Of a stretch of 64,000 bases of DNA, positions 1 through 64,000 are shown piece by piece; positions within the stretch are counted from its first letter, which is position 1, and every line of letters begins with the position of its first letter. The notes beneath the pieces are model-generated. The model was not told the origin of the DNA and did no database searches. It saw only the letters and a program-made list of their open reading frames with translations. The position numbers were made by a program, and so were the translations under genes. This DNA comes from Seleniivibrio sp. (GTDB taxonomy: Bacteria > Chrysiogenota > Deferribacteres > Deferribacterales > Geovibrionaceae): positions 62,001 through 126,000 of the forward strand of contig NZ_JAJOIL010000021.1 in the NCBI RefSeq assembly GCF_021209385.1, in the 5' to 3' direction.

Positions 1-167
1 CAGGCTTCAACATCTGCGGGTGAATCCGGTGTTTCAGTTTTGTGGCAGTCAACACAGGCAATGCTGTTCTCTTTGTGTTTGCCCTTAAGCTCCTGTGCGA
101 CGGCACCTGAAACAACAACGGCGATGAATGCCAGAACTGTAAGTATTATTATAGCTTTAAGTTTCAT
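1..167 (-). CDS. Small periplasmic multihaem cytochrome c, partial (5' end only)
   Basis: Only the first 55 codons lie in the window; the gene runs off the left edge. It starts with ATG at 167-165 behind GAGGATATT. A Sec signal peptide of about 24 residues (MKLKAIIILTVLAF..., cleavage after AVA) is followed by ELKGKHKEN and one haem site CVDCH near residue 42. The layout matches the small tetrahaem cytochrome at 60324-60695 (GKHKEAG... CSDCH). It lies 48 bases downstream of the flavoprotein gene and is probably co-transcribed with it. Inferred role: electron donor to that periplasmic flavoprotein, which itself lacks haem. The number of haems cannot be seen. Confidence 0.8.
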   Translation of the reverse strand, partial: MKLKAIIILTVLAFIAVVVSGAVAQELKGKHKENSIACVDCHKTETPDSPADVEA

Positions 168-215
168 AATATCCTCATCGGTGAAAAAGGGGGAGGCTTT
201 GCTCCCCCGCAAAAA

Positions 216-1700
216 TTAAGCTTTTTCTTTTGCTGCTCTTTGTGCCGCAAGTCTGCCGAATGTGAGACAGTCTGCAACTGCGTTACCGCCGAGTCTGTTT
301 GTTCCGTGGATACCGCCTGTAACTTCGCCTGCGGCATACATACGTTTGATGATGTTTCCGTGAACGTCAACCACCTGACCTTCGGTGTTTATGCGCAGAC
401 CGCCCATAGTGTGGTGAATTGCGGGCTGAACGGGGATCGCATAAAAAGGTGCTGTGAGTATCGGTTTTGTGAGGTCGCGTCTGTTAAATTGCGGGTCTTT
501 TCCTGCTTTAACATACCCGTTGTACTCACTGATAACTTCAACAAGAGCGGCTGGGTCGAGCTTGACCTTCTGCGCGAGTTCCTGAAGCGTATTCGCTTCA
601 AACGCAAGACCGAGTTTGATATAGTCAGCCACTTTGCCTTCATATGTTTCCTGGCTGCCGATAAGTATCGCATACTTTTGCGGCTGCTGGAGGATGGCTG
701 CGGAGACCACGTCCCTTCTGTCAAGATCCATTACGAATCTTTTGCACTGGTTATTTATCAGTATGAATCCTGTTCCCCGCAGCCCCTCGGTGATGAGGAT
801 ATTACCCTTTCCGCTTTCAGTGCGCGAGAGGGTGGGGTGAATCTGGATATAGTTGATTCCGGCTGTGTCTGCGCCTTTGTCCATGGCGGCTACCATTGCC
901 TCTCCTGTGGAAGCGTCTGTGAAGTTGGTTGTTGCATAGCCTTTCAGTGAAGGGTCATACCTTTCAACCATCTCCGCACTGCCTCCGAATCCCCCTGTGG
1001 CGACGATAACAGCACGTTTTACGCGGACATATTTTTTCTTGCCGTTCTGATCGACATAAAGCCCCTGCATCTCTTTTATGCCGTCTTTGTCCTCAACAAT
1101 GACGAAGTCCAGCACGTTAGTTTTTTTGCGAAGCGGTATTTTGAGTTCTTTTGTCTGGTTGTAAAGCAGTTTGACAAGCCCGCCGCCGTATTCGTTTGAA
1201 ACTGCGTGGGCTCTCTTTTTAACTGCGCCGCCCATAAAGATGACTTTCGGGAAGGGTGCGCCGATGGATTTAAGCCATTCGACAGAGTTTGTAACCTCGT
1301 CGGTAAGTTTTTTCACCATCGCGGGGTCGTTTTTGAAGTCGCCGCCTTTCATAGTATCCTGATAGTGCAGTTCATGGCTGTCGTCCATGATGCCGAATTT
1401 ATCGCGCTGGACCGTTGTTTCAGCGGCGTTCAGCCATGCTGTTGAAAGAACGGAGTTTCCGCCCACCAGTGCGCGTTTTTCAAAGATAACGGGATCTGCT
1501 CCGTTCAGTTTGGAATGACATGCGGCTGTCAGACCTGCGAAGCCTGAGCCTATGATAACCGTGTCAAGTGTTTCGTCCCATTTTATCTTGTCCGCGTTAC
1601 AGAAAACCTGTGCGGATGCATTGGGAGCCGAGAATATTCCGGCAGTAACAACAGATGCCACTGCGCCTTTGATAAAGTCACGTCTTTTAATATCACTCAT
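216..1700 (-). CDS. Tat-exported FAD-dependent fumarate reductase-like flavoprotein (flavocytochrome c family, no haem domain)
   Basis: This 494-residue protein starts with a Tat signal (RRDFIKG, residues 6-12) ending near NASA. The FAD-binding GSGFAG is at about 51-56. It keeps the residues known to bind and protonate fumarate in Shewanella-type enzymes: His in QIHPT, Arg in EGLRGTG, Arg in LDRRDVVSA, HHTMGG at about 429 and GTNRLGG at about 466. A real fumarate (or close analogue) reductase is therefore likely. Haem domains are absent, so electrons must come from a separate cytochrome, probably the partial gene at 1-167. Start at 1700 behind GGAGGACGAAG. The CitA/CitB-type pair upstream on the same strand probably controls it. 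Methacrylate or another unsaturated acid remains possible. Confidence 0.9.
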   Translation of the reverse strand: MSDIKRRDFIKGAVASVVTAGIFSAPNASAQVFCNADKIKWDETLDTVIIGSGFAGLTAACHSKLNGADPVIFEKRALVGGNSVLSTAWLNAAETTVQRDKFGIMDDSHELHYQDTMKGGDFKNDPAMVKKLTDEVTNSVEWLKSIGAPFPKVIFMGGAVKKRAHAVSNEYGGGLVKLLYNQTKELKIPLRKKTNVLDFVIVEDKDGIKEMQGLYVDQNGKKKYVRVKRAVIVATGGFGGSAEMVERYDPSLKGYATTNFTDASTGEAMVAAMDKGADTAGINYIQIHPTLSRTESGKGNILITEGLRGTGFILINNQCKRFVMDLDRRDVVSAAILQQPQKYAILIGSQETYEGKVADYIKLGLAFEANTLQELAQKVKLDPAALVEVISEYNGYVKAGKDPQFNRRDLTKPILTAPFYAIPVQPAIHHTMGGLRINTEGQVVDVHGNIIKRMYAAGEVTGGIHGTNRLGGNAVADCLTFGRLAAQRAAKEKA

Positions 1701-1828
1701 CTTCGTCCTCCATAGTAGCAGTTAAGACTTTGTGACATTAAAATGACTTAAAAATTACATTAGTTCAATAATACCAAAATACTGTTGATTTTGTCATTTC
1801 CGGTGATTTTGCTCATTTTGCTCACGGG

Positions 1829-2509
1829 TCAGTTTTTGTAGAATATACGTTCGGGTCTGCCCACCGTTCCGTAATCTATGTCCGCATACAGAAAACCGGA
1901 GGACAAAAGATATTCCAGATAGCGCCTTGCCGTATTGCGGCTTGCTCCTATTGCTTTACCGACCTCTTCTGCCGAAAATCCTTTTCCGTCGGTGTTTTCA
2001 AAAACGCCGCATATCTTTTTCAGGGTTATCGGGTCTATCCCTTTCGGGCTGTCAGCAGTTTCAGCGGTTTCAGCCGCAGGGTGGATTATGCTGTCTATCG
2101 TCTGCTGTTCCAGAAAGGCGCATCGGGTCAGCTCGTGGCGGAAACTGCGGAATTTCTCCAGCGATACCTTGAAACGGTCGAATATCACCGGTTTTACGAT
2201 ATAGTCGAATGCTCCGCCTCTCAGGGCTTCCTGCAGAAGATGCACCTCTTTTGCCGCTGTTATAAGGATAAAATCAACGCTTTTCCCCTGCTGTCTGGTC
2301 TTTTTCAGAAAATCTATTCCGTTTCCGTCAGGAAAGAACAGATCCAAAAGAACAAGCTCCGGTTCCAGAACATCTATCATATATTCTCCGTCTGCAAGGC
2401 TGTTTGCTATGCCGGTGACCTCAAATCCTCCGACCTTTTCCAGAAATCGCCTGTGCAGTTCAGATATCTTTACGTCGTCTTCAATAATAAGAGTTCTGAT
2501 AGAGTTCAT
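1829..2509 (-). CDS. CitB/DcuR-type response regulator
   Basis: 226 residues. The N-terminal receiver domain has the acidic pair IIEDD near residues 9-13, the phospho-acceptor Asp in LLDLFFPDG near 56 and the conserved Lys in YIVKP near 105. The C-terminal part carries a helix-turn-helix (AEEVGKAIGASRNTARRYL) typical of the CitB/DpiA/DcuR family, which responds to di- and tricarboxylates. Its ATG (2507-2509) lies one base after the stop of the sensor kinase gene, with an AGAGGT ribosome site inside the kinase end, so the two are translated together. The flavoprotein gene follows 128 bases downstream. Inferred role: activates fumarate (or related acid) respiration genes. Confidence 0.9.
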   Translation of the reverse strand: MNSIRTLIIEDDVKISELHRRFLEKVGGFEVTGIANSLADGEYMIDVLEPELVLLDLFFPDGNGIDFLKKTRQQGKSVDFILITAAKEVHLLQEALRGGAFDYIVKPVIFDRFKVSLEKFRSFRHELTRCAFLEQQTIDSIIHPAAETAETADSPKGIDPITLKKICGVFENTDGKGFSAEEVGKAIGASRNTARRYLEYLLSSGFLYADIDYGTVGRPERIFYKN

Positions 2510-2510
2510 G

Positions 2511-4094
2511 TTATACCTCTTTCGGGATGCTTATACGGAATTTTACACCGCCAAGTTCGCTTTTTGACATTCCTACCGAACCTTTCAGCTCTGTCAGTGC
2601 GCGGCTGACAAGATAAAGACCTATGCCTCTGCCTTCGCCTTTCGTGCTGACTCCTTTGTTGAAAATATCTTCCGGAAGTCCGCCGCCCATACCCGTACCT
2701 GAATCCTCCACAGTGAAAATAAGGGATGAACCGGTATCCTGCATGGACATTACAACACGTTTTTCCGGCGCCTCCTGCACGGCATCGAAAGCGTTGTCCA
2801 GCAGATTGCCGAGGATGGTCACAATTTTTTTTCTGTCGATGCGGGGCGGTATATCCGCCATACTGCTTTCCTTTGAAATCACGAAATCAATTTTAAGCTC
2901 CCTTGCTCTGTTGTATTTTCCCATGACAACGGCTGACACAACCGGATCCGGTATTGCAGTGTTAACGGCGGACATCATATCCTGATATTCAGCAGTTTCG
3001 GCAAGGATAATCTCCTGCGCTTCCTGATAAGCGCCCAGCTGGATAAGTCCTGATATCGTATGGAGTTTATTTGAATATTCATGTGACTGTACCCGCAGCA
3101 TATCGGACAGGCTTTTTACCCTGTTGAGTTCCTGTGAAAGAACTTCAAGTTCGTCTTTTCGCCGGAACGTTATAACAGCACCCTGTATTATGTCCATATA
3201 CATTACGGGCATTATATTGCAGAGAACTGAAACCCCGTTGATAAATATTTCGCTGTCCTCTGTATTTCCGCCTGAAAAGAGAACTCTGTCCACCTGCTCG
3301 GATGGGAATATTTCATTCAGGTCGCGGTCTGTTACATCGCCGCTTATGTTCAGCGCCCTTACGGCGGATTTGTTTATCAGCCGTATTTTTTTATCTGCAT
3401 TGACCGCTATGACTCCGGGACGGACAGATTCTATGACCGCAGTCCGTTCTATGAAAAGATCGGCTATCTCTGTCGGTTCAAGTCCCAGAGTGACTTTTTT
3501 CTGATAGTTTGCGATGAGAACAGCGGCTGTCAGACCTGTTACGAGCATCATGAACACGAATACCAGCGGTTTTTTCTGATGCTCAAAGATTGTTGCCTGT
3601 ACGTTGCTTTTAAGATAACCGACGGCGACAAATCCGACTGTTTTTCCATGGCTGAATATCGGCGTTATGCCTCTGATAGATGGACCAAGGGTTCCTACAG
3701 ATTCCGAAACATATGATTTTCCTTTAAGCAGTGCGTCGTAATAATCCAATCCGCTGAATTTTTTTCCTATGTTTTCAGGATTCGGGTGTGAAAGGCGCAT
3801 ACCGTTTATGTCGGCTATGACTATATAACGTGCATCTGTGGATTTGCGTATACTCTCTGCAAGTTCCTGCATCCCGCCGCTTCGGTCGCTTCCGGCTGCC
3901 GCTTCCTGAACTTCCGGCAAAGAGGCTATCGTTTCCGCTATACGGAGTGCTTTGTCGCCTATCTGTATCTTAAGAAAGTCGGCAACCATTCCGGAAAACA
4001 GTATTCCGCTGAAAAATAATTGCAGAAGAACAACAAATGATATCATAATGAGCATCTGCATACGGATAGGCAGGGAGTAAAACTTCTTTTTCAT
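2511..4094 (-). CDS. CitA/DcuS-type sensor histidine kinase
   Basis: 527 residues from the ATG at 4094, chosen because AAGGTGA lies 5 bases before it; an upstream in-frame GTG at 4103 overlaps that site. Architecture: N-terminal membrane helix (about 14-38), periplasmic single-Cache/PAS sensor (RIAETIASLPEVQEA to VGFVAVGYL), second membrane helix (about 175-195), cytoplasmic PAS, then a DcuS-type phospho-acceptor box (VQSHEYSNKLHTISGLI) and an HATPase domain (LGNLLDNAFDA; DSGTGM; GRGIGLYLV). The family senses C4-dicarboxylates or citrate directly in the periplasm. Paired with the response regulator directly downstream. Confidence 0.92.
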   Translation of the reverse strand: MKKKFYSLPIRMQMLIMISFVVLLQLFFSGILFSGMVADFLKIQIGDKALRIAETIASLPEVQEAAAGSDRSGGMQELAESIRKSTDARYIVIADINGMRLSHPNPENIGKKFSGLDYYDALLKGKSYVSESVGTLGPSIRGITPIFSHGKTVGFVAVGYLKSNVQATIFEHQKKPLVFVFMMLVTGLTAAVLIANYQKKVTLGLEPTEIADLFIERTAVIESVRPGVIAVNADKKIRLINKSAVRALNISGDVTDRDLNEIFPSEQVDRVLFSGGNTEDSEIFINGVSVLCNIMPVMYMDIIQGAVITFRRKDELEVLSQELNRVKSLSDMLRVQSHEYSNKLHTISGLIQLGAYQEAQEIILAETAEYQDMMSAVNTAIPDPVVSAVVMGKYNRARELKIDFVISKESSMADIPPRIDRKKIVTILGNLLDNAFDAVQEAPEKRVVMSMQDTGSSLIFTVEDSGTGMGGGLPEDIFNKGVSTKGEGRGIGLYLVSRALTELKGSVGMSKSELGGVKFRISIPKEV

Positions 4095-4168
4095 ATGTAT
4101 CACCTTACATCATTATATTGACACACAGGTTTTATCTTGACAATCTTAGAGTGACAGGAGGCTTTATC

Positions 4169-4855
4169 ATGAAGGTTATAGGACTTATCGGCGGCATGAG
4201 CTGGGAATCATCCGCAGAATATTACAGACTGATAAATCAGCGGATAAAGGAGAAACTGGGCGGGTTCAGCTCGGCTAAGTGCCTTATGTATTCAGTGGAT
4301 TTTGCGGAGATTGAGGCTCTTCAGGTGCAAGACAGATGGGACGAGGCGGGGGATATCCTTGCCGATGCCGCAAGGCGTCTTGAGGCTGGTGGCGCGGATT
4401 TCATACTGCTTTGTACGAACACGATGCACAAGGTTGCGGACAGGATACAAAACAGCGTGAAAAGACCTTTCGTCCACATAGCTGACGCAACATGCGCCGC
4501 CATCAAAGCGCAGGGACTGAAAAAGGTGGCACTGCTCGGCACCAGATACACCATGGAACAGGATTTTTATAAACAGAGGCTTATCGACAGCGGACTGGAA
4601 GTTATAGTGCCTGAAAAAGAGGACAGGGATACAGTCCACAACATAATTTATGAAGAGCTGGTTCAGGGTGTTGTAAAGCATGAATCAAAATTGCGTTATC
4701 AGCTTATCATAAACTGTCTTCAGAAAAGAGGGGCAGAGGGCGTTATTCTCGGTTGTACGGAGATAGGATTGCTTATAAAACCGCAGGACAGCCCGATAGC
4801 GGTTTTTGATACGACGGTTATACATGCGCAGACGGCGGCTGATATGGCTCTTTAG
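4169..4855 (+). CDS. Aspartate/glutamate racemase family protein
   Basis: 228 residues from the ATG at 4169 behind AGGAGG; in-frame codons further upstream lack a ribosome site. The start VIGLIGGMSWESSAEYY is the family signature. The two catalytic cysteines are visible as LLCTNTMHK and ILGCTEIGLL, as expected for a PLP-independent racemase (YgeA/RacX-like). The substrate is probably aspartate or another amino acid; broad-specificity racemase is an alternative. It diverges from the CitA-type kinase gene and converges with a LysR gene, overlapping its end by 4 bases. A link to aspartate-to-fumarate metabolism is a guess from position only. Confidence 0.88.
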   Translation: MKVIGLIGGMSWESSAEYYRLINQRIKEKLGGFSSAKCLMYSVDFAEIEALQVQDRWDEAGDILADAARRLEAGGADFILLCTNTMHKVADRIQNSVKRPFVHIADATCAAIKAQGLKKVALLGTRYTMEQDFYKQRLIDSGLEVIVPEKEDRDTVHNIIYEELVQGVVKHESKLRYQLIINCLQKRGAEGVILGCTEIGLLIKPQDSPIAVFDTTVIHAQTAADMAL

Positions 4856-5736
4856 TTTTCCAGCCCCATATGTTTCATGAACTCCCTCAGAAGCCTCGGG
4901 CGGTACTTGTCCTGATGTATGATGAAATAGAACTGCCTGTGCATGTTCATGAACGGGGTGTTCAGGGTCTTTATCCTGTTCAGCCGTATCATATCCGAAA
5001 GTACGTTTTTTGAAAGACAGCTCACCGCGTCGCCGCCCGCAACGGCGGTCATTATCGCCTCGTTGTGCTCCATTTCGCAGAGCACGTCCAGTTTTATGTC
5101 ATGCGCCTTTATCTGTGCCTCCAGAACCCTTCTGGAACCGGCGCCGTATTCCCTCATTATCCATCTGCAGTTTTGCAGATCGTCCTTTGTGACCTCCTCT
5201 TTGCTTGCCAGCGGATGATTGGGGGAGACACAAATGGCAAGCTCGTCCTTAAGCCATGGGAGAGCGCGCAGTGTGGGCTGACAGCAGCATTTGTCTATTA
5301 TGCCCGCGTCGTCTTCAAACCGCAGAACCCTGTCGATAATATCCTGACTGTTGCCTATGTGTATGTTGATGTTGCCCATTCTGTTCTTTTCAATGAAGCT
5401 GGTGATGTATTCCGGCATGACATAATTTGCTATGGACGGAATGGTTCCCAGAATGACGTTCCCGCAGAGGCAGGGTTTTTCAGAGAAGAAAGTGGCAAGT
5501 TCGCAGGATTTTGACAGTATTTCCGCCGTTGTTTCAAGTATGGCGCTGCCCTTGTCGTTGAGAATCAGCTTTTTGCCGACACGCTCAAAAAGCTGTTCGC
5601 CCAGCTGATGTTCAAATTCTTTCAAAGCCATGCTTGCAGCCGCCTGTGTAATGCACAGCTTATCCGCCGCAAGTGAGAGACTGCCGAGTTTTGCAGTGTA
5701 GTAAAAAGTTTCAATCTGCCTGATCGTAATGTTCAT
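4852..5736 (-). CDS. LysR-family transcriptional regulator
   Basis: 294 residues starting MNITIRQIETFYYTAKLGSL at 5736, preceded by AAGGGAA; the longer in-frame extension is AT-rich and unlikely to be coding. The N-terminal winged helix (SLAADKLCITQAAASMALKE) is typical of LysR. The rest fits a CysB-like substrate-binding domain (GNVILGTIPSIANYVMPEY). It is divergent from the split-Soret cytochrome operon at 6033 across a 296-base spacer with repeats, so that operon is its likely target. The inducer is unknown. Confidence 0.9.
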   Translation of the reverse strand: MNITIRQIETFYYTAKLGSLSLAADKLCITQAAASMALKEFEHQLGEQLFERVGKKLILNDKGSAILETTAEILSKSCELATFFSEKPCLCGNVILGTIPSIANYVMPEYITSFIEKNRMGNINIHIGNSQDIIDRVLRFEDDAGIIDKCCCQPTLRALPWLKDELAICVSPNHPLASKEEVTKDDLQNCRWIMREYGAGSRRVLEAQIKAHDIKLDVLCEMEHNEAIMTAVAGGDAVSCLSKNVLSDMIRLNRIKTLNTPFMNMHRQFYFIIHQDKYRPRLLREFMKHMGLEN

Positions 5737-6032
5737 ATAAGATTCCCTTATATGCGAATCAAGTATTATTGATTGGATAATAATATTTATAGTGCTATTG
5801 TTTAGTAAAAGCAAGACAGTTTTAAATTGTAATTAATTTTATCCTTCATTATTCGCAACTTGCGGCAACAGTCGCACTGTGTTCAAACATCAGTAATTCA
5901 CCAATGTTCATTTAATTAGTGCGCTTAACTATGATTATGCGCAGACAGTATTTTTGCGCGGTTGGTAGGCGATGAGATAATCGCATAAATATCAATATAT
6001 ACTTTTAATACTTTTTTTCTGAGAGGTAACAC
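5737..6032. promoter_or_regulatory. Divergent intergenic region with repeats (LysR / split-Soret cytochrome)
   Basis: This 296-base spacer separates the LysR gene from the cytochrome operon. It holds three direct TGCGC repeats at 5920, 5938 and 5955 (18 and 17 bases apart, thus nearly in phase on the helix) and an inverted repeat GCGAT-N6-ATCGC at 5969-5984, 49 bases before the cytochrome start. GAGAGG lies at the ribosome-site position. LysR-type proteins usually bind dyads of this size. The sites are seen; regulation by the neighbouring LysR protein is inference. Confidence 0.5.
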
Positions 6033-7109
6033 ATGAAGACTTTGAACAGAAGGGATTTTATTAAGGGAGTGGCTGCTTTGTCAACTGCCGCCGTATGCAG
6101 TGTGGCATCGGGCAACGCATTTGCGGATGAGGAAAAACCTGCCGAAACGGCAGTCCAGCCTGACGCTGTGGAGCCTGCGGCTTCGGCAGAACCCGGTCAG
6201 ACGCCGAAACTGCCTTGGGGCAAATATCAGGAGCTTGATCCGGAATATGTGCGCAAGCTCGGACACCTAGGCTATTATCTTCAGGAGTGCGCAGGGGGCG
6301 CTTTCTGGGGTATAATGACAGCGCTTAAAGAGAAAGTCGGTTATCCTTATACTACTATTCCCCTGCCCTCCATGGATGATTTCATGGCGAATCTTGACAA
6401 TAAAAAGCACGGGATGCAGGTTCCCATGTCATATGGTGCTGGCGGTGTCGCCGGATTCGGTACTCTCTGCGGTGCGCCAAACGGTGCGGCCTGCGCTATC
6501 ACATACATACTCCCCATGGAAGAAGCTGAAAAGCTCATCCAGAGACTGCTCAGATACTATGAAGTAGAGGAATTCCCCACAAAGGAATCAAACGATATGG
6601 CAGTGCATCACGAATTTTACCCTAAAAAGATGAAATCCGATAAAGCGCTTCTGCGTTCCGCCAGCGATTCTGTCCTCTGCCACGTCAGCGTCGGCAAATG
6701 GTGTGAAAAATCAGGTTATGCCAGCGGCTCAAAAGAACGTGCCGAAAGATGCGGACGTATCACAGGCGATATTGCGGCAATGGCTGTTAAGATGCTGAAC
6801 GCACACATGAAAGGCGAACTGGACGCTGTTTTCCCCATGAAGCTTTCGCACGATACTGTGGGTTGCATGACATGCCATGACAAGGGTGAAAAATTTGAAA
6901 CAGGTCAGTTCACCAGAGGCAAAATGGATTGCGGCGACTGTCACGACGAAAAGATGGAACCGCACAGAGGTCCCAACACACTTAAAACAGCATACGGCAC
7001 TGACGTAACCACGTTTGCGGGCGCGGCTGTTATAGGAACCATCGCGGGTATAGGTGCTCACGCCGTCAACAAACGCATAACTAAGGGGAAAAACGATGAC
7101 GAAGAATAA
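6033..7109 (+). CDS. Tat-exported split-Soret-type dihaem cytochrome c
   Basis: 358 residues. A Tat signal (RRDFIKG at about 6-12, cleavage near NAFA) is followed by an acidic/proline linker and a cysteine-rich core of the C_GCAxxG_C_C family: ECAGGAFWG, TLCGAPNGAACA, VLCHVS, KWCEKS, ERCGRI. Two haem sites follow: CMTCH and CGDCH at about 285-310. The C-terminus has a hydrophobic stretch (FAGAAVIGTIAGIGAHAV) that may anchor it. Split-Soret cytochromes of sulfate reducers are the known relatives; they carry two c haems per subunit and an extra iron centre. It overlaps the cytochrome b gene by 14 bases. A membrane-linked electron transfer role is inferred; the physiological partner is unknown. 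Confidence 0.8.
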   Translation: MKTLNRRDFIKGVAALSTAAVCSVASGNAFADEEKPAETAVQPDAVEPAASAEPGQTPKLPWGKYQELDPEYVRKLGHLGYYLQECAGGAFWGIMTALKEKVGYPYTTIPLPSMDDFMANLDNKKHGMQVPMSYGAGGVAGFGTLCGAPNGAACAITYILPMEEAEKLIQRLLRYYEVEEFPTKESNDMAVHHEFYPKKMKSDKALLRSASDSVLCHVSVGKWCEKSGYASGSKERAERCGRITGDIAAMAVKMLNAHMKGELDAVFPMKLSHDTVGCMTCHDKGEKFETGQFTRGKMDCGDCHDEKMEPHRGPNTLKTAYGTDVTTFAGAAVIGTIAGIGAHAVNKRITKGKNDDEE

Positions 7110-7767
7110 TACTGTCGAGGTCAAAAGACACAGCGTTCTTTACAGGCTTCTGCACTGGGCGATAGTCCTTGAAGTGCTTCTGCTTCTTCTTTCCGGTTTC
7201 GGTGTCAGCGAATACCTGCACCTTTCCCTTTTTACAAGGAGTGCCGGACGCAGTCTGCACCTTGTGCTTGGTTTTGCATGGATGGGAACCATTACTTTCT
7301 TTCTTTATTACTTCATCGTCAGTGGTGAATACAAATGGTTCGGGGTTTCAAGGATAGGTTATTCCATCGACTTTTTCATGCACGAGGTAAAAACCTTCGT
7401 TGCTGGCGAAAAGGTGCATAGTCCCGTAAAATATGACGCTCAGAAAAAGAGATACGTTGAAAAGATAGTCCCTACAGAGGTAGTTGCATGGTGGGGCTGG
7501 TTTGTGCTGTGGATAATGATGGTTCTCACCGGACTTGCTCTGGTGTTTCCTTCAACGTTCGACATCGTGAACAGATTCTGCCATGCAATAGTTCCCAGTC
7601 TCGGCGCGCAGGCGGCGGCAACAAGACTTGTGCATATTTTCGTATCGGTCTTTATGGTAATTTTTGCGATAATCCATGCTTACGCGTCATGGATATTCGG
7701 TATGGTAGGCTCTATGTTTTCGGGAGTTAAGCGGGAGAACACCGGACTTCCGGAAGAGCAGCAATAA
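7096..7767 (+). CDS. Cytochrome b561 / formate-dehydrogenase gamma-like membrane subunit
   Basis: 223 residues with four strong membrane helices (about 16-38, 55-78, 130-152, 180-205). Candidate b-haem ligands are His in RLLHWAI, RSLHLVLG, RLVHIFV and IIHAYASW, the pattern of di-haem FdnI/cytochrome b561 proteins. ATG at 7096 follows AAGGGGAAAAACG and lies inside the end of the split-Soret cytochrome gene, so the two are translationally coupled. It probably links the quinone pool to that cytochrome. Direction of electron flow cannot be read from sequence. A terminator follows at 7808-7837. Confidence 0.88.
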   Translation: MTKNNTVEVKRHSVLYRLLHWAIVLEVLLLLLSGFGVSEYLHLSLFTRSAGRSLHLVLGFAWMGTITFFLYYFIVSGEYKWFGVSRIGYSIDFFMHEVKTFVAGEKVHSPVKYDAQKKRYVEKIVPTEVVAWWGWFVLWIMMVLTGLALVFPSTFDIVNRFCHAIVPSLGAQAAATRLVHIFVSVFMVIFAIIHAYASWIFGMVGSMFSGVKRENTGLPEEQQ

Positions 7768-7772
7768 ACATC

Positions 7773-7837
7773 TCATCATCCTTTTGCCTGCCTTCAACGG
7801 CAGAAGAAAAGCCCGCCTTTAGCAAGCGGGCTTTTTT
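7773..7837 (+). terminator. Two-hairpin terminator element, copy 1
   Basis: TCATCATCC, then a small hairpin (CTGCC 7788-7792 / GGCAG 7799-7803), then a strong stem AAAGCCCGC (7808-7816) / GCGGGCTTT (7826-7834) with a T run. It ends the split-Soret/cytochrome b operon. The same arrangement recurs at 9873-9937. Confidence 0.85.
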
Positions 7838-7945
7838 AACATCTGGTCTCTATTAATTATGAATATCTGGGACTTTTTTTACATCTGCTTTTTTCTATAC
7901 TGTTCACAAATATGCAATTGTTATTGATTATTCGGGAGGGAAAAG

Positions 7946-9832
7946 GTGAAGCTTAAGTCCAAGATAATCTTTGCGGCTCTGTCCGTGATGGTGCTGACTG
8001 TTTTTATTATCATTTTACAGACCGGAAGAAAGACCTACAACATACAGGTAAACATGACGGAAGACGGGCTTAAAAAAGAGACCGATATCCTGTCGCACAC
8101 TATAAACATGTGGGTGCAAGAGCATAAGAGCGTTATGGAAGGGATCTCGGCAAGCGTCGGGGTTGAAGGCATAACCGACGAAGAGGTTGTGAAGGCTCTG
8201 AAGCCTTTTAACGGAAAAGATGATTTCCGCTCGTTCTTCGTTCTTTTCGACACGGGCGGCAGATATGTTCAGTCGGAAGGCTGGATTGCTCCGGCAGACT
8301 GGAACCCGTATACGCTGGAATGGTATCTGGATGTCAAAAAAACGGAAAAGACGAGCATCTCGTCCCCTTTTGTACATAAACAGTATAAGGTTCCCACTGT
8401 GGTTATCTATGCTCCCGTAAAGGTGAACGGTTCTTTTGCCGGAGCGATCAGCAGTACCATGAATATAGATTCGCTCATGGATCGCGTACAGAAAAAATAC
8501 GGAAAATCAGGCTACAGTTTTATTATCGACAAAGACGGGATAATGGTTGCAAACCCGAACAAAGAACTCATCCTCAAGGCGAATGCATATGACAAGATGC
8601 CAGGTTTCAGAGAACTTGTGTCAAGCTCTCCCAGTGGAAAATACGAATATACTTTCGATGGCGTGGAGAAGATTCTTTATTACTCGGTTGTATCCGAAAA
8701 CGGTTGGGTCTGTGCATTTACGATAGATAAGAATGAAATTTTGGAACCGCTGAAACAGCAGACCTTTGCAGCTGTTTCTATCGGTATATTTATGCTTATG
8801 CTCAGTGCTGCCGTGCTTACAGGTGTTCTGGTTTACGGCTTTAAGCCGTTGAACAGACTGGTCAGCATGTTCAAAGACATCGCACAGGGCGAGGGCGATC
8901 TTACGAAAAGACTGGACGATAAAGGGAAAGATGAACTCAGCGAGGCGGGTCTGTTCTTTAACAGATTTATAGAGAAGCTTACACTGATACTTAAAAAGAT
9001 AAATGAGCTTTCAAGCGGTGCCGCCGTGCAGAGTACGGAAATCACTAAAAATATAAATATCATATCCGGCGAGCTTAACAAACAGTCGGCTGACGTTCTG
9101 AGCCTTGCGGGCGCCATAGAAGAGATGAACACCACTGTTTTGCAGGTGGCGGAGAATGCCAACACTGCCGCTTCTCAGGCGCAGATAACCAAAAACAGCG
9201 CAAGGGAGGGACAGAATTCTGTAGTCGATACCGTTGAAATGATGAACAAAATAAACGAGTCCGTCAGCCGTTCTGCACAGGTGATTGAGAAGATGGCGGC
9301 TTCCGTCAGCCAGATAGACGAGATTACCACCGTGATTAACGACATTGCAGACCAGACAAACCTGCTGGCGCTTAACGCTGCTATTGAAGCGGCGAGGGCA
9401 GGAGAACACGGCAGAGGTTTTGCCGTTGTTGCGGACGAGGTGCGCAAGCTTGCGGAAAGAACCCAGACTGCCACAGGCGAGATATCAAGAATGATATCAG
9501 AGATACACGGAGAATCAAAAGTAGTAACCGAGAGCATCCGTCAGGGTGTGCAGATGGTTGAAGAGGGGAAAGGTGTTGCAAGAGAGGCCAGCGGAAAGCT
9601 GGGAGAGATAATTACAGCGGCTTCGGTGACCCTTGACATGGTAACGCAGATGGCGGCGGCATCGGAAGAACAGGCTGCTGCGACATCCGAGATAAGCGCC
9701 AATATATCGGATGTTTCAACGGCATCCGCAAAAGCGGCTGAACAACTTAACGGACTTGTGGATATTGCAAACGAACTCAATACTCTTTCTGATAACCTTA
9801 AGGATACCGTCGGAGTATTCAAACTTAAATAA
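7946..9832 (+). CDS. Methyl-accepting chemotaxis protein with periplasmic double-Cache domain
   Basis: 628 residues from a GTG start at 7946 behind GGGAGGG. Membrane helix at about 7-25, then a dCache ligand domain (about 35-265; note [16 protein letters not shown], the position of the ligand-binding signature), second helix near 275-300, HAMP, and the cytoplasmic signalling domain whose hairpin tip is [19 protein letters not shown]. It ends VGVFKLK without a CheR-docking pentapeptide. Many dCache receptors sense amino acids or organic acids, but the ligand here is unknown. It stands alone, with terminators on both sides. Confidence 0.93.
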
Positions 9833-9872
9833 AGTGTTGTAAACTCAGCTCCAAATGATGTTTGACAACTTT

Positions 9873-9937
9873 TCATCATCCTTCTGTTCTGTCTGAAAAG
9901 GCAGACAAAAAAGCCCGCTTACGGCAAGCGGGCTTTT
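9873..9937. terminator. Two-hairpin terminator element, copy 2 (bidirectional)
   Basis: Begins TCATCATCC, has hairpin GTCTG (9891-9895) / CAGAC (9902-9906), then a 12-bp stem AAAAGCCCGCTT (9909-9920) / AAGCGGGCTTTT (9926-9937). A and T runs on both sides suit termination in both directions, between the chemoreceptor and the convergent cydB. Confidence 0.85.
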
Positions 9938-9943
9938 AATTTA

Positions 9944-10984
9944 TCAGTAGGTTTCCACATCAGGGTCGGCAACGTCCTCCGGACGCACCGGATGCCTGAA
10001 TATATAATATGTCCATGCCTGATAGATAATGACTATCGGCACAAAGATAAGCACAACGAATGTCATTATGGTCAGTGTGTACTGGCTGGAAGAGCTGTTG
10101 AATGCCGTGAGCGAGAACTCCGGTGCAATGTTTGAAGGTATCAGATTCGGGAAAAGCCCGATGATGCCTGTGAACACTGTCAGCACTATCCCCGCACAGG
10201 ACAGCAGAAACGCCTTCACTCCTTTCATGAATCCGGCAGCGATGAATGCCGCCGCACAGAGTGCCACAACCAGAAACCATGCGGGCAGTTCCATATAGTT
10301 TACAAACAGGTATGTGTCAAACCATGTGTAGATGAGGAAAAGCAATATCACAGCCAGCATAAGCAGGAACAGTTTTTTGTGTGTTTCTTCCGCTTTTTGC
10401 TGTAAATCGCCCGTTGTTTTGCAGGAAATCCACAAGGCACCGTGAAACGCGAAAATCAGTACGAACATGATGCCTGTCAGCAGAGCATACGGATTGAGCA
10501 GCAGAAAGAAATTGCCCTCGTAAACGAACTCTCCGTTGACCATGTTGATGGGGATGCCGCGGAAGATGTTTCCGAACGCAACTCCGAAAAGCAGAGATGC
10601 GAGGAAACTGGTTGTTACTATGACCCTGTCCCACGTCTTGCGCCATCCGTCGCTGTCTTTTTTGCCGCGGAACTCAAATGCAACACCTCTGAATATCAGA
10701 CAGAAAAGTATCGCCAGAAGCGGCAGATAGAGCCAGCTGAACATGTATGCGTAGGTTGTGGGGAACGCCGCAAAGGTTGCGCCGCCCGCAGTGATAAGCC
10801 ATACTTCGTTTCCGTCCCATACGGGACCAAGAGTGTTTATAATAACCCTTCTGTCGGTGTCGGACTGTGCCAGAACTGGCAGAAGCATGCCAGCACCGAA
10901 GTCGAAACCGTCCAGCATGAAATAGACAGCCCACAAAAGCCCCCAGAGGGCAAACCAGATGATCTGTAAGGTAGAAAGTTCCAT
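9944..10984 (-). CDS. cydB: Cytochrome bd quinol oxidase subunit II
   Basis: 346 residues, multi-spanning. It begins LQIIWFALWGLLWAVYFMLDGFDFGAGML, where the GFDFG run and the following GPVWDGNEVWLI are classic CydB signatures. It lies 12 bases downstream of cydA, with the bidirectional terminator directly after it, so cydAB form a two-gene operon. No small CydX-like frame is visible between cydB and the terminator. The complex reduces oxygen to water with quinol and gives microaerobic growth or oxygen protection to an otherwise anaerobic respiring cell. Confidence 0.96.
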   Translation of the reverse strand: MELSTLQIIWFALWGLLWAVYFMLDGFDFGAGMLLPVLAQSDTDRRVIINTLGPVWDGNEVWLITAGGATFAAFPTTYAYMFSWLYLPLLAILFCLIFRGVAFEFRGKKDSDGWRKTWDRVIVTTSFLASLLFGVAFGNIFRGIPINMVNGEFVYEGNFFLLLNPYALLTGIMFVLIFAFHGALWISCKTTGDLQQKAEETHKKLFLLMLAVILLFLIYTWFDTYLFVNYMELPAWFLVVALCAAAFIAAGFMKGVKAFLLSCAGIVLTVFTGIIGLFPNLIPSNIAPEFSLTAFNSSSSQYTLTIMTFVVLIFVPIVIIYQAWTYYIFRHPVRPEDVADPDVETY

Positions 10985-10996
10985 CTTTGCGCCTCC

Positions 10997-12310
10997 TTAT
11001 GCCTTTTCAGGTCCTTTTTTTGCATATTTTGCCAGAAGCATGAAATCTATTATGCCCAGCAAACCGTAGAACGCCACAAAACCCACCAGCGAAAGCACAA
11101 CGTGCGCCACTGTAAGGTTTTTTGAAACCGCGTCCGATGTTTTCATCAGTCCGTATACTATCCATGGCTGTCTGCCGACCTCGGCGACTATCCAGCCCAC
11201 CTCTCCCGCAATATACGGGAGCGGAATCGAGAACAGCAGAACTTTCAGAAACCATGGTTTGTCCTGAATTGTTCCCTTTCTGATGAAGAACAGCGCAAGC
11301 GCCGCCGCCAGAATGAAATAGGTGCCAAGCCCCACCATCGCCCTGAAACTGAAAAACGTCAGTCCCACGGGCGGGCGCATATCAGGCGCGAATTCTTTAA
11401 GTCCCTTCACTTCCGCATTCCAGTCGTGGAATGCAAGGAAGCTTGCCAGTTTAGGGATAGGCAGTATCTCTATTGTGTTGCGTTCATTTTTGCTGTCGGG
11501 AATCGCGAGCATATATTCAGGCGCACCCGATTGGGTCTCCCATAGCGATTCCATTGCGGCGAATTTTGAAGGCTGTGTCTCTGCAACCTGAACGCCGCTT
11601 GTGTCGCCTATGAGCGCAAGAAACAGCGAAGCCGCCAGTCCGAACACCGCGCCGAATTTAAGCGATCTTTTGAAAAAATCCGTTTCGTTCTTTCTGAGAA
11701 GATGGTAGGCGGAAACGCCCATCACGAAGAATGAAGCAACCACCCAGCCGGAAGATACCGCATGGAAGAATTTTGCCCATGCGTGTGAGCTGAAAATGAG
11801 TGCGGCGAAATCCACCATCTCTGCTCTGCCGTCTTTCAGAACATAGCCGACGGGATGCTGCATCCATGCGTTCGCTATGAGAATCCAGAGTGCGGAGAGG
11901 TTTGAACCCAGCGCCACCATCCAGACCGAAAACAGGTGTGTTTTCTTACCTATTTTTTTCCATCCGAATATCCAGATGCCGAGAAATGTCGATTCAAGGA
12001 AGAAAGCCACCGTTGCCTCAATGGCGAGCGGCGCTCCGAAGATATCGCCGACATATTTTGAATATTCCGCCCAGTTCATTCCGAACTGGAATTCCAGCGT
12101 AATGCCCGTTACAACGCCGACGGCAAAGTTTATCAGAAACAGTTTCCCCCAGAATTTGGTCATGTTCAGATACACCCTGTCTCCTGTGCGGACATACATG
12201 GTCTCCATTATGGCGACCAGAATTATCAGACCCAGCGTAAGCGGCACAAAAAGCCAGTGAAAACCGGCAGTGAGCGCAAATTGTAGTCTTGACAATGCTA
12301 TAGCGTCCAT
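10997..12310 (-). CDS. cydA: Cytochrome bd quinol oxidase subunit I (short Q-loop type)
   Basis: 437 residues, close to the length of short-Q-loop (CioA-like) enzymes and well below the roughly 520 of E. coli CydA. Start LSRLQFALTAGFHWLFVPL contains the high-spin haem His near residue 18. FQFGMNWAEYSKYVGDIFG and GRQPWIVYGLM are family signatures. It carries haems b558, b595 and d with CydB in the inner membrane and oxidises quinol. First gene of the cydAB operon; the 112-base spacer upstream to the next gene on the same strand holds its promoter, but I see no clear FNR or ArcA box. Confidence 0.96.
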   Translation of the reverse strand: MDAIALSRLQFALTAGFHWLFVPLTLGLIILVAIMETMYVRTGDRVYLNMTKFWGKLFLINFAVGVVTGITLEFQFGMNWAEYSKYVGDIFGAPLAIEATVAFFLESTFLGIWIFGWKKIGKKTHLFSVWMVALGSNLSALWILIANAWMQHPVGYVLKDGRAEMVDFAALIFSSHAWAKFFHAVSSGWVVASFFVMGVSAYHLLRKNETDFFKRSLKFGAVFGLAASLFLALIGDTSGVQVAETQPSKFAAMESLWETQSGAPEYMLAIPDSKNERNTIEILPIPKLASFLAFHDWNAEVKGLKEFAPDMRPPVGLTFFSFRAMVGLGTYFILAAALALFFIRKGTIQDKPWFLKVLLFSIPLPYIAGEVGWIVAEVGRQPWIVYGLMKTSDAVSKNLTVAHVVLSLVGFVAFYGLLGIIDFMLLAKYAKKGPEKA

Positions 12311-12422
12311 CAGACTGCCTCCTGTTGTCAGATTAATATGGGCTTATGCCAATATTACACCTGATTAAAATCTTTAACAATCATTTAATTGTGAGAGATT
12401 TGAAAATGATACAAAAAAGATA

Positions 12423-12782
12423 TTATTTTGTGGGGAGAGGCAGGTTGTGCTGTCTGAGGAAAGAGAGCTTATCCCAGTAGCCGCGCTGGAAAATTATTTT
12501 ACCGTCAGATATATGGAAAAAACCGCATCCGCGCAGACCGAGAGGGTCGCGCCATTCCAGAATACCCCAGTCGCCGTCTTCAAAGATGTTTTCGACTATG
12601 CAGACCATCTCCGCCTGCTCAAAGCCGTTTTTAAACATAGCGCGGATGTTTTCTTTGCCCTGAACAGGTTCTTCCGCCACCTGGTGGTTGACTGCGTCTT
12701 CGGCGTACAGTTCTGCCAAGGCATTGTGATCTTTATCGTTGAAGTGTTTAACAAAAAGCCCGACTATTTCTTTGGGTCTCAT
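12423..12782 (-). CDS. NTF2-like/SnoaL-type small protein
   Basis: 119 residues. The sequence VKHFNDKDHNALAELYAEDAVNHQV ... GKENIRAMFKNGF ... WRDPLGLRGCGFFHISDGKI fits the SnoaL-like nuclear-transport-factor-2 fold, used by many small enzymes and binding proteins. Function here is unknown. Its ATG (12780-12782) overlaps the stop of the NlpC/P60 gene, so the two are co-translated. No signal peptide, so it is cytoplasmic. Confidence 0.8.
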   Translation of the reverse strand: MRPKEIVGLFVKHFNDKDHNALAELYAEDAVNHQVAEEPVQGKENIRAMFKNGFEQAEMVCIVENIFEDGDWGILEWRDPLGLRGCGFFHISDGKIIFQRGYWDKLSFLRQHNLPLPTK

Positions 12783-13438
12783 TTGTCAGCTCCTGCTATC
12801 AGGTCATCGGCGGGTTCTTCATCCGGTTTTTTTACCAGCAGCATGGGTCTCCCCATGTAAGGGTTTTTGTGAAGGATGCCCGTTATCGGTCTGTAAGCCA
12901 CCATCTTTGTATTTGTGGATGCATCCCACACCCAGACAGTTTCGGTTTCCGCATCGTAATGCATAAAAACGGCAACGTGGTCTATTTTGTCGTCGTGGTT
13001 TACATCCAGAAACAAAAGGTCGCCGAGGCTGTAGTCGAGGAACTGGTTCATCTGCGTCACCGGTTCTGCCGCCGCAACGTCATAGTTATACATATCGTTT
13101 GACGTTATGTCGTCAACTATGTCCTCGTCATTGCGAAAGCCTGCGTACCCCAGCTGAGAGTACGCCCAGACAAGAAGTCCCGAGCAGTCTATTCCCTCTT
13201 CCGGCGCGTTGCCGCCCCAGACGTACTTTGTACCTGCGGCGGATTTTACCTTTTCCACCAGAAGGGTCTTTTCGCTGTCGTCCAGTTCGCGCAGATAATA
13301 ATCTATGAATTTTTCCTGAACAGGCGCAATGGTGAATCCGTTCTCAGGAGTAGGAACAAGAACGGTCTGTCTGCCGGAAAAACATCCTGTCGCGCTAAAA
13401 AGAACGAAAAGCATCAGAAAAAGGTACTTCATTTTCAT
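12779..13438 (-). CDS. NlpC/P60-type cell-wall hydrolase lipoprotein
   Basis: 219 residues. Lipoprotein signal with lipobox FSATGC near residues 14-19. The P60 domain shows KYVWGG, the catalytic Cys in GIDCSGLLVWAYSQLG near 86 and the catalytic His in KIDHVAVF near 152. Such enzymes cut peptide bonds in peptidoglycan stems. The C-terminal end is acidic. It forms a two-gene unit with the NTF2-like protein (4-base overlap). Confidence 0.88.
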   Translation of the reverse strand: MKMKYLFLMLFVLFSATGCFSGRQTVLVPTPENGFTIAPVQEKFIDYYLRELDDSEKTLLVEKVKSAAGTKYVWGGNAPEEGIDCSGLLVWAYSQLGYAGFRNDEDIVDDITSNDMYNYDVAAAEPVTQMNQFLDYSLGDLLFLDVNHDDKIDHVAVFMHYDAETETVWVWDASTNTKMVAYRPITGILHKNPYMGRPMLLVKKPDEEPADDLIAGADK

Positions 13439-13554
13439 AAAAGCAATATAGCACGCGACTTCTGTAAAATCAAAACGATGTTGTTTCCATTCTGCTTTAC
13501 AAGCACCTTTTATGACTATAAAATCCTTTTTAATATTTATTTGAGGGTATTTTT

Positions 13555-13695
13555 ATGCTTTTTGTCCACGAAGAGGACAAGGACAAAGAACGGGAGAGCG
13601 ATCAGTACGGACATGACGACCATTTTAACGGCAGGCTGCTGTTCATGCTGCTTGTTGTTGTCATTCTTGGGCTTCTTATAAAATACATGAACTGA
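13555..13695 (+). CDS. Small single-span membrane protein, 46 residues
   Basis: ATG at 13555 follows TTGAGGGTATTTTT. The product has a highly charged first half (HEEDKDKERESDQYGHDDH) and one hydrophobic helix (RLLFMLLVVVILGLLIKYMN), the shape of a small inner-membrane protein with its N-terminus in the cytoplasm or of an assembly subunit. It is not part of an obvious operon: the P60 gene diverges from it and the TonB receptor starts 136 bases later behind its own promoter. I do not recognise it. Confidence 0.6.
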   Translation: MLFVHEEDKDKERESDQYGHDDHFNGRLLFMLLVVVILGLLIKYMN

Positions 13696-13741
13696 ATTCT
13701 TTATATTCGGCAACATTATGGCATATGCTCGCGCAATATTG

Positions 13742-13805
13742 GTAATACTAAAATGTAAAAAGTAATACGTTTTTTATTGACAACTCCTCTGTACGGTTGT
13801 TTAAT
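13742..13805 (+). promoter_or_regulatory. Promoter and direct repeats before the TonB receptor operon
   Basis: TTGACA at 13777-13782, 17 bases, then TTTAAT at 13800-13805, a near-consensus sigma-70 promoter. Just upstream are two direct GTAATAC repeats at 13742-13748 and 13762-13768, 20 bases apart, a possible regulator site. It does not resemble a Fur box, unlike the haem operon. Confidence 0.6.
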
Positions 13806-13830
13806 TCCGTGAACGGAAAGAGGAGGAGTT

Positions 13831-16005
13831 ATGAAAAAATTGTTGACCTGCGTAATGGTCATGATCGCCGCAACGGCGGCGGCGGACAGTCTGATGCAGG
13901 ATACTTATTACCTGGATACCATCACTGTGGAGGATACGGCTTATTCCGGCGCGGTGAACACTCTGGACAAGACAGAAGCAAAGGTTGTCGAAAAGAACCG
14001 GAGCAACAACATCGCTGATTTTGTTGCAAAAGACCCTGAGATATCCATGAAGCGTAAAGCGTCGTTCGGCGACAGCGGCGACGTTCTTTCAATCCGAGGC
14101 ATGGAAAGCAAGAGGATACTTCTCAATCTTGACGGCAGAAACATAAGCTCCACCGGAAACGTGGGCGGCAATTACATAGATTTCGGCACTATCCCGCTGG
14201 ACAGCATAGACCGCATTGAGATAATCAAAGGCGGCAGTTCCGCCGAATACGGCAACAGCGCCCTCGGCGGTGTTATAAACGCCTATACTGCGCATCCGTC
14301 CGCAAATCCCGCCCTCAGTCTTTACGGCACGCTGGGCGGCTGGGACAACGCTGACGATTTCCACAATATCCGCGGTTCATACGCACAGCAGTTCGGTGCT
14401 GTGGGAATAAGTCTGGGTATCAGCCACCAGCAGGCGGAAGAGTACCTGCTCAACAACGATTATGAATCTTTCCATATCGCACCGAAACTCTATGTGCAGA
14501 CACCATGGGACGGCGGCGAGTTTGTGTTCGGATATAACTATACAAAAACAAGGCGCGGGCTGATACGCTCCAACCGCGCAGACGGTGTTCCTACAGGCGA
14601 TTCAGACCCTACTCTTGCAGGTTATAATACAAAGATTTATGATGATTATCCCCTTTCAAGCGGCGAAACTTTTGCCGGCGGAACCCCTACCCCATCCATG
14701 ACCGTCATAGGCGACGGAGCATACTGGAGCAAGGTCAGGCAGCTTCTCGATGTGAAATATTCCCAGTTCATCGGCAATGATGTGTACATTGAGGCATCCG
14801 CTTATAAAAACATTGAAGACAGACGTGAAAAGAACTATGCGGACGTGGAATCAAGACTGCTTGCCCAGACCAGTGCCTTGGACACTTTCGACCCGACGCT
14901 GACATCCGACGGCGACCTTGTTCTGGACAGAGATATAGAGGTCGACAGAAGTTACGGCTTTAAACTTAAAACCGAGATAACGAAAGGCAGACATCTGGTT
15001 GTTGCCGGAGCTGAACAGAAACATCTGAAATCCGGCGGCATAGATGTGAAATATGTCGATACGAATTACAACTCTGCCGTTCAGAACGGCTGGACAGGCA
15101 ATATGTCAGATTCCGGCGGTAACGATGCGCGTACGGACGGTGTTTTTATCTCCGACACTTACAGTGTGACTGACAGATTGAGTTTAAATTTCGGAGCCAG
15201 ATACGACAGATTTGATTCCGATGTTGAGGATGCTGATTTCACCGATTCAGCCGTCACACCCAAACTCGGTGCAACCTATTCTATTACCCCTTCGGACAAA
15301 GTATCGGTCTTTGTTTATCAGAACTACAGAACTCCCACGCTTCCGGAAGTTTACTGGAATTCACAGTCCAACGCGGGACAGATATCGTATCTTGAAGGCG
15401 CGCTTAAACCTGAAAAGGCAAACGCTATTGATGCTGCATACAGACACAGTTTTTCACGCAACGAGTTCGTTCAGTTATCCGCATATTACTACGATGTTGA
15501 TGACTACATTATGCACAAGGCGGTTCCCGTTTCGCTTACATCAAAAAAGACGTCATGGGCGGCATATAACGCTCAGGCAGAATTCCTCGGTGTAACCCTT
15601 TCCGGAGCCCATGATATTACAAAAAAGGTGTCGGGAAATTTCGGCGTGACTTATCAGAAAACGAAGAAAGATGACGACCCCGCAGACCCCGACGGCAACC
15701 TTGACAGGGTGGACTATATACCCGATTACAAGGCACAGGCAGGACTTAGCTGGAAAATAACCGAAAAAACATGGATTGATACGGGAGTGACATATGTCGG
15801 CGAGCGGGAATATGCAATCAATACAACAGATGTCGCTACACTGGACAGCTATATAACCGTTGACGCCAGTCTGAAACATAAACTCACGAAACAGGTTACG
15901 CTTGAGCTTTATGCAGACAACATAACAGACACGGATTACGAGGAGTCGTGGGGATATCCCGCGCTCGGAATTAACATGGGGGTAAGCGTAAAATGGATAC
16001 TTTAA
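13831..16005 (+). CDS. TonB-dependent outer-membrane receptor (metal complex or related)
   Basis: 724 residues behind AGGAGGAG. Signal peptide of about 18 residues, TonB-box-like LDTITVED near 28-35, plug domain (about 40-160: VLSIRGMESKRILLNLDGR, DSIDRIEIIKGGSSAEYGNSALGGVINAY) and a beta-barrel ending in the aromatic-poor VSVKWIL. Its end overlaps the methyltransferase gene by 13 bases, and a complete periplasmic ABC uptake system follows, so it imports the same ligand. Siderophore, cobalamin, haem or another metal complex are all possible; no motif decides. No Fur box seen upstream. Confidence 0.93.
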   Translation: MKKLLTCVMVMIAATAAADSLMQDTYYLDTITVEDTAYSGAVNTLDKTEAKVVEKNRSNNIADFVAKDPEISMKRKASFGDSGDVLSIRGMESKRILLNLDGRNISSTGNVGGNYIDFGTIPLDSIDRIEIIKGGSSAEYGNSALGGVINAYTAHPSANPALSLYGTLGGWDNADDFHNIRGSYAQQFGAVGISLGISHQQAEEYLLNNDYESFHIAPKLYVQTPWDGGEFVFGYNYTKTRRGLIRSNRADGVPTGDSDPTLAGYNTKIYDDYPLSSGETFAGGTPTPSMTVIGDGAYWSKVRQLLDVKYSQFIGNDVYIEASAYKNIEDRREKNYADVESRLLAQTSALDTFDPTLTSDGDLVLDRDIEVDRSYGFKLKTEITKGRHLVVAGAEQKHLKSGGIDVKYVDTNYNSAVQNGWTGNMSDSGGNDARTDGVFISDTYSVTDRLSLNFGARYDRFDSDVEDADFTDSAVTPKLGATYSITPSDKVSVFVYQNYRTPTLPEVYWNSQSNAGQISYLEGALKPEKANAIDAAYRHSFSRNEFVQLSAYYYDVDDYIMHKAVPVSLTSKKTSWAAYNAQAEFLGVTLSGAHDITKKVSGNFGVTYQKTKKDDDPADPDGNLDRVDYIPDYKAQAGLSWKITEKTWIDTGVTYVGEREYAINTTDVATLDSYITVDASLKHKLTKQVTLELYADNITDTDYEESWGYPALGINMGVSVKWIL

Positions 16006-16751
16006 CAAAAGATCAGCAGACTAACTTCTGGGATAACAAGGCGCAGACCTTTCCCAGATATGAGGATAAAGAGGATAATTACGAAGCGGGGATGCTCGGT
16101 AAAATGAAACGCATGGGCGTCGTTTTCAAAGATGCGGACGTTCTTGATGTGGGCTGCGGAAGCGGTATGTACACCATCCGCATCGCAAAAGAGGCGAAGA
16201 GCGTAACTGCTACGGATATTTCAGGGGAAATGCTCCGTATTCTGAAGGAGGATGCGAAAGCCAACGGTGTGGGCAATATTTTGACGGTTCATACGGACTG
16301 GAAAGAATTTTCGACCGACAGAAAATATGATGTTGTCTTCTGCTCTATGACTCCTGCCATACAGTCCGACGAGGCTAGGCTGAAAGTGACTGACTGTTCA
16401 TGCGGGCATGTGGCTTACATGGGCTTTGCGGGAAAGATGGATTCCGCAGTTCTGAACGGACTTTATGGGAAATTCGGCATCACTCAGAGGGATTTCAGCG
16501 ACTCATTAAACATGAAGTCATGGCTTGAAAAGAACGGATACGGCTATTCTGCGGAAACGATGGACGGCGAATGGGTTGTTGCGCGCACTCTTGAAGAAAT
16601 GGTCAAAAACACTTACGACATGCTTTCAACATACAATGTACCGCTGGATGAAGAGTATATCCGCGGATACGTTGAGCAGTTCAGAAACGAAAGCGGCGAA
16701 TACATAGACAGAACAAAATACCGCATAGAGGTAATCGTATGGCACGTTTAA
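15993..16751 (+). CDS. Class I SAM-dependent methyltransferase inside an uptake operon
   Basis: 252 residues, no signal peptide. The Rossmann SAM-binding motif is DVLDVGCGSGMYTIRIAK near 48-65 and ATDISGEML near 75-83. The middle part has CSCGHVAYMGF, an unusual cysteine pair for this fold. It overlaps the receptor gene before it (13 bases) and the binding-protein gene after it (13 bases), so it is an integral member of the operon. A cytoplasmic enzyme placed between receptor and transporter suggests that the imported compound, or a metallophore, is methylated. This is inference; the substrate is unknown. Confidence 0.85.
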   Translation: MDTLTKDQQTNFWDNKAQTFPRYEDKEDNYEAGMLGKMKRMGVVFKDADVLDVGCGSGMYTIRIAKEAKSVTATDISGEMLRILKEDAKANGVGNILTVHTDWKEFSTDRKYDVVFCSMTPAIQSDEARLKVTDCSCGHVAYMGFAGKMDSAVLNGLYGKFGITQRDFSDSLNMKSWLEKNGYGYSAETMDGEWVVARTLEEMVKNTYDMLSTYNVPLDEEYIRGYVEQFRNESGEYIDRTKYRIEVIVWHV

Positions 16752-17809
16752 CAGTTTTAGTGCTGGTGCTTCTTGTCGCGGTATCGGCTAATGCAAAAAA
16801 CATAACTGATGTTCTCGGACGGAAGGTGACTGTGCCTGAAAAAGTTGACAGGCTGATAGCTCTGGGCAGCAGTATGACCTTTGTGACATACATGAAAGCG
16901 CAGAATCTGGCGGTAGCGGTTGAGGATATTGATAAGCGGGCTAATTTTCCGAAACCGTATATCTATGCGAACATGGAACTGGTTAAGAATCTGCCTTTAG
17001 TGGGCAAAGGCGGTCCCGTCCAGAGTTTCAACGCGGAAGCCATTATCAGCCACAAGCCCGATGTCATTTTCATAAACACGGACGACAAGACCATTCCGGA
17101 CAACCTCCAGAGGAAGATTCGTATTCCGGTTGTCGCAGTGGGCTATGGCGGTAAGTCATTCGATCTTAAAACCTATATGCGTTCCATTTCCCTCACAGGC
17201 GAAGTGCTTGGCAGGCAGAAAAGAGCCGCAGAGGTTAACGCATATATCGGCAATATAATAAGTCGGCTTAATACTGAGCCTGCACATAAGGTTTCCGCCT
17301 ATGTCGGCGGGATTGCATACAAGGGTTTTCAGGGAATAGACAGCACCTCAGGCAATTTTCTGCCTTTTAATATTGCAAAGGTCAACAATCTGGGCGCCAA
17401 GGCGGGCAGGAACAGCCAGATATTCGTGAATAAAGAGTTCGTTATCAGCCTTTCGCCGCAGATGGTATTTCTTGACGGCGAAGGGCTTGCGATACTGCAA
17501 AAGCAGTACAGAGACGATCCCGTCCTTTTCAGCAAACTGCCAGCATTCAAAAACGGCAAGGTGTTCCTTTTACTGCCGAATACGGCATATTTCGTAAACC
17601 CGGAAGTCATGCTCGCGAACTCCTTTATGGTTGCGAAAGCGGCATACCCCGAAAAGTATGCCTCTCTTGACCCCGCTTCAGAAGCGGATAAAATATTTGA
17701 GATGCTGGACGGTACTGCTCTTTACAGACAGTTTGAGAAGGATTCCGGCGGATACCGCAGGGTTGTTCTCTCAGCAGATGGTTTAAAACTGGAACCTCTT
17801 GATAAATGA
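16739..17809 (+). CDS. Periplasmic ABC-transporter substrate-binding protein (FecB/BtuF class)
   Basis: 356 residues. Short Sec signal (MARLTVLVLVLLVAVSANA) then the two-lobed FecB/BtuF fold starting ITDVLGRKVTVPEKVDRLIALG. The segment YVGGIAYKGFQGIDSTSGNF is characteristic of a subgroup whose ligands are poorly known. It is part of the coupled operon: 13-base overlap with the methyltransferase and 4-base overlap with the permease. It should deliver the ligand to the FecCD-type permease. Confidence 0.88.
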   Translation: MARLTVLVLVLLVAVSANAKNITDVLGRKVTVPEKVDRLIALGSSMTFVTYMKAQNLAVAVEDIDKRANFPKPYIYANMELVKNLPLVGKGGPVQSFNAEAIISHKPDVIFINTDDKTIPDNLQRKIRIPVVAVGYGGKSFDLKTYMRSISLTGEVLGRQKRAAEVNAYIGNIISRLNTEPAHKVSAYVGGIAYKGFQGIDSTSGNFLPFNIAKVNNLGAKAGRNSQIFVNKEFVISLSPQMVFLDGEGLAILQKQYRDDPVLFSKLPAFKNGKVFLLLPNTAYFVNPEVMLANSFMVAKAAYPEKYASLDPASEADKIFEMLDGTALYRQFEKDSGGYRRVVLSADGLKLEPLDK

Positions 17810-18837
17810 GGAAAGAGATCCTTTTTTTCGCAGTAATGGCGGCGCTTCTTTTTGCCGCCGCCCTTGTCGGACTGCACAGAGGTGCGGGTGAAAGTTCATG
17901 GGGCGATACCCTTTCGGCTCTGTTTCTGAGCGGAAAGGATGCTGATCTTGAATATTTTATATACCACCTTAGACTTCCGCGGATAACTGCGGCTGTTTTC
18001 ACGGGAATGACCCTTGCTGTCTGCGGTGTTATTCTTCAGAATGTACTGAATAACCCGCTGGCGTCCTCTTTTACACTGGGCTTTTCACAGGGAGCGGCGT
18101 TCGGAGCGGCATTCTCGATAATAGTTCTAGGTGCGGGAAGCACCCAGTATAACGGTTCCGGCGTGGTGCTTGGAAATCTGGGGTATGTTGCGGCAGGAGC
18201 TTTTGCGGGTTCACTCACAGCGTCGGCGGTGATATTGCTGTTCTCATTCGTGAGGGGTATGACACCGCAGGGACTTATACTTGCAGGTGTTGCTGTGTCG
18301 TCGTTCTTTAGCGCATGTACGATGCTTTTGCAGTATTTTTCCACAGACAGCCAGCTTGCGGCGGCGGTTTTCTGGACGTTCGGCGACCTTGGAAAGGGTG
18401 GCTGGACGGAGGCTTTTTCCATGGCTGGCGTGTGCTTTATCGGTGTTTTGTTTGTTCTGAAGTATAGCTGGGACTACAATGCAGTTGCATGGGGTGAGTC
18501 ATATGCGGCAGGGCTTGGGGTGAACGTGAAGCGTGTTCGAGTGCTTTCACTTCTGGTCACTGCGGTGATGGCGGCATTTGCAACAGCTTTTTACGGTGTG
18601 ATAGGTTTCATCGGTCTGATTGCTCCTCATATGGTGCGTCTTGTTTTTCGTCAGGCGGGGCACGGGTTTCTTATTCCTGCTTCGGGGATTCTCGGCGGCG
18701 TTCTTCTGCTTACTGCGGATATAGCCGCACAGGCTGTTATATATCCAGTGGCGCTTCCTGTCGGAGTGATAACCAGCTTTGCGGGGGTTCCTGTGTTTCT
18801 CGGTCTTCTGCTGAGGAGGTCTTTAAAAAATGCTTGA
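17806..18837 (+). CDS. FecCD-family ABC permease
   Basis: 343 residues with about ten membrane helices. Family signatures: LRLPRITAAVFTGMTLAVCG near 47-66, VILQNVLNNPLASSFTLGFS, and the C-terminal GFIGLIAPHMVRL. Starts inside the stop of the binding-protein gene and ends 8 bases inside the ATPase gene. It forms a homodimeric channel for siderophore, haem, cobalamin or similar ligands. The ligand is set by the binding protein and receptor. Confidence 0.93.
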   Translation: MRKEILFFAVMAALLFAAALVGLHRGAGESSWGDTLSALFLSGKDADLEYFIYHLRLPRITAAVFTGMTLAVCGVILQNVLNNPLASSFTLGFSQGAAFGAAFSIIVLGAGSTQYNGSGVVLGNLGYVAAGAFAGSLTASAVILLFSFVRGMTPQGLILAGVAVSSFFSACTMLLQYFSTDSQLAAAVFWTFGDLGKGGWTEAFSMAGVCFIGVLFVLKYSWDYNAVAWGESYAAGLGVNVKRVRVLSLLVTAVMAAFATAFYGVIGFIGLIAPHMVRLVFRQAGHGFLIPASGILGGVLLLTADIAAQAVIYPVALPVGVITSFAGVPVFLGLLLRRSLKNA

Positions 18838-19579
18838 TGTAAAAGGTATTTCATACAGTCTGAAGAACGGCAGAAAGATACTCGATGGTATCGGTTTTTC
18901 CGTCGGCTCCGGTGAACTTTGTGCTGTGATAGGTCCCAACGGTGCGGGAAAATCCACACTGATGAAAGTAATTACCGGACTTATAAATCCTTCAGACGGC
19001 AGTGTGCAGTTTATGAAAACAGATCTTATGTCCCTCGTGCCGAGAGCGCGGGCTAAGGTTGTTGCGTATCTGCCGCAGATAACGCACGCCGTTTCAAGCT
19101 CGGTTTCCGATGCCGTTCTGCTCGGCAGGAAGCCTTATATCAGCTGGTACCCGTCCGCAGATGACAGAGAGCTGGTTTCAGACGTAGCGTTCCGTCTTGG
19201 GATAGACCACCTGCTTGAACGCAACGTAACGGAGCTTTCCGGCGGTGAGCTTCAAAAGGTTCTGATAGCCCGTGCGCTGGTTCAGGAGACGTTCGTGCTG
19301 ATACTTGATGAGCCGGTTAATCATCTGGACGTTAAGAATCAGATAGATATAATGGAGACAACCAGACAGCTTACGCGGGAGTCGGGGCTGGCGACCCTTG
19401 TGGTGATACATGATCTGAACCTTGCCCTGAGGTATGCCGACAGTGTATTACTTCTCGACGGAGGGAAACAGGCTGTTTTCTGCAGAAGCTCCGAGCTTAA
19501 AAGCGGCTGTGTCTCCGATGTTTACAACATACCTATGGATATACGGGAGATAGACGGCAGGCGCTGTGTTATCTATTGA
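18830..19579 (+). CDS. FecE/BtuD-type ABC ATPase
   Basis: 249 residues. Walker A GPNGAGKST near 37-45, Q-loop YLPQITHAV, signature LSGGELQKVLIARAL near 137-151, Walker B LILDEPVNHLD and the switch His in VIHDLNLAL. Last gene of the receptor/methyltransferase/ABC operon; it ends 9 bases before the convergent YbaK gene with no clear hairpin between them. It energises uptake through the FecCD permease. Confidence 0.95.
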   Translation: MLDVKGISYSLKNGRKILDGIGFSVGSGELCAVIGPNGAGKSTLMKVITGLINPSDGSVQFMKTDLMSLVPRARAKVVAYLPQITHAVSSSVSDAVLLGRKPYISWYPSADDRELVSDVAFRLGIDHLLERNVTELSGGELQKVLIARALVQETFVLILDEPVNHLDVKNQIDIMETTRQLTRESGLATLVVIHDLNLALRYADSVLLLDGGKQAVFCRSSELKSGCVSDVYNIPMDIREIDGRRCVIY

Positions 19580-19588
19580 ACCCTCGGT

Positions 19589-20053
19589 TCAGAATTTGCC
19601 TACGTTTACCCACGCTGATGCGTCCGAATATTTTTCGAGTTCGGCGATAGACAGCTCAATACCGCTGTTGCTGCTTCCGCAGGCAGGGAAGACAGTTTTG
19701 AAACGCTTAAGAGATTCATCCAGATACACCTTTACGCCATCTTTCACTGCAAACGGGCAGACTCCGCCCACAGCATGTCCTATCTGTGCGAGAGCTTCGT
19801 CAGGGGAGAGCATCTTTGCCTTTGTGTTGAACTGAGCTTTGAATTTAGGGTTATCCACCCTTGCGTCGCCTGCCATAACAACAAGAACAGCTCCTTCCGG
19901 TGTTGAAAAAGAGAGCGTTTTTGCTATCCGCTCCGGTTCACAGTTAAGGGCTGCTGCGGCAAGTTCAACAGTTGCGCTTGAAACACTGAATTCCTGAATA
20001 CGGTCTTCAATTCCGAATCCGGCGAAGTATTCTTTCACTTTTTCTATGGACAA
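19589..20053 (-). CDS. YbaK/EbsC-type aminoacyl-tRNA deacylase
   Basis: 154 residues. The start is a TTG at 20051-20053, placed 6 bases after AAGGAGG; no better ATG is in frame. The family core is seen in RIAKTLSFSTPEGAVLVVMAG (conserved Lys for tRNA editing) and GHAVGGVCPFAV. Such proteins remove wrongly attached amino acids (for example Cys or Ala from tRNA-Pro). Stands alone, convergent with the ABC operon. Confidence 0.87.
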   Translation of the reverse strand: MSIEKVKEYFAGFGIEDRIQEFSVSSATVELAAAALNCEPERIAKTLSFSTPEGAVLVVMAGDARVDNPKFKAQFNTKAKMLSPDEALAQIGHAVGGVCPFAVKDGVKVYLDESLKRFKTVFPACGSSNSGIELSIAELEKYSDASAWVNVGKF

Positions 20054-20290
20054 AACATGCCTCCTTGTCTTTTTTCCAAATCCGGTGAATAATATATTAC
20101 ATGTTTGCGGGTATTGGCAAATTTATACTGCCCCGCACAGCAGAATTCTGGACAAATAATTAAATATAACTATAATACCGATACACAAATCTTCCTTCTT
20201 AGTTCTATGTGGGGATAAAATGTTAAAAATAAATTCAGCTTCCCGCTGATAATACTTGCCACCATATATCTGGCAAGTATATCCGCGCCT

Positions 20291-21406
20291 TTGAATCAGT
20301 TTAAAGTTCCCCCTGTAATGACAATACTGATGGCGGAACTGGGCATCGATCTTTCAAAGGCAGGGCTTATGATGTCTGTCTTTGCTCTTGTTGGTATATT
20401 TATCTCTCTGCCGTCCGGCTACATTGTCGGTCGAATGGGGTTAAAACTTTCGGGCATAGTGGCGGTTGCATCCCTTTTCGTTGGTTCGTTCATAGGCTGG
20501 TTTGCGGAAAACACCTCGTCTATGCTTACCAGCAGAGTTATAGAGGGAATAGGCATGTGTCTGATATCCGTTGTTGCGCCCGCGGTGATAGCGGCCTGGT
20601 TTCCGCCAGAAAAACGCGGGATGCCTATGGGAATCTGGTCTACATGGGTTGCGCTTGGCAGTATAGTGATGCTGCTTGTTGCGCCGCTCCTTAACGGCTG
20701 GCTTGGCTGGAAATCCGTATGGGGAATGACAACTATATATACTGCGTTCATACTTGTTCTTATGGTGTACCCTTTCCGTATGCCGCGTATAGATGAGGCG
20801 CCCCACTATTATGCAGGCGGGGAGCATCATGTCAGTATAAAGGACGTTTACCTTACGCCCGGAGTATGGATACTCGCTCTGATATTTATGATTTTTAATA
20901 TAATGGTCATTGCTGTATGCTCCTTCACTCCGGTTTATCTTGAATCGGAGTTCGGATACTCAAAAGAGCGCGCATCCGCCATCACAAGCTTTTTCCTGAT
21001 ATCTTCATTAGTGACAGCTCCAGCGGCAGGAGTTCTTATACATAAGTTCAGGTTCTACAGAGGGGTTCTTTTCTTTAGTTTTCTTGCCCTGAGCCTTACG
21101 ATAGTTATACCGTATCACGTCAGCGGCGTTCTTATTCCCATCTGTCTGTTTCTTGTTGGTTCTGCGGCGGGGATGATAGCGCCTGCGACCTTTTCGGCTG
21201 TGCCGGAGATAGTTAAAGACCCGAAAGCGGCAGGGGTAGGTATGTCTATCGTTGCATTCGGTCAGTATCTCGGCATGTGTCTTGGACCATTCCTCTTCGG
21301 CGCCATAGCGGAAAAGGCAGGTTGGGAGATGGCTTCCTACTCACTTGTTCCCGTGCTGCTGGCAGGTGCTGCTGCGGCGTATTTTCTCAGGATTCATCCG
21401 CGGTAA
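20291..21406 (+). CDS. MFS transporter (start obscured by probable frameshift)
   Basis: The open frame from a TTG at 20291 encodes 371 residues, but that TTG has no ribosome site and lies inside the first helix. Coding clearly continues upstream in the same frame (KFSFPLIILATIYLASIS) to about 20222. The natural ATG at 20220, behind GTGGGGAT, is out of frame by one base; one more A in the A5 run at 20225-20229 would join them. The protein has about 12 helices and the MFS signature GYIVGRMGLKLSG. Substrate unknown. Its end overlaps the convergent MocR-like gene by 13 bases. Confidence 0.82.
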   Translation: MNQFKVPPVMTILMAELGIDLSKAGLMMSVFALVGIFISLPSGYIVGRMGLKLSGIVAVASLFVGSFIGWFAENTSSMLTSRVIEGIGMCLISVVAPAVIAAWFPPEKRGMPMGIWSTWVALGSIVMLLVAPLLNGWLGWKSVWGMTTIYTAFILVLMVYPFRMPRIDEAPHYYAGGEHHVSIKDVYLTPGVWILALIFMIFNIMVIAVCSFTPVYLESEFGYSKERASAITSFFLISSLVTAPAAGVLIHKFRFYRGVLFFSFLALSLTIVIPYHVSGVLIPICLFLVGSAAGMIAPATFSAVPEIVKDPKAAGVGMSIVAFGQYLGMCLGPFLFGAIAEKAGWEMASYSLVPVLLAGAAAAYFLRIHPR

Positions 21407-22818
21407 TTTTCATTTACCAGGTCTCTCAGCCGGATGATGGTTTTTTCGATGTCCTGTTCCTGAATTGACGCAGGGCACAGAAGAATGTGGCTTGTGTCGT
21501 TCTTGTCGAAGAAGTAGCCTGGGTAGACGTTTGTTATGAGTTCCCTTTTGGAGAAGATGTTTTTAAAATTTACATCGGGAAAATCCAGCCAGAAGTGGAA
21601 ATTACAGTTTTTTTCAATCCAGAAGCCTCTGCTTTTCAGGTGTTTTTCGCACAGGGCAAGGGTCAGCTCCTTTCTGCTGCGTATAAAAGCGCTGATGTCC
21701 TCTGTCATTTTATAGATATTTCCGCTTTTTATCATTTCATCGGCAAGAAGCTGCATTGTAAAGTTCGGTTTCACTCCTGTCTGTATGAACACGTTGCTAA
21801 GATGTTCGATAATGAACCTGTCTGCCACTATCCACGAAAGCTGAAAATCATAAGGGTGGCATTTCAGCAGGCTGCCCAAATAGATTATGTTATCGTTTCT
21901 GTCAATGGATTTCAGCGGGTTGAGCGCCGGTCTGTCGTGCCATATGTTGCTTGAATGGTCTATCTCGACCAGCGGAACACGGTATTTCTGTATAATGTTC
22001 ATGATCTCCTGCCGGCGACGTTTGCTCATTACAACGCCTGTTGGTGCCTGATCCGTCGGATCAACATGAACTATCGGGCAGCATTTGCATTTTATAAGCT
22101 TCTTTTCAAGCTCAACGGCGGACATCCCGTGTTTGTCCATCTTAACGGGTATCATGTTCATACCGATTGAATGAATGTTTGATATGGTGTTTATTATATT
22201 GGTGTTCTCATAAAGAAAGTTCGAGTTTGCGTTAAGGAGTGATTCGTAAACATAGAAAAGTCTCTGTATGGTTTCGGAAGAGATCAGAATGTTCTCTGCC
22301 TTAGTTTTTATACCCAGTTTTTCCAAGTGTTTTCTGATGGATTCCCGCAGTGAAGTCAGTCCGTATTTTGTCAGCTCCGGTGCTGTTTTGCCTGCACTTA
22401 TCCTTTCGGAAGCTCCCCGCATTGCGTCCACAAGATATTTTTCCATATGAAAATCGCTGCTGAGGCTGAAATTTGTCAGTCCGTCGGATTCACCCCAGTG
22501 CCTGTATTCATATACGCTGGTTTTGTGTCTTGCCATGCGGGTGTAGTCGTTCCAGTTCACTCTTCCGTTTTCAAGGTTATAGTTGATGAAATAGCCTGAT
22601 TTCGGGTGAGAGGTGAGAAGCCCTTCTCTCTGAAGTTGTGAAAAAGCAGATATCAGCGTTGTTTTGCTGACGTTCAGCGAGTCCATAAGTGTCTCTCTGC
22701 CTGGCAGTTTCGTTCCGTTTTTCAGATCGCCCATTTTTATTTTCGCTCTGAAATAATCAGCAAGCTGCATATAAATCGGTGATTTCAGGTTTGTATCCGG
22801 TTTCCAGCTAAACAGCAT
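21394..22818 (-). CDS. MocR-like regulator: GntR-type winged helix fused to aminotransferase-like domain
   Basis: 474 residues from the ATG at 22818 behind AAGGGG; the upstream extension is AT-rich non-coding. N-terminal GntR domain (SPIYMQLADYFRAKIKMGDL; GTKLPGRETLMDSLNVSKTT) at about 15-80, linker, then a fold-type-I aminotransferase domain (about 130-470). The PLP-binding Lys position is kept (YLGSLLKCHPYDFQLSW), but the usual Asp-x-Tyr is replaced (EIDHSSNIW). MocR proteins sense PLP or amino compounds. Here it is divergent from the molybdopterin reductase operon across 395 bases, so that operon is the likely target. Confidence 0.88.
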   Translation of the reverse strand: MLFSWKPDTNLKSPIYMQLADYFRAKIKMGDLKNGTKLPGRETLMDSLNVSKTTLISAFSQLQREGLLTSHPKSGYFINYNLENGRVNWNDYTRMARHKTSVYEYRHWGESDGLTNFSLSSDFHMEKYLVDAMRGASERISAGKTAPELTKYGLTSLRESIRKHLEKLGIKTKAENILISSETIQRLFYVYESLLNANSNFLYENTNIINTISNIHSIGMNMIPVKMDKHGMSAVELEKKLIKCKCCPIVHVDPTDQAPTGVVMSKRRRQEIMNIIQKYRVPLVEIDHSSNIWHDRPALNPLKSIDRNDNIIYLGSLLKCHPYDFQLSWIVADRFIIEHLSNVFIQTGVKPNFTMQLLADEMIKSGNIYKMTEDISAFIRSRKELTLALCEKHLKSRGFWIEKNCNFHFWLDFPDVNFKNIFSKRELITNVYPGYFFDKNDTSHILLCPASIQEQDIEKTIIRLRDLVNENYRG

Positions 22819-23213
22819 TTTGTCAACCCCTTGTTGTGTCAATACTATGTTTGAATCATAATAATTGTGTATATCGTTATTATATTGCTCTGCATACGTT
22901 ATTGTAAAGGGACTAGTTGAGACATAAACATAGAGACCAGTCTGACAAAAAAGCATCTTGGATATCAAAATTATCTTACAAAAAACACATTGTTTATATG
23001 CGAGCTTTCAGATTTTGCATAACGGTATAATTGGCTTATATATTACATTTTTTTAATTAAACTCTGTTTGAATTGTTCTTTAAAAAGACTGTTTTTATCT
23101 TGTGTTCTGGGCGCTGGTTAATTTCATTTTCTGGACCTTTTTACCTCAGTGTTTATCTGCGATATTTCCGTCAGAAACAGCTGGTTCTTTTAATTCTATA
23201 ATGAGGTGCATTA
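22819..23213. promoter_or_regulatory. Divergent control region between MocR-like gene and molybdopterin reductase operon
   Basis: 395 bases, AT-rich. An inverted repeat ATAATAA (22858-22864) / TTATTAT (22877-22883) lies just upstream of the MocR-like gene and could be its operator. A TATAAT-like hexamer sits in AACGGTATAATTGG near 23025. The reductase gene has GAGGTG before its ATG. No open frame of note is seen here. The operator role is inference. Confidence 0.5.
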
Positions 23214-25931
23214 ATGAGACAGATTACACTTAGCAGAAGATCTGTTTTAAAGGCTGCCGGTATTGCCGGTGCCGCATCGATGATGGGCATCAATCTCAGC
23301 CCTGCACATGCGGCCGAAGCGGCGGCAAAGGACAGAACCGAACAGCTTCTTAAAGACGGGTGGCACTTTGGACACTGCCGTATGTGTATGAGAGGTACAT
23401 GCCCTAACCTTTACAAAGTTAAAAACGGTGTGGTTGTGGAGATCATGGGTAACCCCAATACTCCCACAAGCAAAGGCGCACTCTGCGCGAAAGGTCAGTC
23501 TATCATCCAGAACCTTTACAACCCCTACAGGGTAAAAGCACCCATGAAAAGAACCAACCCGAAGAAAGGTCTTTCAGAAGATCCTATGTGGGTTGAAATA
23601 TCATGGGAAGAGGCGATGAGCACCACTGCGGGTGTTCTTAAGAAGGTTCGCGAGAGAGACCCCAGACGTTTCATTTATCAGGTTGGCTTCGGCGATATGG
23701 ATTTCTTCTGTACTTTCATGTTTTACTTTGCCGGTGCGTATGGCACACCCAACTATATTAAAAGTAACGGAACTCTCTGCGTTCTTCACTATGCTTCCGA
23801 CCTTGTTCACGGTGTTTTCCCCGGTGTTAAACCCGACGCGACTTATGCGAAATATATCCTTGCAATGGGCATGAACCTCGGCATGGGTATCGCATCTTCC
23901 GACGGCGGCGTAAGAGGTCTCCTTGACAGAATAGTATACGAAAAAGATATCAAAGTTGTATGTGTCGACCCCCACTGCGGTCCCGACGCATCCAAAACAG
24001 AGTGGGTACCGATCAGACCCGGCGGAGAGCTGGCGTTCATGATGGGTGTTATCCACAGTATGATGTATGAAGTTAAAAAACTTGACTTTGATTTCCTTGC
24101 ATGGCGCACAAACAGCCCCTATCTGATAGGACCCGACGGCTACTATGCAAGAGGAAAAGACGGCAAACCGCAGATACGCGACGCTGCCGACGGCAAAATC
24201 AAATCTTTTGACGATAAAACTCTTAAAAACCCTGATATCTACGCAGAGAACGTCATGGTCAACGGTGTCAAAACCACCGCTTCATTTGTTCTTGTTAAAA
24301 AGGGATTCAAAACTAACACTCCCGAATGGGCTTCTAAAATATCAGGTATCCCCGCGAAAAAGATACGCGAGATCGCAAAGGACTTCATCGACAATGCAAG
24401 TATCGGTGAAACAATCGAGATGGTCAACGGCAAGGGCGAAAAACTTGTTCTGCCGAAAAGAACATCTGTCTGCGAAGGAAAACGCGGTATCAAAAACATG
24501 AGAGACGGCGTTCCCGCTGACCTTATGACTAAAATCATGAACATGCTGGTGGGCTCCATCGACGTACCCGGCGGTATGCTCGGAACTCAGCGCGGACCGT
24601 ACCTCAGCCCCGATCAGGACGGTGTTGTTGCTCCCAAAGGCGAAGCACGCTACAGAGACCCCGTGTATCCGCCCCAGCACGTCAACCTTTCCGAATATTT
24701 CCCGCACAAGCACACTCTGCCTACACTGGCATACAGAGTTGCGGCAGACCCTAAAAAATACGGTCTGGAGTATGAAATAGACGCTCTCCTTGTTGTGGGC
24801 AGTAACCCCATCGCAAGTACAACAGAGCCTTACATGGTTGCCGATTCAGTGGCTAAGATTCCGTTCACGGCTACAGTGGCTTATCACTATGATGAAATGG
24901 CGCATATGTCAAACGTACTGCTGCCCTGCCACGCGCTCCTTGAAAAAGAATCCGTAAACTGCTACGAAGGCGCGTTCGACGTTTATACAAAAGAAACAGT
25001 TACCAAAAAAGTTATGATGTACAGAGAACCCTTCACGCCTGTCTATAACTCCAGACAGCCTCAGGATATCATCATCGAACTTTGCGAACGCATCGGTATG
25101 ATCGACGACTTCAACGCCAACGTCAACAAAACAGGCGTAATGCTCGGCGAAATTACCTTCGCGCAGCTTGAAGACAAGGACAAACTTGTTCCCGGCAAAC
25201 GCTACACCATCAGAGAAATCTGGGATAAAGGCGTTCGCGCATATTTCCACAAGTCGCTGGAAGATATGAAGAAAGAGGGTATGCTGGTAATGGATCTTGC
25301 TGCTGCGGATGCATACAACTCTTCATGGTTCAAAAAAGGCGAAACAAGACACCCTATCTACTTCGAGCGTCTTAAAAAATCTGGGGACGGACTGCGTAAG
25401 TTCTTCACCGAATACAAAGACAAAGTCTATATTCCCGACTTCGATATGGAAGATCAGCTTCAATACTATGAAGCGGTCATCAAATGGCGTCCTAAAAAAC
25501 TCACCGAAGTTAAGAAGGGCGACAAATATGACATGATCTCCATTAACTGGAAGACCCCAACCTCTCCCATGAGGATCGGCGGTAATGACCAGATGCCCTA
25601 TCTGAACGAAGCGAGCGGAACTTTTGACCCCACATACGGTAAGCTCTCCATAAACACAAAGACTGCCAAAGAGAAAGGCATTAAAGAGGGAGACACTATC
25701 TGGGTCGAATCCGAGAACGGAAAGATCAAAGGCGAGGTACACGTTACCGAGCTTATCTTCCCGGATGTTGTGGGAGTTGCCGGTGCTTTGGGACGTCTTG
25801 TGGACAGTCTCGGCAAAAAAGCTGCTTCATATCCGATGTACAACAAACTGACCAACGCGAAAATATCCGACTGCTGCGCTGTGGCTATCGGTGTTTCAAA
25901 CTCGGTTCCGGTCAGAATCTACAAAGCGTAA
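23214..25931 (+). CDS. Tat-exported molybdopterin oxidoreductase, catalytic subunit (arsenate/sulfur-compound reductase-like)
   Basis: 905 residues. Tat signal SRRSVLKAAGIAGAAS at 6-21, cleavage near AHA. An Fe-S cluster site C-x2-C-x3-C-x27-C begins CRMCMRGTC near 60. Typical family blocks follow: GALCAKG, NPYRVKAPMKRTNPKKG, WVEISWEEAM. The likely Mo ligand is Cys in SNGTLCVLHYASD near 186. C-terminal dinucleotide-binding domain ends SNSVPVRIYKA. Relatives include arsenate (Arr), polysulfide/thiosulfate (Psr/Phs) and tetrathionate reductases, and I cannot separate these by eye. First gene of an operon with the Fe-S subunit, chaperone and porin. No membrane anchor subunit is present. Confidence 0.9.
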   Translation: MRQITLSRRSVLKAAGIAGAASMMGINLSPAHAAEAAAKDRTEQLLKDGWHFGHCRMCMRGTCPNLYKVKNGVVVEIMGNPNTPTSKGALCAKGQSIIQNLYNPYRVKAPMKRTNPKKGLSEDPMWVEISWEEAMSTTAGVLKKVRERDPRRFIYQVGFGDMDFFCTFMFYFAGAYGTPNYIKSNGTLCVLHYASDLVHGVFPGVKPDATYAKYILAMGMNLGMGIASSDGGVRGLLDRIVYEKDIKVVCVDPHCGPDASKTEWVPIRPGGELAFMMGVIHSMMYEVKKLDFDFLAWRTNSPYLIGPDGYYARGKDGKPQIRDAADGKIKSFDDKTLKNPDIYAENVMVNGVKTTASFVLVKKGFKTNTPEWASKISGIPAKKIREIAKDFIDNASIGETIEMVNGKGEKLVLPKRTSVCEGKRGIKNMRDGVPADLMTKIMNMLVGSIDVPGGMLGTQRGPYLSPDQDGVVAPKGEARYRDPVYPPQHVNLSEYFPHKHTLPTLAYRVAADPKKYGLEYEIDALLVVGSNPIASTTEPYMVADSVAKIPFTATVAYHYDEMAHMSNVLLPCHALLEKESVNCYEGAFDVYTKETVTKKVMMYREPFTPVYNSRQPQDIIIELCERIGMIDDFNANVNKTGVMLGEITFAQLEDKDKLVPGKRYTIREIWDKGVRAYFHKSLEDMKKEGMLVMDLAAADAYNSSWFKKGETRHPIYFERLKKSGDGLRKFFTEYKDKVYIPDFDMEDQLQYYEAVIKWRPKKLTEVKKGDKYDMISINWKTPTSPMRIGGNDQMPYLNEASGTFDPTYGKLSINTKTAKEKGIKEGDTIWVESENGKIKGEVHVTELIFPDVVGVAGALGRLVDSLGKKAASYPMYNKLTNAKISDCCAVAIGVSNSVPVRIYKA

Positions 25932-25943
25932 CGGGAGGATGCA

Positions 25944-26552
25944 ATGAGATACGCAATGATCATAGACAAAAGAAGATGCTATGCCTGTCAGGGATGCACG
26001 GTAGCATGTAAAGTCGCAAATGCAACGCCTCCGGGAACGTTCTGGACAAAGACGCTTTCCATTGAGAAAGGTAAGTTCCCCAACGCTCATATGGAATACA
26101 TGCCCCTGATATGCAACCACTGCGACAACGCACCCTGCGTTAAGGTATGCCCCACAAAGGCTTCCAAAAAGCTTGCGGACGGAACAGTTCAGGTTACAGC
26201 TTCCGAATGTATCGGATGCCAGATGTGTATGGAAGCATGCCCTTACGGCGCAAGATATTTCAACAGCGAGGAAACTCCTACATACTGGAGCGAAGTCGGC
26301 AAACAGAACCAGTATGAAGCTGAGAGGATGAAAGAGCACGTTGTCAACACTGTTGACAAATGTACTTTCTGCGCACCCAGACGCGAAAAAGGTCTTCCCC
26401 CTGCCTGTGTTGCAACATGTGCAGGCGTGGCAAGAATATTCGGTGATCTGGACGATCCGGAAAGCGAAGTTTCCAAGATGTTCAAGAAATTCAAACCGAA
26501 ACCCTATATGCCCGAAAAAGGCACAAAACCGAGGGTTTTTTACATCGACTGA
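25944..26552 (+). CDS. Four-cluster [4Fe-4S] electron-transfer subunit (PsrB/ArrB/DmsB family)
   Basis: 202 residues with four cysteine groups: CYACQGCTVACK near 13-24, CNHCDNAPCVKVCP near 57-70, CIGCQMCMEACP near 92-103 and CTFCAPRREKGLPPACVATC near 133-152. This is the standard ferredoxin-like beta subunit of molybdopterin reductases, carrying electrons to the catalytic subunit. It has no signal peptide, so it would be exported with the Tat-bearing partner. It follows the A-subunit gene by 12 bases with GGGAGGATG as ribosome site. Confidence 0.95.
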   Translation: MRYAMIIDKRRCYACQGCTVACKVANATPPGTFWTKTLSIEKGKFPNAHMEYMPLICNHCDNAPCVKVCPTKASKKLADGTVQVTASECIGCQMCMEACPYGARYFNSEETPTYWSEVGKQNQYEAERMKEHVVNTVDKCTFCAPRREKGLPPACVATCAGVARIFGDLDDPESEVSKMFKKFKPKPYMPEKGTKPRVFYID

Positions 26553-26606
26553 TGAATCACGGTGCGGCGGTGACAACCGCCGCACATTACTGAACCGGAG
26601 GTTTAC

Positions 26607-27236
26607 ATGAGCAGTGTACTTGAAACAAAGACAATAGCGGCAGAGAACGAAGCGGAAGTTTTCACTCTTCTGGCTGCTTTTTATAACATCAATCCCGACC
26701 AGAACTGCGTTGCCGCAATGCGCAATATCGACATTGAGGGAATCTGCGATGAAGATGTCAGGGAGTGTTTCAGAAAGATAACAGATTATGCAAAGGATAC
26801 CGTGGCGGGAGAAGAGAGCGAGTCGCTTCTCGATCTTAAAAGAGACTGGACTAAGCTTTTCCGGGGGGTTTCTCCCGAATACGGTCCCAAAGCTCCGTAT
26901 GAGGCTCTTTATGTCGGCGACAAAGGTACACAGCTCTTTTCTGAGCTGACACAGCTTTATCTGGACGAAGGTTACTGCGGATATTCAGACCTTAAAAACC
27001 GTCAGGACTATATCGGCATATTGCTTGAGTTTGCAGGTTTTCTTGCACTTCTGAAGGTGAATGCCCTTAACTGCGGAAATACGGAAGAATATGACAGACT
27101 GACCGGATGTCTTGAAAACTTCGTCGGCAAACACATCGGCAACTGGTTCCCCATGTTTTATGAGGAAGCGGAAAAACATGTGAAAACAGAGTATTTCAAG
27201 GGCGTTTTAGACCTTACGATGCTCATGCTCGGTTAA
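26607..27236 (+). CDS. TorD/DmsD-family maturation chaperone
   Basis: 209 residues, helical, no signal peptide. LKRDWTKLFRGVSPEYGPKAPYEALYVGDKG carries the family pattern of an aromatic-Tyr-Gly-Pro-x-x-P motif, and the C-terminal block FVGKHIGNWFPMFYEEAEKH fits the same fold. These chaperones bind the Tat leader and guide cofactor loading of the molybdoenzyme, here the product of 23214-25931. Strong ribosome site CCGGAGGTTTAC. Confidence 0.85.
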   Translation: MSSVLETKTIAAENEAEVFTLLAAFYNINPDQNCVAAMRNIDIEGICDEDVRECFRKITDYAKDTVAGEESESLLDLKRDWTKLFRGVSPEYGPKAPYEALYVGDKGTQLFSELTQLYLDEGYCGYSDLKNRQDYIGILLEFAGFLALLKVNALNCGNTEEYDRLTGCLENFVGKHIGNWFPMFYEEAEKHVKTEYFKGVLDLTMLMLG

Positions 27237-27252
27237 GACATAAGGAGATAAT

Positions 27253-28485
27253 ATGAAAAGAATACTTACAGCGTTAATTCCGGCAATGCTGCTTACATTT
27301 ACAGCTTTTGCCGCTGATAACGTAAAAGACATGTTCACACAGGGTTCTGTGAGAGGCGACATAAGATTTCTGGATTTTACAAGGGACTTTGAAGGCAGCA
27401 CAAGCACAAGAGGCGATATGGCAGTGGGCGGACTTCTTTATTACAAAACCGCACCCCTGAAAGGTATCTCTTTCGGTACTGCTTTCGGTACCGTTAACGA
27501 CGTTGACAGCAACGACCACCATACCGTATACGGCACGCTTCAGAAAGATGACAACGGCGATCACCAGAGCTTCAGCCGTATGCAGGAATACTACATTCAG
27601 GGTGAGTATTTTGATACGGTAGTGAAATACGGTGCTCAGGAAATCCGCACACCCTTTATGGAAGTGCATGACCTGCGTATGCTCCCCAGAACCTATAAAG
27701 GTCTGTCAGTTATAAACAACAGCGTTGACAACCTTACCCTGTCCGCGTACTACATCACAGATTCAATGGGATGGAGCGACGATCATTTCATCTCTCTTTC
27801 AGAAGCTGTGGCAAACGAACCCGGCGGCGCATCAACTATTGATGACGAAAAAGCAATGATCATACTCGGCGCTTCATACAACGTTCCCGTTGAAGCTGTT
27901 AAAACAAACGTTCAGGGATGGTACTACACAATGGATGATGTCTATAACCAGACATTCTTCAAAGTAGCTCTGTCAAAAGATTTCAATGGTTTTACTCTTT
28001 ATGCCAAACCCTCTGTTCTGTGGCAGAAATCTCAGGGTGATGAACTGAACGGCGATCTTGACACTCATCAGTACGGTATCAGCGGCGGTATCAAAACCCT
28101 CGGATTCGACGTTACTGCTTTCTATGCGAAAACAGGCGACGACGGCATAGTTGCTCCATGGGGTGATGAAAAGGCTATAATCCAGCAGATACTTGCAGCA
28201 GGCAGAGCTGAAGAGAAAGCAAAAGCTCTGAAAGTAGGCTACGACTTCGGCAAACTCGGCGTTAAAGGTCTCAGTGCATATGTGTTCTATGCCGACTATG
28301 ATGTTCCCTCATCAACAGGTCAGGACATGTCTGAAATGGACTACAGCGTGCAGTATGCATTCTCCGGCGCCCTTGACGGTTTCGGAGTAAGAGCCAGATA
28401 TGCCGATATCAAAGTTGACGGCGGCGAAGATTATAACGACACAAGGTACTATGTAACTTACAAATTTGCATTCGGAAATAAATAA
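27253..28485 (+). CDS. OprD-like outer-membrane porin, paralogue 1
   Basis: 410 residues. Sec signal (cleavage near AFA at about 20) then a beta-barrel of alternating strands ending YYVTYKFAFGNK, with a C-terminal region typical of outer-membrane insertion. Signature start DMFTQGSVRGDIRFLDFTRDF. A clear paralogue lies at 60779-62008 (same FDF/LDF-TR, RMQEYYIQG / RLQEYWVQG and WYY blocks). It is 17 bases after the chaperone gene behind AAGGAG, so it is co-expressed with the molybdopterin reductase. Inferred role: entry of that enzyme's substrate into the periplasm. Confidence 0.82.
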   Translation: MKRILTALIPAMLLTFTAFAADNVKDMFTQGSVRGDIRFLDFTRDFEGSTSTRGDMAVGGLLYYKTAPLKGISFGTAFGTVNDVDSNDHHTVYGTLQKDDNGDHQSFSRMQEYYIQGEYFDTVVKYGAQEIRTPFMEVHDLRMLPRTYKGLSVINNSVDNLTLSAYYITDSMGWSDDHFISLSEAVANEPGGASTIDDEKAMIILGASYNVPVEAVKTNVQGWYYTMDDVYNQTFFKVALSKDFNGFTLYAKPSVLWQKSQGDELNGDLDTHQYGISGGIKTLGFDVTAFYAKTGDDGIVAPWGDEKAIIQQILAAGRAEEKAKALKVGYDFGKLGVKGLSAYVFYADYDVPSSTGQDMSEMDYSVQYAFSGALDGFGVRARYADIKVDGGEDYNDTRYYVTYKFAFGNK

Positions 28486-28500
28486 ACAATACTTTTCTCA

Positions 28501-28552
28501 TCGTCTATGCGTAGGATAAAACGATCCTGTAGGTAACGCGTAAACGAGACGA
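28501..28552. other. Long interrupted hairpin downstream of the porin gene
   Basis: Nested pairs TCGTCT (28501-28506) / AGACGA (28547-28552), ATGCGT (28507-28512) / ACGCGT (28536-28541) and AGGAT (28513-28517) / ATCCT (28524-28528) make an almost continuous 17-pair stem, with a 6-base loop and bulges only on the 3' arm. It precedes a separate terminator. A role as an mRNA 3' structure or a protein-binding site is possible. Confidence 0.5.
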
Positions 28553-28564
28553 CCTCCATTTATG

Positions 28565-28597
28565 CAGGGCGGAAGATTCCGCCCTGTTTTTGTTTTT
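28565..28597 (+). terminator. Intrinsic terminator of the molybdopterin reductase operon
   Basis: Stem CAGGGCGG (28565-28572) / CCGCCCTG (28579-28586) with loop AAGATT, followed by TTTTTGTTTTT. It ends the operon that starts at 23214. Confidence 0.9.
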
Positions 28598-28670
28598 GGT
28601 ACCTTACTTTATTAAGATTCTGGTACTTTTAATATTTATGTTTAAAATGTATTTTATTCCCATAATATAA

Positions 28671-28761
28671 AACAACTATGACCCGAGTTTCCGTCGCATG
28701 AGACAAAGGGTTTTAGCCTCCATAGAAAACAGGATGTTCGTGGCAGACATCCTGTTTTTTT
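28671..28761 (+). ncRNA. Candidate small RNA with its own terminator
   Basis: An orphan strong terminator, AAAACAGGATGT (28726-28737) / ACATCCTGTTTT (28747-28758) plus T run, lies about 130 bases beyond the previous terminator with no gene between. Upstream is a hairpin ACCC-GA-GTTTC (28681-28691) / GAGAC-AAA-GGGT (28700-28711) and an AT-rich CATAATATAA that could be a -10 element at 28661-28670. This is the arrangement of a free small RNA of about 90 bases. It could instead be a transcription-attenuating leader for the cysteine-desulfurase-like gene. Start point is a guess. Confidence 0.45.
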
Positions 28762-28815
28762 ACATTCTTGTCCCTTTCCGTATTTTTCATCTGGTACTGT
28801 GTCTTTTTGATGAGT

Positions 28816-28821
28816 TATAAT
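28816..28821 (+). promoter_or_regulatory. -10 element close to the cysteine-desulfurase-like gene
   Basis: A perfect TATAAT lies only 11 bases before the ATG at 28833, so the transcript would start almost at the initiation codon (nearly leaderless). No ribosome site is visible, which fits. Confidence 0.45.
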
Positions 28822-28832
28822 AAAGTTTATAT

Positions 28833-30086
28833 ATGAGCAAAGATAATAATGTTTCATTCAGACATCTTGTCGTAGGCTGCGGCAATGATGTCAACAGTAT
28901 AAATTTTGATAATGCCGCCACAACGCCTCCTCTTGTGAGCGTTATGGATGCCGTGCGGGATTTCGCCTGCTGCTATTCCTCTGTCCACAGAGGCTCAGGC
29001 AGACGTGCGGATCATTGCTCCGGCGTTTACGAACAGACCAGAGCGGATGTTCTGCGCTTCATGGGCGCCGATGAAAACACGCATACCGCCCTTTTTACAA
29101 AGAACACCACCGAAAGCCTCAATTTACTTGCTAATACTATCCCCACGAATAAAAAGACCGTTATCGTAACGGAGATGGAACATCATTCAAATGATCTGCC
29201 GTGGCGCAGACGTTTCAATGTCGTACATGCTATGACCGACAGAGCGGGCAGGCTTGACCTGAACAGTCTGGAATATCTGCTTAAAAAACACAGAGGCGAT
29301 ACTGCCATGGTGTCTGTAACAGGGGCTTCCAATGTTACAGGCTTCACCAATCCGCTCAGAGAGATATCTGCCATTGTCCACGATTATGATGCGGAGCTTT
29401 GCGTTGACGCGGCACAGCTTGCACCGCATAAGGTTATTGATATGACCGCGGACGATATAGATTATCTCGCTTTTTCAGCCCATAAGCTTTATGCGCCGTT
29501 CGGAACCGGAGTGCTTGTAGGCAGAACCGGAACTTTTGAAACCGCTTTCCCGTTTATGGCGGGCGGCGGCACAGTTGATATTGTTACAAAAAACAGCGTG
29601 TTGTGGGGCGTTTCTCCGGCAAAATTTGAGGCAGGAACTCCTAACCTGATGGGTGTGGTTGCACTTGGTGCGGCAATGAAAACGCTTTCCTCCGAAGGTC
29701 TGGCGAGTATCTATGCCCACGAGTCTGCGCTGACAGATTACGCGCTGGACAGACTTGAACGGATTGACGGCGTGCGCCTTTATTCAGACAGAAAAGGAAT
29801 CGGTGTGATAAGTTTCAATTACAAAGATATATTTCATGCCGATCTTGCGACCGCCCTTTCGGCGACAGCGGGTATAGATGTACGCAGCGGTTGTTTCTGC
29901 GCCCAGCCATATGTTCAGAAACTTCTGAACATCTCATTGTCCGATATCGCTTTAAACCTTACTGACGGAAATCTGAGACGTCCGGGAATGGTGCGTATCA
30001 GCTTCGGGATGTATAATGGTTTTGAAGAGGTCGACAGATTTTGTGATGCGCTTATCAGCATCCGTGGGGTATCTCGTTCTGAATAG
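28833..30086 (+). CDS. SufS-like cysteine desulfurase / class V aminotransferase
   Basis: 417 residues. PLP enzyme signatures: NFDNAATTP near 24-32, EMEHHSND, the PLP Lys in FSAHKLYAPFGTGVL near 218, and the active-site Cys in VRSGCFCAQPYV near 354. It could take sulfur from cysteine (or selenium from selenocysteine). No suf or isc scaffold genes follow, so it is not part of a classical Fe-S cluster operon. It converges with a rhodanese-like gene, overlapping its end by 32 bases. Nearby YeeE/YedE genes suggest a role in sulfur handling; this is inference. Confidence 0.85.
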   Translation: MSKDNNVSFRHLVVGCGNDVNSINFDNAATTPPLVSVMDAVRDFACCYSSVHRGSGRRADHCSGVYEQTRADVLRFMGADENTHTALFTKNTTESLNLLANTIPTNKKTVIVTEMEHHSNDLPWRRRFNVVHAMTDRAGRLDLNSLEYLLKKHRGDTAMVSVTGASNVTGFTNPLREISAIVHDYDAELCVDAAQLAPHKVIDMTADDIDYLAFSAHKLYAPFGTGVLVGRTGTFETAFPFMAGGGTVDIVTKNSVLWGVSPAKFEAGTPNLMGVVALGAAMKTLSSEGLASIYAHESALTDYALDRLERIDGVRLYSDRKGIGVISFNYKDIFHADLATALSATAGIDVRSGCFCAQPYVQKLLNISLSDIALNLTDGNLRRPGMVRISFGMYNGFEEVDRFCDALISIRGVSRSE

Positions 30087-30474
30087 GGTATCCTGCGTTT
30101 ATCCATGAATTTATTCCGCCGCTTAAGAAACGTACGGTTTTGCCGGGATATCTGCTTTTTATCATCTGTGAGGCAAGAGCCGCCTCTTTTTCGTCATTGG
30201 CAAGCAGCACTATTTCGTTATGTCCGTTTATTTCGTCCATTCTGTTTTTGAGATACTGCATAGGGAGATTAATTGATTTTGGGATGTGAACAATAGAGTA
30301 TTCCAGATATGTCCGCAGGTCGTAATAAACAAATTTTGAAGACTTTCCCATCATCGCTGAAAGCTCCGGTGCCGATATAGAAGCCTTATTATTACGGTTG
30401 ACCTGTTCCGGCGAGGAATATGAGATGCTTTCAGTGCATATTGCAAGTAAAAGGATAAGAAGAATTGTTCTCAT
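30055..30474 (-). CDS. Exported rhodanese-like protein lacking the catalytic cysteine
   Basis: 139 residues with a Sec signal of about 20. One rhodanese domain: YYDLRTYLEYSIVHIPKSINLP, then the active-loop region EIVLLANDEKEAALAS, where the usual Cys of Y-C-x-x-G-x-R-S is replaced by Ala; RFLSGGINSWINAGYPI completes the fold. Without the cysteine it cannot act as a sulfurtransferase and may bind or present a ligand. It overlaps the YeeE/YedE gene upstream by 4 bases, forming a three-gene operon. Confidence 0.8.
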   Translation of the reverse strand: MRTILLILLLAICTESISYSSPEQVNRNNKASISAPELSAMMGKSSKFVYYDLRTYLEYSIVHIPKSINLPMQYLKNRMDEINGHNEIVLLANDEKEAALASQMIKSRYPGKTVRFLSGGINSWINAGYPIQNEIPHGC

Positions 30475-30995
30475 ATATCAAATTTCCTTGTGATGAGAAA
30501 CGCGGATGCGGCTATTATTAACATCTCGACGGAGAACATCCAGTGTCCGGCACCTGTGAGCTGTTCCAATGTGAGACCTTTGCTGAATCCTATCGCACTC
30601 AGTTTCAGGAAATACGGATTAAAGGAGTAACCGAACAAAACCCCGCCTGTAAGAAATCCCAGAACTCCGGGAACAAGATAATCTATATTGCCCTGCCCTA
30701 TTCCGGTTATGAGCGTGCCTGGGCAGACCCCTGCAATTGCCATTCCTATGCCCAGTATCGCGCCTCCTATTATGTTGCCGAGTGCATAAGTGTCCGGCAT
30801 TGAAGATGCTGATAGCATGTTTTCATCGGCGAAGAGAGATATTGTTATCATTCCGAAGGCTATAGCGGACACCATGAATTTCAGCATGGTGTTGTCCCTG
30901 AAAGTAAATTGCCCGATGACCTTATAGCTGTGACCAAGCCCTGTTCTCTGAAGCAGAAAACCGAAAATAAAGCCTATTATAAGCGGTAAAAGCAT
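30471..30995 (-). CDS. YeeE/YedE-family half-transporter, second copy
   Basis: 174 residues from the ATG at 30995 behind GAGGTG; a longer in-frame extension reads through the upstream gene and is rejected. Five or so membrane helices; family cysteine motif GVCPGTLITGIGQGN and GFIFGFLLQRTGLGHSYKVIGQ at the start. Members import sulfur compounds such as thiosulfate (TsuA group), relaying the ligand over conserved cysteines. Two half-size proteins in tandem are common and probably form one unit. Five bases separate it from the first copy. Confidence 0.85.
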   Translation of the reverse strand: MLLPLIIGFIFGFLLQRTGLGHSYKVIGQFTFRDNTMLKFMVSAIAFGMITISLFADENMLSASSMPDTYALGNIIGGAILGIGMAIAGVCPGTLITGIGQGNIDYLVPGVLGFLTGGVLFGYSFNPYFLKLSAIGFSKGLTLEQLTGAGHWMFSVEMLIIAASAFLITRKFDI

Positions 30996-31000
30996 ACAGA

Positions 31001-31525
31001 TCACCTCAGCCTTTTCATTATTAAAGCGGTGGGAACTGCGGCTGCAAACGCGGCTGCAAAAAATAGAAAGCCTGCCGGTGACTGCTGGATTATGCCGGAG
31101 ATGCCAAGCCCGCTTGTACACCCGCCCGCAATGCTGGCGCCGAACTCTACAAGTATCCCGCAGAAGAATATCGTCAGCCATCTTTTAATTATGTCAGAGC
31201 GCGAACGTCCGCGCATACCCTCATCGGGAGTGAGCCGCAGTTTGAAATCGGACGACAGATATGCCGCAGTGAAAGAACCCAGTATCATTCCTGTAAACTG
31301 GATAAGCTGGAAGGATATCACGGGCGGTTTAACAAATTTAAAATAAAGAAGATCCTGCCATGGCATGTTCAGATATTTGCCTGCGAAGCTTGCAGCGGTT
31401 ATGAAACCTCCGGAAGCTCCGAGAACGGTTTTACCGTAAACACAGCAAAGTGCGGCAAGCAAACCCGTAAGCGCACCTGTTACCCATGGTGTCCATGTTT
31501 TGGCAGTCAGTACCCGTGATATCAT
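31001..31525 (-). CDS. YeeE/YedE-family half-transporter, first copy
   Basis: 174 residues with several membrane helices. Conserved cysteine motif GGCTSGLGISGII near 136-148, and VTGALTGLLAALCCVYGKTVLGASGGF at the N-terminus. It is first in an operon with the second half-transporter and the rhodanese-like protein. Together they suggest uptake of thiosulfate or another sulfane-sulfur compound; selenium analogues cannot be excluded. Inner membrane. Confidence 0.85.
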   Translation of the reverse strand: MISRVLTAKTWTPWVTGALTGLLAALCCVYGKTVLGASGGFITAASFAGKYLNMPWQDLLYFKFVKPPVISFQLIQFTGMILGSFTAAYLSSDFKLRLTPDEGMRGRSRSDIIKRWLTIFFCGILVEFGASIAGGCTSGLGISGIIQQSPAGFLFFAAAFAAAVPTALIMKRLR

Positions 31526-31626
31526 CCCTCCTCCCTTTTGCTGAGCTGTTCTGATTAATTTTGCTCAATAAACAGCTTTATTAAAAGGTCCAGATAGCTG
31601 AAATCAGAGGGTACCAATTTTTAAGG

Positions 31627-32520
31627 TTATTTCAGACTGTAGCCCTTTGCAAAATAGGTTTTCGCATGGTTGATGAATTCCTCCGCAGAAGGAGGCATAT
31701 ATCTGTCTGTCACCCATGACAGCCAGATCCCCCGTTCGCATTTGAAATCGTTTATATGCAGGCACGACAAAGACGAAACATCCACAGTGTCCAGCCATGA
31801 GGCAGGGATAAGAGTATTACCGAAACCTTTTCCGGCAAGCTCGCATATTATATCGGGTGTCGTACACTCGAAAGCTATTTTCGGGCTTATCTTCATCTTT
31901 TTCAGGAACGAGTCTGTTATCCTGCGCAGTCCTGTTTCGTTTGAGTGATAGACCAGCGGTTCATCCGCTATTTCAAGCAGACTGGCGGAACCTTTCCCTG
32001 CAAGTCGGTGGTTTTTTGAAACGGCTATGAGTATCTCGTCGGAAGCCTGCCTGTGACATTCCACACCCGCTTCGTCAATGGGCAGTATGGAAACGCTGAG
32101 GTCAATCTCTCCGTCAAGAAGGCTTTTCAGTATCTTCTCATGGCTTGTTATCTGTATCAGGTTGAACAGAATGTTCGGATGAACCCCCAAAAATCCGGTG
32201 AGAAGTTTCGGCATTATCCGCGCAACTGTGGAACCGATGGTTATCCTGTTCTTCCGGAGCTTCGCCATGTCGGTAAGCTCCCTCTGTGCCTGCTCCATCT
32301 CAACGAATATCCTGCGCACCCTCTTTTCAAACATCCTGCCGAATTCGTTCAGCATTATCCTCTTGCCCTTGCGCTCGAAAAGTTCGACACCAAGATTTTC
32401 TTCCAGTCTGGAAATGGTCTTGCTGAGCGAAGGCTGGCTGATATTCAGTTCGTTCGCCGCATGGGTGATGTTTTCGTACTCCGCAACAGTAAGGAAATAT
32501 CTGAGCTGAATGTATTCCAT
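31627..32520 (-). CDS. LysR-family transcriptional regulator
   Basis: 297 residues starting MEYIQLRYFLTVAEYENI. Winged helix THAANELNISQPSLSKTISRLE, then an effector domain (RITIGSTVARIMPKLLTGFL, FGNTLIPASWLD). It diverges from the uspA/MFS pair across 106 bases that contain a 12-base palindrome, so it probably controls that pair, and perhaps the sulfur operon 102 bases downstream on the same strand. Ligand unknown. Confidence 0.92.
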   Translation of the reverse strand: MEYIQLRYFLTVAEYENITHAANELNISQPSLSKTISRLEENLGVELFERKGKRIMLNEFGRMFEKRVRRIFVEMEQAQRELTDMAKLRKNRITIGSTVARIMPKLLTGFLGVHPNILFNLIQITSHEKILKSLLDGEIDLSVSILPIDEAGVECHRQASDEILIAVSKNHRLAGKGSASLLEIADEPLVYHSNETGLRRITDSFLKKMKISPKIAFECTTPDIICELAGKGFGNTLIPASWLDTVDVSSLSCLHINDFKCERGIWLSWVTDRYMPPSAEEFINHAKTYFAKGYSLK

Positions 32521-32550
32521 ATGATACCTCCTAATAGCTTAAAAGTTATA

Positions 32551-32562
32551 TTATCATGATAA
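32551..32562. promoter_or_regulatory. Perfect 12-base palindrome between LysR and uspA
   Basis: TTATCATGATAA lies in the divergent spacer, 31 bases from the LysR start and 65 before the uspA start. A LysR operator is the natural guess. Confidence 0.4.
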
Positions 32563-32626
32563 AATATGTATTTCAAATTATTAATGACAGATGTTATATT
32601 ATTGCAAAACACAAGGGGGACTGACC

Positions 32627-33040
32627 ATGTGGTGTAAAAGAATACTGGTTGCTTATGACGGTTCCGCGGCGGCTGACCTTTCTTTGAGAAGGGCGATTGC
32701 TCTTGCCGATACCTGCGGTGCCGAGATAATGGCGATTCATGTTGTTGTCGGCGCGCCTTCGGCGGAGCTTTCGGATTTTTACGATCAGGATCTGGACATA
32801 GAGACCAATGCGCTCACAATCCTGAACAATTTCAGGGGTCGTCAGAAGTTCATGATGATAGCCGGAATGTCTCCTTCCTATGCCATACTTGAACAGGCGG
32901 AAAAGACTGAAAGTGACATTATCATAATGGGCAGCCGCGGTTTGACAGGTATCAAAGAATATCTGGGCAGCGTCAGCCATGCCGTTGTTCAGCACGCGAA
33001 AGTGCCTGTTATGATAGTTAAGGAGCAATGCGCAGTATGA
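32627..33040 (+). CDS. UspA-family universal stress protein
   Basis: 137 residues from the ATG at 32627 behind AAGGGGGAC. Fold markers: KRILVAYDGSAAADLSLRRA at the start and the nucleotide-binding IIMGSRGLTGIKEYLGSVSHAV near the end (G-2x-G-9x-G(S/T) pattern). ATP-binding class likely. Its stop overlaps the ATG chosen for the MFS gene, so the two are one unit; Usp proteins are often paired with transporters. Confidence 0.9.
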   Translation: MWCKRILVAYDGSAAADLSLRRAIALADTCGAEIMAIHVVVGAPSAELSDFYDQDLDIETNALTILNNFRGRQKFMMIAGMSPSYAILEQAEKTESDIIIMGSRGLTGIKEYLGSVSHAVVQHAKVPVMIVKEQCAV

Positions 33041-34254
33041 ATTCTCAGAAAGTCTTTACCAAAGACTTTATCTTAGGAGCGTCGGTAAATTTCCTTCTGA
33101 TGCTCTGTTACTTTATCCCAATGATGGTGATGACACTGTATGTTACAGAGTCATTAGGAGGCTCAATCGGCGAGGGCGGACTTGCCGCCGGACTTTTCGT
33201 TATCGGCGCGCTGATATCCAGAATGTCCTGCGGAAAATGGATGAACATCACAGGCAGATGGAATCTGCTTTTTTATGGTTCGCTTGTCTGTTTCGGCAGC
33301 GTTCTGCTCTATTTCATAAGCAGTAACCTTTATGTGCTTTATGCAGTGCGGCTGATACATGGTATAGCTTACGGAGCGTCGGCAACTGCTGTCGGAACCA
33401 TGGTGGCAGGAATGATACCCGCCGAGCGCAGGGGCGAAGGACTGGGTTATTACCTGCTCAGTATCACTCTGGCATCAGCAGTGGGTCCGTTCATAGGTAT
33501 GTTCATCATAGCACACGGCGGATTTAATATGATATTTTCCGTTTGTGTCGCCACCACCGCGTTGAGCGTTGTCGGTGTCGTGTTTATGAGCAGAGATAAC
33601 GAAGTGCTGGTTGCTGAAAAACAGCCGGCTGCCGAAACCCGCGGCGGACTTTCAGCATATTTTGAATTTGCCGCTTTGCCTATCAGCTTCGTATGTCTGG
33701 TAATGTATTTCTGCTATTCAGGTGTTATGGCGTTCATTACACCCTTTGCAAAACAACAGGGGCTTACGACCGCCGCATCAATGTTCTTTGTCGTCTATTC
33801 CGTCGTGATACTGGTCTCCAGACCGTATACCGGCAGACTTTTTGATACGAAAGGCGAAAATGTTTCCATGTACCCGTCCTTTGTGGCTGTTGCGGCGGGG
33901 ATGTGTATTTTAGGTGCTTCAAAGGGCGCCGTGGGTGTGCTTACGTCTGCGGCGCTTATAGGCTTCGGCTTCGGTGTTGTCCAGTCATGCGGACTTGCCA
34001 TCGCCGTAAAGCTTACTCCGCCGGACAGACTTGCTCTGGCGAACTCAACCTTCTACGCTTTCGTGGATGCGGGCGTCGGCATGGGTCCCCTGATTCTGGG
34101 GCTTGTGATCCCCGCTACCGGATATAAAGGAATGTATTACCTGCTGGCTGTGATATCCCTTCTTTGCCTCTTTCTCTATTATTTCACACACGGCAGAAAT
34201 GCCGGACAACCGCAGATCGCGGAAGAACCTATTCCGCAATATAAAGCTGTCTGA
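33037..34254 (+). CDS. MFS transporter
   Basis: 405 residues if it starts at the ATGA overlap at 33037; an ATG three codons earlier (33028) is possible but lies only 3 bases after AAGGAG. Twelve helices expected. The family signature is partly visible (SRMSCGKWMNITGR; VLVSRPYTGRLFDTKGE between the halves). Sequence blocks (IHGIAYGASATAVGTMVAGMIP) suggest the drug/metabolite exporter branch. Substrate unknown. Coupled to uspA and divergent from a LysR gene. Confidence 0.88.
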   Translation: MNSQKVFTKDFILGASVNFLLMLCYFIPMMVMTLYVTESLGGSIGEGGLAAGLFVIGALISRMSCGKWMNITGRWNLLFYGSLVCFGSVLLYFISSNLYVLYAVRLIHGIAYGASATAVGTMVAGMIPAERRGEGLGYYLLSITLASAVGPFIGMFIIAHGGFNMIFSVCVATTALSVVGVVFMSRDNEVLVAEKQPAAETRGGLSAYFEFAALPISFVCLVMYFCYSGVMAFITPFAKQQGLTTAASMFFVVYSVVILVSRPYTGRLFDTKGENVSMYPSFVAVAAGMCILGASKGAVGVLTSAALIGFGFGVVQSCGLAIAVKLTPPDRLALANSTFYAFVDAGVGMGPLILGLVIPATGYKGMYYLLAVISLLCLFLYYFTHGRNAGQPQIAEEPIPQYKAV

Positions 34255-34337
34255 CACAAGCATAAAGGGCGGCATCCTGTGCCGCCCGATACCATTAACT
34301 TCAGAATTTTTACATGCCCGTCTTTAACATCTCAAGC

Positions 34338-34377
34338 TTGACATTGAATTATATTATTGATATTGAAAATCAGTATC
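34338..34377 (+). promoter_or_regulatory. Promoter with Fur-box-like operator before exbB
   Basis: TTGACA at 34338-34343 and a -10 candidate TATTGA at 34361 are overlapped by GATATTGAAAATCAGTATC (34359-34377), which matches 16 of 19 positions of the classical Fur box. Iron-dependent repression of the haem operon is inferred. Confidence 0.65.
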
Positions 34378-34396
34378 TAATTTTACAGGAGGAGAG

Positions 34397-35017
34397 ATGG
34401 ACATAGCAGATATGATGCAGAAGGGCGGAATAATGATGTATCCGCTCGCAGTCTGCTCTGTGGTACTGCTTGCGGTGTTTCTGGAACGGCTCTGGTTTTT
34501 CACCGCGAACAGAGGCAGAAAACAGAACTATGTGGATGCGGTGCATCTTGCCGTGGAGGGTAAGCCGGAAGATGCTTTGAGATGTCTGGAGGGTGCGAAA
34601 GGCGAAACCGAACGCGTATTCGCAGAGGCTCTGCGCCACGCACAGGTGAGCAGGCACGATATGGAACATATCGTCACCAACAGAGGCGTTCAGGAACTCC
34701 AGCGCTTTGCCAAGCATCTCCATGTTATGGAACTTATCGGACGTGTTGCGCCCATGATGGGGCTGTTCGGTACTGTTCTGGGTATGGCGGCGGCGTTCCG
34801 CACCGTGGCTGCATATAAGGGTGCAGTTGATCCGGCGCTCCTTGCAGGCGGCATATGGGAGGCGCTTTTAACCACCATAGCAGGGCTTTTCGTAGGTATC
34901 CCCGCGCTCATCGTGTACCACTTTTTTGAAAAGAGTCTCCACACCAAGGCGGTAAATCTGAAAGTGAAGGGCGAAGAAATGGTGCGGGTTCTGGAGCGGA
35001 TGCATGATAGACTTTGA
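34397..35017 (+). CDS. exbB: ExbB-type proton channel subunit
   Basis: 206 residues, start behind AGGAGGAG. Three membrane helices (about 12-30, 110-135, 150-172) with the family core HLHVMELIGRVAPMMGLFGT and LLTTIAGLFVGIPALIVYHFF. With ExbD and TonB it transmits the proton gradient to outer-membrane receptors. First gene of the haem operon; it overlaps exbD by 14 bases. Confidence 0.94.
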   Translation: MDIADMMQKGGIMMYPLAVCSVVLLAVFLERLWFFTANRGRKQNYVDAVHLAVEGKPEDALRCLEGAKGETERVFAEALRHAQVSRHDMEHIVTNRGVQELQRFAKHLHVMELIGRVAPMMGLFGTVLGMAAAFRTVAAYKGAVDPALLAGGIWEALLTTIAGLFVGIPALIVYHFFEKSLHTKAVNLKVKGEEMVRVLERMHDRL

Positions 35018-35441
35018 TATATTCCATAAAAAAGACAGTTCGCCGGACATGACACCGATGATAGACATGGTGTTTCTGCTATTGATCTTTTTCCTGCTGA
35101 CCTCCGTGTTCAGCCTTCCCGCGGTTAAAACGAAACTGCCCGAAAGCAGTACGGCGCAGCAGGTGAAACAGGATGAGCTTACCGTAGTTGTTAAATCGGA
35201 CGGGAGTGTATATCTGAATGATTATCCTGTGGATGACATACATTTGAGGATGATGCTCGGCAAAAAACTTGCTGCAGCGGACGAGAAGATTGTGAACGTT
35301 TCCGCTGACGAAAGCGTAGATTTCGGGAAGATAGTAAGGGTCATGGATATTGCGAAGGAATCCGGTGCGGAATCGGTGGCGTTTCTGACAGATAAACGTT
35401 CGGATGAACAATCTTCAGAAAAACCGCATATTTCGTATTGA
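35004..35441 (+). CDS. exbD: ExbD-type proton channel subunit
   Basis: 145 residues. One N-terminal helix with the essential Asp in DMTPMIDMVFLLLIFFL near 12-28, then a periplasmic domain (TKLPESSTAQQ; DGSVYLNDYPV). Partner of ExbB in the TonB energising complex. Overlaps exbB; tonB follows 15 bases later. Confidence 0.95.
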   Translation: MIDFDIFHKKDSSPDMTPMIDMVFLLLIFFLLTSVFSLPAVKTKLPESSTAQQVKQDELTVVVKSDGSVYLNDYPVDDIHLRMMLGKKLAAADEKIVNVSADESVDFGKIVRVMDIAKESGAESVAFLTDKRSDEQSSEKPHISY

Positions 35442-35452
35442 CACTATCGGGA

Positions 35453-35471
35453 GATAATGATAATCAGTATC
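35453..35471 (+). promoter_or_regulatory. Fur box across the tonB start codon
   Basis: GATAATGATAATCAGTATC agrees with the Fur consensus at 18 of 19 positions and is followed by ATTAT, extending the repeat. The tonB ATG at 35457 is inside it. Either a second promoter reads tonB onward, or Fur bound here blocks passage. Confidence 0.7.
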
Positions 35472-36179
35472 ATTATGGAAATACGGTATGAGGATGGTAT
35501 AAAGTACAGCTCGGCAAAGGCATATGCTCTCTGCATCCTGTTTTCACTGGGGCTGCACTTCTGGCTGAGTACTTTCAGCCTTCAGGAACAGGTTGACAGA
35601 AAAGAGGAGATCATGCGGGTTCTGCTGAAACAGAGACCCGTTGTTCAGGAGTCTGTTCCTGTTGTTCCGGAACCTGTGAAGAAACCGACACCTGTTCCGC
35701 AGAAACCAGTTCAGCAGGTCAGACCGATTGAAGAACCTGTTGTTAAAGAGACTGTTAAAACTCCTGTTGCCGAACCTGTAAAAGTTCCGGTTCAGGAGGC
35801 AGTTCCTGTGGAACCTGTAAAACCTGCTGTGTCTGTTCAGAAACCTGTTGAGGTTCCCATGCCGAAGCCTGTTGAACCTATTGTGCAGCAGCCTGCTTTC
35901 GACTATTCAGGTTATCAGAACAGGCTTGGCGGAAGGCTTGAGAGCAATAAGAAATACCCATACATGGCTCGCAGAAAGGGTATGGAGGGCGTTGTCCGTA
36001 TAAAAGCGGTGATAGGTGCCGACGGTTCGCTGGTTGCATCTTCCGTTTTTCAGTCCAGCGGGTTCAGACTGCTGGATGACGAGGCGGTAAAACTTATAAG
36101 GTCTGTTTTCCCGTTTGAGAAAGGTTCGGGTGAACAGTTCAGCGTTATAATACCAATAAATTACAGGCTGACAGAATGA
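35457..36179 (+). CDS. tonB: TonB energy-transducing protein
   Basis: 240 residues from 35457 (GGGAG three bases before; an ATG at 35475 is the alternative). One N-terminal helix (YALCILFSLGLHFWLSTF), a long Pro/Val/Glu/Lys spacer (about 55-145) that spans the periplasm, and a C-terminal TonB domain (YPYMARRKGMEGVVRIKAVI; SSGFRLLDDEAVKLIRS). It works with ExbBD to power the haem receptor and perhaps the receptor at 13831. Its stop overlaps the Com-like gene. Confidence 0.94.
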   Translation: MIISIIMEIRYEDGIKYSSAKAYALCILFSLGLHFWLSTFSLQEQVDRKEEIMRVLLKQRPVVQESVPVVPEPVKKPTPVPQKPVQQVRPIEEPVVKETVKTPVAEPVKVPVQEAVPVEPVKPAVSVQKPVEVPMPKPVEPIVQQPAFDYSGYQNRLGGRLESNKKYPYMARRKGMEGVVRIKAVIGADGSLVASSVFQSSGFRLLDDEAVKLIRSVFPFEKGSGEQFSVIIPINYRLTE

Positions 36180-36337
36180 AAGGAAACACTAACGAGGTTA
36201 TCCCCCTTTTCACAGAGGAGATCCGGTGCCGAAGATGCGGCAGGCTGCTCATGAAAGGGCATGTTCGGGCTGTTGAAGTGAAATGTCCGAAGTGCGGATA
36301 CATACAGGTCATAGCGGCAGTGACAACAAAAAAATGA
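36176..36337 (+). CDS. Com-like zinc-ribbon protein, 53 residues
   Basis: The ATG overlaps the tonB stop (ATGA), so it is translated with tonB. Two CXXC pairs, CRRC near 18-21 and CPKC near 37-40, with intervening GRLLMKGHVRAVEVK, match the Com family named after the phage Mu translational activator (IRCxxCGRLL...VEVKCPKCG). A structural zinc is expected. In Mu, Com opens an mRNA hairpin to allow translation. The function in a haem-uptake operon is unknown; an RNA-binding control of a neighbouring gene is one possibility. Too short to be predicted by length filters. Confidence 0.78.
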   Translation: MKGNTNEVIPLFTEEIRCRRCGRLLMKGHVRAVEVKCPKCGYIQVIAAVTTKK

Positions 36338-36433
36338 CGCATCCCGAAAGCAATTAACGGCTCTTTTTAAGAGCTGTCCGTAAATAATTCAGAGAATCTT
36401 AGAATTCCAAAAAACCAACAGGAGATGTTTTGT

Positions 36434-38488
36434 ATGACAGGTAAGAAACTGTTAATGTTTCTCTGCGCTCTTATGGTGTCCGTTTCCGCTATGGCGGCTG
36501 ACACAACGCAGCTGAAACAGAATGAGGTTCTCGTTACGGCGACAAGAACGGAAAAAACGGCAGCCGAAGTTCCCATGACCCTTTCCGTTATCACGGAGGA
36601 GGAGATAACAAAATCCGGAGCGATGACGCTTGCCGATCTTCTTAAAGATATCCCCGGCGTTCAGCTTACGTCCACCGGTTCCGCAGGTATATTCCGCCTC
36701 AGCCTCAGAGGTGAGGGCGCTTCAAGAACGCTTGTTATGATAGACGGAGTAAAGATATCCGAACAGAAATCCATGGACGGTGCGCCTCTGCTGGTGGATA
36801 TAAATTCCATTGAACGCGTTGAAGTTATCAAAGGCCCGGCTTCAGTTCTTTACGGATCAGAAGCGATAGGCGGTGTTATTAATATCATCACAAAAAAAGG
36901 CGGCGACAGGATAATTCAGGGTTCTTTCACCACGACTTACGATTCCGGTACGGAAGGAACAAGCAATTCGCTCTCTCTGTATGGCGGGTACAAAGGTTTC
37001 TATTACAGAATGGAGGCAACAGGCACCGATCAGGGCGACCGCAAGGACTCTGACGGCGACAAGGTTGATAATACAAAGTTTGAAAGCACCAACTACAGAG
37101 GCGTTGTAGGGTTTAAGAATAAGAAATACGACATAGGTGTCGAGCATACCGTCTATCGCTCTGACAACGAGGTCAAGACCGGATACGAAGATGCTGACAT
37201 CACTGCCGGCGACATGAAAATGGAGATGGATCTTCCCGACTGGGACAGGGATAAAACTCAGGCGTATTTCGAGATGAACAACGAAGGCTCCGTCCTCAGC
37301 CGTATTCGTATAGACGCGTATACGCAGAACACCTATAAAAAGTTCATAAACAACATGTACATGATGATGGGACCCATGAGCACGCAGTATCTTTCCACCA
37401 CAAAGAACGATCTGGATTCCGTGGGTTTCAACGCTCAGGCGAACTTCAGCTTTACTGATTCAAACCTGCTTATCGCAGGTGTTGAATATATGAAAGACGA
37501 CCTTGAGGCGAAAGAGAGCATACTCAATTTCATGGCGACCTCTTACACCAATTCCACAAGCGACGCAAACCAGTCTTCATGGTCTGTTTTTGTACAGGAC
37601 GAGCAGGTGCTTGCCAGTGATTTCGTCCTGACGGGTGGTCTGCGTTACACCAAAACGGATACGGAGCTTGAAAGCACAAACAAAAGCGGACAGACTCCAG
37701 GCAGTTCGGATACAGACAGCACAGTGGGAAGCCTTTCGCTCATGTATAACGGCGTGAAAAACACCGTGTTCCGTGCGCAGGTTGCCACAGGCTATAAAAC
37801 ACCCAACCTTCAACAGCTCTATATGGGTACAACCCACGGCAGCAGCACACCTACAAAATCCAACAAAGATCTTGATTCCGAAACAAGCACCAACTATGAA
37901 GTGGGTGTTCGCTATGCGGGAAGCGGTCTGGATGCCGACGTTGCACTGTTCTACAGCAAAGCGAAGGACTACATAACAACCCAGAAGGTTGTCGATTCAA
38001 CCACCACCAGCGGATATGCGAATTTATACACCAACGTGGACGAAGCAACTACCAAGGGTCTTGAGCTGGTTTTAGGCTACACTATTGCGGATTTTCGCCC
38101 CTATGTTGAGGCGACTATACTGAAACGCGATTATGACTATGGTACCTACAGCACCACAAAAGTAGGCAGCCCTGACAAATATGCAAGATACGGCGTTGAA
38201 TATAACAGAAGCTTCGGCAAAAACATTGATTTTAGCGCGGATGCATATGTCAGATATGCGGAAACTTCCGAAACTGAAGATTCAGCAGGCGATATCACAA
38301 GCGATGCGGGTTTCCACACATACAACCTGTCAGTCTCTGGTTCATACACTTTCGACAGCGGACGCAGGATGACGCTCTCCGCGGAAGCACTTAACCTGAA
38401 CAATGAAGACTATTACCTTGCGGGTGCGACTGAATCTCTGGTTGAGCCAGGCAGACACTATGTGCTGAAAGCCGGAATAGAGTTTTAA
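36434..38488 (+). CDS. TonB-dependent haem receptor (probable)
   Basis: 684 residues from the ATG at 36434 (AGGAG 9 bases before; an ATG at 36425 touches the ribosome site). Sec signal ending AMA, TonB-box-like NEVLVTATR, plug (LRGEGASRTLVMIDGVKIS; ERVEVIKGPASVLYGSEAIG) and barrel ending LKAGIEF. The segment YKTPNLQQLYMG followed by NKDLDSET sits where haem receptors carry FRAP/NPNL boxes, but the match is loose. Placement before hutW/hutX and haem ABC genes makes haem the best substrate. Confidence 0.88.
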   Translation: MTGKKLLMFLCALMVSVSAMAADTTQLKQNEVLVTATRTEKTAAEVPMTLSVITEEEITKSGAMTLADLLKDIPGVQLTSTGSAGIFRLSLRGEGASRTLVMIDGVKISEQKSMDGAPLLVDINSIERVEVIKGPASVLYGSEAIGGVINIITKKGGDRIIQGSFTTTYDSGTEGTSNSLSLYGGYKGFYYRMEATGTDQGDRKDSDGDKVDNTKFESTNYRGVVGFKNKKYDIGVEHTVYRSDNEVKTGYEDADITAGDMKMEMDLPDWDRDKTQAYFEMNNEGSVLSRIRIDAYTQNTYKKFINNMYMMMGPMSTQYLSTTKNDLDSVGFNAQANFSFTDSNLLIAGVEYMKDDLEAKESILNFMATSYTNSTSDANQSSWSVFVQDEQVLASDFVLTGGLRYTKTDTELESTNKSGQTPGSSDTDSTVGSLSLMYNGVKNTVFRAQVATGYKTPNLQQLYMGTTHGSSTPTKSNKDLDSETSTNYEVGVRYAGSGLDADVALFYSKAKDYITTQKVVDSTTTSGYANLYTNVDEATTKGLELVLGYTIADFRPYVEATILKRDYDYGTYSTTKVGSPDKYARYGVEYNRSFGKNIDFSADAYVRYAETSETEDSAGDITSDAGFHTYNLSVSGSYTFDSGRRMTLSAEALNLNNEDYYLAGATESLVEPGRHYVLKAGIEF

Positions 38489-38497
38489 GGAAACAAT

Positions 38498-39058
38498 ATG
38501 ACTGTAAAGATAGTATACGCGACCCGTTACGGTTCCACGCGGCAGATTTCCGAGTGGATAGCGGAAAGGCTTGAAGCGGAAGGCTTTGCGGTCAGGCTTG
38601 AAAATGCGGAAAATTCAGAAGGGGCTGAGGGGTACGATCTCGTACTCCTCGGCTCCGGTATTTATAATCACGGCTTTCTGAAAGAGCTTGAGGATTATAT
38701 CGAAAAACATTCGCAAAGCCTGATGCAGACCAATACGGCGCTTTTCGGCATAGCCATGAAGACCGAACCGATAATGCACAAGGGCAAAAGCCACGGCGGA
38801 ATACTGATGCTTGAGAAATATGCTCAGAAACTAGGCGACAGCGTCATCGGATGCGGGATGCTCCACGGGCAGATGATTTTTTCTGCCATGTCTGAAAAGG
38901 ACAGAAAAGGTATTGAGCAGTTTTACAAAATGATAGGTATGCCGGAAGCGGAAGCGGCAGAGAGAAAAAAGCCCAGAACGCTGATGGACAAGAGAGAGTG
39001 CTGGGAATTTGCCTGCGGAATAATTGAAAAGATAAACAGGGCAAAGGTGAGGCAATGA
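38498..39058 (+). CDS. Flavodoxin-domain protein (HemG-like)
   Basis: 186 residues. FMN phosphate loop IVYATRYGSTRQISEWIAE near 4-22, then VLLGSGIYNHGF near 50, as in protoporphyrinogen oxidase HemG and related flavodoxins. No signal or membrane helix. It overlaps hutW by 4 bases. Radical SAM haem-opening enzymes need a low-potential electron donor, so this may supply electrons to HutW or reduce its tetrapyrrole product. That is inferred from position; classical HemG activity is the alternative. Confidence 0.82.
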   Translation: MTVKIVYATRYGSTRQISEWIAERLEAEGFAVRLENAENSEGAEGYDLVLLGSGIYNHGFLKELEDYIEKHSQSLMQTNTALFGIAMKTEPIMHKGKSHGGILMLEKYAQKLGDSVIGCGMLHGQMIFSAMSEKDRKGIEQFYKMIGMPEAEAAERKKPRTLMDKRECWEFACGIIEKINRAKVRQ

Positions 39059-40443
39059 GCTGGGCAGAAGCGCTTGATGCCGAAAAAAAGAGATTGATAT
39101 TCGGTAATGAGGATTCAACAGGGTTCGCGTCCGCATATGACAAAAAACGCACGGTACATGCCGGAAGCAAAGGACAGGTTCTGGCTCCCGAAGAGGCGGC
39201 AAAAGCGTGGATGGGCGCCTGTTCGCAGACATCCGACGTGAACAAGCTGGTGTATGTGAACGTTCCGTTCTGCCAGACCAGATGCCTCTATTGCGGATTT
39301 TTCAAGAATCTGGCGAAGGCGGACATGATGGAGGCTTTCAGCAGCGCTCTGGCTGACGAGATAAAGAGTTCCGCACAGCTTCCCATGTTCTCGTCGGGCA
39401 GCATCAATGCCGTATACATCGGCGGCGGTACACCGGGTGCGCTCAGCGCGGAGCAGATATCTCTGATGCTTGAAACCATAAAGGAACGTCTGCCTCTGGC
39501 AAACGACTGCGAATTCACTTTTGAAACCAGAACTTATCAGCTTACCGACGAGAAGATAGATGCGTGTCTGAACGCGGGCGTGAACAGGTTTTCCCTCGGC
39601 GTTCAGTCTTTTGATACGAAGGCGCGCCGCTCCATCGGCAGGGTGGACGACGGCGATACAGTTATGCGGATGATAGAGAAGCTGAAAAGCCTTAACGAGG
39701 CGGCTGTGTCTATAGACCTCATGTTCGGACTGCCATATCAGAGCGAGTCGGATTTCATAGAGGATATCCTCACTGCGGACAGGCTGGGCGTTGACGGCAT
39801 GGCTCTTTATCAGCTCAACGTGTTCGACGACGGCAAACTTATGGAGAAGATAAAAGAGGAGAAACTGCCCCCTCCGCCCACAACGGCAGAGCAGGCGGTC
39901 TATTTTATAAAAGCCCACGCCGTTATGCAGAGGCTCGGCTATATGCAGCCCTCAATGGCGCACTGGGTAAGGGATACAAGAGACAGAAGTCTTTACAACC
40001 GTATGACCAAGCAGGGCAATATGATGCACGCATTCGGCGCGGGTGCCGGCGGGCGGACGCAGCAGCACGGATATTTCACCCATATGGCGCTGGAACCCTA
40101 TCTGGGGATGGTGAAAGCCGGGCGTAAACCCATCATGGGTATGAGCAGAAACCACGAGCGTCAGCGGCTTCATAACCTGATATCCAGCCAGATAGACTGC
40201 GGGTATCTCCGAGGAGATATGGTTGACGCAGAGGCGGATTTCAGACTGACGGAGGTTTTTGAACCACTCATAAGTTCATGGGAAAAAAGAAAACTGGTGG
40301 AGCGGTTCGGCACAACCGTGAAGCTGACCCCGCAAGGGCAGTTCTGGTATGTGAACATGGCGCAGTCGCTCATCGACGTTACGGAGCTGTATTTCAACAG
40401 CGGATACACACCCACGGCGGCAAAGGTCGCCGCACAGAATTAA
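39055..40443 (+). CDS. hutW: Radical SAM haem-degrading enzyme HutW/ChuW family
   Basis: 462 residues, the usual length. Radical SAM cluster motif CQTRCLYC (C-x3-C-x2-C) in VNVPFCQTRCLYCGFFKN near 62-79, SAM-binding IGGGTPGALS, and the HemN-like SLGVQSFD and GLPYQSESDF. C-terminal winged-helix part (LVERFGTTVKLTPQGQFWYV). Its relatives open haem under anaerobic conditions, releasing iron and a linear tetrapyrrole (anaerobilin). HutX directly downstream supports the assignment over HemW or HemN. Start overlaps the flavodoxin gene stop. Confidence 0.9.
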   Translation: MSWAEALDAEKKRLIFGNEDSTGFASAYDKKRTVHAGSKGQVLAPEEAAKAWMGACSQTSDVNKLVYVNVPFCQTRCLYCGFFKNLAKADMMEAFSSALADEIKSSAQLPMFSSGSINAVYIGGGTPGALSAEQISLMLETIKERLPLANDCEFTFETRTYQLTDEKIDACLNAGVNRFSLGVQSFDTKARRSIGRVDDGDTVMRMIEKLKSLNEAAVSIDLMFGLPYQSESDFIEDILTADRLGVDGMALYQLNVFDDGKLMEKIKEEKLPPPPTTAEQAVYFIKAHAVMQRLGYMQPSMAHWVRDTRDRSLYNRMTKQGNMMHAFGAGAGGRTQQHGYFTHMALEPYLGMVKAGRKPIMGMSRNHERQRLHNLISSQIDCGYLRGDMVDAEADFRLTEVFEPLISSWEKRKLVERFGTTVKLTPQGQFWYVNMAQSLIDVTELYFNSGYTPTAAKVAAQN

Positions 40444-40453
40444 GGAGCGGAAT

Positions 40454-40945
40454 ATGTCGGAAGCGATAAAGCAATATCTGGAAGAGAAAAAGGGCGTAGC
40501 CACAGTTATGGCGGCGAGAGAACTGAATGTTCCCGAAAGGGAAGTGGTGCGCGCACTGGACGAGCAGTCGTTCGAGGTGGGCATATCAAAGTTCGGCGAG
40601 ATAATGGACGACATCAGCGAGTGGGGCGGGATACTTATGATAGTCACCAACAACAGCGTGATATGCGAGGTATCAGGCGAACTGCCCAAAGGCAAATTCA
40701 GCCACGGCATGTTCAACCTGCACTCCGATACGTCGCCCATCGGCGGACATCTGATGGCGGATAAATTTGACAGCATACATTTTGTGAGCCGTCCGTTCAT
40801 GGGCAAAGAGAGCCTTTCGGTTCAGGTTTACGACATTGACGGAAACGCCGCTTTCAAGATACACGTCGGCAGGGACGAGAAACATGAGCTGAAACAGGAT
40901 CAGGTTGAAAGGTTCCATGCGCTTAAAAAGAGGATGATGCAATGA
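40454..40945 (+). CDS. hutX: Cytoplasmic haem-binding carrier HutX/ChuX
   Basis: 163 residues. Family pattern: VATVMAARELNVPEREVVRAL, FSHGMFNLHSDTSPIGGHLM and FVSRPFMGKESLSVQVYD. Members bind haem and pass it between transporter, HutW and storage. It follows hutW by 10 bases behind AAGGAGCGG and overlaps hutB by 4. Confidence 0.92.
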   Translation: MSEAIKQYLEEKKGVATVMAARELNVPEREVVRALDEQSFEVGISKFGEIMDDISEWGGILMIVTNNSVICEVSGELPKGKFSHGMFNLHSDTSPIGGHLMADKFDSIHFVSRPFMGKESLSVQVYDIDGNAAFKIHVGRDEKHELKQDQVERFHALKKRMMQ

Positions 40946-41874
40946 AAAATGTACTGGTGATAATGCTTGTTCTTCTGTGCGGTTCCGCATTTGCGCAGAT
41001 AAGCTTTAAGGATTCTTCGGGACAGACCGTCACTCTGGACAAACAGCCTGCGAAGGTTGTTGTTCTGAACAGTTCAAACCTTGAAATGTATTTTGCAGCG
41101 GGCGGCACTCCGGCGGCGTATGCCATGAGTTCCACCACGCCCGTTTATATTGAGAACAGACTGAAAGGACTGCCGAACGTCGGCAGGGTAGAAAACCCTG
41201 ACATAGAGCGCATCGTCGCCATGAACCCTGACCTTGTGATAGGCATGAACTTCCCTTTTCATGTTGCTCTTCGTTCCTCTCTGAACGGTGCGGGTATAAA
41301 GGTTGCGCTGTTCTCGCCTGTGACTTTGCCGCAGGTTAAAGAAACTGTGCAGATATTCGGCAATATCACGGGAAATAAAGCGAAAGCCGCTGAATCTATC
41401 GCAGATATCGACGATAAACTCAAAAATGTGCAGGACAGGCTTAAGGGCGTTAAAAAGGTGAGGGCACTGGTGCTTTACGGTTCGCCTGAAAGCTATAATA
41501 TGGCGCTTCCTGACAGCTATGCTGGCATGATGCTCGATATGGCAGGAGGCGACAACATTGCCGCAGGAACGAAGGCAGATAAAAATGGACCGATGGCGGG
41601 TTCAGCCATGTCCAGAGGTTTCGCTCCGGTGAGCCTTGAAAACATAGCTATGCAGAATCCTGACTATATATTCCTGATAAATCATGACAATAAAACACAG
41701 GCGAAGAACGATTCCAGCCTTACGAAGCATCCCGCATGGAGCGGGCTGAGTGCCGTTAAGAACGGAAGAGTGGTAAGCCTGCCCTTTGAAACATACGGAA
41801 ACAACCCCACCGTGCGCACAGGCGATGCGGTTCTGAGGCTGGCGAAGATGATGTATCCGGAGCAGTTCAAGTGA
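40942..41874 (+). CDS. hutB: Haem ABC-transporter periplasmic binding protein
   Basis: 310 residues, Sec signal ending AFA, then the FecB-type fold (FKDSSGQTVTLDKQPAKVVVL; RIVAMNPDLVIGMNFPF; MLDMAGGDNIAAGTKADKNG). The receptor, HutW and HutX genes upstream define haem as the probable ligand. Coupled to hutX by ATGA and to the permease by a GTG overlap. Confidence 0.88.
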   Translation: MKNVLVIMLVLLCGSAFAQISFKDSSGQTVTLDKQPAKVVVLNSSNLEMYFAAGGTPAAYAMSSTTPVYIENRLKGLPNVGRVENPDIERIVAMNPDLVIGMNFPFHVALRSSLNGAGIKVALFSPVTLPQVKETVQIFGNITGNKAKAAESIADIDDKLKNVQDRLKGVKKVRALVLYGSPESYNMALPDSYAGMMLDMAGGDNIAAGTKADKNGPMAGSAMSRGFAPVSLENIAMQNPDYIFLINHDNKTQAKNDSSLTKHPAWSGLSAVKNGRVVSLPFETYGNNPTVRTGDAVLRLAKMMYPEQFK

Positions 41875-42872
41875 GAGAATTTTCAGACAGCGATACCAAA
41901 AGGCGGCTCATGACAGGAGCCGCCGGTCTGATGCTTCTGGCGGCAGGATTTGTCGTCAGTGTCATAACGGGAACGGTCGACATATCAATGGGCGATATGG
42001 CGCGCATATTCACAGGCGTGCAGACGGACGGCATGTATCATGTGCTGATGAACATCCGCCTGCCGCGTATCATAACGGGCGCTTTTGTGGGGGTAAACCT
42101 TGCTCTGTCGGGTGCCATACTTCAGGCCGTTCTTAAAAATCCCCTCGCAGATCCCGGTATTGTGGGCGTTACGGCGGGCGCGGGGCTTTTCGCTATGGCG
42201 GTGATGATACTTCTGCCCTCTTTCACGCATATGGTTCCTCCCGCTGCGTTTGCGGGGGCGCTTGTCACCTCTCTTGTAATTTACTTTCTGGCTTACGACG
42301 GCGGCGCACACCCCCTCCGGCTTATTCTGGCGGGGGTTGCTCTCGCCGCATTTCTCGGAGCGTTCATGTCCTGCCTGACAGTGCTTTACAGCGACAGGGT
42401 GCAGGGAACCGTAAACTGGATGGCGGGTTCTCTCAGCGGCAAAAGCTGGATACATGTCAAAATGATACTGCCATACACCCTTTTGGGACTTTTCGGCGCG
42501 GGAGTGGGTGCGAAATATCTCAACATTCTCATGCTCGGCGACGACGTTGCCCGTGGTCTGGGGCTTTCCGTTGAGCGCATAAAATTTCTGCTGACAATGC
42601 TTGCCGCTCTTCTGGCGGCTTCCGCTGTCAGCGTGGCGGGGCTTCTTGGGTTTGTGGGGCTTATAGTTCCGCATATAACAAGGCTCATAATAGGTTCCGA
42701 TAACCGTTTTCTGATACCGTTCAGCGCAGTTTTCGGCGGCATAATCGTCATATTTGCGGATACTGCGGCAAGGGTGGTCTTCGCACCCTATGAGCTTCCC
42801 GTAGGCGTTGTGATGGCGTTTGTAGGTGCGCCGTTTTTCCTCTATCTTCTCAGCAGGAGCAGCAGATCATGA
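41871..42872 (+). CDS. hutC: Haem ABC-transporter permease (FecCD family)
   Basis: 333 residues, about ten helices, starting from GTG at 41871 inside the hutB stop. Signatures IRLPRIITGAFVGVNLALSG, ILQAVLKNPLADPGIVGVTA and GFVGLIVPHITRLI. Works with HutB and HutD to bring haem into the cytoplasm. Overlaps hutD by 4 bases. Confidence 0.92.
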   Translation: MREFSDSDTKRRLMTGAAGLMLLAAGFVVSVITGTVDISMGDMARIFTGVQTDGMYHVLMNIRLPRIITGAFVGVNLALSGAILQAVLKNPLADPGIVGVTAGAGLFAMAVMILLPSFTHMVPPAAFAGALVTSLVIYFLAYDGGAHPLRLILAGVALAAFLGAFMSCLTVLYSDRVQGTVNWMAGSLSGKSWIHVKMILPYTLLGLFGAGVGAKYLNILMLGDDVARGLGLSVERIKFLLTMLAALLAASAVSVAGLLGFVGLIVPHITRLIIGSDNRFLIPFSAVFGGIIVIFADTAARVVFAPYELPVGVVMAFVGAPFFLYLLSRSSRS

Positions 42873-43645
42873 ATTTTTTCTCATGTGAAAACCTCTCCGC
42901 CGGATACGGCAGAAAAGAGGTTTTAAAGAATATAACCCTTTCGTTTGAAAAGGGACATATAGCGTCTGTCATAGGTCCCAACGGTTCGGGCAAGTCAACC
43001 CTGCTTAAGTGTATGGGCAGACTTCTGAAACCTTCTGCGGGATGCGTGTATCTGGACGGGAAATCAATTTCGTCCATGACCGACAGCGCCATAGCCAGAA
43101 ACGTGGGCATCCTGCCGCAGTCGCCCAACGCCCCCGGGGATATTCCCGTTCACTGTCTTGTGGCATACGGGCGCAACCCCCACAAAAAGGTACTTTCATC
43201 ATTTACTAAAGACGACCGCGAAACCGTGGAATGGGCGATGCAGGCGACAGGCTTACAGGATAAGCGCTTTGTGAGGCTCGGACAGCTTTCCGGCGGTGAG
43301 CGTCAGAGGGCATGGATAGCGATGGCGCTGGCACAGCGTCCCCAGATACTGCTTCTGGACGAGCCGACCACATATCTGGATATTCATCATCAATTCGAGG
43401 TGCTTGAACTTCTGGAAAAGCTGAATACATCCTGCGGACTGACCGTTGTGATGGTGATGCACGACCTGAATCTCGCCTCAAGGTTTTCGGGACGGCTTGT
43501 CGCCATGAAGGACGGACAGGTGGTTCTTGACGGATGCGCAAAGGGTGTTCTCACCGAAGAGAACATATTCGATATATTTCGCGTGAAAAGCCGCATAGTT
43601 GATATGGACGGCAGCAAGGCGGCTATGTATATGGGTGTTGCCTGA
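42869..43645 (+). CDS. hutD: Haem ABC-transporter ATPase
   Basis: 258 residues. Walker A IGPNGSGKST near 35-44, signature LSGGERQRAWIAMAL near 139, Walker B LLLDEPTTYLD and the switch His in MVMHDLNLAS. Third part of the haem importer. Stop overlaps the next ATG (TGATG at 43643-43647), so the exporter genes belong to the same operon. Confidence 0.94.
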   Translation: MNFFSCENLSAGYGRKEVLKNITLSFEKGHIASVIGPNGSGKSTLLKCMGRLLKPSAGCVYLDGKSISSMTDSAIARNVGILPQSPNAPGDIPVHCLVAYGRNPHKKVLSSFTKDDRETVEWAMQATGLQDKRFVRLGQLSGGERQRAWIAMALAQRPQILLLDEPTTYLDIHHQFEVLELLEKLNTSCGLTVVMVMHDLNLASRFSGRLVAMKDGQVVLDGCAKGVLTEENIFDIFRVKSRIVDMDGSKAAMYMGVA

Positions 43646-44466
43646 TGCTTCTGGAAGTGATGAATATCCGCAAGACCTACGGAAAGGTTGTCGCGGTGGA
43701 AGATGTTAGTTTCAGCATAGGCAGAGGCGAGGTTTTCGGCCTTTTGGGAGAGAACGGAGCGGGCAAGACCACCACTATCAAGATGCTTTCAACCCTTGCA
43801 ACACCCGATTCGGGACGTATTCTGCTGAACGGCAGAGACATCCGCAAATACAGACGTGAAACCAGAAAGAGCATCGCAGTCGTTTCGCAGGATATGAATC
43901 TCGGATACGAGCTTTCCGTATTTGAAGTGCTTTACATCTATGCCCTGCTTCGGGGCATCCGCAACAGCAAAAAACTGATAGACGAGACCATTGCAAAGAT
44001 GGGTATGACAGAAAAACGCAACTCAAAGGTAGGCACGCTTTCCGGCGGGCAGAAGAGGCGCGTTATGGCGGCTCGTGCCATGCTTTCAGGCGCAGAGCTG
44101 ATATTCATGGACGAACCAACCATAGGGCTTGACCCTGCAGTGCGGCGCGAGATGTGGGATATCATAAGACAGATGCAGGCGGACGGGCGCTCCATTCTGC
44201 TAACCACCCACTACACCGACGAGGCGGAATACCTCTGCGGACGGGTGGCGATCATGGAAAAGGGGCGCATCGTGAGCATGGACACCCCTCAAAGCCTCAT
44301 CGACTGCGCCGGTGCGTTTGCCGTGGACATAAACAGCCGCACACTCCTTTTCAGAGACAACGATGCGGCTGACGATTACATTGCGAAAGAGAGCCTTACG
44401 GGACACAGAGTGAGAAGAACAAAGCTGGACGACGTGCTTGTCAGCAGTATAGGCAGGGCAGTATGA
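43645..44466 (+). CDS. ABC-2 exporter ATPase in haem operon
   Basis: 273 residues. Walker A GLLGENGAGKTTT, signature LSGGQKRRVMAARAML, Walker B LIFMDEPTIGLDP and the C-terminal extension typical of drug/polymer/antibiotic exporters (TTHYTDEAEYLCGRVAIME). Such ATPases pair with ABC-2 permeases, here the next gene (4-base overlap). In an operon for haem capture and breakdown it may expel surplus haem or the linear tetrapyrrole left by HutW. That role is inferred from position. Confidence 0.9.
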   Translation: MLLEVMNIRKTYGKVVAVEDVSFSIGRGEVFGLLGENGAGKTTTIKMLSTLATPDSGRILLNGRDIRKYRRETRKSIAVVSQDMNLGYELSVFEVLYIYALLRGIRNSKKLIDETIAKMGMTEKRNSKVGTLSGGQKRRVMAARAMLSGAELIFMDEPTIGLDPAVRREMWDIIRQMQADGRSILLTTHYTDEAEYLCGRVAIMEKGRIVSMDTPQSLIDCAGAFAVDINSRTLLFRDNDAADDYIAKESLTGHRVRRTKLDDVLVSSIGRAV

Positions 44467-45209
44467 CTGAAGCGTTAATGGGTACCTACGCGGTTTTTTA
44501 CCGCGAGATGCTGATTTTTAAATATAAACTCATGAGGCTGGGTTACGTTTTTTACAGCGTTTCCACGCCGATACTCTATCTTCTGGCGTTCGGGCTTGGG
44601 TTCGGTTCCAGAGTACAGATACCTGATTACGGCGCTTTCCTTATTCAGGGTATAGTATGCATGAGCTCCATGACAAACTCGTTCAACATGGTTTCCGTGT
44701 CGGTGGGCATGGGCAGGCTTCATTCAGGTGAGTTTCAGACAGTTCTGACATCTCCAGTAAAGGCATCGGCTATAATGCGCGGACTTGTGCTTTCCGGTGT
44801 CGTGCGCGGGCTGTTCGCATCCACCATGATACTTCTGGCGGGGCTTTTTGTGTTCCATGTGTTTCCGTTCACATTCGTGGCTTTCGTTGCTTTGGTGCTG
44901 AACACAGCCTTCTTTTCGGCGGCAGGTGTAATTATCGGTGTTGTCATAGACGACATGGAGAACCATGCCGTGCTGACAAATTTCATAATCATGCCTATGG
45001 CGTTCTTTTCGGGAACATTTTACCCCGTTGATTTTCTTCCGCATTGGCTGCAGAAGCTCGTATGGCTGCTCCCTTTGAGCCATGCGAACAAACTTATTCG
45101 TGCGGGTGAATTGAACGCTGAAACATTGCCGTCCTTCATCCTTCTTCTTGGACTTACTGCGGTCTGTTTCACAGCCGGAACCTTTATGCTGAACAGGTAT
45201 AATGAGTGA
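44463..45209 (+). CDS. ABC-2 type permease in haem operon
   Basis: 248 residues, six helices. ABC-2 features: YREMLIFKYKLMRLGYVFYS at the N-terminus, QGIVCMSSMTNSFNM, and MPMAFFSGTFYPVDFLPHWL. Partner of the preceding exporter ATPase. It is the last gene of the operon that starts with exbB; no strong hairpin follows, only an AT-rich spacer before the autotransporter. Confidence 0.9.
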   Translation: MTEALMGTYAVFYREMLIFKYKLMRLGYVFYSVSTPILYLLAFGLGFGSRVQIPDYGAFLIQGIVCMSSMTNSFNMVSVSVGMGRLHSGEFQTVLTSPVKASAIMRGLVLSGVVRGLFASTMILLAGLFVFHVFPFTFVAFVALVLNTAFFSAAGVIIGVVIDDMENHAVLTNFIIMPMAFFSGTFYPVDFLPHWLQKLVWLLPLSHANKLIRAGELNAETLPSFILLLGLTAVCFTAGTFMLNRYNE

Positions 45210-45405
45210 GCTATGTTCTTAATAACATAATATTCAATTGACACTGATTTCCCTTCTTGTTAGGCTCATAATATATTCAAATTAACACAATACGTGTTTC
45301 GCATCTTCTTGTTGATGCATTTCAAGTTTTGCCGTTTTGCGGGGATGGCTCTTTTTTTTCTCGGGTTTTGAGGAATTATGCTTAATTTTCTTATCGGAGT
45401 ATAAT

Positions 45406-48372
45406 ATGAACAGGTTTTTAAAATCGTCGTCAGGTCAGGTTCCGCCATTTTCCAAATTCATTGTCATGGCAATTATTGCTTTTGCCGCTTTGAATGCTGT
45501 GCCTGCATACAGCGATACTATCTCGAGCAGTACCGACGTATCCGTTTCAGTTTTCGCCGGCAATTATGATTTTATTGAACTAAGAACCGACAACGACAGC
45601 GTAAGCGACATAACACAAACTCTCATTCTTTCAGGTAATACAACAATTAACAACCCGACTTACAGCGGTGTCATAATGCAGACCAACTCTGCAAACCGCG
45701 ATGCTATAGTGAGCATAGGTTCTGACGTCAGTATAACTTCCAACGGCGGATTCGGTGCCGTTTGGGTGCGCAACGATACATCGGGCGACATTACTATCAC
45801 AAATAACGGTACTGCTATTGCCAATGCAACAGGAGGACCCGGCATTACAGCGACAACCAATCTGGGTTCTGTCGTCATAGTGAACAACGGGAGTTCAACA
45901 TCAGTTGACAACTGGGGCATATATGGGGACGGGGGATATAACAATACAAGTGCCGATCCTGCCACTGTGAGTCTGACAAACACGGGAACAGTGACTTCAT
46001 ATCTGGCAGGGATGCGCGCTATCAACTATCAAGGTTATGCATATATAAACAACAGCGGAACAGTTGAATCCGCAACACGTCAGGGGCTTGTAGCGTGGTC
46101 GGATGACGGTAATGTAGGTATAGAAAATACCGGCTCCGTTACATCCGGAGACGACAGTGCTATCCATGCGATGAGCGAAAACGGCGATATAATTGTTGTT
46201 AATGAAGGAACTCTTACCGCCTCCGATGATGACCTTATTGTTGCCACCAGAGCTGGATATGCAGGTATACTAGCATATTCCGAATACACAGGCGATATAG
46301 GCATCGTTAACACCGAGGACGGCATAATAAACGCAGCAGATGATTTCGGTATATCTGCCGAAGCAACTGCTGGGAAAGTTTCGATAGTAAACATCGGAAC
46401 TATCAACGCACTTTCAGGAGTAACCGGGACGGCTGCGGACGGAGCTGTTGAAATTGTAAATGCCGGAACAGTGACTGCAACGACCAAAGGTATTGTTCTG
46501 AACGGATCAACTAATTATCTGGTAAATGTTGGTTCGATAACTGTCAGTTCCGGTGCGGCAATTGAAACGGGCGACGGAGATACCACCATTATAAATGAAG
46601 GAACAATAGATTCAGGAAGCTCTGACAATGTGGCTATCGCTTTCGGTGATGGAGATAACAGACTCGTTATAGATGCGAATTCTGTAATTGTCGGCAAAGT
46701 GACGTCAGGAACAGGTGTCACAACTCTTGAACTTTCTGGAGCAGGGACACTTGATACTGATCTGATAAGCGACACAGGACAATATCAGGGTTTTGACAAT
46801 GTTGAAAAAACAGGTGACGGGACATGGGAGATAACAGGTGATTCCGATAACGTCAACTGGAGCATATACGGCGGTTCGCTTTCCATAAACGGTTCTGTTA
46901 AAAACGTAGACGTTTACGGCGGCACTCTCAGCGGTTCCGGTAATTACGGCGATATAGTTGTGGATTCCGGCGGCGTGCTTGCACCCGGAAACTCAATCGG
47001 AACGATGAATGTCACCGACGTGACATTTTCAACAGGTTCTACATATGAAGTTGAGATAGACAAAGACGGCAGCAGTGACAAAGTAAACGCCACGGGAACC
47101 GTTACCATTGAAAGCGGTTCAACCATAAACGTATTGGCAGAAGACGGAACCAGCGACGGTTCCGATTATGATCCCTATACGAAATATACCATAATAACCT
47201 CAGAAGATGGAATCACAGGTACTTTTGACACGGTCACAGACAGTTTCGCGTTCCTTGACGTTTATTTGCAGTATGATGAGAATAACGTTTACATAGAACT
47301 TTTGCGCAATAATATGGATTTCACCAGCTATGCCAAAACAAGCAATCAGGCTGGTGTTGCAAAGGCTCTCGGAACACTCGGCATAGACAGCCCTCTCTAT
47401 AAGGCGGTTCTTCCTCTAAGCGAAGCGAAAGTTGCTGATGCCTTCTCCATGCTTTCTGGTGAGGCTTATGTTTCCGTTCAGACAATGCTTCTCGACGACA
47501 GCCGCTTTGTGAGAGATGCGGTGCTTTCGCGCGCTCCCATTGAAACAGGAAGTTACCGGTTCTGGTTCAACGCATTCGGCGCGAAGGCAGACTGGGAAGG
47601 AAACAGCGGGACTTCCACACTCAGCCGCACAATCGGCGGTCTGATTGTCGGTGCTGAAAAAGCTATAAACACCACCACAAGCGCAGGTCTTGTTTTCGGT
47701 GCGGAAAATACCGACTATGACGTGGATTCCCTCTCCTCTTCCGGCTCGGTTAAAAGCTATTATCTTGGCGCATACGCTGAAAAACTTATAAACGACATCA
47801 CGCTCACTTTCGGCGCAGCATACGGATGGCACAATATAGATGCTGACAGAACTGTCAGTTTCGGCAGTTTAAGTGAACAGCAGGATGCTGACTATGATGC
47901 GGACAGCTACCAGTTCTTCGGTGAAATAAGCTATGATATCAAAGACGGCAACAGCAAAGTCACCCCTTTCCTGAACGCCGCATATGTGAAACTTGACACT
48001 GACGGTTTCAGCGAGGACGGAGGCAGTTCTGCTCTCCGCGGCGATTCATCCGACATGGACACTGTTTTTGCCACAGCGGGACTTCGTGTGGAAACACAGA
48101 CAGTGCTTGGCGGTCTGAAACTGAAACCCAACGGCTCTGTCGGGCTTAAACACTCTTTTGGCGACAGAACACCCGAAACCACAGTTGCACTTGAGGGCGC
48201 CGATGCCTTCACAACAGAGGGTACGCCCATTGCCCGCGATACGGTTGTTTTTGAGCTTGGCGTTGACAGCAGCGTATCTGCCAGAACGTCTGTGGGAGTT
48301 GCCTACAAAGGTAATTTCGCAGGAGAATCAACCGACCAGAGCATCAATGCCGATCTGACCATAAGATTCTGA
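45406..48372 (+). CDS. Type V autotransporter with beta-helical passenger
   Basis: 988 residues from the ATG at 45406 behind CGGAGT. Extended signal peptide (SKFIVMAIIAFAALNAVPAYS, cleavage near residue 38). Passenger (about 40-640) built of repeated short turns such as IVNEGTL, IVNTEDG, IVNIGTI, IVNAGTV spaced about 20-40 residues, the signature of a right-handed beta-helix, ending in a PATR-like VDSGGVLAPGNSIGTMNV. The C-terminal translocator barrel (about 720-988) starts near RFWFNAFGAKADWEGNSGTS and ends INADLTIRF. Likely surface adhesin; no protease triad is evident. Confidence 0.93.
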   Translation: MNRFLKSSSGQVPPFSKFIVMAIIAFAALNAVPAYSDTISSSTDVSVSVFAGNYDFIELRTDNDSVSDITQTLILSGNTTINNPTYSGVIMQTNSANRDAIVSIGSDVSITSNGGFGAVWVRNDTSGDITITNNGTAIANATGGPGITATTNLGSVVIVNNGSSTSVDNWGIYGDGGYNNTSADPATVSLTNTGTVTSYLAGMRAINYQGYAYINNSGTVESATRQGLVAWSDDGNVGIENTGSVTSGDDSAIHAMSENGDIIVVNEGTLTASDDDLIVATRAGYAGILAYSEYTGDIGIVNTEDGIINAADDFGISAEATAGKVSIVNIGTINALSGVTGTAADGAVEIVNAGTVTATTKGIVLNGSTNYLVNVGSITVSSGAAIETGDGDTTIINEGTIDSGSSDNVAIAFGDGDNRLVIDANSVIVGKVTSGTGVTTLELSGAGTLDTDLISDTGQYQGFDNVEKTGDGTWEITGDSDNVNWSIYGGSLSINGSVKNVDVYGGTLSGSGNYGDIVVDSGGVLAPGNSIGTMNVTDVTFSTGSTYEVEIDKDGSSDKVNATGTVTIESGSTINVLAEDGTSDGSDYDPYTKYTIITSEDGITGTFDTVTDSFAFLDVYLQYDENNVYIELLRNNMDFTSYAKTSNQAGVAKALGTLGIDSPLYKAVLPLSEAKVADAFSMLSGEAYVSVQTMLLDDSRFVRDAVLSRAPIETGSYRFWFNAFGAKADWEGNSGTSTLSRTIGGLIVGAEKAINTTTSAGLVFGAENTDYDVDSLSSSGSVKSYYLGAYAEKLINDITLTFGAAYGWHNIDADRTVSFGSLSEQQDADYDADSYQFFGEISYDIKDGNSKVTPFLNAAYVKLDTDGFSEDGGSSALRGDSSDMDTVFATAGLRVETQTVLGGLKLKPNGSVGLKHSFGDRTPETTVALEGADAFTTEGTPIARDTVVFELGVDSSVSARTSVGVAYKGNFAGESTDQSINADLTIRF

Positions 48373-48454
48373 TAAACACAGGGGCGGGAATACCGCCCCT
48401 CATGTTGTTGGTAAGCTGGTTAAAAGTTAATGAGGTTGCCTTGCCATCCTTTAT

Positions 48455-48481
48455 GGAGAGTTTTTCAGGCTCTCCCTTTTT
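48455..48481 (+). terminator. Terminator downstream of the autotransporter
   Basis: Stem GGAGAG (48455-48460) / CTCTCC (48470-48475) followed by CTTTTT. A second GC-rich hairpin, AGGGGCGG (48380-48387) / CCGCCCCT (48393-48400), lies just after the stop codon but lacks a T run. Confidence 0.65.
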
Positions 48482-48784
48482 CTCCTGCCACTTTGCATGA
48501 TCAAATTTTTTTTCTTGAAAATTTCTCTTTTTTAGTCGTCCTGTGTGTCGTTTTATACTGAGATTTTAATAATTTAATCAATAATTAATTATTATGCATC
48601 GGGAAAGATTTTATATTTCCAACATTGCCTTTTTTATGAAATATATCGCAAATAATCTTGATTTAGTAACTAAGTAGGGGTATTTTTAAACATAAGACAT
48701 ACATAATTACATATTTGCCTTGGGTATTTAAGCCTGACAAACAAAAAAACATGCGGTTTGTTAATGGTCTCAGGGAGGATTCTG
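48482..48784. other. AT-rich intergenic stretch before the second chemoreceptor
   Basis: About 300 bases without a gene. It is AT-rich with short A/T runs and presumably holds the chemoreceptor promoter. I see no clear repeat, RNA structure or open frame in it. Confidence 0.5.
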
Positions 48785-51100
48785 ATGATTCGTTTAATGT
48801 CCATCAAATTTAAAATTATACTTCTTGCTACACTTGTGTCCATTGTTGTTCTTCTTGTAACTTACCTTATAATGGCTAATGCCGCAGAAAAGATTGAAAA
48901 AAATATCTATTCTTCGTCTGCTGCCAGCCTTAACGGTACCTATCTGGACAAGCTGAATACAAAGATGCAGGTCGGTATTACAAACGTGGTCTCTTTTTCA
49001 GATGATCCGGTTATCATTTCTTCACTGCTAAGCGGGGATCGACAGGCAGTAATTAACAGACTTAGCGGTATTTCAGATCTTTTTAAAAAGAATACTGAAT
49101 ATAAAAACATCAAAATACACGTTCATACGTCTGATTACAGGTCGTTTGTAAGATCATGGGCGCCGGAGAAATACGGAGAAGACCTCAGTCAAACCAGACC
49201 TTCGGTTAAAATGGTTAAAGCTGAGAAAAAAATTGTTGCCGGTTTTGAGGTCGGCAATGCCGGATTTGCTCTACGGGCGATTGCTCCTGTTATGAAAAAC
49301 GGGGAATATATCGGAGCCGTTGAGTTTATACAGGGTTTAAACTCAGTTGCAAAAGAGTTGAGCGCATCTGATAAGAGTATGGCGCTCCTGATGAACAAGG
49401 ATCTGACAAGTCTGGCATCCGATCTTGCTTCCGCTCCGACTGTCGGCAATTACATTCTGGCGCAGAAAACTGATGATGAAGATCTTTTAAACATCGCTCG
49501 CGAGAACCCATCGATATTTGATGGCAAAGACGGTTATCTTATGACGGATAAATACTTTATAACCGTTATTCCGATCGCGGACATCAGCGGGAAAAATGTC
49601 GGAGCAGTGCTTCTCGGTGAAGATTCAGGGATAATAAAACATTCCCTGAACCAGTCCGAACATATGATAAGGGTTGCTCTGCTCGCGGTTTTAATAACAA
49701 TTGTTATAATCAATGCGGTAATAATTCTGCTTCTGATCGTTTTTTTCAGACCGGTGAATATCGTATCAGAAAAAATGAGGGAATTTGCCAGGCAAAACGA
49801 TTCGGATGTTTCAAAACGTATTCCGCTTGATGAAGTGCCGGACGGTAAAAAAGTCGGTTCTGAAACCTATCTGCTTTCAAAAAATTTCAACAGCTATCTT
49901 GATAAGGTTGAAAGCGAGATGCTTGAAAGCCTTGCAAATATCAGCAATGCCATGCAGTGTGTGGTTCCCATGACAGAGACCATAATGGACGTCGCGAGTG
50001 TTATCGGCGCTACCGAAGACCTTGCCCGTCAGGTTGCCACGGCGAGTGAAGAGATGAGCGCCACTATAAACGATATTTCATCGAACGTAGCAGGGTCGGC
50101 AGATAAGGCCGGTCACTGCGTTAAACTTGCGGAAGACGGAAGAAAGGCTGTCGGCGGTGTTTGCGAAGTCGCTGAGAGTATAGATGCAAACGTCGGTGCG
50201 CTTGTGGAAGAAGTGAACAGCCTGAGGGAAAAGACAGAGCAGATCAGGCTTATTATCAGTGTTATTTCCGATATATCCGACCAGACAAACCTTTTGGCTC
50301 TCAACGCGGCAATAGAAGCCGCCAGGGCGGGTGAAGCTGGGCGTGGATTTGCTGTTGTTGCCGATGAGGTCAGAAAGCTTTCGGAAAAGACCAAACAGTC
50401 TCTGGACGAGATAAGCTCAACAGTGAGAAATATCCTTGAAAGTGTTGAAAGCGCAGGCAGCAAATCAAAGGGCGTTGCCGAGTCCATAGTTTTACAGAGC
50501 AGGGAAACAGAGAATACAAGAGCGAAGTTTGAGGAGATATCCGCCTCAGTGGAAGAGCTGAACGGTTTGATTATCAGCATCTCATCCGCTGTTGAGGAAC
50601 AGTCTGTCGTTACGGAGCAGATTACTCAGAATATCGCTATGACAGCGGAACATACAGCGAAAGTTTCAGAAAATATGGATAAGCTTTACGAAGGTATCGG
50701 CGATATGCAGAATGCCGTTGTCGGCTTAAGCGAAAAAGCAAAAAATACAAAAATGAGTAAAAAAGCACAGATTTTTCTGCTTGCCAAAATAGCTCATATT
50801 GTTTTTGTTTCAAAAATTCTTAATCACCTGACAGGAAAAACTGTTCTGACCAGTATTGATGACCACAAAAATTGTGCATTCGGAAAAATGTATTACAGCG
50901 ATTCCTGCGCATCCTGTTCCTCCGATCCGGATTTCAAAACGCTGGAACCTCTGCATATCAAAGTGCATGACCTTGGCAGGCAGCTCATAAAAGAGTATAA
51001 TTCAGGAGACAGGCAGTCTCTTGAAAAAGATTTTAAAGAACTTACCGCATGCGTTACTTCTCTGTTAAGGGTTTTGGATAAGCTTGCGGCTAAAAATTAG
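48785..51100 (+). CDS. Methyl-accepting chemotaxis protein with dCache and C-terminal CZB zinc-binding domain
   Basis: 771 residues from the ATG at 48785 behind AGGGAGG. Membrane helix (about 10-32), double-Cache type-3 periplasmic domain (about 40-300), second helix (about 305-330), HAMP-like part, signalling domain (tip [19 protein letters not shown]) and a C-terminal CZB domain with [28 protein letters not shown] and [12 protein letters not shown] domains bind zinc through one Cys and His residues and respond to oxidants or zinc. A CASCSS cysteine pair inside this domain is an extra not usual in the family. Confidence 0.92.
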
Positions 51101-51129
51101 AATAGAATCATTTCAATTCATCTATATGT

Positions 51130-51167
51130 CAACAGGAGCTTGTGATAAAGCTCCTGTTGGCGTTTTT
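51130..51167 (+). terminator. Intrinsic terminator after the chemoreceptor
   Basis: 11-bp stem CAACAGGAGCT (51130-51140) / AGCTCCTGTTG (51149-51159), loop of 8, then GCGTTTTT. Confidence 0.9.
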
Positions 51168-51297
51168 AATCAGCCTGATACAGAAAATATTTCTGGTGAT
51201 ATATCACATAAACCCAGAAGCGTTATCTGCTGTTTTGAAAAGGCATAAACTCTATTTTTTATTATAGTATTAACTGGTCATAAAAAAAGGAACAGCC

Positions 51298-52745
51298 ATG
51301 GGAAATACAAACGCTAAAAAACTTTATGATGCGGAAGTCAGGATTGCTGAACTTGAGAAAGAGCTTGGGTCGATAAAAGGCATGTATGACAAAATGATTA
51401 ATCAGAAAAATTACGTCAATATGATACTGGATAACATGCCTATCGCTGAGTTCCGTATGGATGAGAACAATATTATCACCGGTGTGACCCATACCGATGA
51501 TACCTTTCTCGGGTATAAACTTGATGAATTCATCGGCAGGCATTTTTCCTCTTTTCTGACACAGGATAACGATTCTCTTGCCTACACCAGCGATATGATG
51601 AAGTCTTTTCATACGTCGAAAGACGTTACCTACAGAATGAAGCGGAAAGATGGCGGAGTGGATTATGTTGAGGTGTTTACGGTTATAATAGGCGGTTCGC
51701 CTTTTAAGAAAAGTATGGCTATCAACATAACGGAGAGAGTCAGGATAAATGAGGTGCTGCATAATCTTGAAAGGGAGAAGGCTGCTATTCTGGATGCATT
51801 GCGCGATTGCGTACTGTATTTAAACACAGACCTGAAGATAGTCTGGGCAAACAAAGTTGCGGGCGAAATGCGTGTGGCAACGTTAGACATGATGATAGGG
51901 AAAGAGTGTTTCAAGGTCTGCGGTATGCTTGGGCGATACTGCGGCAATTGTCCTGTGACCCTCGTTAAAAAATACGGAACAAGACATGACAGCAATATCT
52001 GTATAAATGACAGGTCTTATCTTTGCACAGCCACACCGGTGCATGATGAAAAAGGATGCTTTATAGGGATAGTACATGTTATACGCGATATTACAGAGCG
52101 CAAAAGGCTTGAAAAAAAGATATTAAGCATAACAGGAGAGGAGCGTATACGGATAGGTCAGGAACTGCATGACGGGTTAGGGCAGATACTGACCGGTATC
52201 TCCTATACCGCTAAACTAATTGAAAAGCGGATAACTGAAAAAAAGAGGTTGAGATATCGTCTGCTCAGCTTATATCAGAGAACGTATTAAAAGCAAGAAA
52301 GCTTGTGAGAGACATTCTGAAAGGGCTCAGACCTGTTGAGAACGATCCGGAGGGACTTATTGCCGCTGTCAGAGAGCTTGGAACGAATATCGCCCAGATG
52401 TATGGGATCGAGTGCAATGTTTACGCTTCTGAGAGTTTTTCTGTCAGCGACAGTGAAACTGCGACACATGTCTTTTTTGTTATTCAGGAAGCGGTATGCA
52501 ATTCTGTAAAACATTCTGAATGTTCAGTCATTGATATTTATCTGGAAGAGAGCAGTCAATCTCTGGTCGTAATTATAAAAGATAACGGGAAGGGGTTTGA
52601 CTTAAATACCTCTTCAAAGCTTGGAATGGGGGTCAGCGGAATGTATTACAGGGCTTCGATACTCAGCGCATCATTGATTATTACAAGCAAACCGGGCGGC
52701 GGTTGCATGGTCAGATTGGAGAAAACACTTGAGCAGTGTCCTTAA
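51298..52745 (+). pseudogene. NarX-type PAS sensor histidine kinase split by a one-base frameshift
   Basis: The first frame (51298-52290) encodes a coiled coil, two PAS domains (DNMPIAEFRMDEN; DALRDCVLYLNTDLKIVWAN) and the HisKA_3 box ERIRIGQELHDGLGQILTGI, then a tail foreign to the family. The frame continuing from about 52248 to 52745 encodes VEISSAQLISENVLKARK, LVRDILKGLRPVENDPEG and the ATPase (HVFFVIQEAVCNSVKHSE; DNGKGFD). One extra A in the A7 run at 52238-52244 would restore a single 482-residue kinase. No membrane helix: a soluble sensor. The cysteine group CFKVCGMLGRYCGNC in PAS 2 could bind a metal cluster. It may be a sequencing indel, a true mutation or slippage. Confidence 0.85.
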
Positions 52746-52775
52746 TATTTTGATGTTACATCATATGGAGGTTCT

Positions 52776-53435
52776 ATGCAGAATAAACGAAACGTATTTA
52801 TTGTCGATGATCACCCGTTTGTGATGGAAGGAATGGCAAAGTTAATCAATGAGGAGGCGGATCTGAATGTCTGCGGAGTAGCGGGAAATCCTGCGAGCGC
52901 GATAAAGGAAATTGATAAGCTTTTGCCTGATGCGGTGACCATAGACATTACATTAGGCAAGAAAAACGGTCTTGATCTGATCAAAGAGCTGAAATACAGA
53001 TATCCTTCCATGCCGATGCTTGTTTTGTCCATGCACGATGAGAGGGTATATGCCGAACGTTGTCTCAAGGCAGGAGCATCCGGATATGTTATGAAAAGCG
53101 AAGACCCTTCGGTTCTTATTGCAGCACTGAGAAAGATACTCAAAGGTAAAGTATATCTCAGTGAAGTCATGACCGATTATATGCTTATGAAAGCGGCAAA
53201 CCAGAAGAAGATCGCTGCTGAAAGTCCGGTTGAATCACTTTCTGACAGAGAATATCAGGTTTTTACATATTTAGGTCAGGGCATGAAGAATAAGAATATC
53301 GCGGAAATACTGAATTTAAGCGTTAAGACCGTTGATACGTTTAAGGATAACATTAAGCACAAGCTGAATATAGCAACTTCAAACGAGCTGATGCAGTTTG
53401 CAATCAGCTGGGTTCATTCGGAAGAAAACAAGTAG
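52776..53435 (+). CDS. NarL/FixJ-family response regulator
   Basis: 219 residues. Receiver domain with VFIVDDHPFVMEGMAK (acidic pair near 10-11), phospho-acceptor Asp in DAVTIDITLGKKNG near 58, and C-terminal LuxR-type helix-turn-helix (LSDREYQVFTYLGQGMKNKN; ILNLSVKTVDTFKDNIKHKL). Partner of the kinase 30 bases upstream. The flavoprotein operon at 53644, preceded by NarL-like heptamers, is the likely target. Confidence 0.93.
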   Translation: MQNKRNVFIVDDHPFVMEGMAKLINEEADLNVCGVAGNPASAIKEIDKLLPDAVTIDITLGKKNGLDLIKELKYRYPSMPMLVLSMHDERVYAERCLKAGASGYVMKSEDPSVLIAALRKILKGKVYLSEVMTDYMLMKAANQKKIAAESPVESLSDREYQVFTYLGQGMKNKNIAEILNLSVKTVDTFKDNIKHKLNIATSNELMQFAISWVHSEENK

Positions 53436-53446
53436 CCCTCCGTCAT

Positions 53447-53500
53447 TACTCCTTTCCATAGGGGTAGAATACGATATGGCATAGGTATTATCACCTATGC
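53447..53500. promoter_or_regulatory. Candidate response-regulator operator before flavoprotein 2
   Basis: TACTCCT (53447-53453) and AGGGGTA (53460-53466) are inverted heptamers fitting the NarL consensus TACYYMT, 6 bases apart. A perfect inverted repeat GCATAGGT (53479-53486) / ACCTATGC (53493-53500) contains a third (TACCTAT on the minus strand). Spacing differs from the classical 7-2-7 site, so binding is inference; the second repeat could also be a weak terminator of the regulator gene. Confidence 0.45.
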
Positions 53501-53643
53501 GGCGTAGAGAATTCATTCCATATCTCATTCATAAATATGTACCACTGTAATCCCAGAACCCTGCTGGATATTTTGTATTGTTCTGTCGGCATATAATCTG
53601 AACAATCCATAGCAATATGGAACAGAATATAAAGGAGGACAAG

Positions 53644-55176
53644 ATGAGAAAGGGATTATCAAAGATTCCTGCCGGTTTTATCTGTATTTTTATTTCTTTA
53701 TTTTGTATGTCGGCTTTTGCCAAAGACAGGGTTTATCAGGCTGATGTCGTTGTTGTTGGCGCCGGAGGTTCCGGTCTTGCAGCTTCAGTTTCTGCGGCGG
53801 AACACGGAGCCAAAGTTATTACTCTTGAAAAAAGAGAGATCGCAGGCGGAACTACTTCGTTTGCCGAAGGTTTGTTTGCCATCGGAACTGACGAAACAAG
53901 AGTGGCATCCGTTGACATATCAGTTGACGATGCTTTTGACCACTCAATGGAATTTAACCACTGGAGAGCTAACGCTCCCTTGGTAAGGAAGTTTATTCAG
54001 GAATCACCGAACACAATAAACTGGCTTCATGGTTTTGGTCTTACATTTGAACCATGGAACATGGCTCCCACAGAGCCAAGAGTATGGCATGTGGTCGGTC
54101 ATTACAAAAACATGGAACATGGTGCCGCATATGTTCAGGCGATGCTTGATAAATGCGAAGAACTGGGCGTTAAGATAATGTATGAAACACCCGCTACAGA
54201 GCTTATTATCGAAAAGGGTGTCATAAAAGGAGTTATTGCTCAGGATTCCAGAGGTAACAAGGTTATAGTAAATGCCAAAGCCGTAGTCCTTGCGACAGGC
54301 GGTTTCTCCGAGAACAACGAGATAATAGCTAAATACACCCGTTATGAACCCGGTTCAGTCTTTCCTACAGTTCCTCTGGGTAAAACAGGAGAAGGCTTTA
54401 AAATGGCTCTTCAGGCGGGAGCTGTTTTAGATGATGCGGGCATGCTGCTTATGATGCACCCCGGTTCATACGGTCCCGGATTTAAACCTTTCGGTGATCT
54501 TGATACCATGACAACTCAGCCTCTTCTCTGGGTCAACAAATACGGAGAGAGAATAATTGACGACAAGATGATAGGCAGCCTTATGGTGAGCGCAAACGCA
54601 ATCTATCGCCAGGATGGTCACTACGTCTGGTCGATATGGGATGAGGATACTATCAACTATTACAAAACCAAAGGTCTTGACACAGGACTTGGGGTTATTG
54701 TCAAGGCCGGAACAAAAATCAGCAATACTGTAAAAGAGATTGAAGACTGCATTAAAGCAGGAAGTAAAAACGTAGCTATGGCAGATTCTCTTGAGGAACT
54801 GGCAAAGCAGATGGAAATGGATCCTAAATCTCTTAAAGCCACAGTGGACAGATATAACAAAATGAAAGCTGACAACGAGGATGTCGATTTCGGAACTCCC
54901 GCACGTCTGATGAAATACATTAAAAAGTCTAAATTTTATGCTGTAAAAGTATTCCCGTCATCGTTCATTTCTCTCGGCGGTCCGCAGATCAATACAAAAA
55001 TGCAGGTTATGACAAAAAACAATAAGCCTGTTCAGGGGCTGTATTCCGTAGGATGTGATGCAGGCGGTGTTCACAGTGACACATATACTCTTTGGACATC
55101 CGGTGCAGGATTCTCTTTTGCAGCCACATCCGGAAGAATTGCCGGAGCCGACGCGGCAGATTTTGCAAAAAAATAA
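53644..55176 (+). CDS. Periplasmic FAD-dependent reductase of unknown substrate (fumarate reductase family), module 2
   Basis: 510 residues from the ATG at 53644 behind AAGGAGG. Sec signal ending SAFA (not Tat). FAD site VVVVGAGGSGLAASVSAA near 35-52 and ATGGF near 222. A His is kept in MMHPGSYG, but the fumarate-binding set is gone: QPLLWVN replaces the Arg loop, no TTRD Arg, SFISLGG replaces the HH-TMGG, and VHSDTY near 476-481 replaces GTNRLGG. So it very likely reduces something other than fumarate. No haem domain; the heptahaem cytochrome at 56155 is the probable electron donor. A MetA-type barrel follows 17 bases later. Confidence 0.87.
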   Translation: MRKGLSKIPAGFICIFISLFCMSAFAKDRVYQADVVVVGAGGSGLAASVSAAEHGAKVITLEKREIAGGTTSFAEGLFAIGTDETRVASVDISVDDAFDHSMEFNHWRANAPLVRKFIQESPNTINWLHGFGLTFEPWNMAPTEPRVWHVVGHYKNMEHGAAYVQAMLDKCEELGVKIMYETPATELIIEKGVIKGVIAQDSRGNKVIVNAKAVVLATGGFSENNEIIAKYTRYEPGSVFPTVPLGKTGEGFKMALQAGAVLDDAGMLLMMHPGSYGPGFKPFGDLDTMTTQPLLWVNKYGERIIDDKMIGSLMVSANAIYRQDGHYVWSIWDEDTINYYKTKGLDTGLGVIVKAGTKISNTVKEIEDCIKAGSKNVAMADSLEELAKQMEMDPKSLKATVDRYNKMKADNEDVDFGTPARLMKYIKKSKFYAVKVFPSSFISLGGPQINTKMQVMTKNNKPVQGLYSVGCDAGGVHSDTYTLWTSGAGFSFAATSGRIAGADAADFAKK

Positions 55177-55193
55177 TTATATGAGCTATTAAA

Positions 55194-56084
55194 ATGCAAA
55201 ACAAAACATATTTGAAAATTTTTAAATTTTTTGCCGTTTCCTTAGTATTTGCATGCAGTATGTCTGCATTTGCAATGGAAAACGGAAACAGTTCATATCC
55301 GAACGGTTCGGAAGATTTTTTGGCGAAGCTGAACGATGAAGGGCTTAATATTATAAATTACCTGAGCTACCGTCATAACACAGACAGCTATGACAACTCC
55401 GGTAATAAAAAAGATATGAAGTTCGACAGCAAGGCTATTGTCGATACTTTCAGGATTATTTATAACACAGGTCTGAAACCCTTTGGCGGTTCTCTCGGCG
55501 TCCATATGCTTATTCCTGTTGTGGATCTTGAGCTTAAAACACCGGGCGGCAATGATGATGCTTCCGGTGTTGCAGACGTGGTTATCGGTGTTAATGAAGC
55601 ATTTCATTCAAAAAACAGACATATTATTGTCGGTATAGATGTTACTACTCCCACAGGCGATTATAACAAGAATGATATCGCTAATTTGGGTAAAAACCAC
55701 TATACCATCGAACCTTATGCGCTTACCCACTATATCACGGATACAGGTTTTGAAATTGGTGCAAAGTTTATGTATGACTACAACACCGAAAACAACGATA
55801 CCGATTATAAATCCGGTCAGGAGTTTCACATTGACTACATAATGGGGCAGCACTTCGGTCCATATAATGTAGGTCTTGGCGGTTATCTTTACAAACAGAT
55901 AACTGACGACAAACAGAATGGCTCGGAAATTGAAGATTACCGTGCGCAGGCAGCCGGTATCGGTCCTGTCTTCAAATACGGCTATAAATCAGCATCCTTC
56001 ACAGTGAAATATGTTAAAGATTTTGCTGTTGAAAACACATCCGGCGGGGATCAGTATTGGTTTAAAATCAATTACGCTTTCTGA
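55194..56084 (+). CDS. Outer-membrane beta-barrel transporter (phenol-degradation MetA/SphA type)
   Basis: 296 residues. Signal peptide ending SAFA, then the family start ENGNSSYPNGSEDFLA, and beta-strands such as SLGVHMLIPVVDLEL, HIIVGIDVTTPTGDYN and a C-terminal aromatic YWFKINYAF. Members sit in aromatic-compound degradation clusters and are thought to let hydrophobic substrates across the outer membrane. Here it directly follows flavoprotein 2, so it may import that enzyme's acceptor. The ribosome site is weak, suggesting coupling to the gene before. Confidence 0.8.
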   Translation: MQNKTYLKIFKFFAVSLVFACSMSAFAMENGNSSYPNGSEDFLAKLNDEGLNIINYLSYRHNTDSYDNSGNKKDMKFDSKAIVDTFRIIYNTGLKPFGGSLGVHMLIPVVDLELKTPGGNDDASGVADVVIGVNEAFHSKNRHIIVGIDVTTPTGDYNKNDIANLGKNHYTIEPYALTHYITDTGFEIGAKFMYDYNTENNDTDYKSGQEFHIDYIMGQHFGPYNVGLGGYLYKQITDDKQNGSEIEDYRAQAAGIGPVFKYGYKSASFTVKYVKDFAVENTSGGDQYWFKINYAF

Positions 56085-56098
56085 GAAGGGTAACAACC

Positions 56099-56133
56099 AA
56101 AAGCGGTCGTTTTATACGGCCGCTTTGTTGTTT
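56099..56133 (+). terminator. Hairpin between the barrel and heptahaem cytochrome genes
   Basis: AAAAGCGGTCGT (56099-56110) / ACGGCCGCTTTG region (56116-56127) with loop TTTAT, one T-G pair, then TTGTTTC. It may be a partial terminator that lowers expression of the cytochrome. Confidence 0.65.
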
Positions 56134-56154
56134 CATTGAATTTTAGGGTGAAAA

Positions 56155-56817
56155 ATGGAAAAAATTAAATTTGTAATAAACTGTTTTTTTATTTTGATGT
56201 TTTTAACGATATCCAGCGCTTATGCGGCTTCTTTCGACTATTCGTGTGTCGATTGTCATGAAAAACCGATTTTGCCAGCCAAACATATAGTAAAAGAAAA
56301 CTTTACCGGATGTTTCGACTGCCACAAAGACGGCGGAAAAAGTAAAAAACTTGGCTGGTTTGTGCACAATAAACATCTTGGGGGTCAGGATTTAAATGAT
56401 GAGTTGTGCACGACCTGCCATAGAACTGATTCTGAAGGTGAGATTACAATAAATAATTCTCCGGTTATTAAAATTTCAAAAGAAGACATTCCTGATTATA
56501 CAGACAGGTTTAAGACTTGGGTAAAGTCCGACAAGCTAGCCTATGCGCATAATGAAAAAGGCGTCGGATGCAGCGGGTGCCATACTACTTTTGATCCTGA
56601 TGAAACTGACAATATTTCATCCAAATGCATTAACTGCCATGGCAACTTTCAGGATGTGGCAAAATTAACTGATGATAAAACAAAATATGAACGTAATCCT
56701 CATAAATCACATTACCCGAGACTGCAATGTGTGAAATGCCACTCTGTACACGGTGATTTTAATGACTATTGCGACAAATGCCATCATACAGGTTTTAAAT
56801 GGAAGCTGAAAGGTTGA
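56155..56817 (+). CDS. Periplasmic heptahaem cytochrome c
   Basis: 220 residues, Sec signal ending AYA. Seven CXXCH sites: CVDCH, CFDCH, CTTCH, CSGCH, CINCH, CVKCH and CDKCH. The last part (NPHKSHYPRLQCVKCH, then DYCDKCHHTGFKWK) resembles the end of the tetrahaem domain of fumarate-reductase flavocytochromes. It looks like an expanded version of that domain. It follows the barrel gene 70 bases on and is the natural electron donor for flavoprotein 2. A strong terminator follows. Confidence 0.9.
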   Translation: MEKIKFVINCFFILMFLTISSAYAASFDYSCVDCHEKPILPAKHIVKENFTGCFDCHKDGGKSKKLGWFVHNKHLGGQDLNDELCTTCHRTDSEGEITINNSPVIKISKEDIPDYTDRFKTWVKSDKLAYAHNEKGVGCSGCHTTFDPDETDNISSKCINCHGNFQDVAKLTDDKTKYERNPHKSHYPRLQCVKCHSVHGDFNDYCDKCHHTGFKWKLKG

Positions 56818-56894
56818 TATTTTTTTCTCACTTAAAATATCAATCGGTTTCCTCATATGCTTTTTCATCGCCTCCTGCTATAATCATTTCCCTT

Positions 56895-56935
56895 ATTAAG
56901 GCTTAAAGGTTTTTCCTTTAAGCCTTAATTCCTTT
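56895..56935 (+). terminator. Intrinsic terminator after the heptahaem cytochrome gene
   Basis: Perfect 15-bp stem ATTAAGGCTTAAAGG (56895-56909) / CCTTTAAGCCTTAAT (56915-56929), loop TTTTT, then TCCTTTT. Confidence 0.85.
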
Positions 56936-57051
56936 TAAATTAAAAGAGCATAAACAGAAGTTTTGTGCAAGTTCGGAGCGGGTTAACTGCTATCCGGTTC
57001 ATTGATTGCTAAATCTTTGATTTGCTGCCTATAATTTCAGAAGTATGTTGC

Positions 57052-57270
57052 TGTAACCCACCCGTAAGATAGAACCAGAAATAGCCAGAGTTTTCCGTTT
57101 AAATACAACAGGAAGACTCAATGCAACGTAGCCGATTTACTGAACCACGGATCGTAAAAATACTTAAAGAAGTTGAAGCAGGCAGACTCGTCAAAGATGT
57201 TTGTCGGGAGTATGGTATTTCAGATGCCGCATATTACGATTGAAAGTCCAATTCAAAACGTTACGATATA
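57052..57270 (+). mobile_element. IS3-family insertion sequence remnant
   Basis: Contains the start of an IS3-type OrfA (57121-57243) with no rest of orfA, no orfB and no right end. TGTAACCCACCCG at 57052 may be the left terminal sequence. It lies between the heptahaem cytochrome terminator and the convergent MocR-like gene, at the border of module 3. Ends are approximate. Confidence 0.6.
57121..57243 (+). pseudogene. Truncated IS3 orfA transposase fragment
   Basis: Forty codons, MQRSRFTEPRIVKILKEVEA then GRLVKDVCREYGISDAAYYD, match the N-terminal helix-turn-helix of IS3/IS911 OrfA. The next codon is TGA where the family has Trp (TGG), followed by KSNSK, so a nonsense change is followed by loss of similarity. 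Dead fragment. Confidence 0.75.
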
Positions 57271-57277
57271 GCCGCGA

Positions 57278-58693
57278 TTACATACAATTTTTCAATTCTT
57301 CACATAATATCAGTATTGATGATTCAATTTCATGCACATCAGTGTTGGTGTAGCATAAGGCAAAATGTTTTGTATCACTTGGCACAAATCTTTTTCCTGC
57401 CTGTATTCTCAGTTTAAAAGCCGGATTGCAGTTTAAACTTTCAACAACCGCACTGAGATTTGCAGCTCCGTTGTATTTAAGCCAGAAATATATGCCCGCA
57501 TAAGGTCTTTCCCATTCTAAAATGCCTGCGCAGTATTTTTTCAGGAGTGCCTCAAAATGATCGCAGCGTCCGGTGAGTTTTTCAGGAAGGTCATTAAGGA
57601 ATAATTCAAACTCGTCTGACATCAGAATCTCTTCCAAAATTAGCTGACTTATTGCAGAAGAATGAAATTCAAGCTGAATTTTAATGTCACAGAATCGCTG
57701 AATCAAAAGCGGCGGTGCAACAATTGCAGCAACTTGCAGGTGTGGGCATATTACATTGGCTACTGTGTCAATGTATATAACCTTATCCGAATACATTTCC
57801 TGAAAAGTTTTTACAGAATCAGCGGTCAGCCGATAATAGCGTTTTTGTTCATTTTCAATAATCGGAACCGGACTATTGACAATGATGTCAAGAATCTCTT
57901 TCTTTCTGTTCATTGAAATTGAAACTCCATCAGGTTCTGAACCGGTCGGTTCTGTGTAAAGTACGGCATTATTGAAAAGTTTAGAATATTTTGCCAGTTG
58001 TTGAGAGCTTATCCCCTCCATATCAATACTTAAGGGGATTAAATTTGCTTTTGTATCTTTTAGTTTGTTTATGCTGTTATAAAGGAAGTTTTCAGGATGA
58101 AAAACATTTACCCCGCATGACAGAAGACTATGGAATACTATGGATATAGCCAAGGCTCCACCGGATACGATAAGCAATTCATTTTCTGTTACTTTCAGTC
58201 CCTGTTTTCTTAAAAACTCTGAATAGATCCTGCGCAGGCTTGGCAATCCCTGAATATCAATGGTCTCATAGCTTTCCTGTTCAAAAATCCTTTCGGCTGC
58301 TTTATTTAAAGCAGTTTTCAGAATATGCCTAGTATTGAAATCCAAAGACAATCCCGGTGTCTGAGCTATAAAAGGTGTACGATTCTGTTCTTTTTTGATT
58401 CTTTGTTCCCACCATGCGTTCGGCAGAGTACTTGTGTTGAAAAGCGACAGCCAGTTAATGCTTTTGTTTTCGTCACAATAGCAGACGTAACATCCGCTGC
58501 CGTGTTTAATATCAATTATTCCTATTCCGCTGAGTATTTCCAGAGCCTGATTTATAGTAAATCTGCTGACTCCGTATTTGTGAGACAATACACGAAGAGA
58601 AGGTAAAATAGAACCTTTTGGATATTTACCATCAAGAATGTCATTTCTGATATCGTCCGCAATCTTCTGGTAAGAAGGAATTCCTTTTTTCAA
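57278..58693 (-). CDS. MocR-like regulator without the PLP lysine
   Basis: 471 residues from a TTG at 58693 placed after AAGGGGCGATCCG; an ATG at 58732 is the alternative but would leave only 67 bases to the divergent gene. GntR winged helix (IPSYQKIADDIRNDILDGKY; GVSRFTINQALEIL) at about 4-70, then an aminotransferase-like domain. At the place of the PLP lysine (GS-x-x-K) the sequence is IDTVANVICPHLQVAAIV: Lys is Asn. The Asp-x-Tyr site is IIENEQKRY. PLP Schiff-base binding is therefore unlikely and another ligand may be sensed. Divergent from flavoprotein 3. Confidence 0.85.
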   Translation of the reverse strand: MKKGIPSYQKIADDIRNDILDGKYPKGSILPSLRVLSHKYGVSRFTINQALEILSGIGIIDIKHGSGCYVCYCDENKSINWLSLFNTSTLPNAWWEQRIKKEQNRTPFIAQTPGLSLDFNTRHILKTALNKAAERIFEQESYETIDIQGLPSLRRIYSEFLRKQGLKVTENELLIVSGGALAISIVFHSLLSCGVNVFHPENFLYNSINKLKDTKANLIPLSIDMEGISSQQLAKYSKLFNNAVLYTEPTGSEPDGVSISMNRKKEILDIIVNSPVPIIENEQKRYYRLTADSVKTFQEMYSDKVIYIDTVANVICPHLQVAAIVAPPLLIQRFCDIKIQLEFHSSAISQLILEEILMSDEFELFLNDLPEKLTGRCDHFEALLKKYCAGILEWERPYAGIYFWLKYNGAANLSAVVESLNCNPAFKLRIQAGKRFVPSDTKHFALCYTNTDVHEIESSILILCEELKNCM

Positions 58694-58799
58694 CGGATCG
58701 CCCCTTTTATAAAATTGAAAACAAAGTGTCATGAAAAAAAAATCAATAGTGTCCTGCCAGAAAAATACCACAGAAATTATCCTGCGTCAGGAGGTAATA

Positions 58800-60308
58800 A
58801 TGAAAAAAATAATAGTTCTTATTTTTATGTTAACCTGCCTCAATAATTCATATGCAGCAAAAGTATATAATGCTGATGTTGTAGTGGTTGGTGCAGGTGG
58901 ATCGGGCAATGCCGCTGCTGTTCAGGCAGCACAGCTGGGTGCGAAAGTTATTGTTCTTGAAAAGCAAGCAGCTGCCGGCGGTAACGCAAATTTCTGCGAG
59001 GGAATTTTCGGTGCAGACAGTAAATTTCAGAGATCGCAAAATTTGCCAAATGTTTCAAAGGAGGATCTTTTCAACAAAATAATGGATTTTAACCATTATA
59101 AAGGTGATCCGCTTCTGGTCAGTGCATTTGTAAATCAGTCTGCTGATACTATAGAGTGGCTGCAGAGTCTTGGAGTAAAGATCGACGGAGTATTTCTTGA
59201 AGCGGATTCAAGAACATACACATGGCACAGGTTTAACGGACTTTGCCGTGCAATGACCGAAACTCTCATAAAATCTTATCCCAAATACGGTATCCAGCTC
59301 ATGCTTGAGACAGAGGCAAAAGATGTCATCATGAAAGATGGCAAAGCTGTGGGAGTAAAAGCATTCAACGTTGAGGACGGTGATATAGTTATTAATGCCA
59401 AAGCAGTAATAATTGGAACCGGCGGATTTGTAAGCAATGCGGAAATGCTCAAAAAGTATGCGGATTTTAAAGGTCCCATAACTGCTATTGGTGCGAAAAA
59501 CAGAACTGGTGACGGCATACGTATGGCTCTTGCGGCAGGCGCAAAGCCAGAAGGACTCGGCACCGTCCAGTATCATTCTCCCAGTCCCAGATTTGCCGGC
59601 TTTGCAGGTATTGAACGCAGAAAAACAGGTTTCGGGTTCAACCAGCCTGTTCTTTGGGTGAATTCATTCGGGAAGCGCTTTGTTAACGAATATGAAGTCA
59701 GAAACTTTTCAATAGCCGGGAATGCCGCTGTAAGGCAGAAGAACGGACTTGTTATCAAACTTCTGGATTCAGCAGTAATTGATCAATATGAGAAAGAAGG
59801 ACTCGATTTCGTTGGCGGTGTTAACCCGAGAGTGCCTTTCACAAATCTGCTCAGAGATATAGAAGCTGATGTTCAGGCTGGAAACGTAGTTAAGGCTAAT
59901 ACAATTGAGGATCTCGCAAAGCAGCTCAATAAAAAATTCGGTACAGAAATTGATCCCAAGATTCTTCAGGCAACTGTTGACCAGACAAATCATGCTTATG
60001 ATAAGAATTTTGACGATCTTTTCTTTAAACCCAGAAAGGTTCTGCACTCATTTCGGACCCCTCCATACTATGCAATCGCAACTTATCCGGCAGCTCTCGG
60101 CACAGTGGGCGGCATCAGAGTCGATGAAAATTGTCAGGCTGTTGACAACGATTTCCACCCCATCCCCGGACTTTTTGTTGTCGGTGCGGATGCCGGAGGA
60201 ATGTACGGAGACACTTATGACATTATCGTTGCAGGCGAAACAATTGGTTTTGCAGTGAATTCCGGTCGTCTTGCCGCAAAGCACGCTGTCGCAACGTATG
60301 TGAAATAA
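58800..60308 (+). CDS. Periplasmic FAD-dependent reductase of unknown substrate, module 3
   Basis: 502 residues from the ATG at 58800 behind CAGGAGG. Sec signal ending SYA. FAD site VVVVGAGGSGNAAAVQAA near 26-43. It belongs to the same branch as flavoprotein 2: QPVLWVNSFGKRFVNE, PAALGTVGG where fumarate reductases have HH-TMGG, and VGADAGGMYGDTY near 461-473 instead of GTNRLGG. One Arg in EYEVRNFS may match the catalytic acid. The acceptor is unknown and unlikely to be fumarate. The cytochrome gene 15 bases downstream supplies electrons. Confidence 0.87.
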   Translation: MKKIIVLIFMLTCLNNSYAAKVYNADVVVVGAGGSGNAAAVQAAQLGAKVIVLEKQAAAGGNANFCEGIFGADSKFQRSQNLPNVSKEDLFNKIMDFNHYKGDPLLVSAFVNQSADTIEWLQSLGVKIDGVFLEADSRTYTWHRFNGLCRAMTETLIKSYPKYGIQLMLETEAKDVIMKDGKAVGVKAFNVEDGDIVINAKAVIIGTGGFVSNAEMLKKYADFKGPITAIGAKNRTGDGIRMALAAGAKPEGLGTVQYHSPSPRFAGFAGIERRKTGFGFNQPVLWVNSFGKRFVNEYEVRNFSIAGNAAVRQKNGLVIKLLDSAVIDQYEKEGLDFVGGVNPRVPFTNLLRDIEADVQAGNVVKANTIEDLAKQLNKKFGTEIDPKILQATVDQTNHAYDKNFDDLFFKPRKVLHSFRTPPYYAIATYPAALGTVGGIRVDENCQAVDNDFHPIPGLFVVGADAGGMYGDTYDIIVAGETIGFAVNSGRLAAKHAVATYVK

Positions 60309-60323
60309 TGCGAGAGGCTTAGA

Positions 60324-60695
60324 ATGAAAAAAATAATACTGATGATTGTGAGTTTGATCATACTCGCTTTCTTTTTAACTGCATACGCAGAAGACAAACA
60401 AGCCGGTAAGATCACTGGAAAACATAAAGAAGCGGGACTTAGCTGTAGTGATTGCCACAAAGAAAAAACTCCATCGGCAAGACCATCTCAGAAAGTTTGC
60501 CGTGATTGCCACGGTGATATGACTGATACAAAAAGCAAAGTGTACAAGGATATCGCAGGACACGAAGTCACCTTTAATCCTCACTATACTCATACAGGCA
60601 GTATGAGATGTACTTTGTGCCACAAAATGCACAGCACTTCTGAGCTTTATTGTAATACCGGCTGCCACCATAAATTTCAGGTTAAGGTTCCCTGA
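60324..60695 (+). CDS. Small periplasmic tetrahaem cytochrome c with one CX3CH site
   Basis: 123 residues, Sec signal ending AYA. Haem sites CSDCH, CRDCH and CTLCH plus a fourth, CNTGCH, in which three residues separate the cysteines. Histidines in GKHKEAG and NPHYTHTG are likely second ligands. It resembles the free form of the haem domain of flavocytochrome c and the partial gene at 1-167. It carries electrons from the membrane quinol dehydrogenase to flavoprotein 3. No membrane NrfH/CymA-type donor is encoded in the window. Confidence 0.88.
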   Translation: MKKIILMIVSLIILAFFLTAYAEDKQAGKITGKHKEAGLSCSDCHKEKTPSARPSQKVCRDCHGDMTDTKSKVYKDIAGHEVTFNPHYTHTGSMRCTLCHKMHSTSELYCNTGCHHKFQVKVP

Positions 60696-60713
60696 CGATT
60701 CATTGCTTTACAT

Positions 60714-60749
60714 CTGCTGTAGTTTGTTTAGCCAGACAGGCTACAGCAG
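60714..60749 (+). other. mRNA hairpin between cytochrome and porin genes
   Basis: CTGCTGTAG (60714-60722) / CTACAGCAG (60741-60749), 9 perfect pairs, with no T run. Probably an mRNA stability or expression-tuning element within the module 3 operon. Confidence 0.5.
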
Positions 60750-60778
60750 CCCCAAAAAATAAGATGGAGGATTTTTAA

Positions 60779-62008
60779 ATGAGAAACATTGTATTTCTAT
60801 TAGCTTTAATGATATTTCCGTGTTACACGGCTTTTGCTTCAGATAATATTCAGGATGCATTTTCAGACGGTACTTTAAAAGGAGAATTGAGAGTTTTCGA
60901 TTTTTCACGCGAATTCACCGATTCAACAACAACTAGACATGATACGGCTGCCGGCATGCTCATGTACTATAACTCAGATTCACTCTACGGATTATCTGCC
61001 GGTGGCGCATTTGCCACATCAAACGACATCGGAAGCAGTGATCAGGATGACGTTTACGGTCTGCTTGCCAAAGACAAGAAAGGAGATCATGAAAGTTTTA
61101 CCCGTCTTCAGGAATACTGGGTGCAGGGCGACTATTTCAAAACAAAAGTCAAAATAGGGGCTCAGCAGATACACTCCCCATGGGCAAGCGAACGTGATGT
61201 ACGTCTTGTTCCTAACACTTTTAAAGGTCTTACTGTTGTTAACAAATCAATACCCAACCTTGTTGCTTCTTTTTACTATATAACTGAATTCAATGCTGTG
61301 GATTCAACGTCTTTTATGTCAATATCTAAATCTATCAACAGTAATATTACAGAAGATAAAGACCTTCAGGTTGTGTCTCTTGATTATGATATTCCCGCTT
61401 CTTTTGCAAAAATGAAAGTTCAGGGCTGGTACTACAATGTACCGGATATTTTTAACACCGGATGGTATGGTTTTGATATCAGTAAAAAATACGAAAGCTT
61501 TGAACCATATCTGGAATCTCAGGCGATTATCCAGAGATCACAGGGTGATGAACTCGCAGGAGATATCAGCACAGAACAGTATGCTGCAACAACCGGTATA
61601 AGATTCAGAAAAGGATTTGACGTTAGCATCGCTTATGCAAAAACCACTGATGGAGACCTTCTTGACCCATGGGGTGGCAAAAAAGGAATTCTTCAGACAG
61701 TAAAAGGTGCAGACCGCGCACATGAAGATACTTATGTAGCTGCGGTTAAATATGACTTCTCGAAAATTGGCGTAAACGGTCTCACTGCCCTCGTCTCATA
61801 TGGAATTTATGATATTCCGGGTATGCAAGGTCCGTGGGGTGATATGCGGGAAACAGATTGCGATGTTCAATACCGCTTTTCAGGCAAACTTGAGGGCTTT
61901 AAACTCAGAACACGCTACTCCATTGTAAACATACAAAATGCGGCTGACTGGAAAGATGTGAGAATTATGGCATCATATACTTTCACGCTGAAAGGAAAGA
62001 AAAAATAA
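60779..62008 (+). CDS. OprD-like outer-membrane porin, paralogue 2
   Basis: 409 residues behind TGGAGGATTTTTAA. Signal ending TAFA, then DAFSDGTLKGELRVFDFSRE, GDHESFTRLQEYWVQGDYF and a barrel ending YTFTLKGKKK. Clearly homologous along its length to the porin at 27253-28485. It belongs to the flavoprotein 3 operon and may admit that enzyme's substrate. The pair shows that one porin family has been matched to two unrelated reductases. Confidence 0.82.
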   Translation: MRNIVFLLALMIFPCYTAFASDNIQDAFSDGTLKGELRVFDFSREFTDSTTTRHDTAAGMLMYYNSDSLYGLSAGGAFATSNDIGSSDQDDVYGLLAKDKKGDHESFTRLQEYWVQGDYFKTKVKIGAQQIHSPWASERDVRLVPNTFKGLTVVNKSIPNLVASFYYITEFNAVDSTSFMSISKSINSNITEDKDLQVVSLDYDIPASFAKMKVQGWYYNVPDIFNTGWYGFDISKKYESFEPYLESQAIIQRSQGDELAGDISTEQYAATTGIRFRKGFDVSIAYAKTTDGDLLDPWGGKKGILQTVKGADRAHEDTYVAAVKYDFSKIGVNGLTALVSYGIYDIPGMQGPWGDMRETDCDVQYRFSGKLEGFKLRTRYSIVNIQNAADWKDVRIMASYTFTLKGKKK

Positions 62009-62051
62009 CCCAATACAATCTTCCCTCCTTTTAGGTTTTATATGGGTCTTC

Positions 62052-62078
62052 GGGGAACTGTTTACCAGTTCCCCTTTT
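62052..62078 (+). terminator. Intrinsic terminator of the flavoprotein 3 operon
   Basis: Stem GGGGAACTG (62052-62060) / CAGTTCCCC (62066-62074), loop TTTAC, then TTTT. Confidence 0.85.
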
Positions 62079-62109
62079 ATCATTTATTACGGTACAAAAA
62101 GGAGATAAA

Positions 62110-63342
62110 ATGGAATGTTTATTGATCAGTCACAGACGGAGACAGTTTGTCATTCTTTTTATTATTAATTCCTGCATTAACATGGGCATAGGAGCATTTG
62201 AATCGTTTTTTGCGCTTCATCTGATCAAAAATGGTATCAGTGGTATCGCTCTCGGTATCATTCTTGCACTACCGGCATTTCCCAAAATTATAGCAGGGCA
62301 TCTATTCGGCAAATTAGGTGACAAATTTGACAAAGGATATCTTCTGCTTGCTTCTCTGAGTTCACTATTGATTGCAGGATTAATCTATTTATGGTGTAAC
62401 GTCGACATCCCGGTATTGTCCGTTCTAAGGATAGTACAGGGTTGTTCTCTTGCACTTTTCAGACCTGTAATTTTTTCATTGGTTGGCAGTTGTGTTGATG
62501 AGAAAGACAGGGCAGAAAAATTCGGAATATTTGATATATCATTTTATGTATGTGTAGGGGTTGCTCCACTGTTCGGTGGTTTTCTGTATGACATTTATAG
62601 CTTCTCTGTGATTGTTTTATGTTCTGTAGTTTTTTCTTGTGCAGGTTTGCTTTTAACTGTTGTACACATCGATAATATTGGCAGACAAACCAATGAGATA
62701 GTTCCAGGAGCATGTTCGTCCGGAGACAGCAGTACCGTCTCTCTTTATGCTCTTTGTATCTTTATTGTCGGCAGATCCTGTGCGATTTCAATGACCAATA
62801 CATTTTTACCTGTTTTTTTTGTTGTGGAAAAGAACATCTCAAAAATGTCTACAGGATTGATTCTTTCATTATCAACATTGGTAATGGCGGTTTTTTTAAA
62901 GTTTTCAGGTCGGGCAGCAGAGAAGTATTCAAAATATTTTATGATCATGTCAGGCGGTGTTTTGTTCTCTTTAAGCTGTTTTTTTATCGTACTAATTGAC
63001 GGTTTTATCCCGTATATATTTCTTTTTACATTAATCGGTCTTTCCGGTTCATTGTCTCAGCCTTCTGTTTCTGCACTTTTAATGTCTTCTGATAAAAAAA
63101 ATAGTCTCTGCGAGTCAGTGGGTATTTTCAACGCTTTTATGAGTAGCGGGTTTGCGACTGGACCGCTTATCGGTGCTGTTATTGTAAAATTTTTCGGACT
63201 GATAAATGTCTTTTTAACTGCAGGCTTAATTAGTCTGATTTCGCTTATTGGTTTCACTATAATCAGCAAAAAACAGATATTAACACCCAACTTTAAAATC
63301 GGATCAAATAAAAGAAGAAAAATGGTTTGTAAACTGGAATAG
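62110..63342 (+). CDS. MFS transporter near module 3
   Basis: 410 residues, about 12 helices, ribosome site AAGGAG. GIALGIILALPAFPKIIAGHLF leads to the first-half signature GKLGDKFDKGYLL; the second half has FSGRAAEKYSKYFMIMSGG. The gene looks more AT-rich than the first 50 kb of the window, which suggests separate origin. It may carry the substrate or product of module 3, or be unrelated. Separated from the porin by a terminator. Confidence 0.85.
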   Translation: MECLLISHRRRQFVILFIINSCINMGIGAFESFFALHLIKNGISGIALGIILALPAFPKIIAGHLFGKLGDKFDKGYLLLASLSSLLIAGLIYLWCNVDIPVLSVLRIVQGCSLALFRPVIFSLVGSCVDEKDRAEKFGIFDISFYVCVGVAPLFGGFLYDIYSFSVIVLCSVVFSCAGLLLTVVHIDNIGRQTNEIVPGACSSGDSSTVSLYALCIFIVGRSCAISMTNTFLPVFFVVEKNISKMSTGLILSLSTLVMAVFLKFSGRAAEKYSKYFMIMSGGVLFSLSCFFIVLIDGFIPYIFLFTLIGLSGSLSQPSVSALLMSSDKKNSLCESVGIFNAFMSSGFATGPLIGAVIVKFFGLINVFLTAGLISLISLIGFTIISKKQILTPNFKIGSNKRRKMVCKLE

Positions 63343-64000
63343 TTGCTATGGCGAATTATATTCATAAGTTGGAATTTGCAGGAGTTCAAACTGCATTTGC
63401 ATAATGCTATCAGACGAAGTCAACCAGTACAGGAGATATGCCGAAAGATTATTATAAACTATGTAATATAGCACTATGGTGATTAAAATGTTTTGGCGGA
63501 GGTGGACAGGACTGTAATTGTGTCCCATTCAGGACTCTTGCGCTGTCTTAAATAATTGGTAAATTGCCATTTGTTCTGCCTTGCTCGGTTTTGTCTTAGT
63601 CCTGATTAGGAGATTTTGGGCATGTTTGGGACCATTTTTAGGCACATCTAAGGCACACAATTTTTTGGTGTATTATAGGTCCTGTGGGTTGTCCTGATTA
63701 GGACGAGTGTTTGGCGTGTATTCCTCTTCTATGGCTGATTCATATGTTTTATACCACATCGTTGGCTTGTCCGCATCAGGATTTTTTCTAAAACACAATT
63801 AATTATATTTCGATAACTACCGCAGAGTTGTGGTTCTGAGATATTGTGTGTAACTCTTTTCTTAGGATTGAAAATCTCTGACATTAAATCCAAAATTTGC
63901 AATATCCTAATTAGGACAAAATAAAATGAGATGCCGGGCTGAATTGCGTGATAATGTAAAGTGTAATTTACATATAAAGCGGGTGTTTGTAAAATGTAAC
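63343..64000. other. Gene-free right end with repeated palindromes
   Basis: No convincing open frame. Three copies of the palindrome TCCTRATTAGGA occur at 63600-63611, 63692-63703 and 63905-63916 (TCCTGATTAGGA twice, TCCTAATTAGGA once), among further GTCCT/AGGAC words. Two AGGCACA direct repeats lie at 63640 and 63651. The stretch could be a regulatory region, an attachment site or an element end. Confidence 0.5.

Follow-up and report, generated by a model that had tools for sequence, protein, structure and literature searches.

Loss of PLP-site residues in a clade of MocR-like regulators encoded beside respiratory reductase genes in Deferribacterales

The regulator gene and its divergent operon

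The window analyzed here is a stretch of 64,000 nucleotides from a contig of Seleniivibrio sp. It contains a reverse-strand gene for a MocR-like regulator, designated P0001, which faces four forward-strand genes presumed to be its target operon:

57278..58693 (-), MocR-like regulator P0001, 471 amino acids (aa), with an N-terminal GntR winged helix-turn-helix and a C-terminal fold type I aminotransferase-like domain whose PLP site is missing
57755..57757 (-), codon of Asn313, in the column of the Schiff-base Lys in residue and clade-profile alignments
57851..57853 (-), codon of Asn281, in the column of the pyridine-nitrogen Asp; the preceding Glu280 is retained
58694..58799 (no strand), divergent intergenic region of about 106-107 bp, presumed operator
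58800..60308 (+), FAD_binding_2 flavoprotein with a signal-peptide-like start, resembling flavocytochrome c and vinyl phenol reductase below NCBIfam cut-offs, presumed operon gene 1
60324..60695 (+), small multihaem cytochrome c with three CxxCH motifs, presumed operon gene 2
60779..62008 (+), OprD-family outer membrane porin, presumed operon gene 3
62110..63342 (+), MFS transporter, presumed operon gene 4 from gene order and strand

The reading frame of P0001 is open for 471 codons from a TTG start at 58693, upstream of which lies an AAGGGG-like Shine-Dalgarno sequence; a longer alternative frame, opened by GTG, reaches 58771. Both halves of the MocR layout are recognized by Pfam, the GntR domain (PF00392) at 6.5e-17 and the aminotransferase domain (Aminotran_1_2, PF00155) at 5.7e-5. 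The best NCBIfam match is the PdxR model NF052282, at 202 bits against a cut-off of 320, and P0001 scores below the cut-offs of all the named MocR types listed.

The start codon of the flavoprotein lies 106 bp from that of P0001. Direct and inverted repeats in the intervening region (58694-58799) did not exceed those in dinucleotide shuffles (0.31 and 0.75). The best NCBIfam model for the flavoprotein is vinyl phenol reductase (328 bits against a cut-off of 600) and the relatives with known structures are fumarate and urocanate reductases; that its acceptor is an enoate or an aromatic alkene is our guess.

Adjoining the 3' end of P0001, at 57121-57243, is a stop-ended, 40-residue N-terminal fragment of a transposase (HTH_Tnp_1, 9.4e-10). 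A search of the genome contig collection with P0001 alone returned no orthologue, in 59 genomes no match other than P0001 itself exceeded 29% identity, and a profile search of 50 genomes of the phylum added none. The fragment and the absence of an orthologue together hint that the locus was rearranged or acquired.

PLP-site residues in P0001 and its clade

In GabR, Lys312 forms the Schiff base with PLP and Asp279 contacts the pyridine nitrogen, and both are conserved across MocR clusters, according to PMC6677901. In P0001, these positions are occupied by Asn313 and Asn281, respectively. Residue alignment places 'DTVANVICPHLQ' of P0001 on 'DSFSKIISSGLR' of human kynurenine aminotransferase II, and a clade-profile alignment with GabR and PdxR sets Asn313 in the column of the Lys in 'MGTFSKSL'/'LGAFSKSL', with N, I or V of the clade in the Asp column. 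An earlier note had read DTVANV in P0001 in place of the MocR motif GS-F-S-K, with Asn for Lys, and had considered the pyridine-nitrogen Asp to be replaced as well; both readings hold in the alignments, the counterpart of the motif being 'DTVAN' with N as the Lys replacement. The column of the phosphate-binding Arg contains Gln in P0001. By the residues tested, P0001 would fall outside the PLP-binding MocRs in the strict sense, and its layout is MocR-like.

The relatives of P0001 were gathered with a profile of 23 sequences (A1) run over 50 genomes of the phylum. This yielded 66 rows, of which 38 genes from 16 genomes were assigned to a clade that includes P0001, 20 are canonical MocRs, and 8 are neither: two fragments of a broken copy (L087), three second matches (L135, L137, and L140), L064 (which has Lys), and two rows outside the site counts (G014:C103 and G016:C41). 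A single genome, G016, contributes eight clade copies. Excluding the incomplete L120, 37 clade members can be read at the site.

Among these 37, the Lys column is occupied by Arg in 14, Lys in 6, Asn in 6, Gly in 4, Leu in 2, and Tyr, Val, Gln, Ala and Asp in 1 each. Not one has Asp at the pyridine-nitrogen column, and only 3 retain the phosphate Arg, as opposed to 20 of 20 canonical MocRs from the phylum. The latter also have Lys in every case and Asp in 19 of 20 (the other being Glu), and 10 of 10 canonical MocRs from other phyla have both Lys and Asp. The presence of Lys in all 20 in-phylum and all 10 other canonical proteins places Asn at this column beyond chance. With Lys, Asp and the phosphate Arg all changed in P0001 and lost as a set across the clade, the sequences strongly support the proposal of the earlier note that PLP is probably not the ligand.

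Retention of the Lys by relatives, which the earlier note had set against its own reading, does occur, in 6 of 37 readable members, but these six are without Asp and without the phosphate Arg. Five of the six group together in a sub-clade, and its near relatives carry Arg at this position, suggesting that Lys and Arg are interchangeable here and that the position supplies a positive charge and not a Schiff base. The site residue is uniform within sub-clades (Arg in 7 of 7 in one, Lys in 5 of 5 in another), and the 12 flavoprotein-linked members have Arg in ten cases, Lys in one, and Asn in P0001. Glu280 is invariant (36 of 36). Three further residues, all away from the PLP site and all present in P0001, mark the clade: Trp81 in the linker (36 of 36, against a gap in 23 of 30 controls), Arg263 (34 of 36, against 8 of 30 controls), and Trp394 (34 of 36).

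In a tree of 66 rows (36 from the clade, including L072, with 20 canonical MocRs and 10 from other phyla), the clade, P0001 included, is one side of a branch with 100/100 support. Raw identity is insufficient to place P0001, its relatives in its own genome and order being 22-29% identical and a Paenibacillus MocR 27%, and a second tree was therefore built with six plasmid-borne MocRs. This tree, a chosen subset of 44 rows (22 from the clade and 22 others), again separates the clade at 100/100 with P0001 inside. Incomplete rows (L117, L119, and L120) were excluded from the trees. The branch of P0001 is the longest in both (1.84 in the 66-row and 1.77 in the 44-row tree), and the nearest path from it leads to L101, which is linked to a flavoprotein and comes from the genome of P0001.

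The clade belongs to one bacterial order, probably the Deferribacterales. In 98 genomes of 98 families outside the phylum, the best match reached 5e-75, and the 10 matches that were read have Lys and Asp. A sub-clade alignment (A4) recovered five loci from the genome contig collection, four from Deferribacterales/Deferribacteraceae and one, L072, from 'Deltaproteobacteria bacterium Gx481_bin32'; L068-L071 were not counted as independent of genomes G006 and G021. L072, which has Lys at the site and has lost Asp, may reflect transfer or misbinning. It is the single clade copy in that genome, has an in-frame TGA within the matched stretch, and neighbors genes for a HEAT-repeat protein and a radical SAM protein.

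Among nine pairs of close clade members, none involving P0001, dN/dS was 0.05-0.11 in five and dS was saturated in the other four. Four of the five measurable pairs are of the Arg type, with no Lys, indicating that PLP-less proteins are maintained. Other clade copies contain in-frame stops or frame breaks (L087 at 8697-9901, L117, and L118), and the presence of broken copies in some genomes suggests that the set is gained and lost.

Linkage to terminal reductases

Flanks of up to 7 kb per side, some shortened by contig ends, were compared for the 38 clade genes and 20 canonical MocRs, and their genes were labeled from 14 molybdopterin and six flavoprotein seeds, all Pfam-confirmed and drawn from clade flanks. 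A reductase gene, either a molybdopterin oxidoreductase or an FAD_binding_2 flavoprotein, lies within 2 kb of 35 of the 38 clade genes (23 molybdopterin and 12 flavoprotein, the largest distance being 1678 bp) but of none of the 20 canonical MocRs (Fisher P = 9.6e-13, uncorrected for kinship, a value that overstates independence because the counts include near-copies from related genomes). Three clade genes lack such a neighbor: L103 and two that lie at the ends of contigs (L096 and L113). Among the canonical MocRs, 4 of 20 have a reductase at about 3.5 kb. An OprD porin or multihaem cytochromes also occur at many clade loci.

In the genome of P0001 (G000), all four clade genes adjoin a reductase, whereas by arithmetic a random gene would have one equally near about 8% of the time, the 2.9 Mb of this genome encoding about 33 of them. 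FAD_binding_2 proteins of full length account for about 22 of these and molybdopterin oxidoreductases for about 11, a large possible set of terminal reductases. One locus in this genome (L101, G000:C10:75668-91101) contains two clade regulators, three flavoproteins, two OprD porins, an MFS transporter, and multihaem cytochromes. Another clade member is encoded in the window itself, divergent from a molybdopterin reductase operon:

21397..22818 (-), second clade member, with Lys at the site and Asp lost
23214..25931 (+), molybdopterin oxidoreductase, 905 aa, divergent from the preceding gene
26607..28485 (+), Nitrate_red_del (NarJ-type chaperone) and OprD genes, 3' of the oxidoreductase

The type of reductase follows the tree. 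Over the 32 labeled rows, it changes three times, compared with a mean of about 10 when labels are shuffled, and none of 500 shuffles was as low.

Loss of the PLP residues and a site column that varies among clade members (R, K, N, G, L, Y, V, Q, A, D) resemble what is expected of a released site, and the aminotransferase-like domain could have become a dimerization scaffold only, with an empty cavity and a regulator that answers to some other input or acts constitutively. We consider this unlikely: the site is uniform within the Arg and Lys sub-clades, Glu280 and the clade-specific residues are conserved, and the paralogues track the type of reductase beside them.

Models, comparable systems, and proposed role

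The AlphaFold2 model of P0001 has a pLDDT of 66 and a pTM of 0.56, and that of the second clade member in the window has a pLDDT of 75; the alignments behind both contained seven sequences. GabR and PdxR are the best Foldseek matches of the P0001 model, which aligns with the C-terminal domain of GabR at Z 24.7 (rmsd 4.1, 343 residues). The second protein aligns with this domain at Z 32.5 (rmsd 2.9, 345 residues) and with the full GabR chain at Z 33.2 (rmsd 13.9, 432 residues), and GabR ranks first for both models. The structural comparison with GabR and PdxR that the earlier note had proposed agrees on the fold; the old PLP site lies in a low-confidence stretch (pLDDT about 60) from which no geometry was drawn.

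MocRs are described as PLP dependent in PMC5320631 and PMC6522883. The Lys is conserved in 278 EnuR proteins and is needed for induction, and EnuR with the Lys302His change is unable to accept PLP and represses constitutively (PMC8739950), from which it follows that an otherwise normal MocR would no longer be inducible if it lost just the Lys. P0001 might still use PLP as a PdxR-like sensor, without a Schiff base or through another lysine: its fold and overall profile are closest to GabR and PdxR, its sequence is compatible with noncovalent PLP, and the six relatives with Lys could bind PLP covalently. With Asp, the phosphate Arg, and Lys all altered in P0001, and no B6 gene among those clade neighbors that carry Pfam annotation (a subset of the flank genes), such use of PLP is quite improbable. 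P0001 might instead be a copy in decay, or one that arrived recently, with a nonworking sensor, as its long end branch, the lack of an orthologue in 4 congeners and 50 phylum genomes, the adjoining transposase fragment, and the broken copies elsewhere in the clade might imply; its 471 stop-free codons, strong GntR domain, plausible Shine-Dalgarno sequence, and position divergent from an intact operon make this very doubtful as well.

In our view, P0001 is probably a protein of MocR architecture that works without PLP, one of a clade in which the aminotransferase fold came to sense a ligand directly and to switch the neighboring reductase operon. In this scheme, the GntR domain would bind the divergent promoter region, and the cavity once occupied by PLP, in a dimeric aminotransferase-like domain, would accommodate a small molecule with no Schiff base. 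Binding of the ligand would alter the contact with DNA and thereby switch the respiratory-reductase operon alongside, which for P0001 would be the flavoprotein, cytochrome c, OprD porin, and MFS transporter genes at 58800-63342. The signal for P0001 is probably the organic electron acceptor of these divergent genes, or its product, as the earlier note had suggested; the presence of a reductase within 2 kb of 35 of the 38 genes in the clade, as opposed to 0 of 20 for canonical MocRs, lends this indirect support. More tentatively, it is conceivable, at slightly less than even chances, that one order turned a vitamin B6 transcription factor into a set of paralogous cofactor-free receptors, each reading the acceptor of the adjoining terminal reductase.

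The known MocR subfamily (GabR, PdxR, EnuR/EhuR, and YczR) shares with P0001 the GntR winged helix-turn-helix and the fold type I aminotransferase-like domain but differs in the Lys, Asp, and phosphate-Arg columns, which P0001 has lost, and in its linkage to B6, GABA or ectoine genes rather than to respiratory reductases. Canonical MocRs of the phylum, which share domain layout and genome with P0001 (e.g., G000:C8:30013, locus L125), keep SFSK, EDD, and Arg, unlike P0001, and none of the 20 has a reductase within 2 kb. The MocR architecture itself is known, but the clade-wide loss of the cofactor and the tie to terminal reductases look new: the open-access literature searched contained neither a Lys-less MocR clade nor MocRs tied to terminal reductases. 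Automatic annotation names many MocRs 'PLP-dependent aminotransferase family protein,' and a clade in which the fold outlasted its cofactor would amount to a natural experiment on how an enzyme fold becomes a receptor. If its members are cofactor-free acceptor receptors, the clade would be a key for guessing acceptors from gene order, and the list of regulator-reductase pairs could be used to screen for unknown anaerobic electron acceptors.

The closest parallel to the target operon is the Mrd-Mcc methacrylate reductase and flavocytochrome c operons, which likewise pair a periplasmic flavoprotein with a multihaem cytochrome. Such pairs are reported in Deferribacteres too, and no MocR regulator is named, in the portion available of PMC4427408; the best model for the flavoprotein at 58800..60308 is instead vinyl phenol reductase, at a score below cut-off. 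A second respiratory cluster in the window (51298-56817) encodes a PAS histidine kinase, a response regulator, a flavoprotein, a Phenol_MetA_deg outer-membrane protein, and a 7-haem cytochrome. Its flavoprotein and cytochrome closely resemble the methacrylate reductase pair Mrd-Mcc, and the frame of its histidine kinase appears to be split (51298-52290 and 52305-52745).
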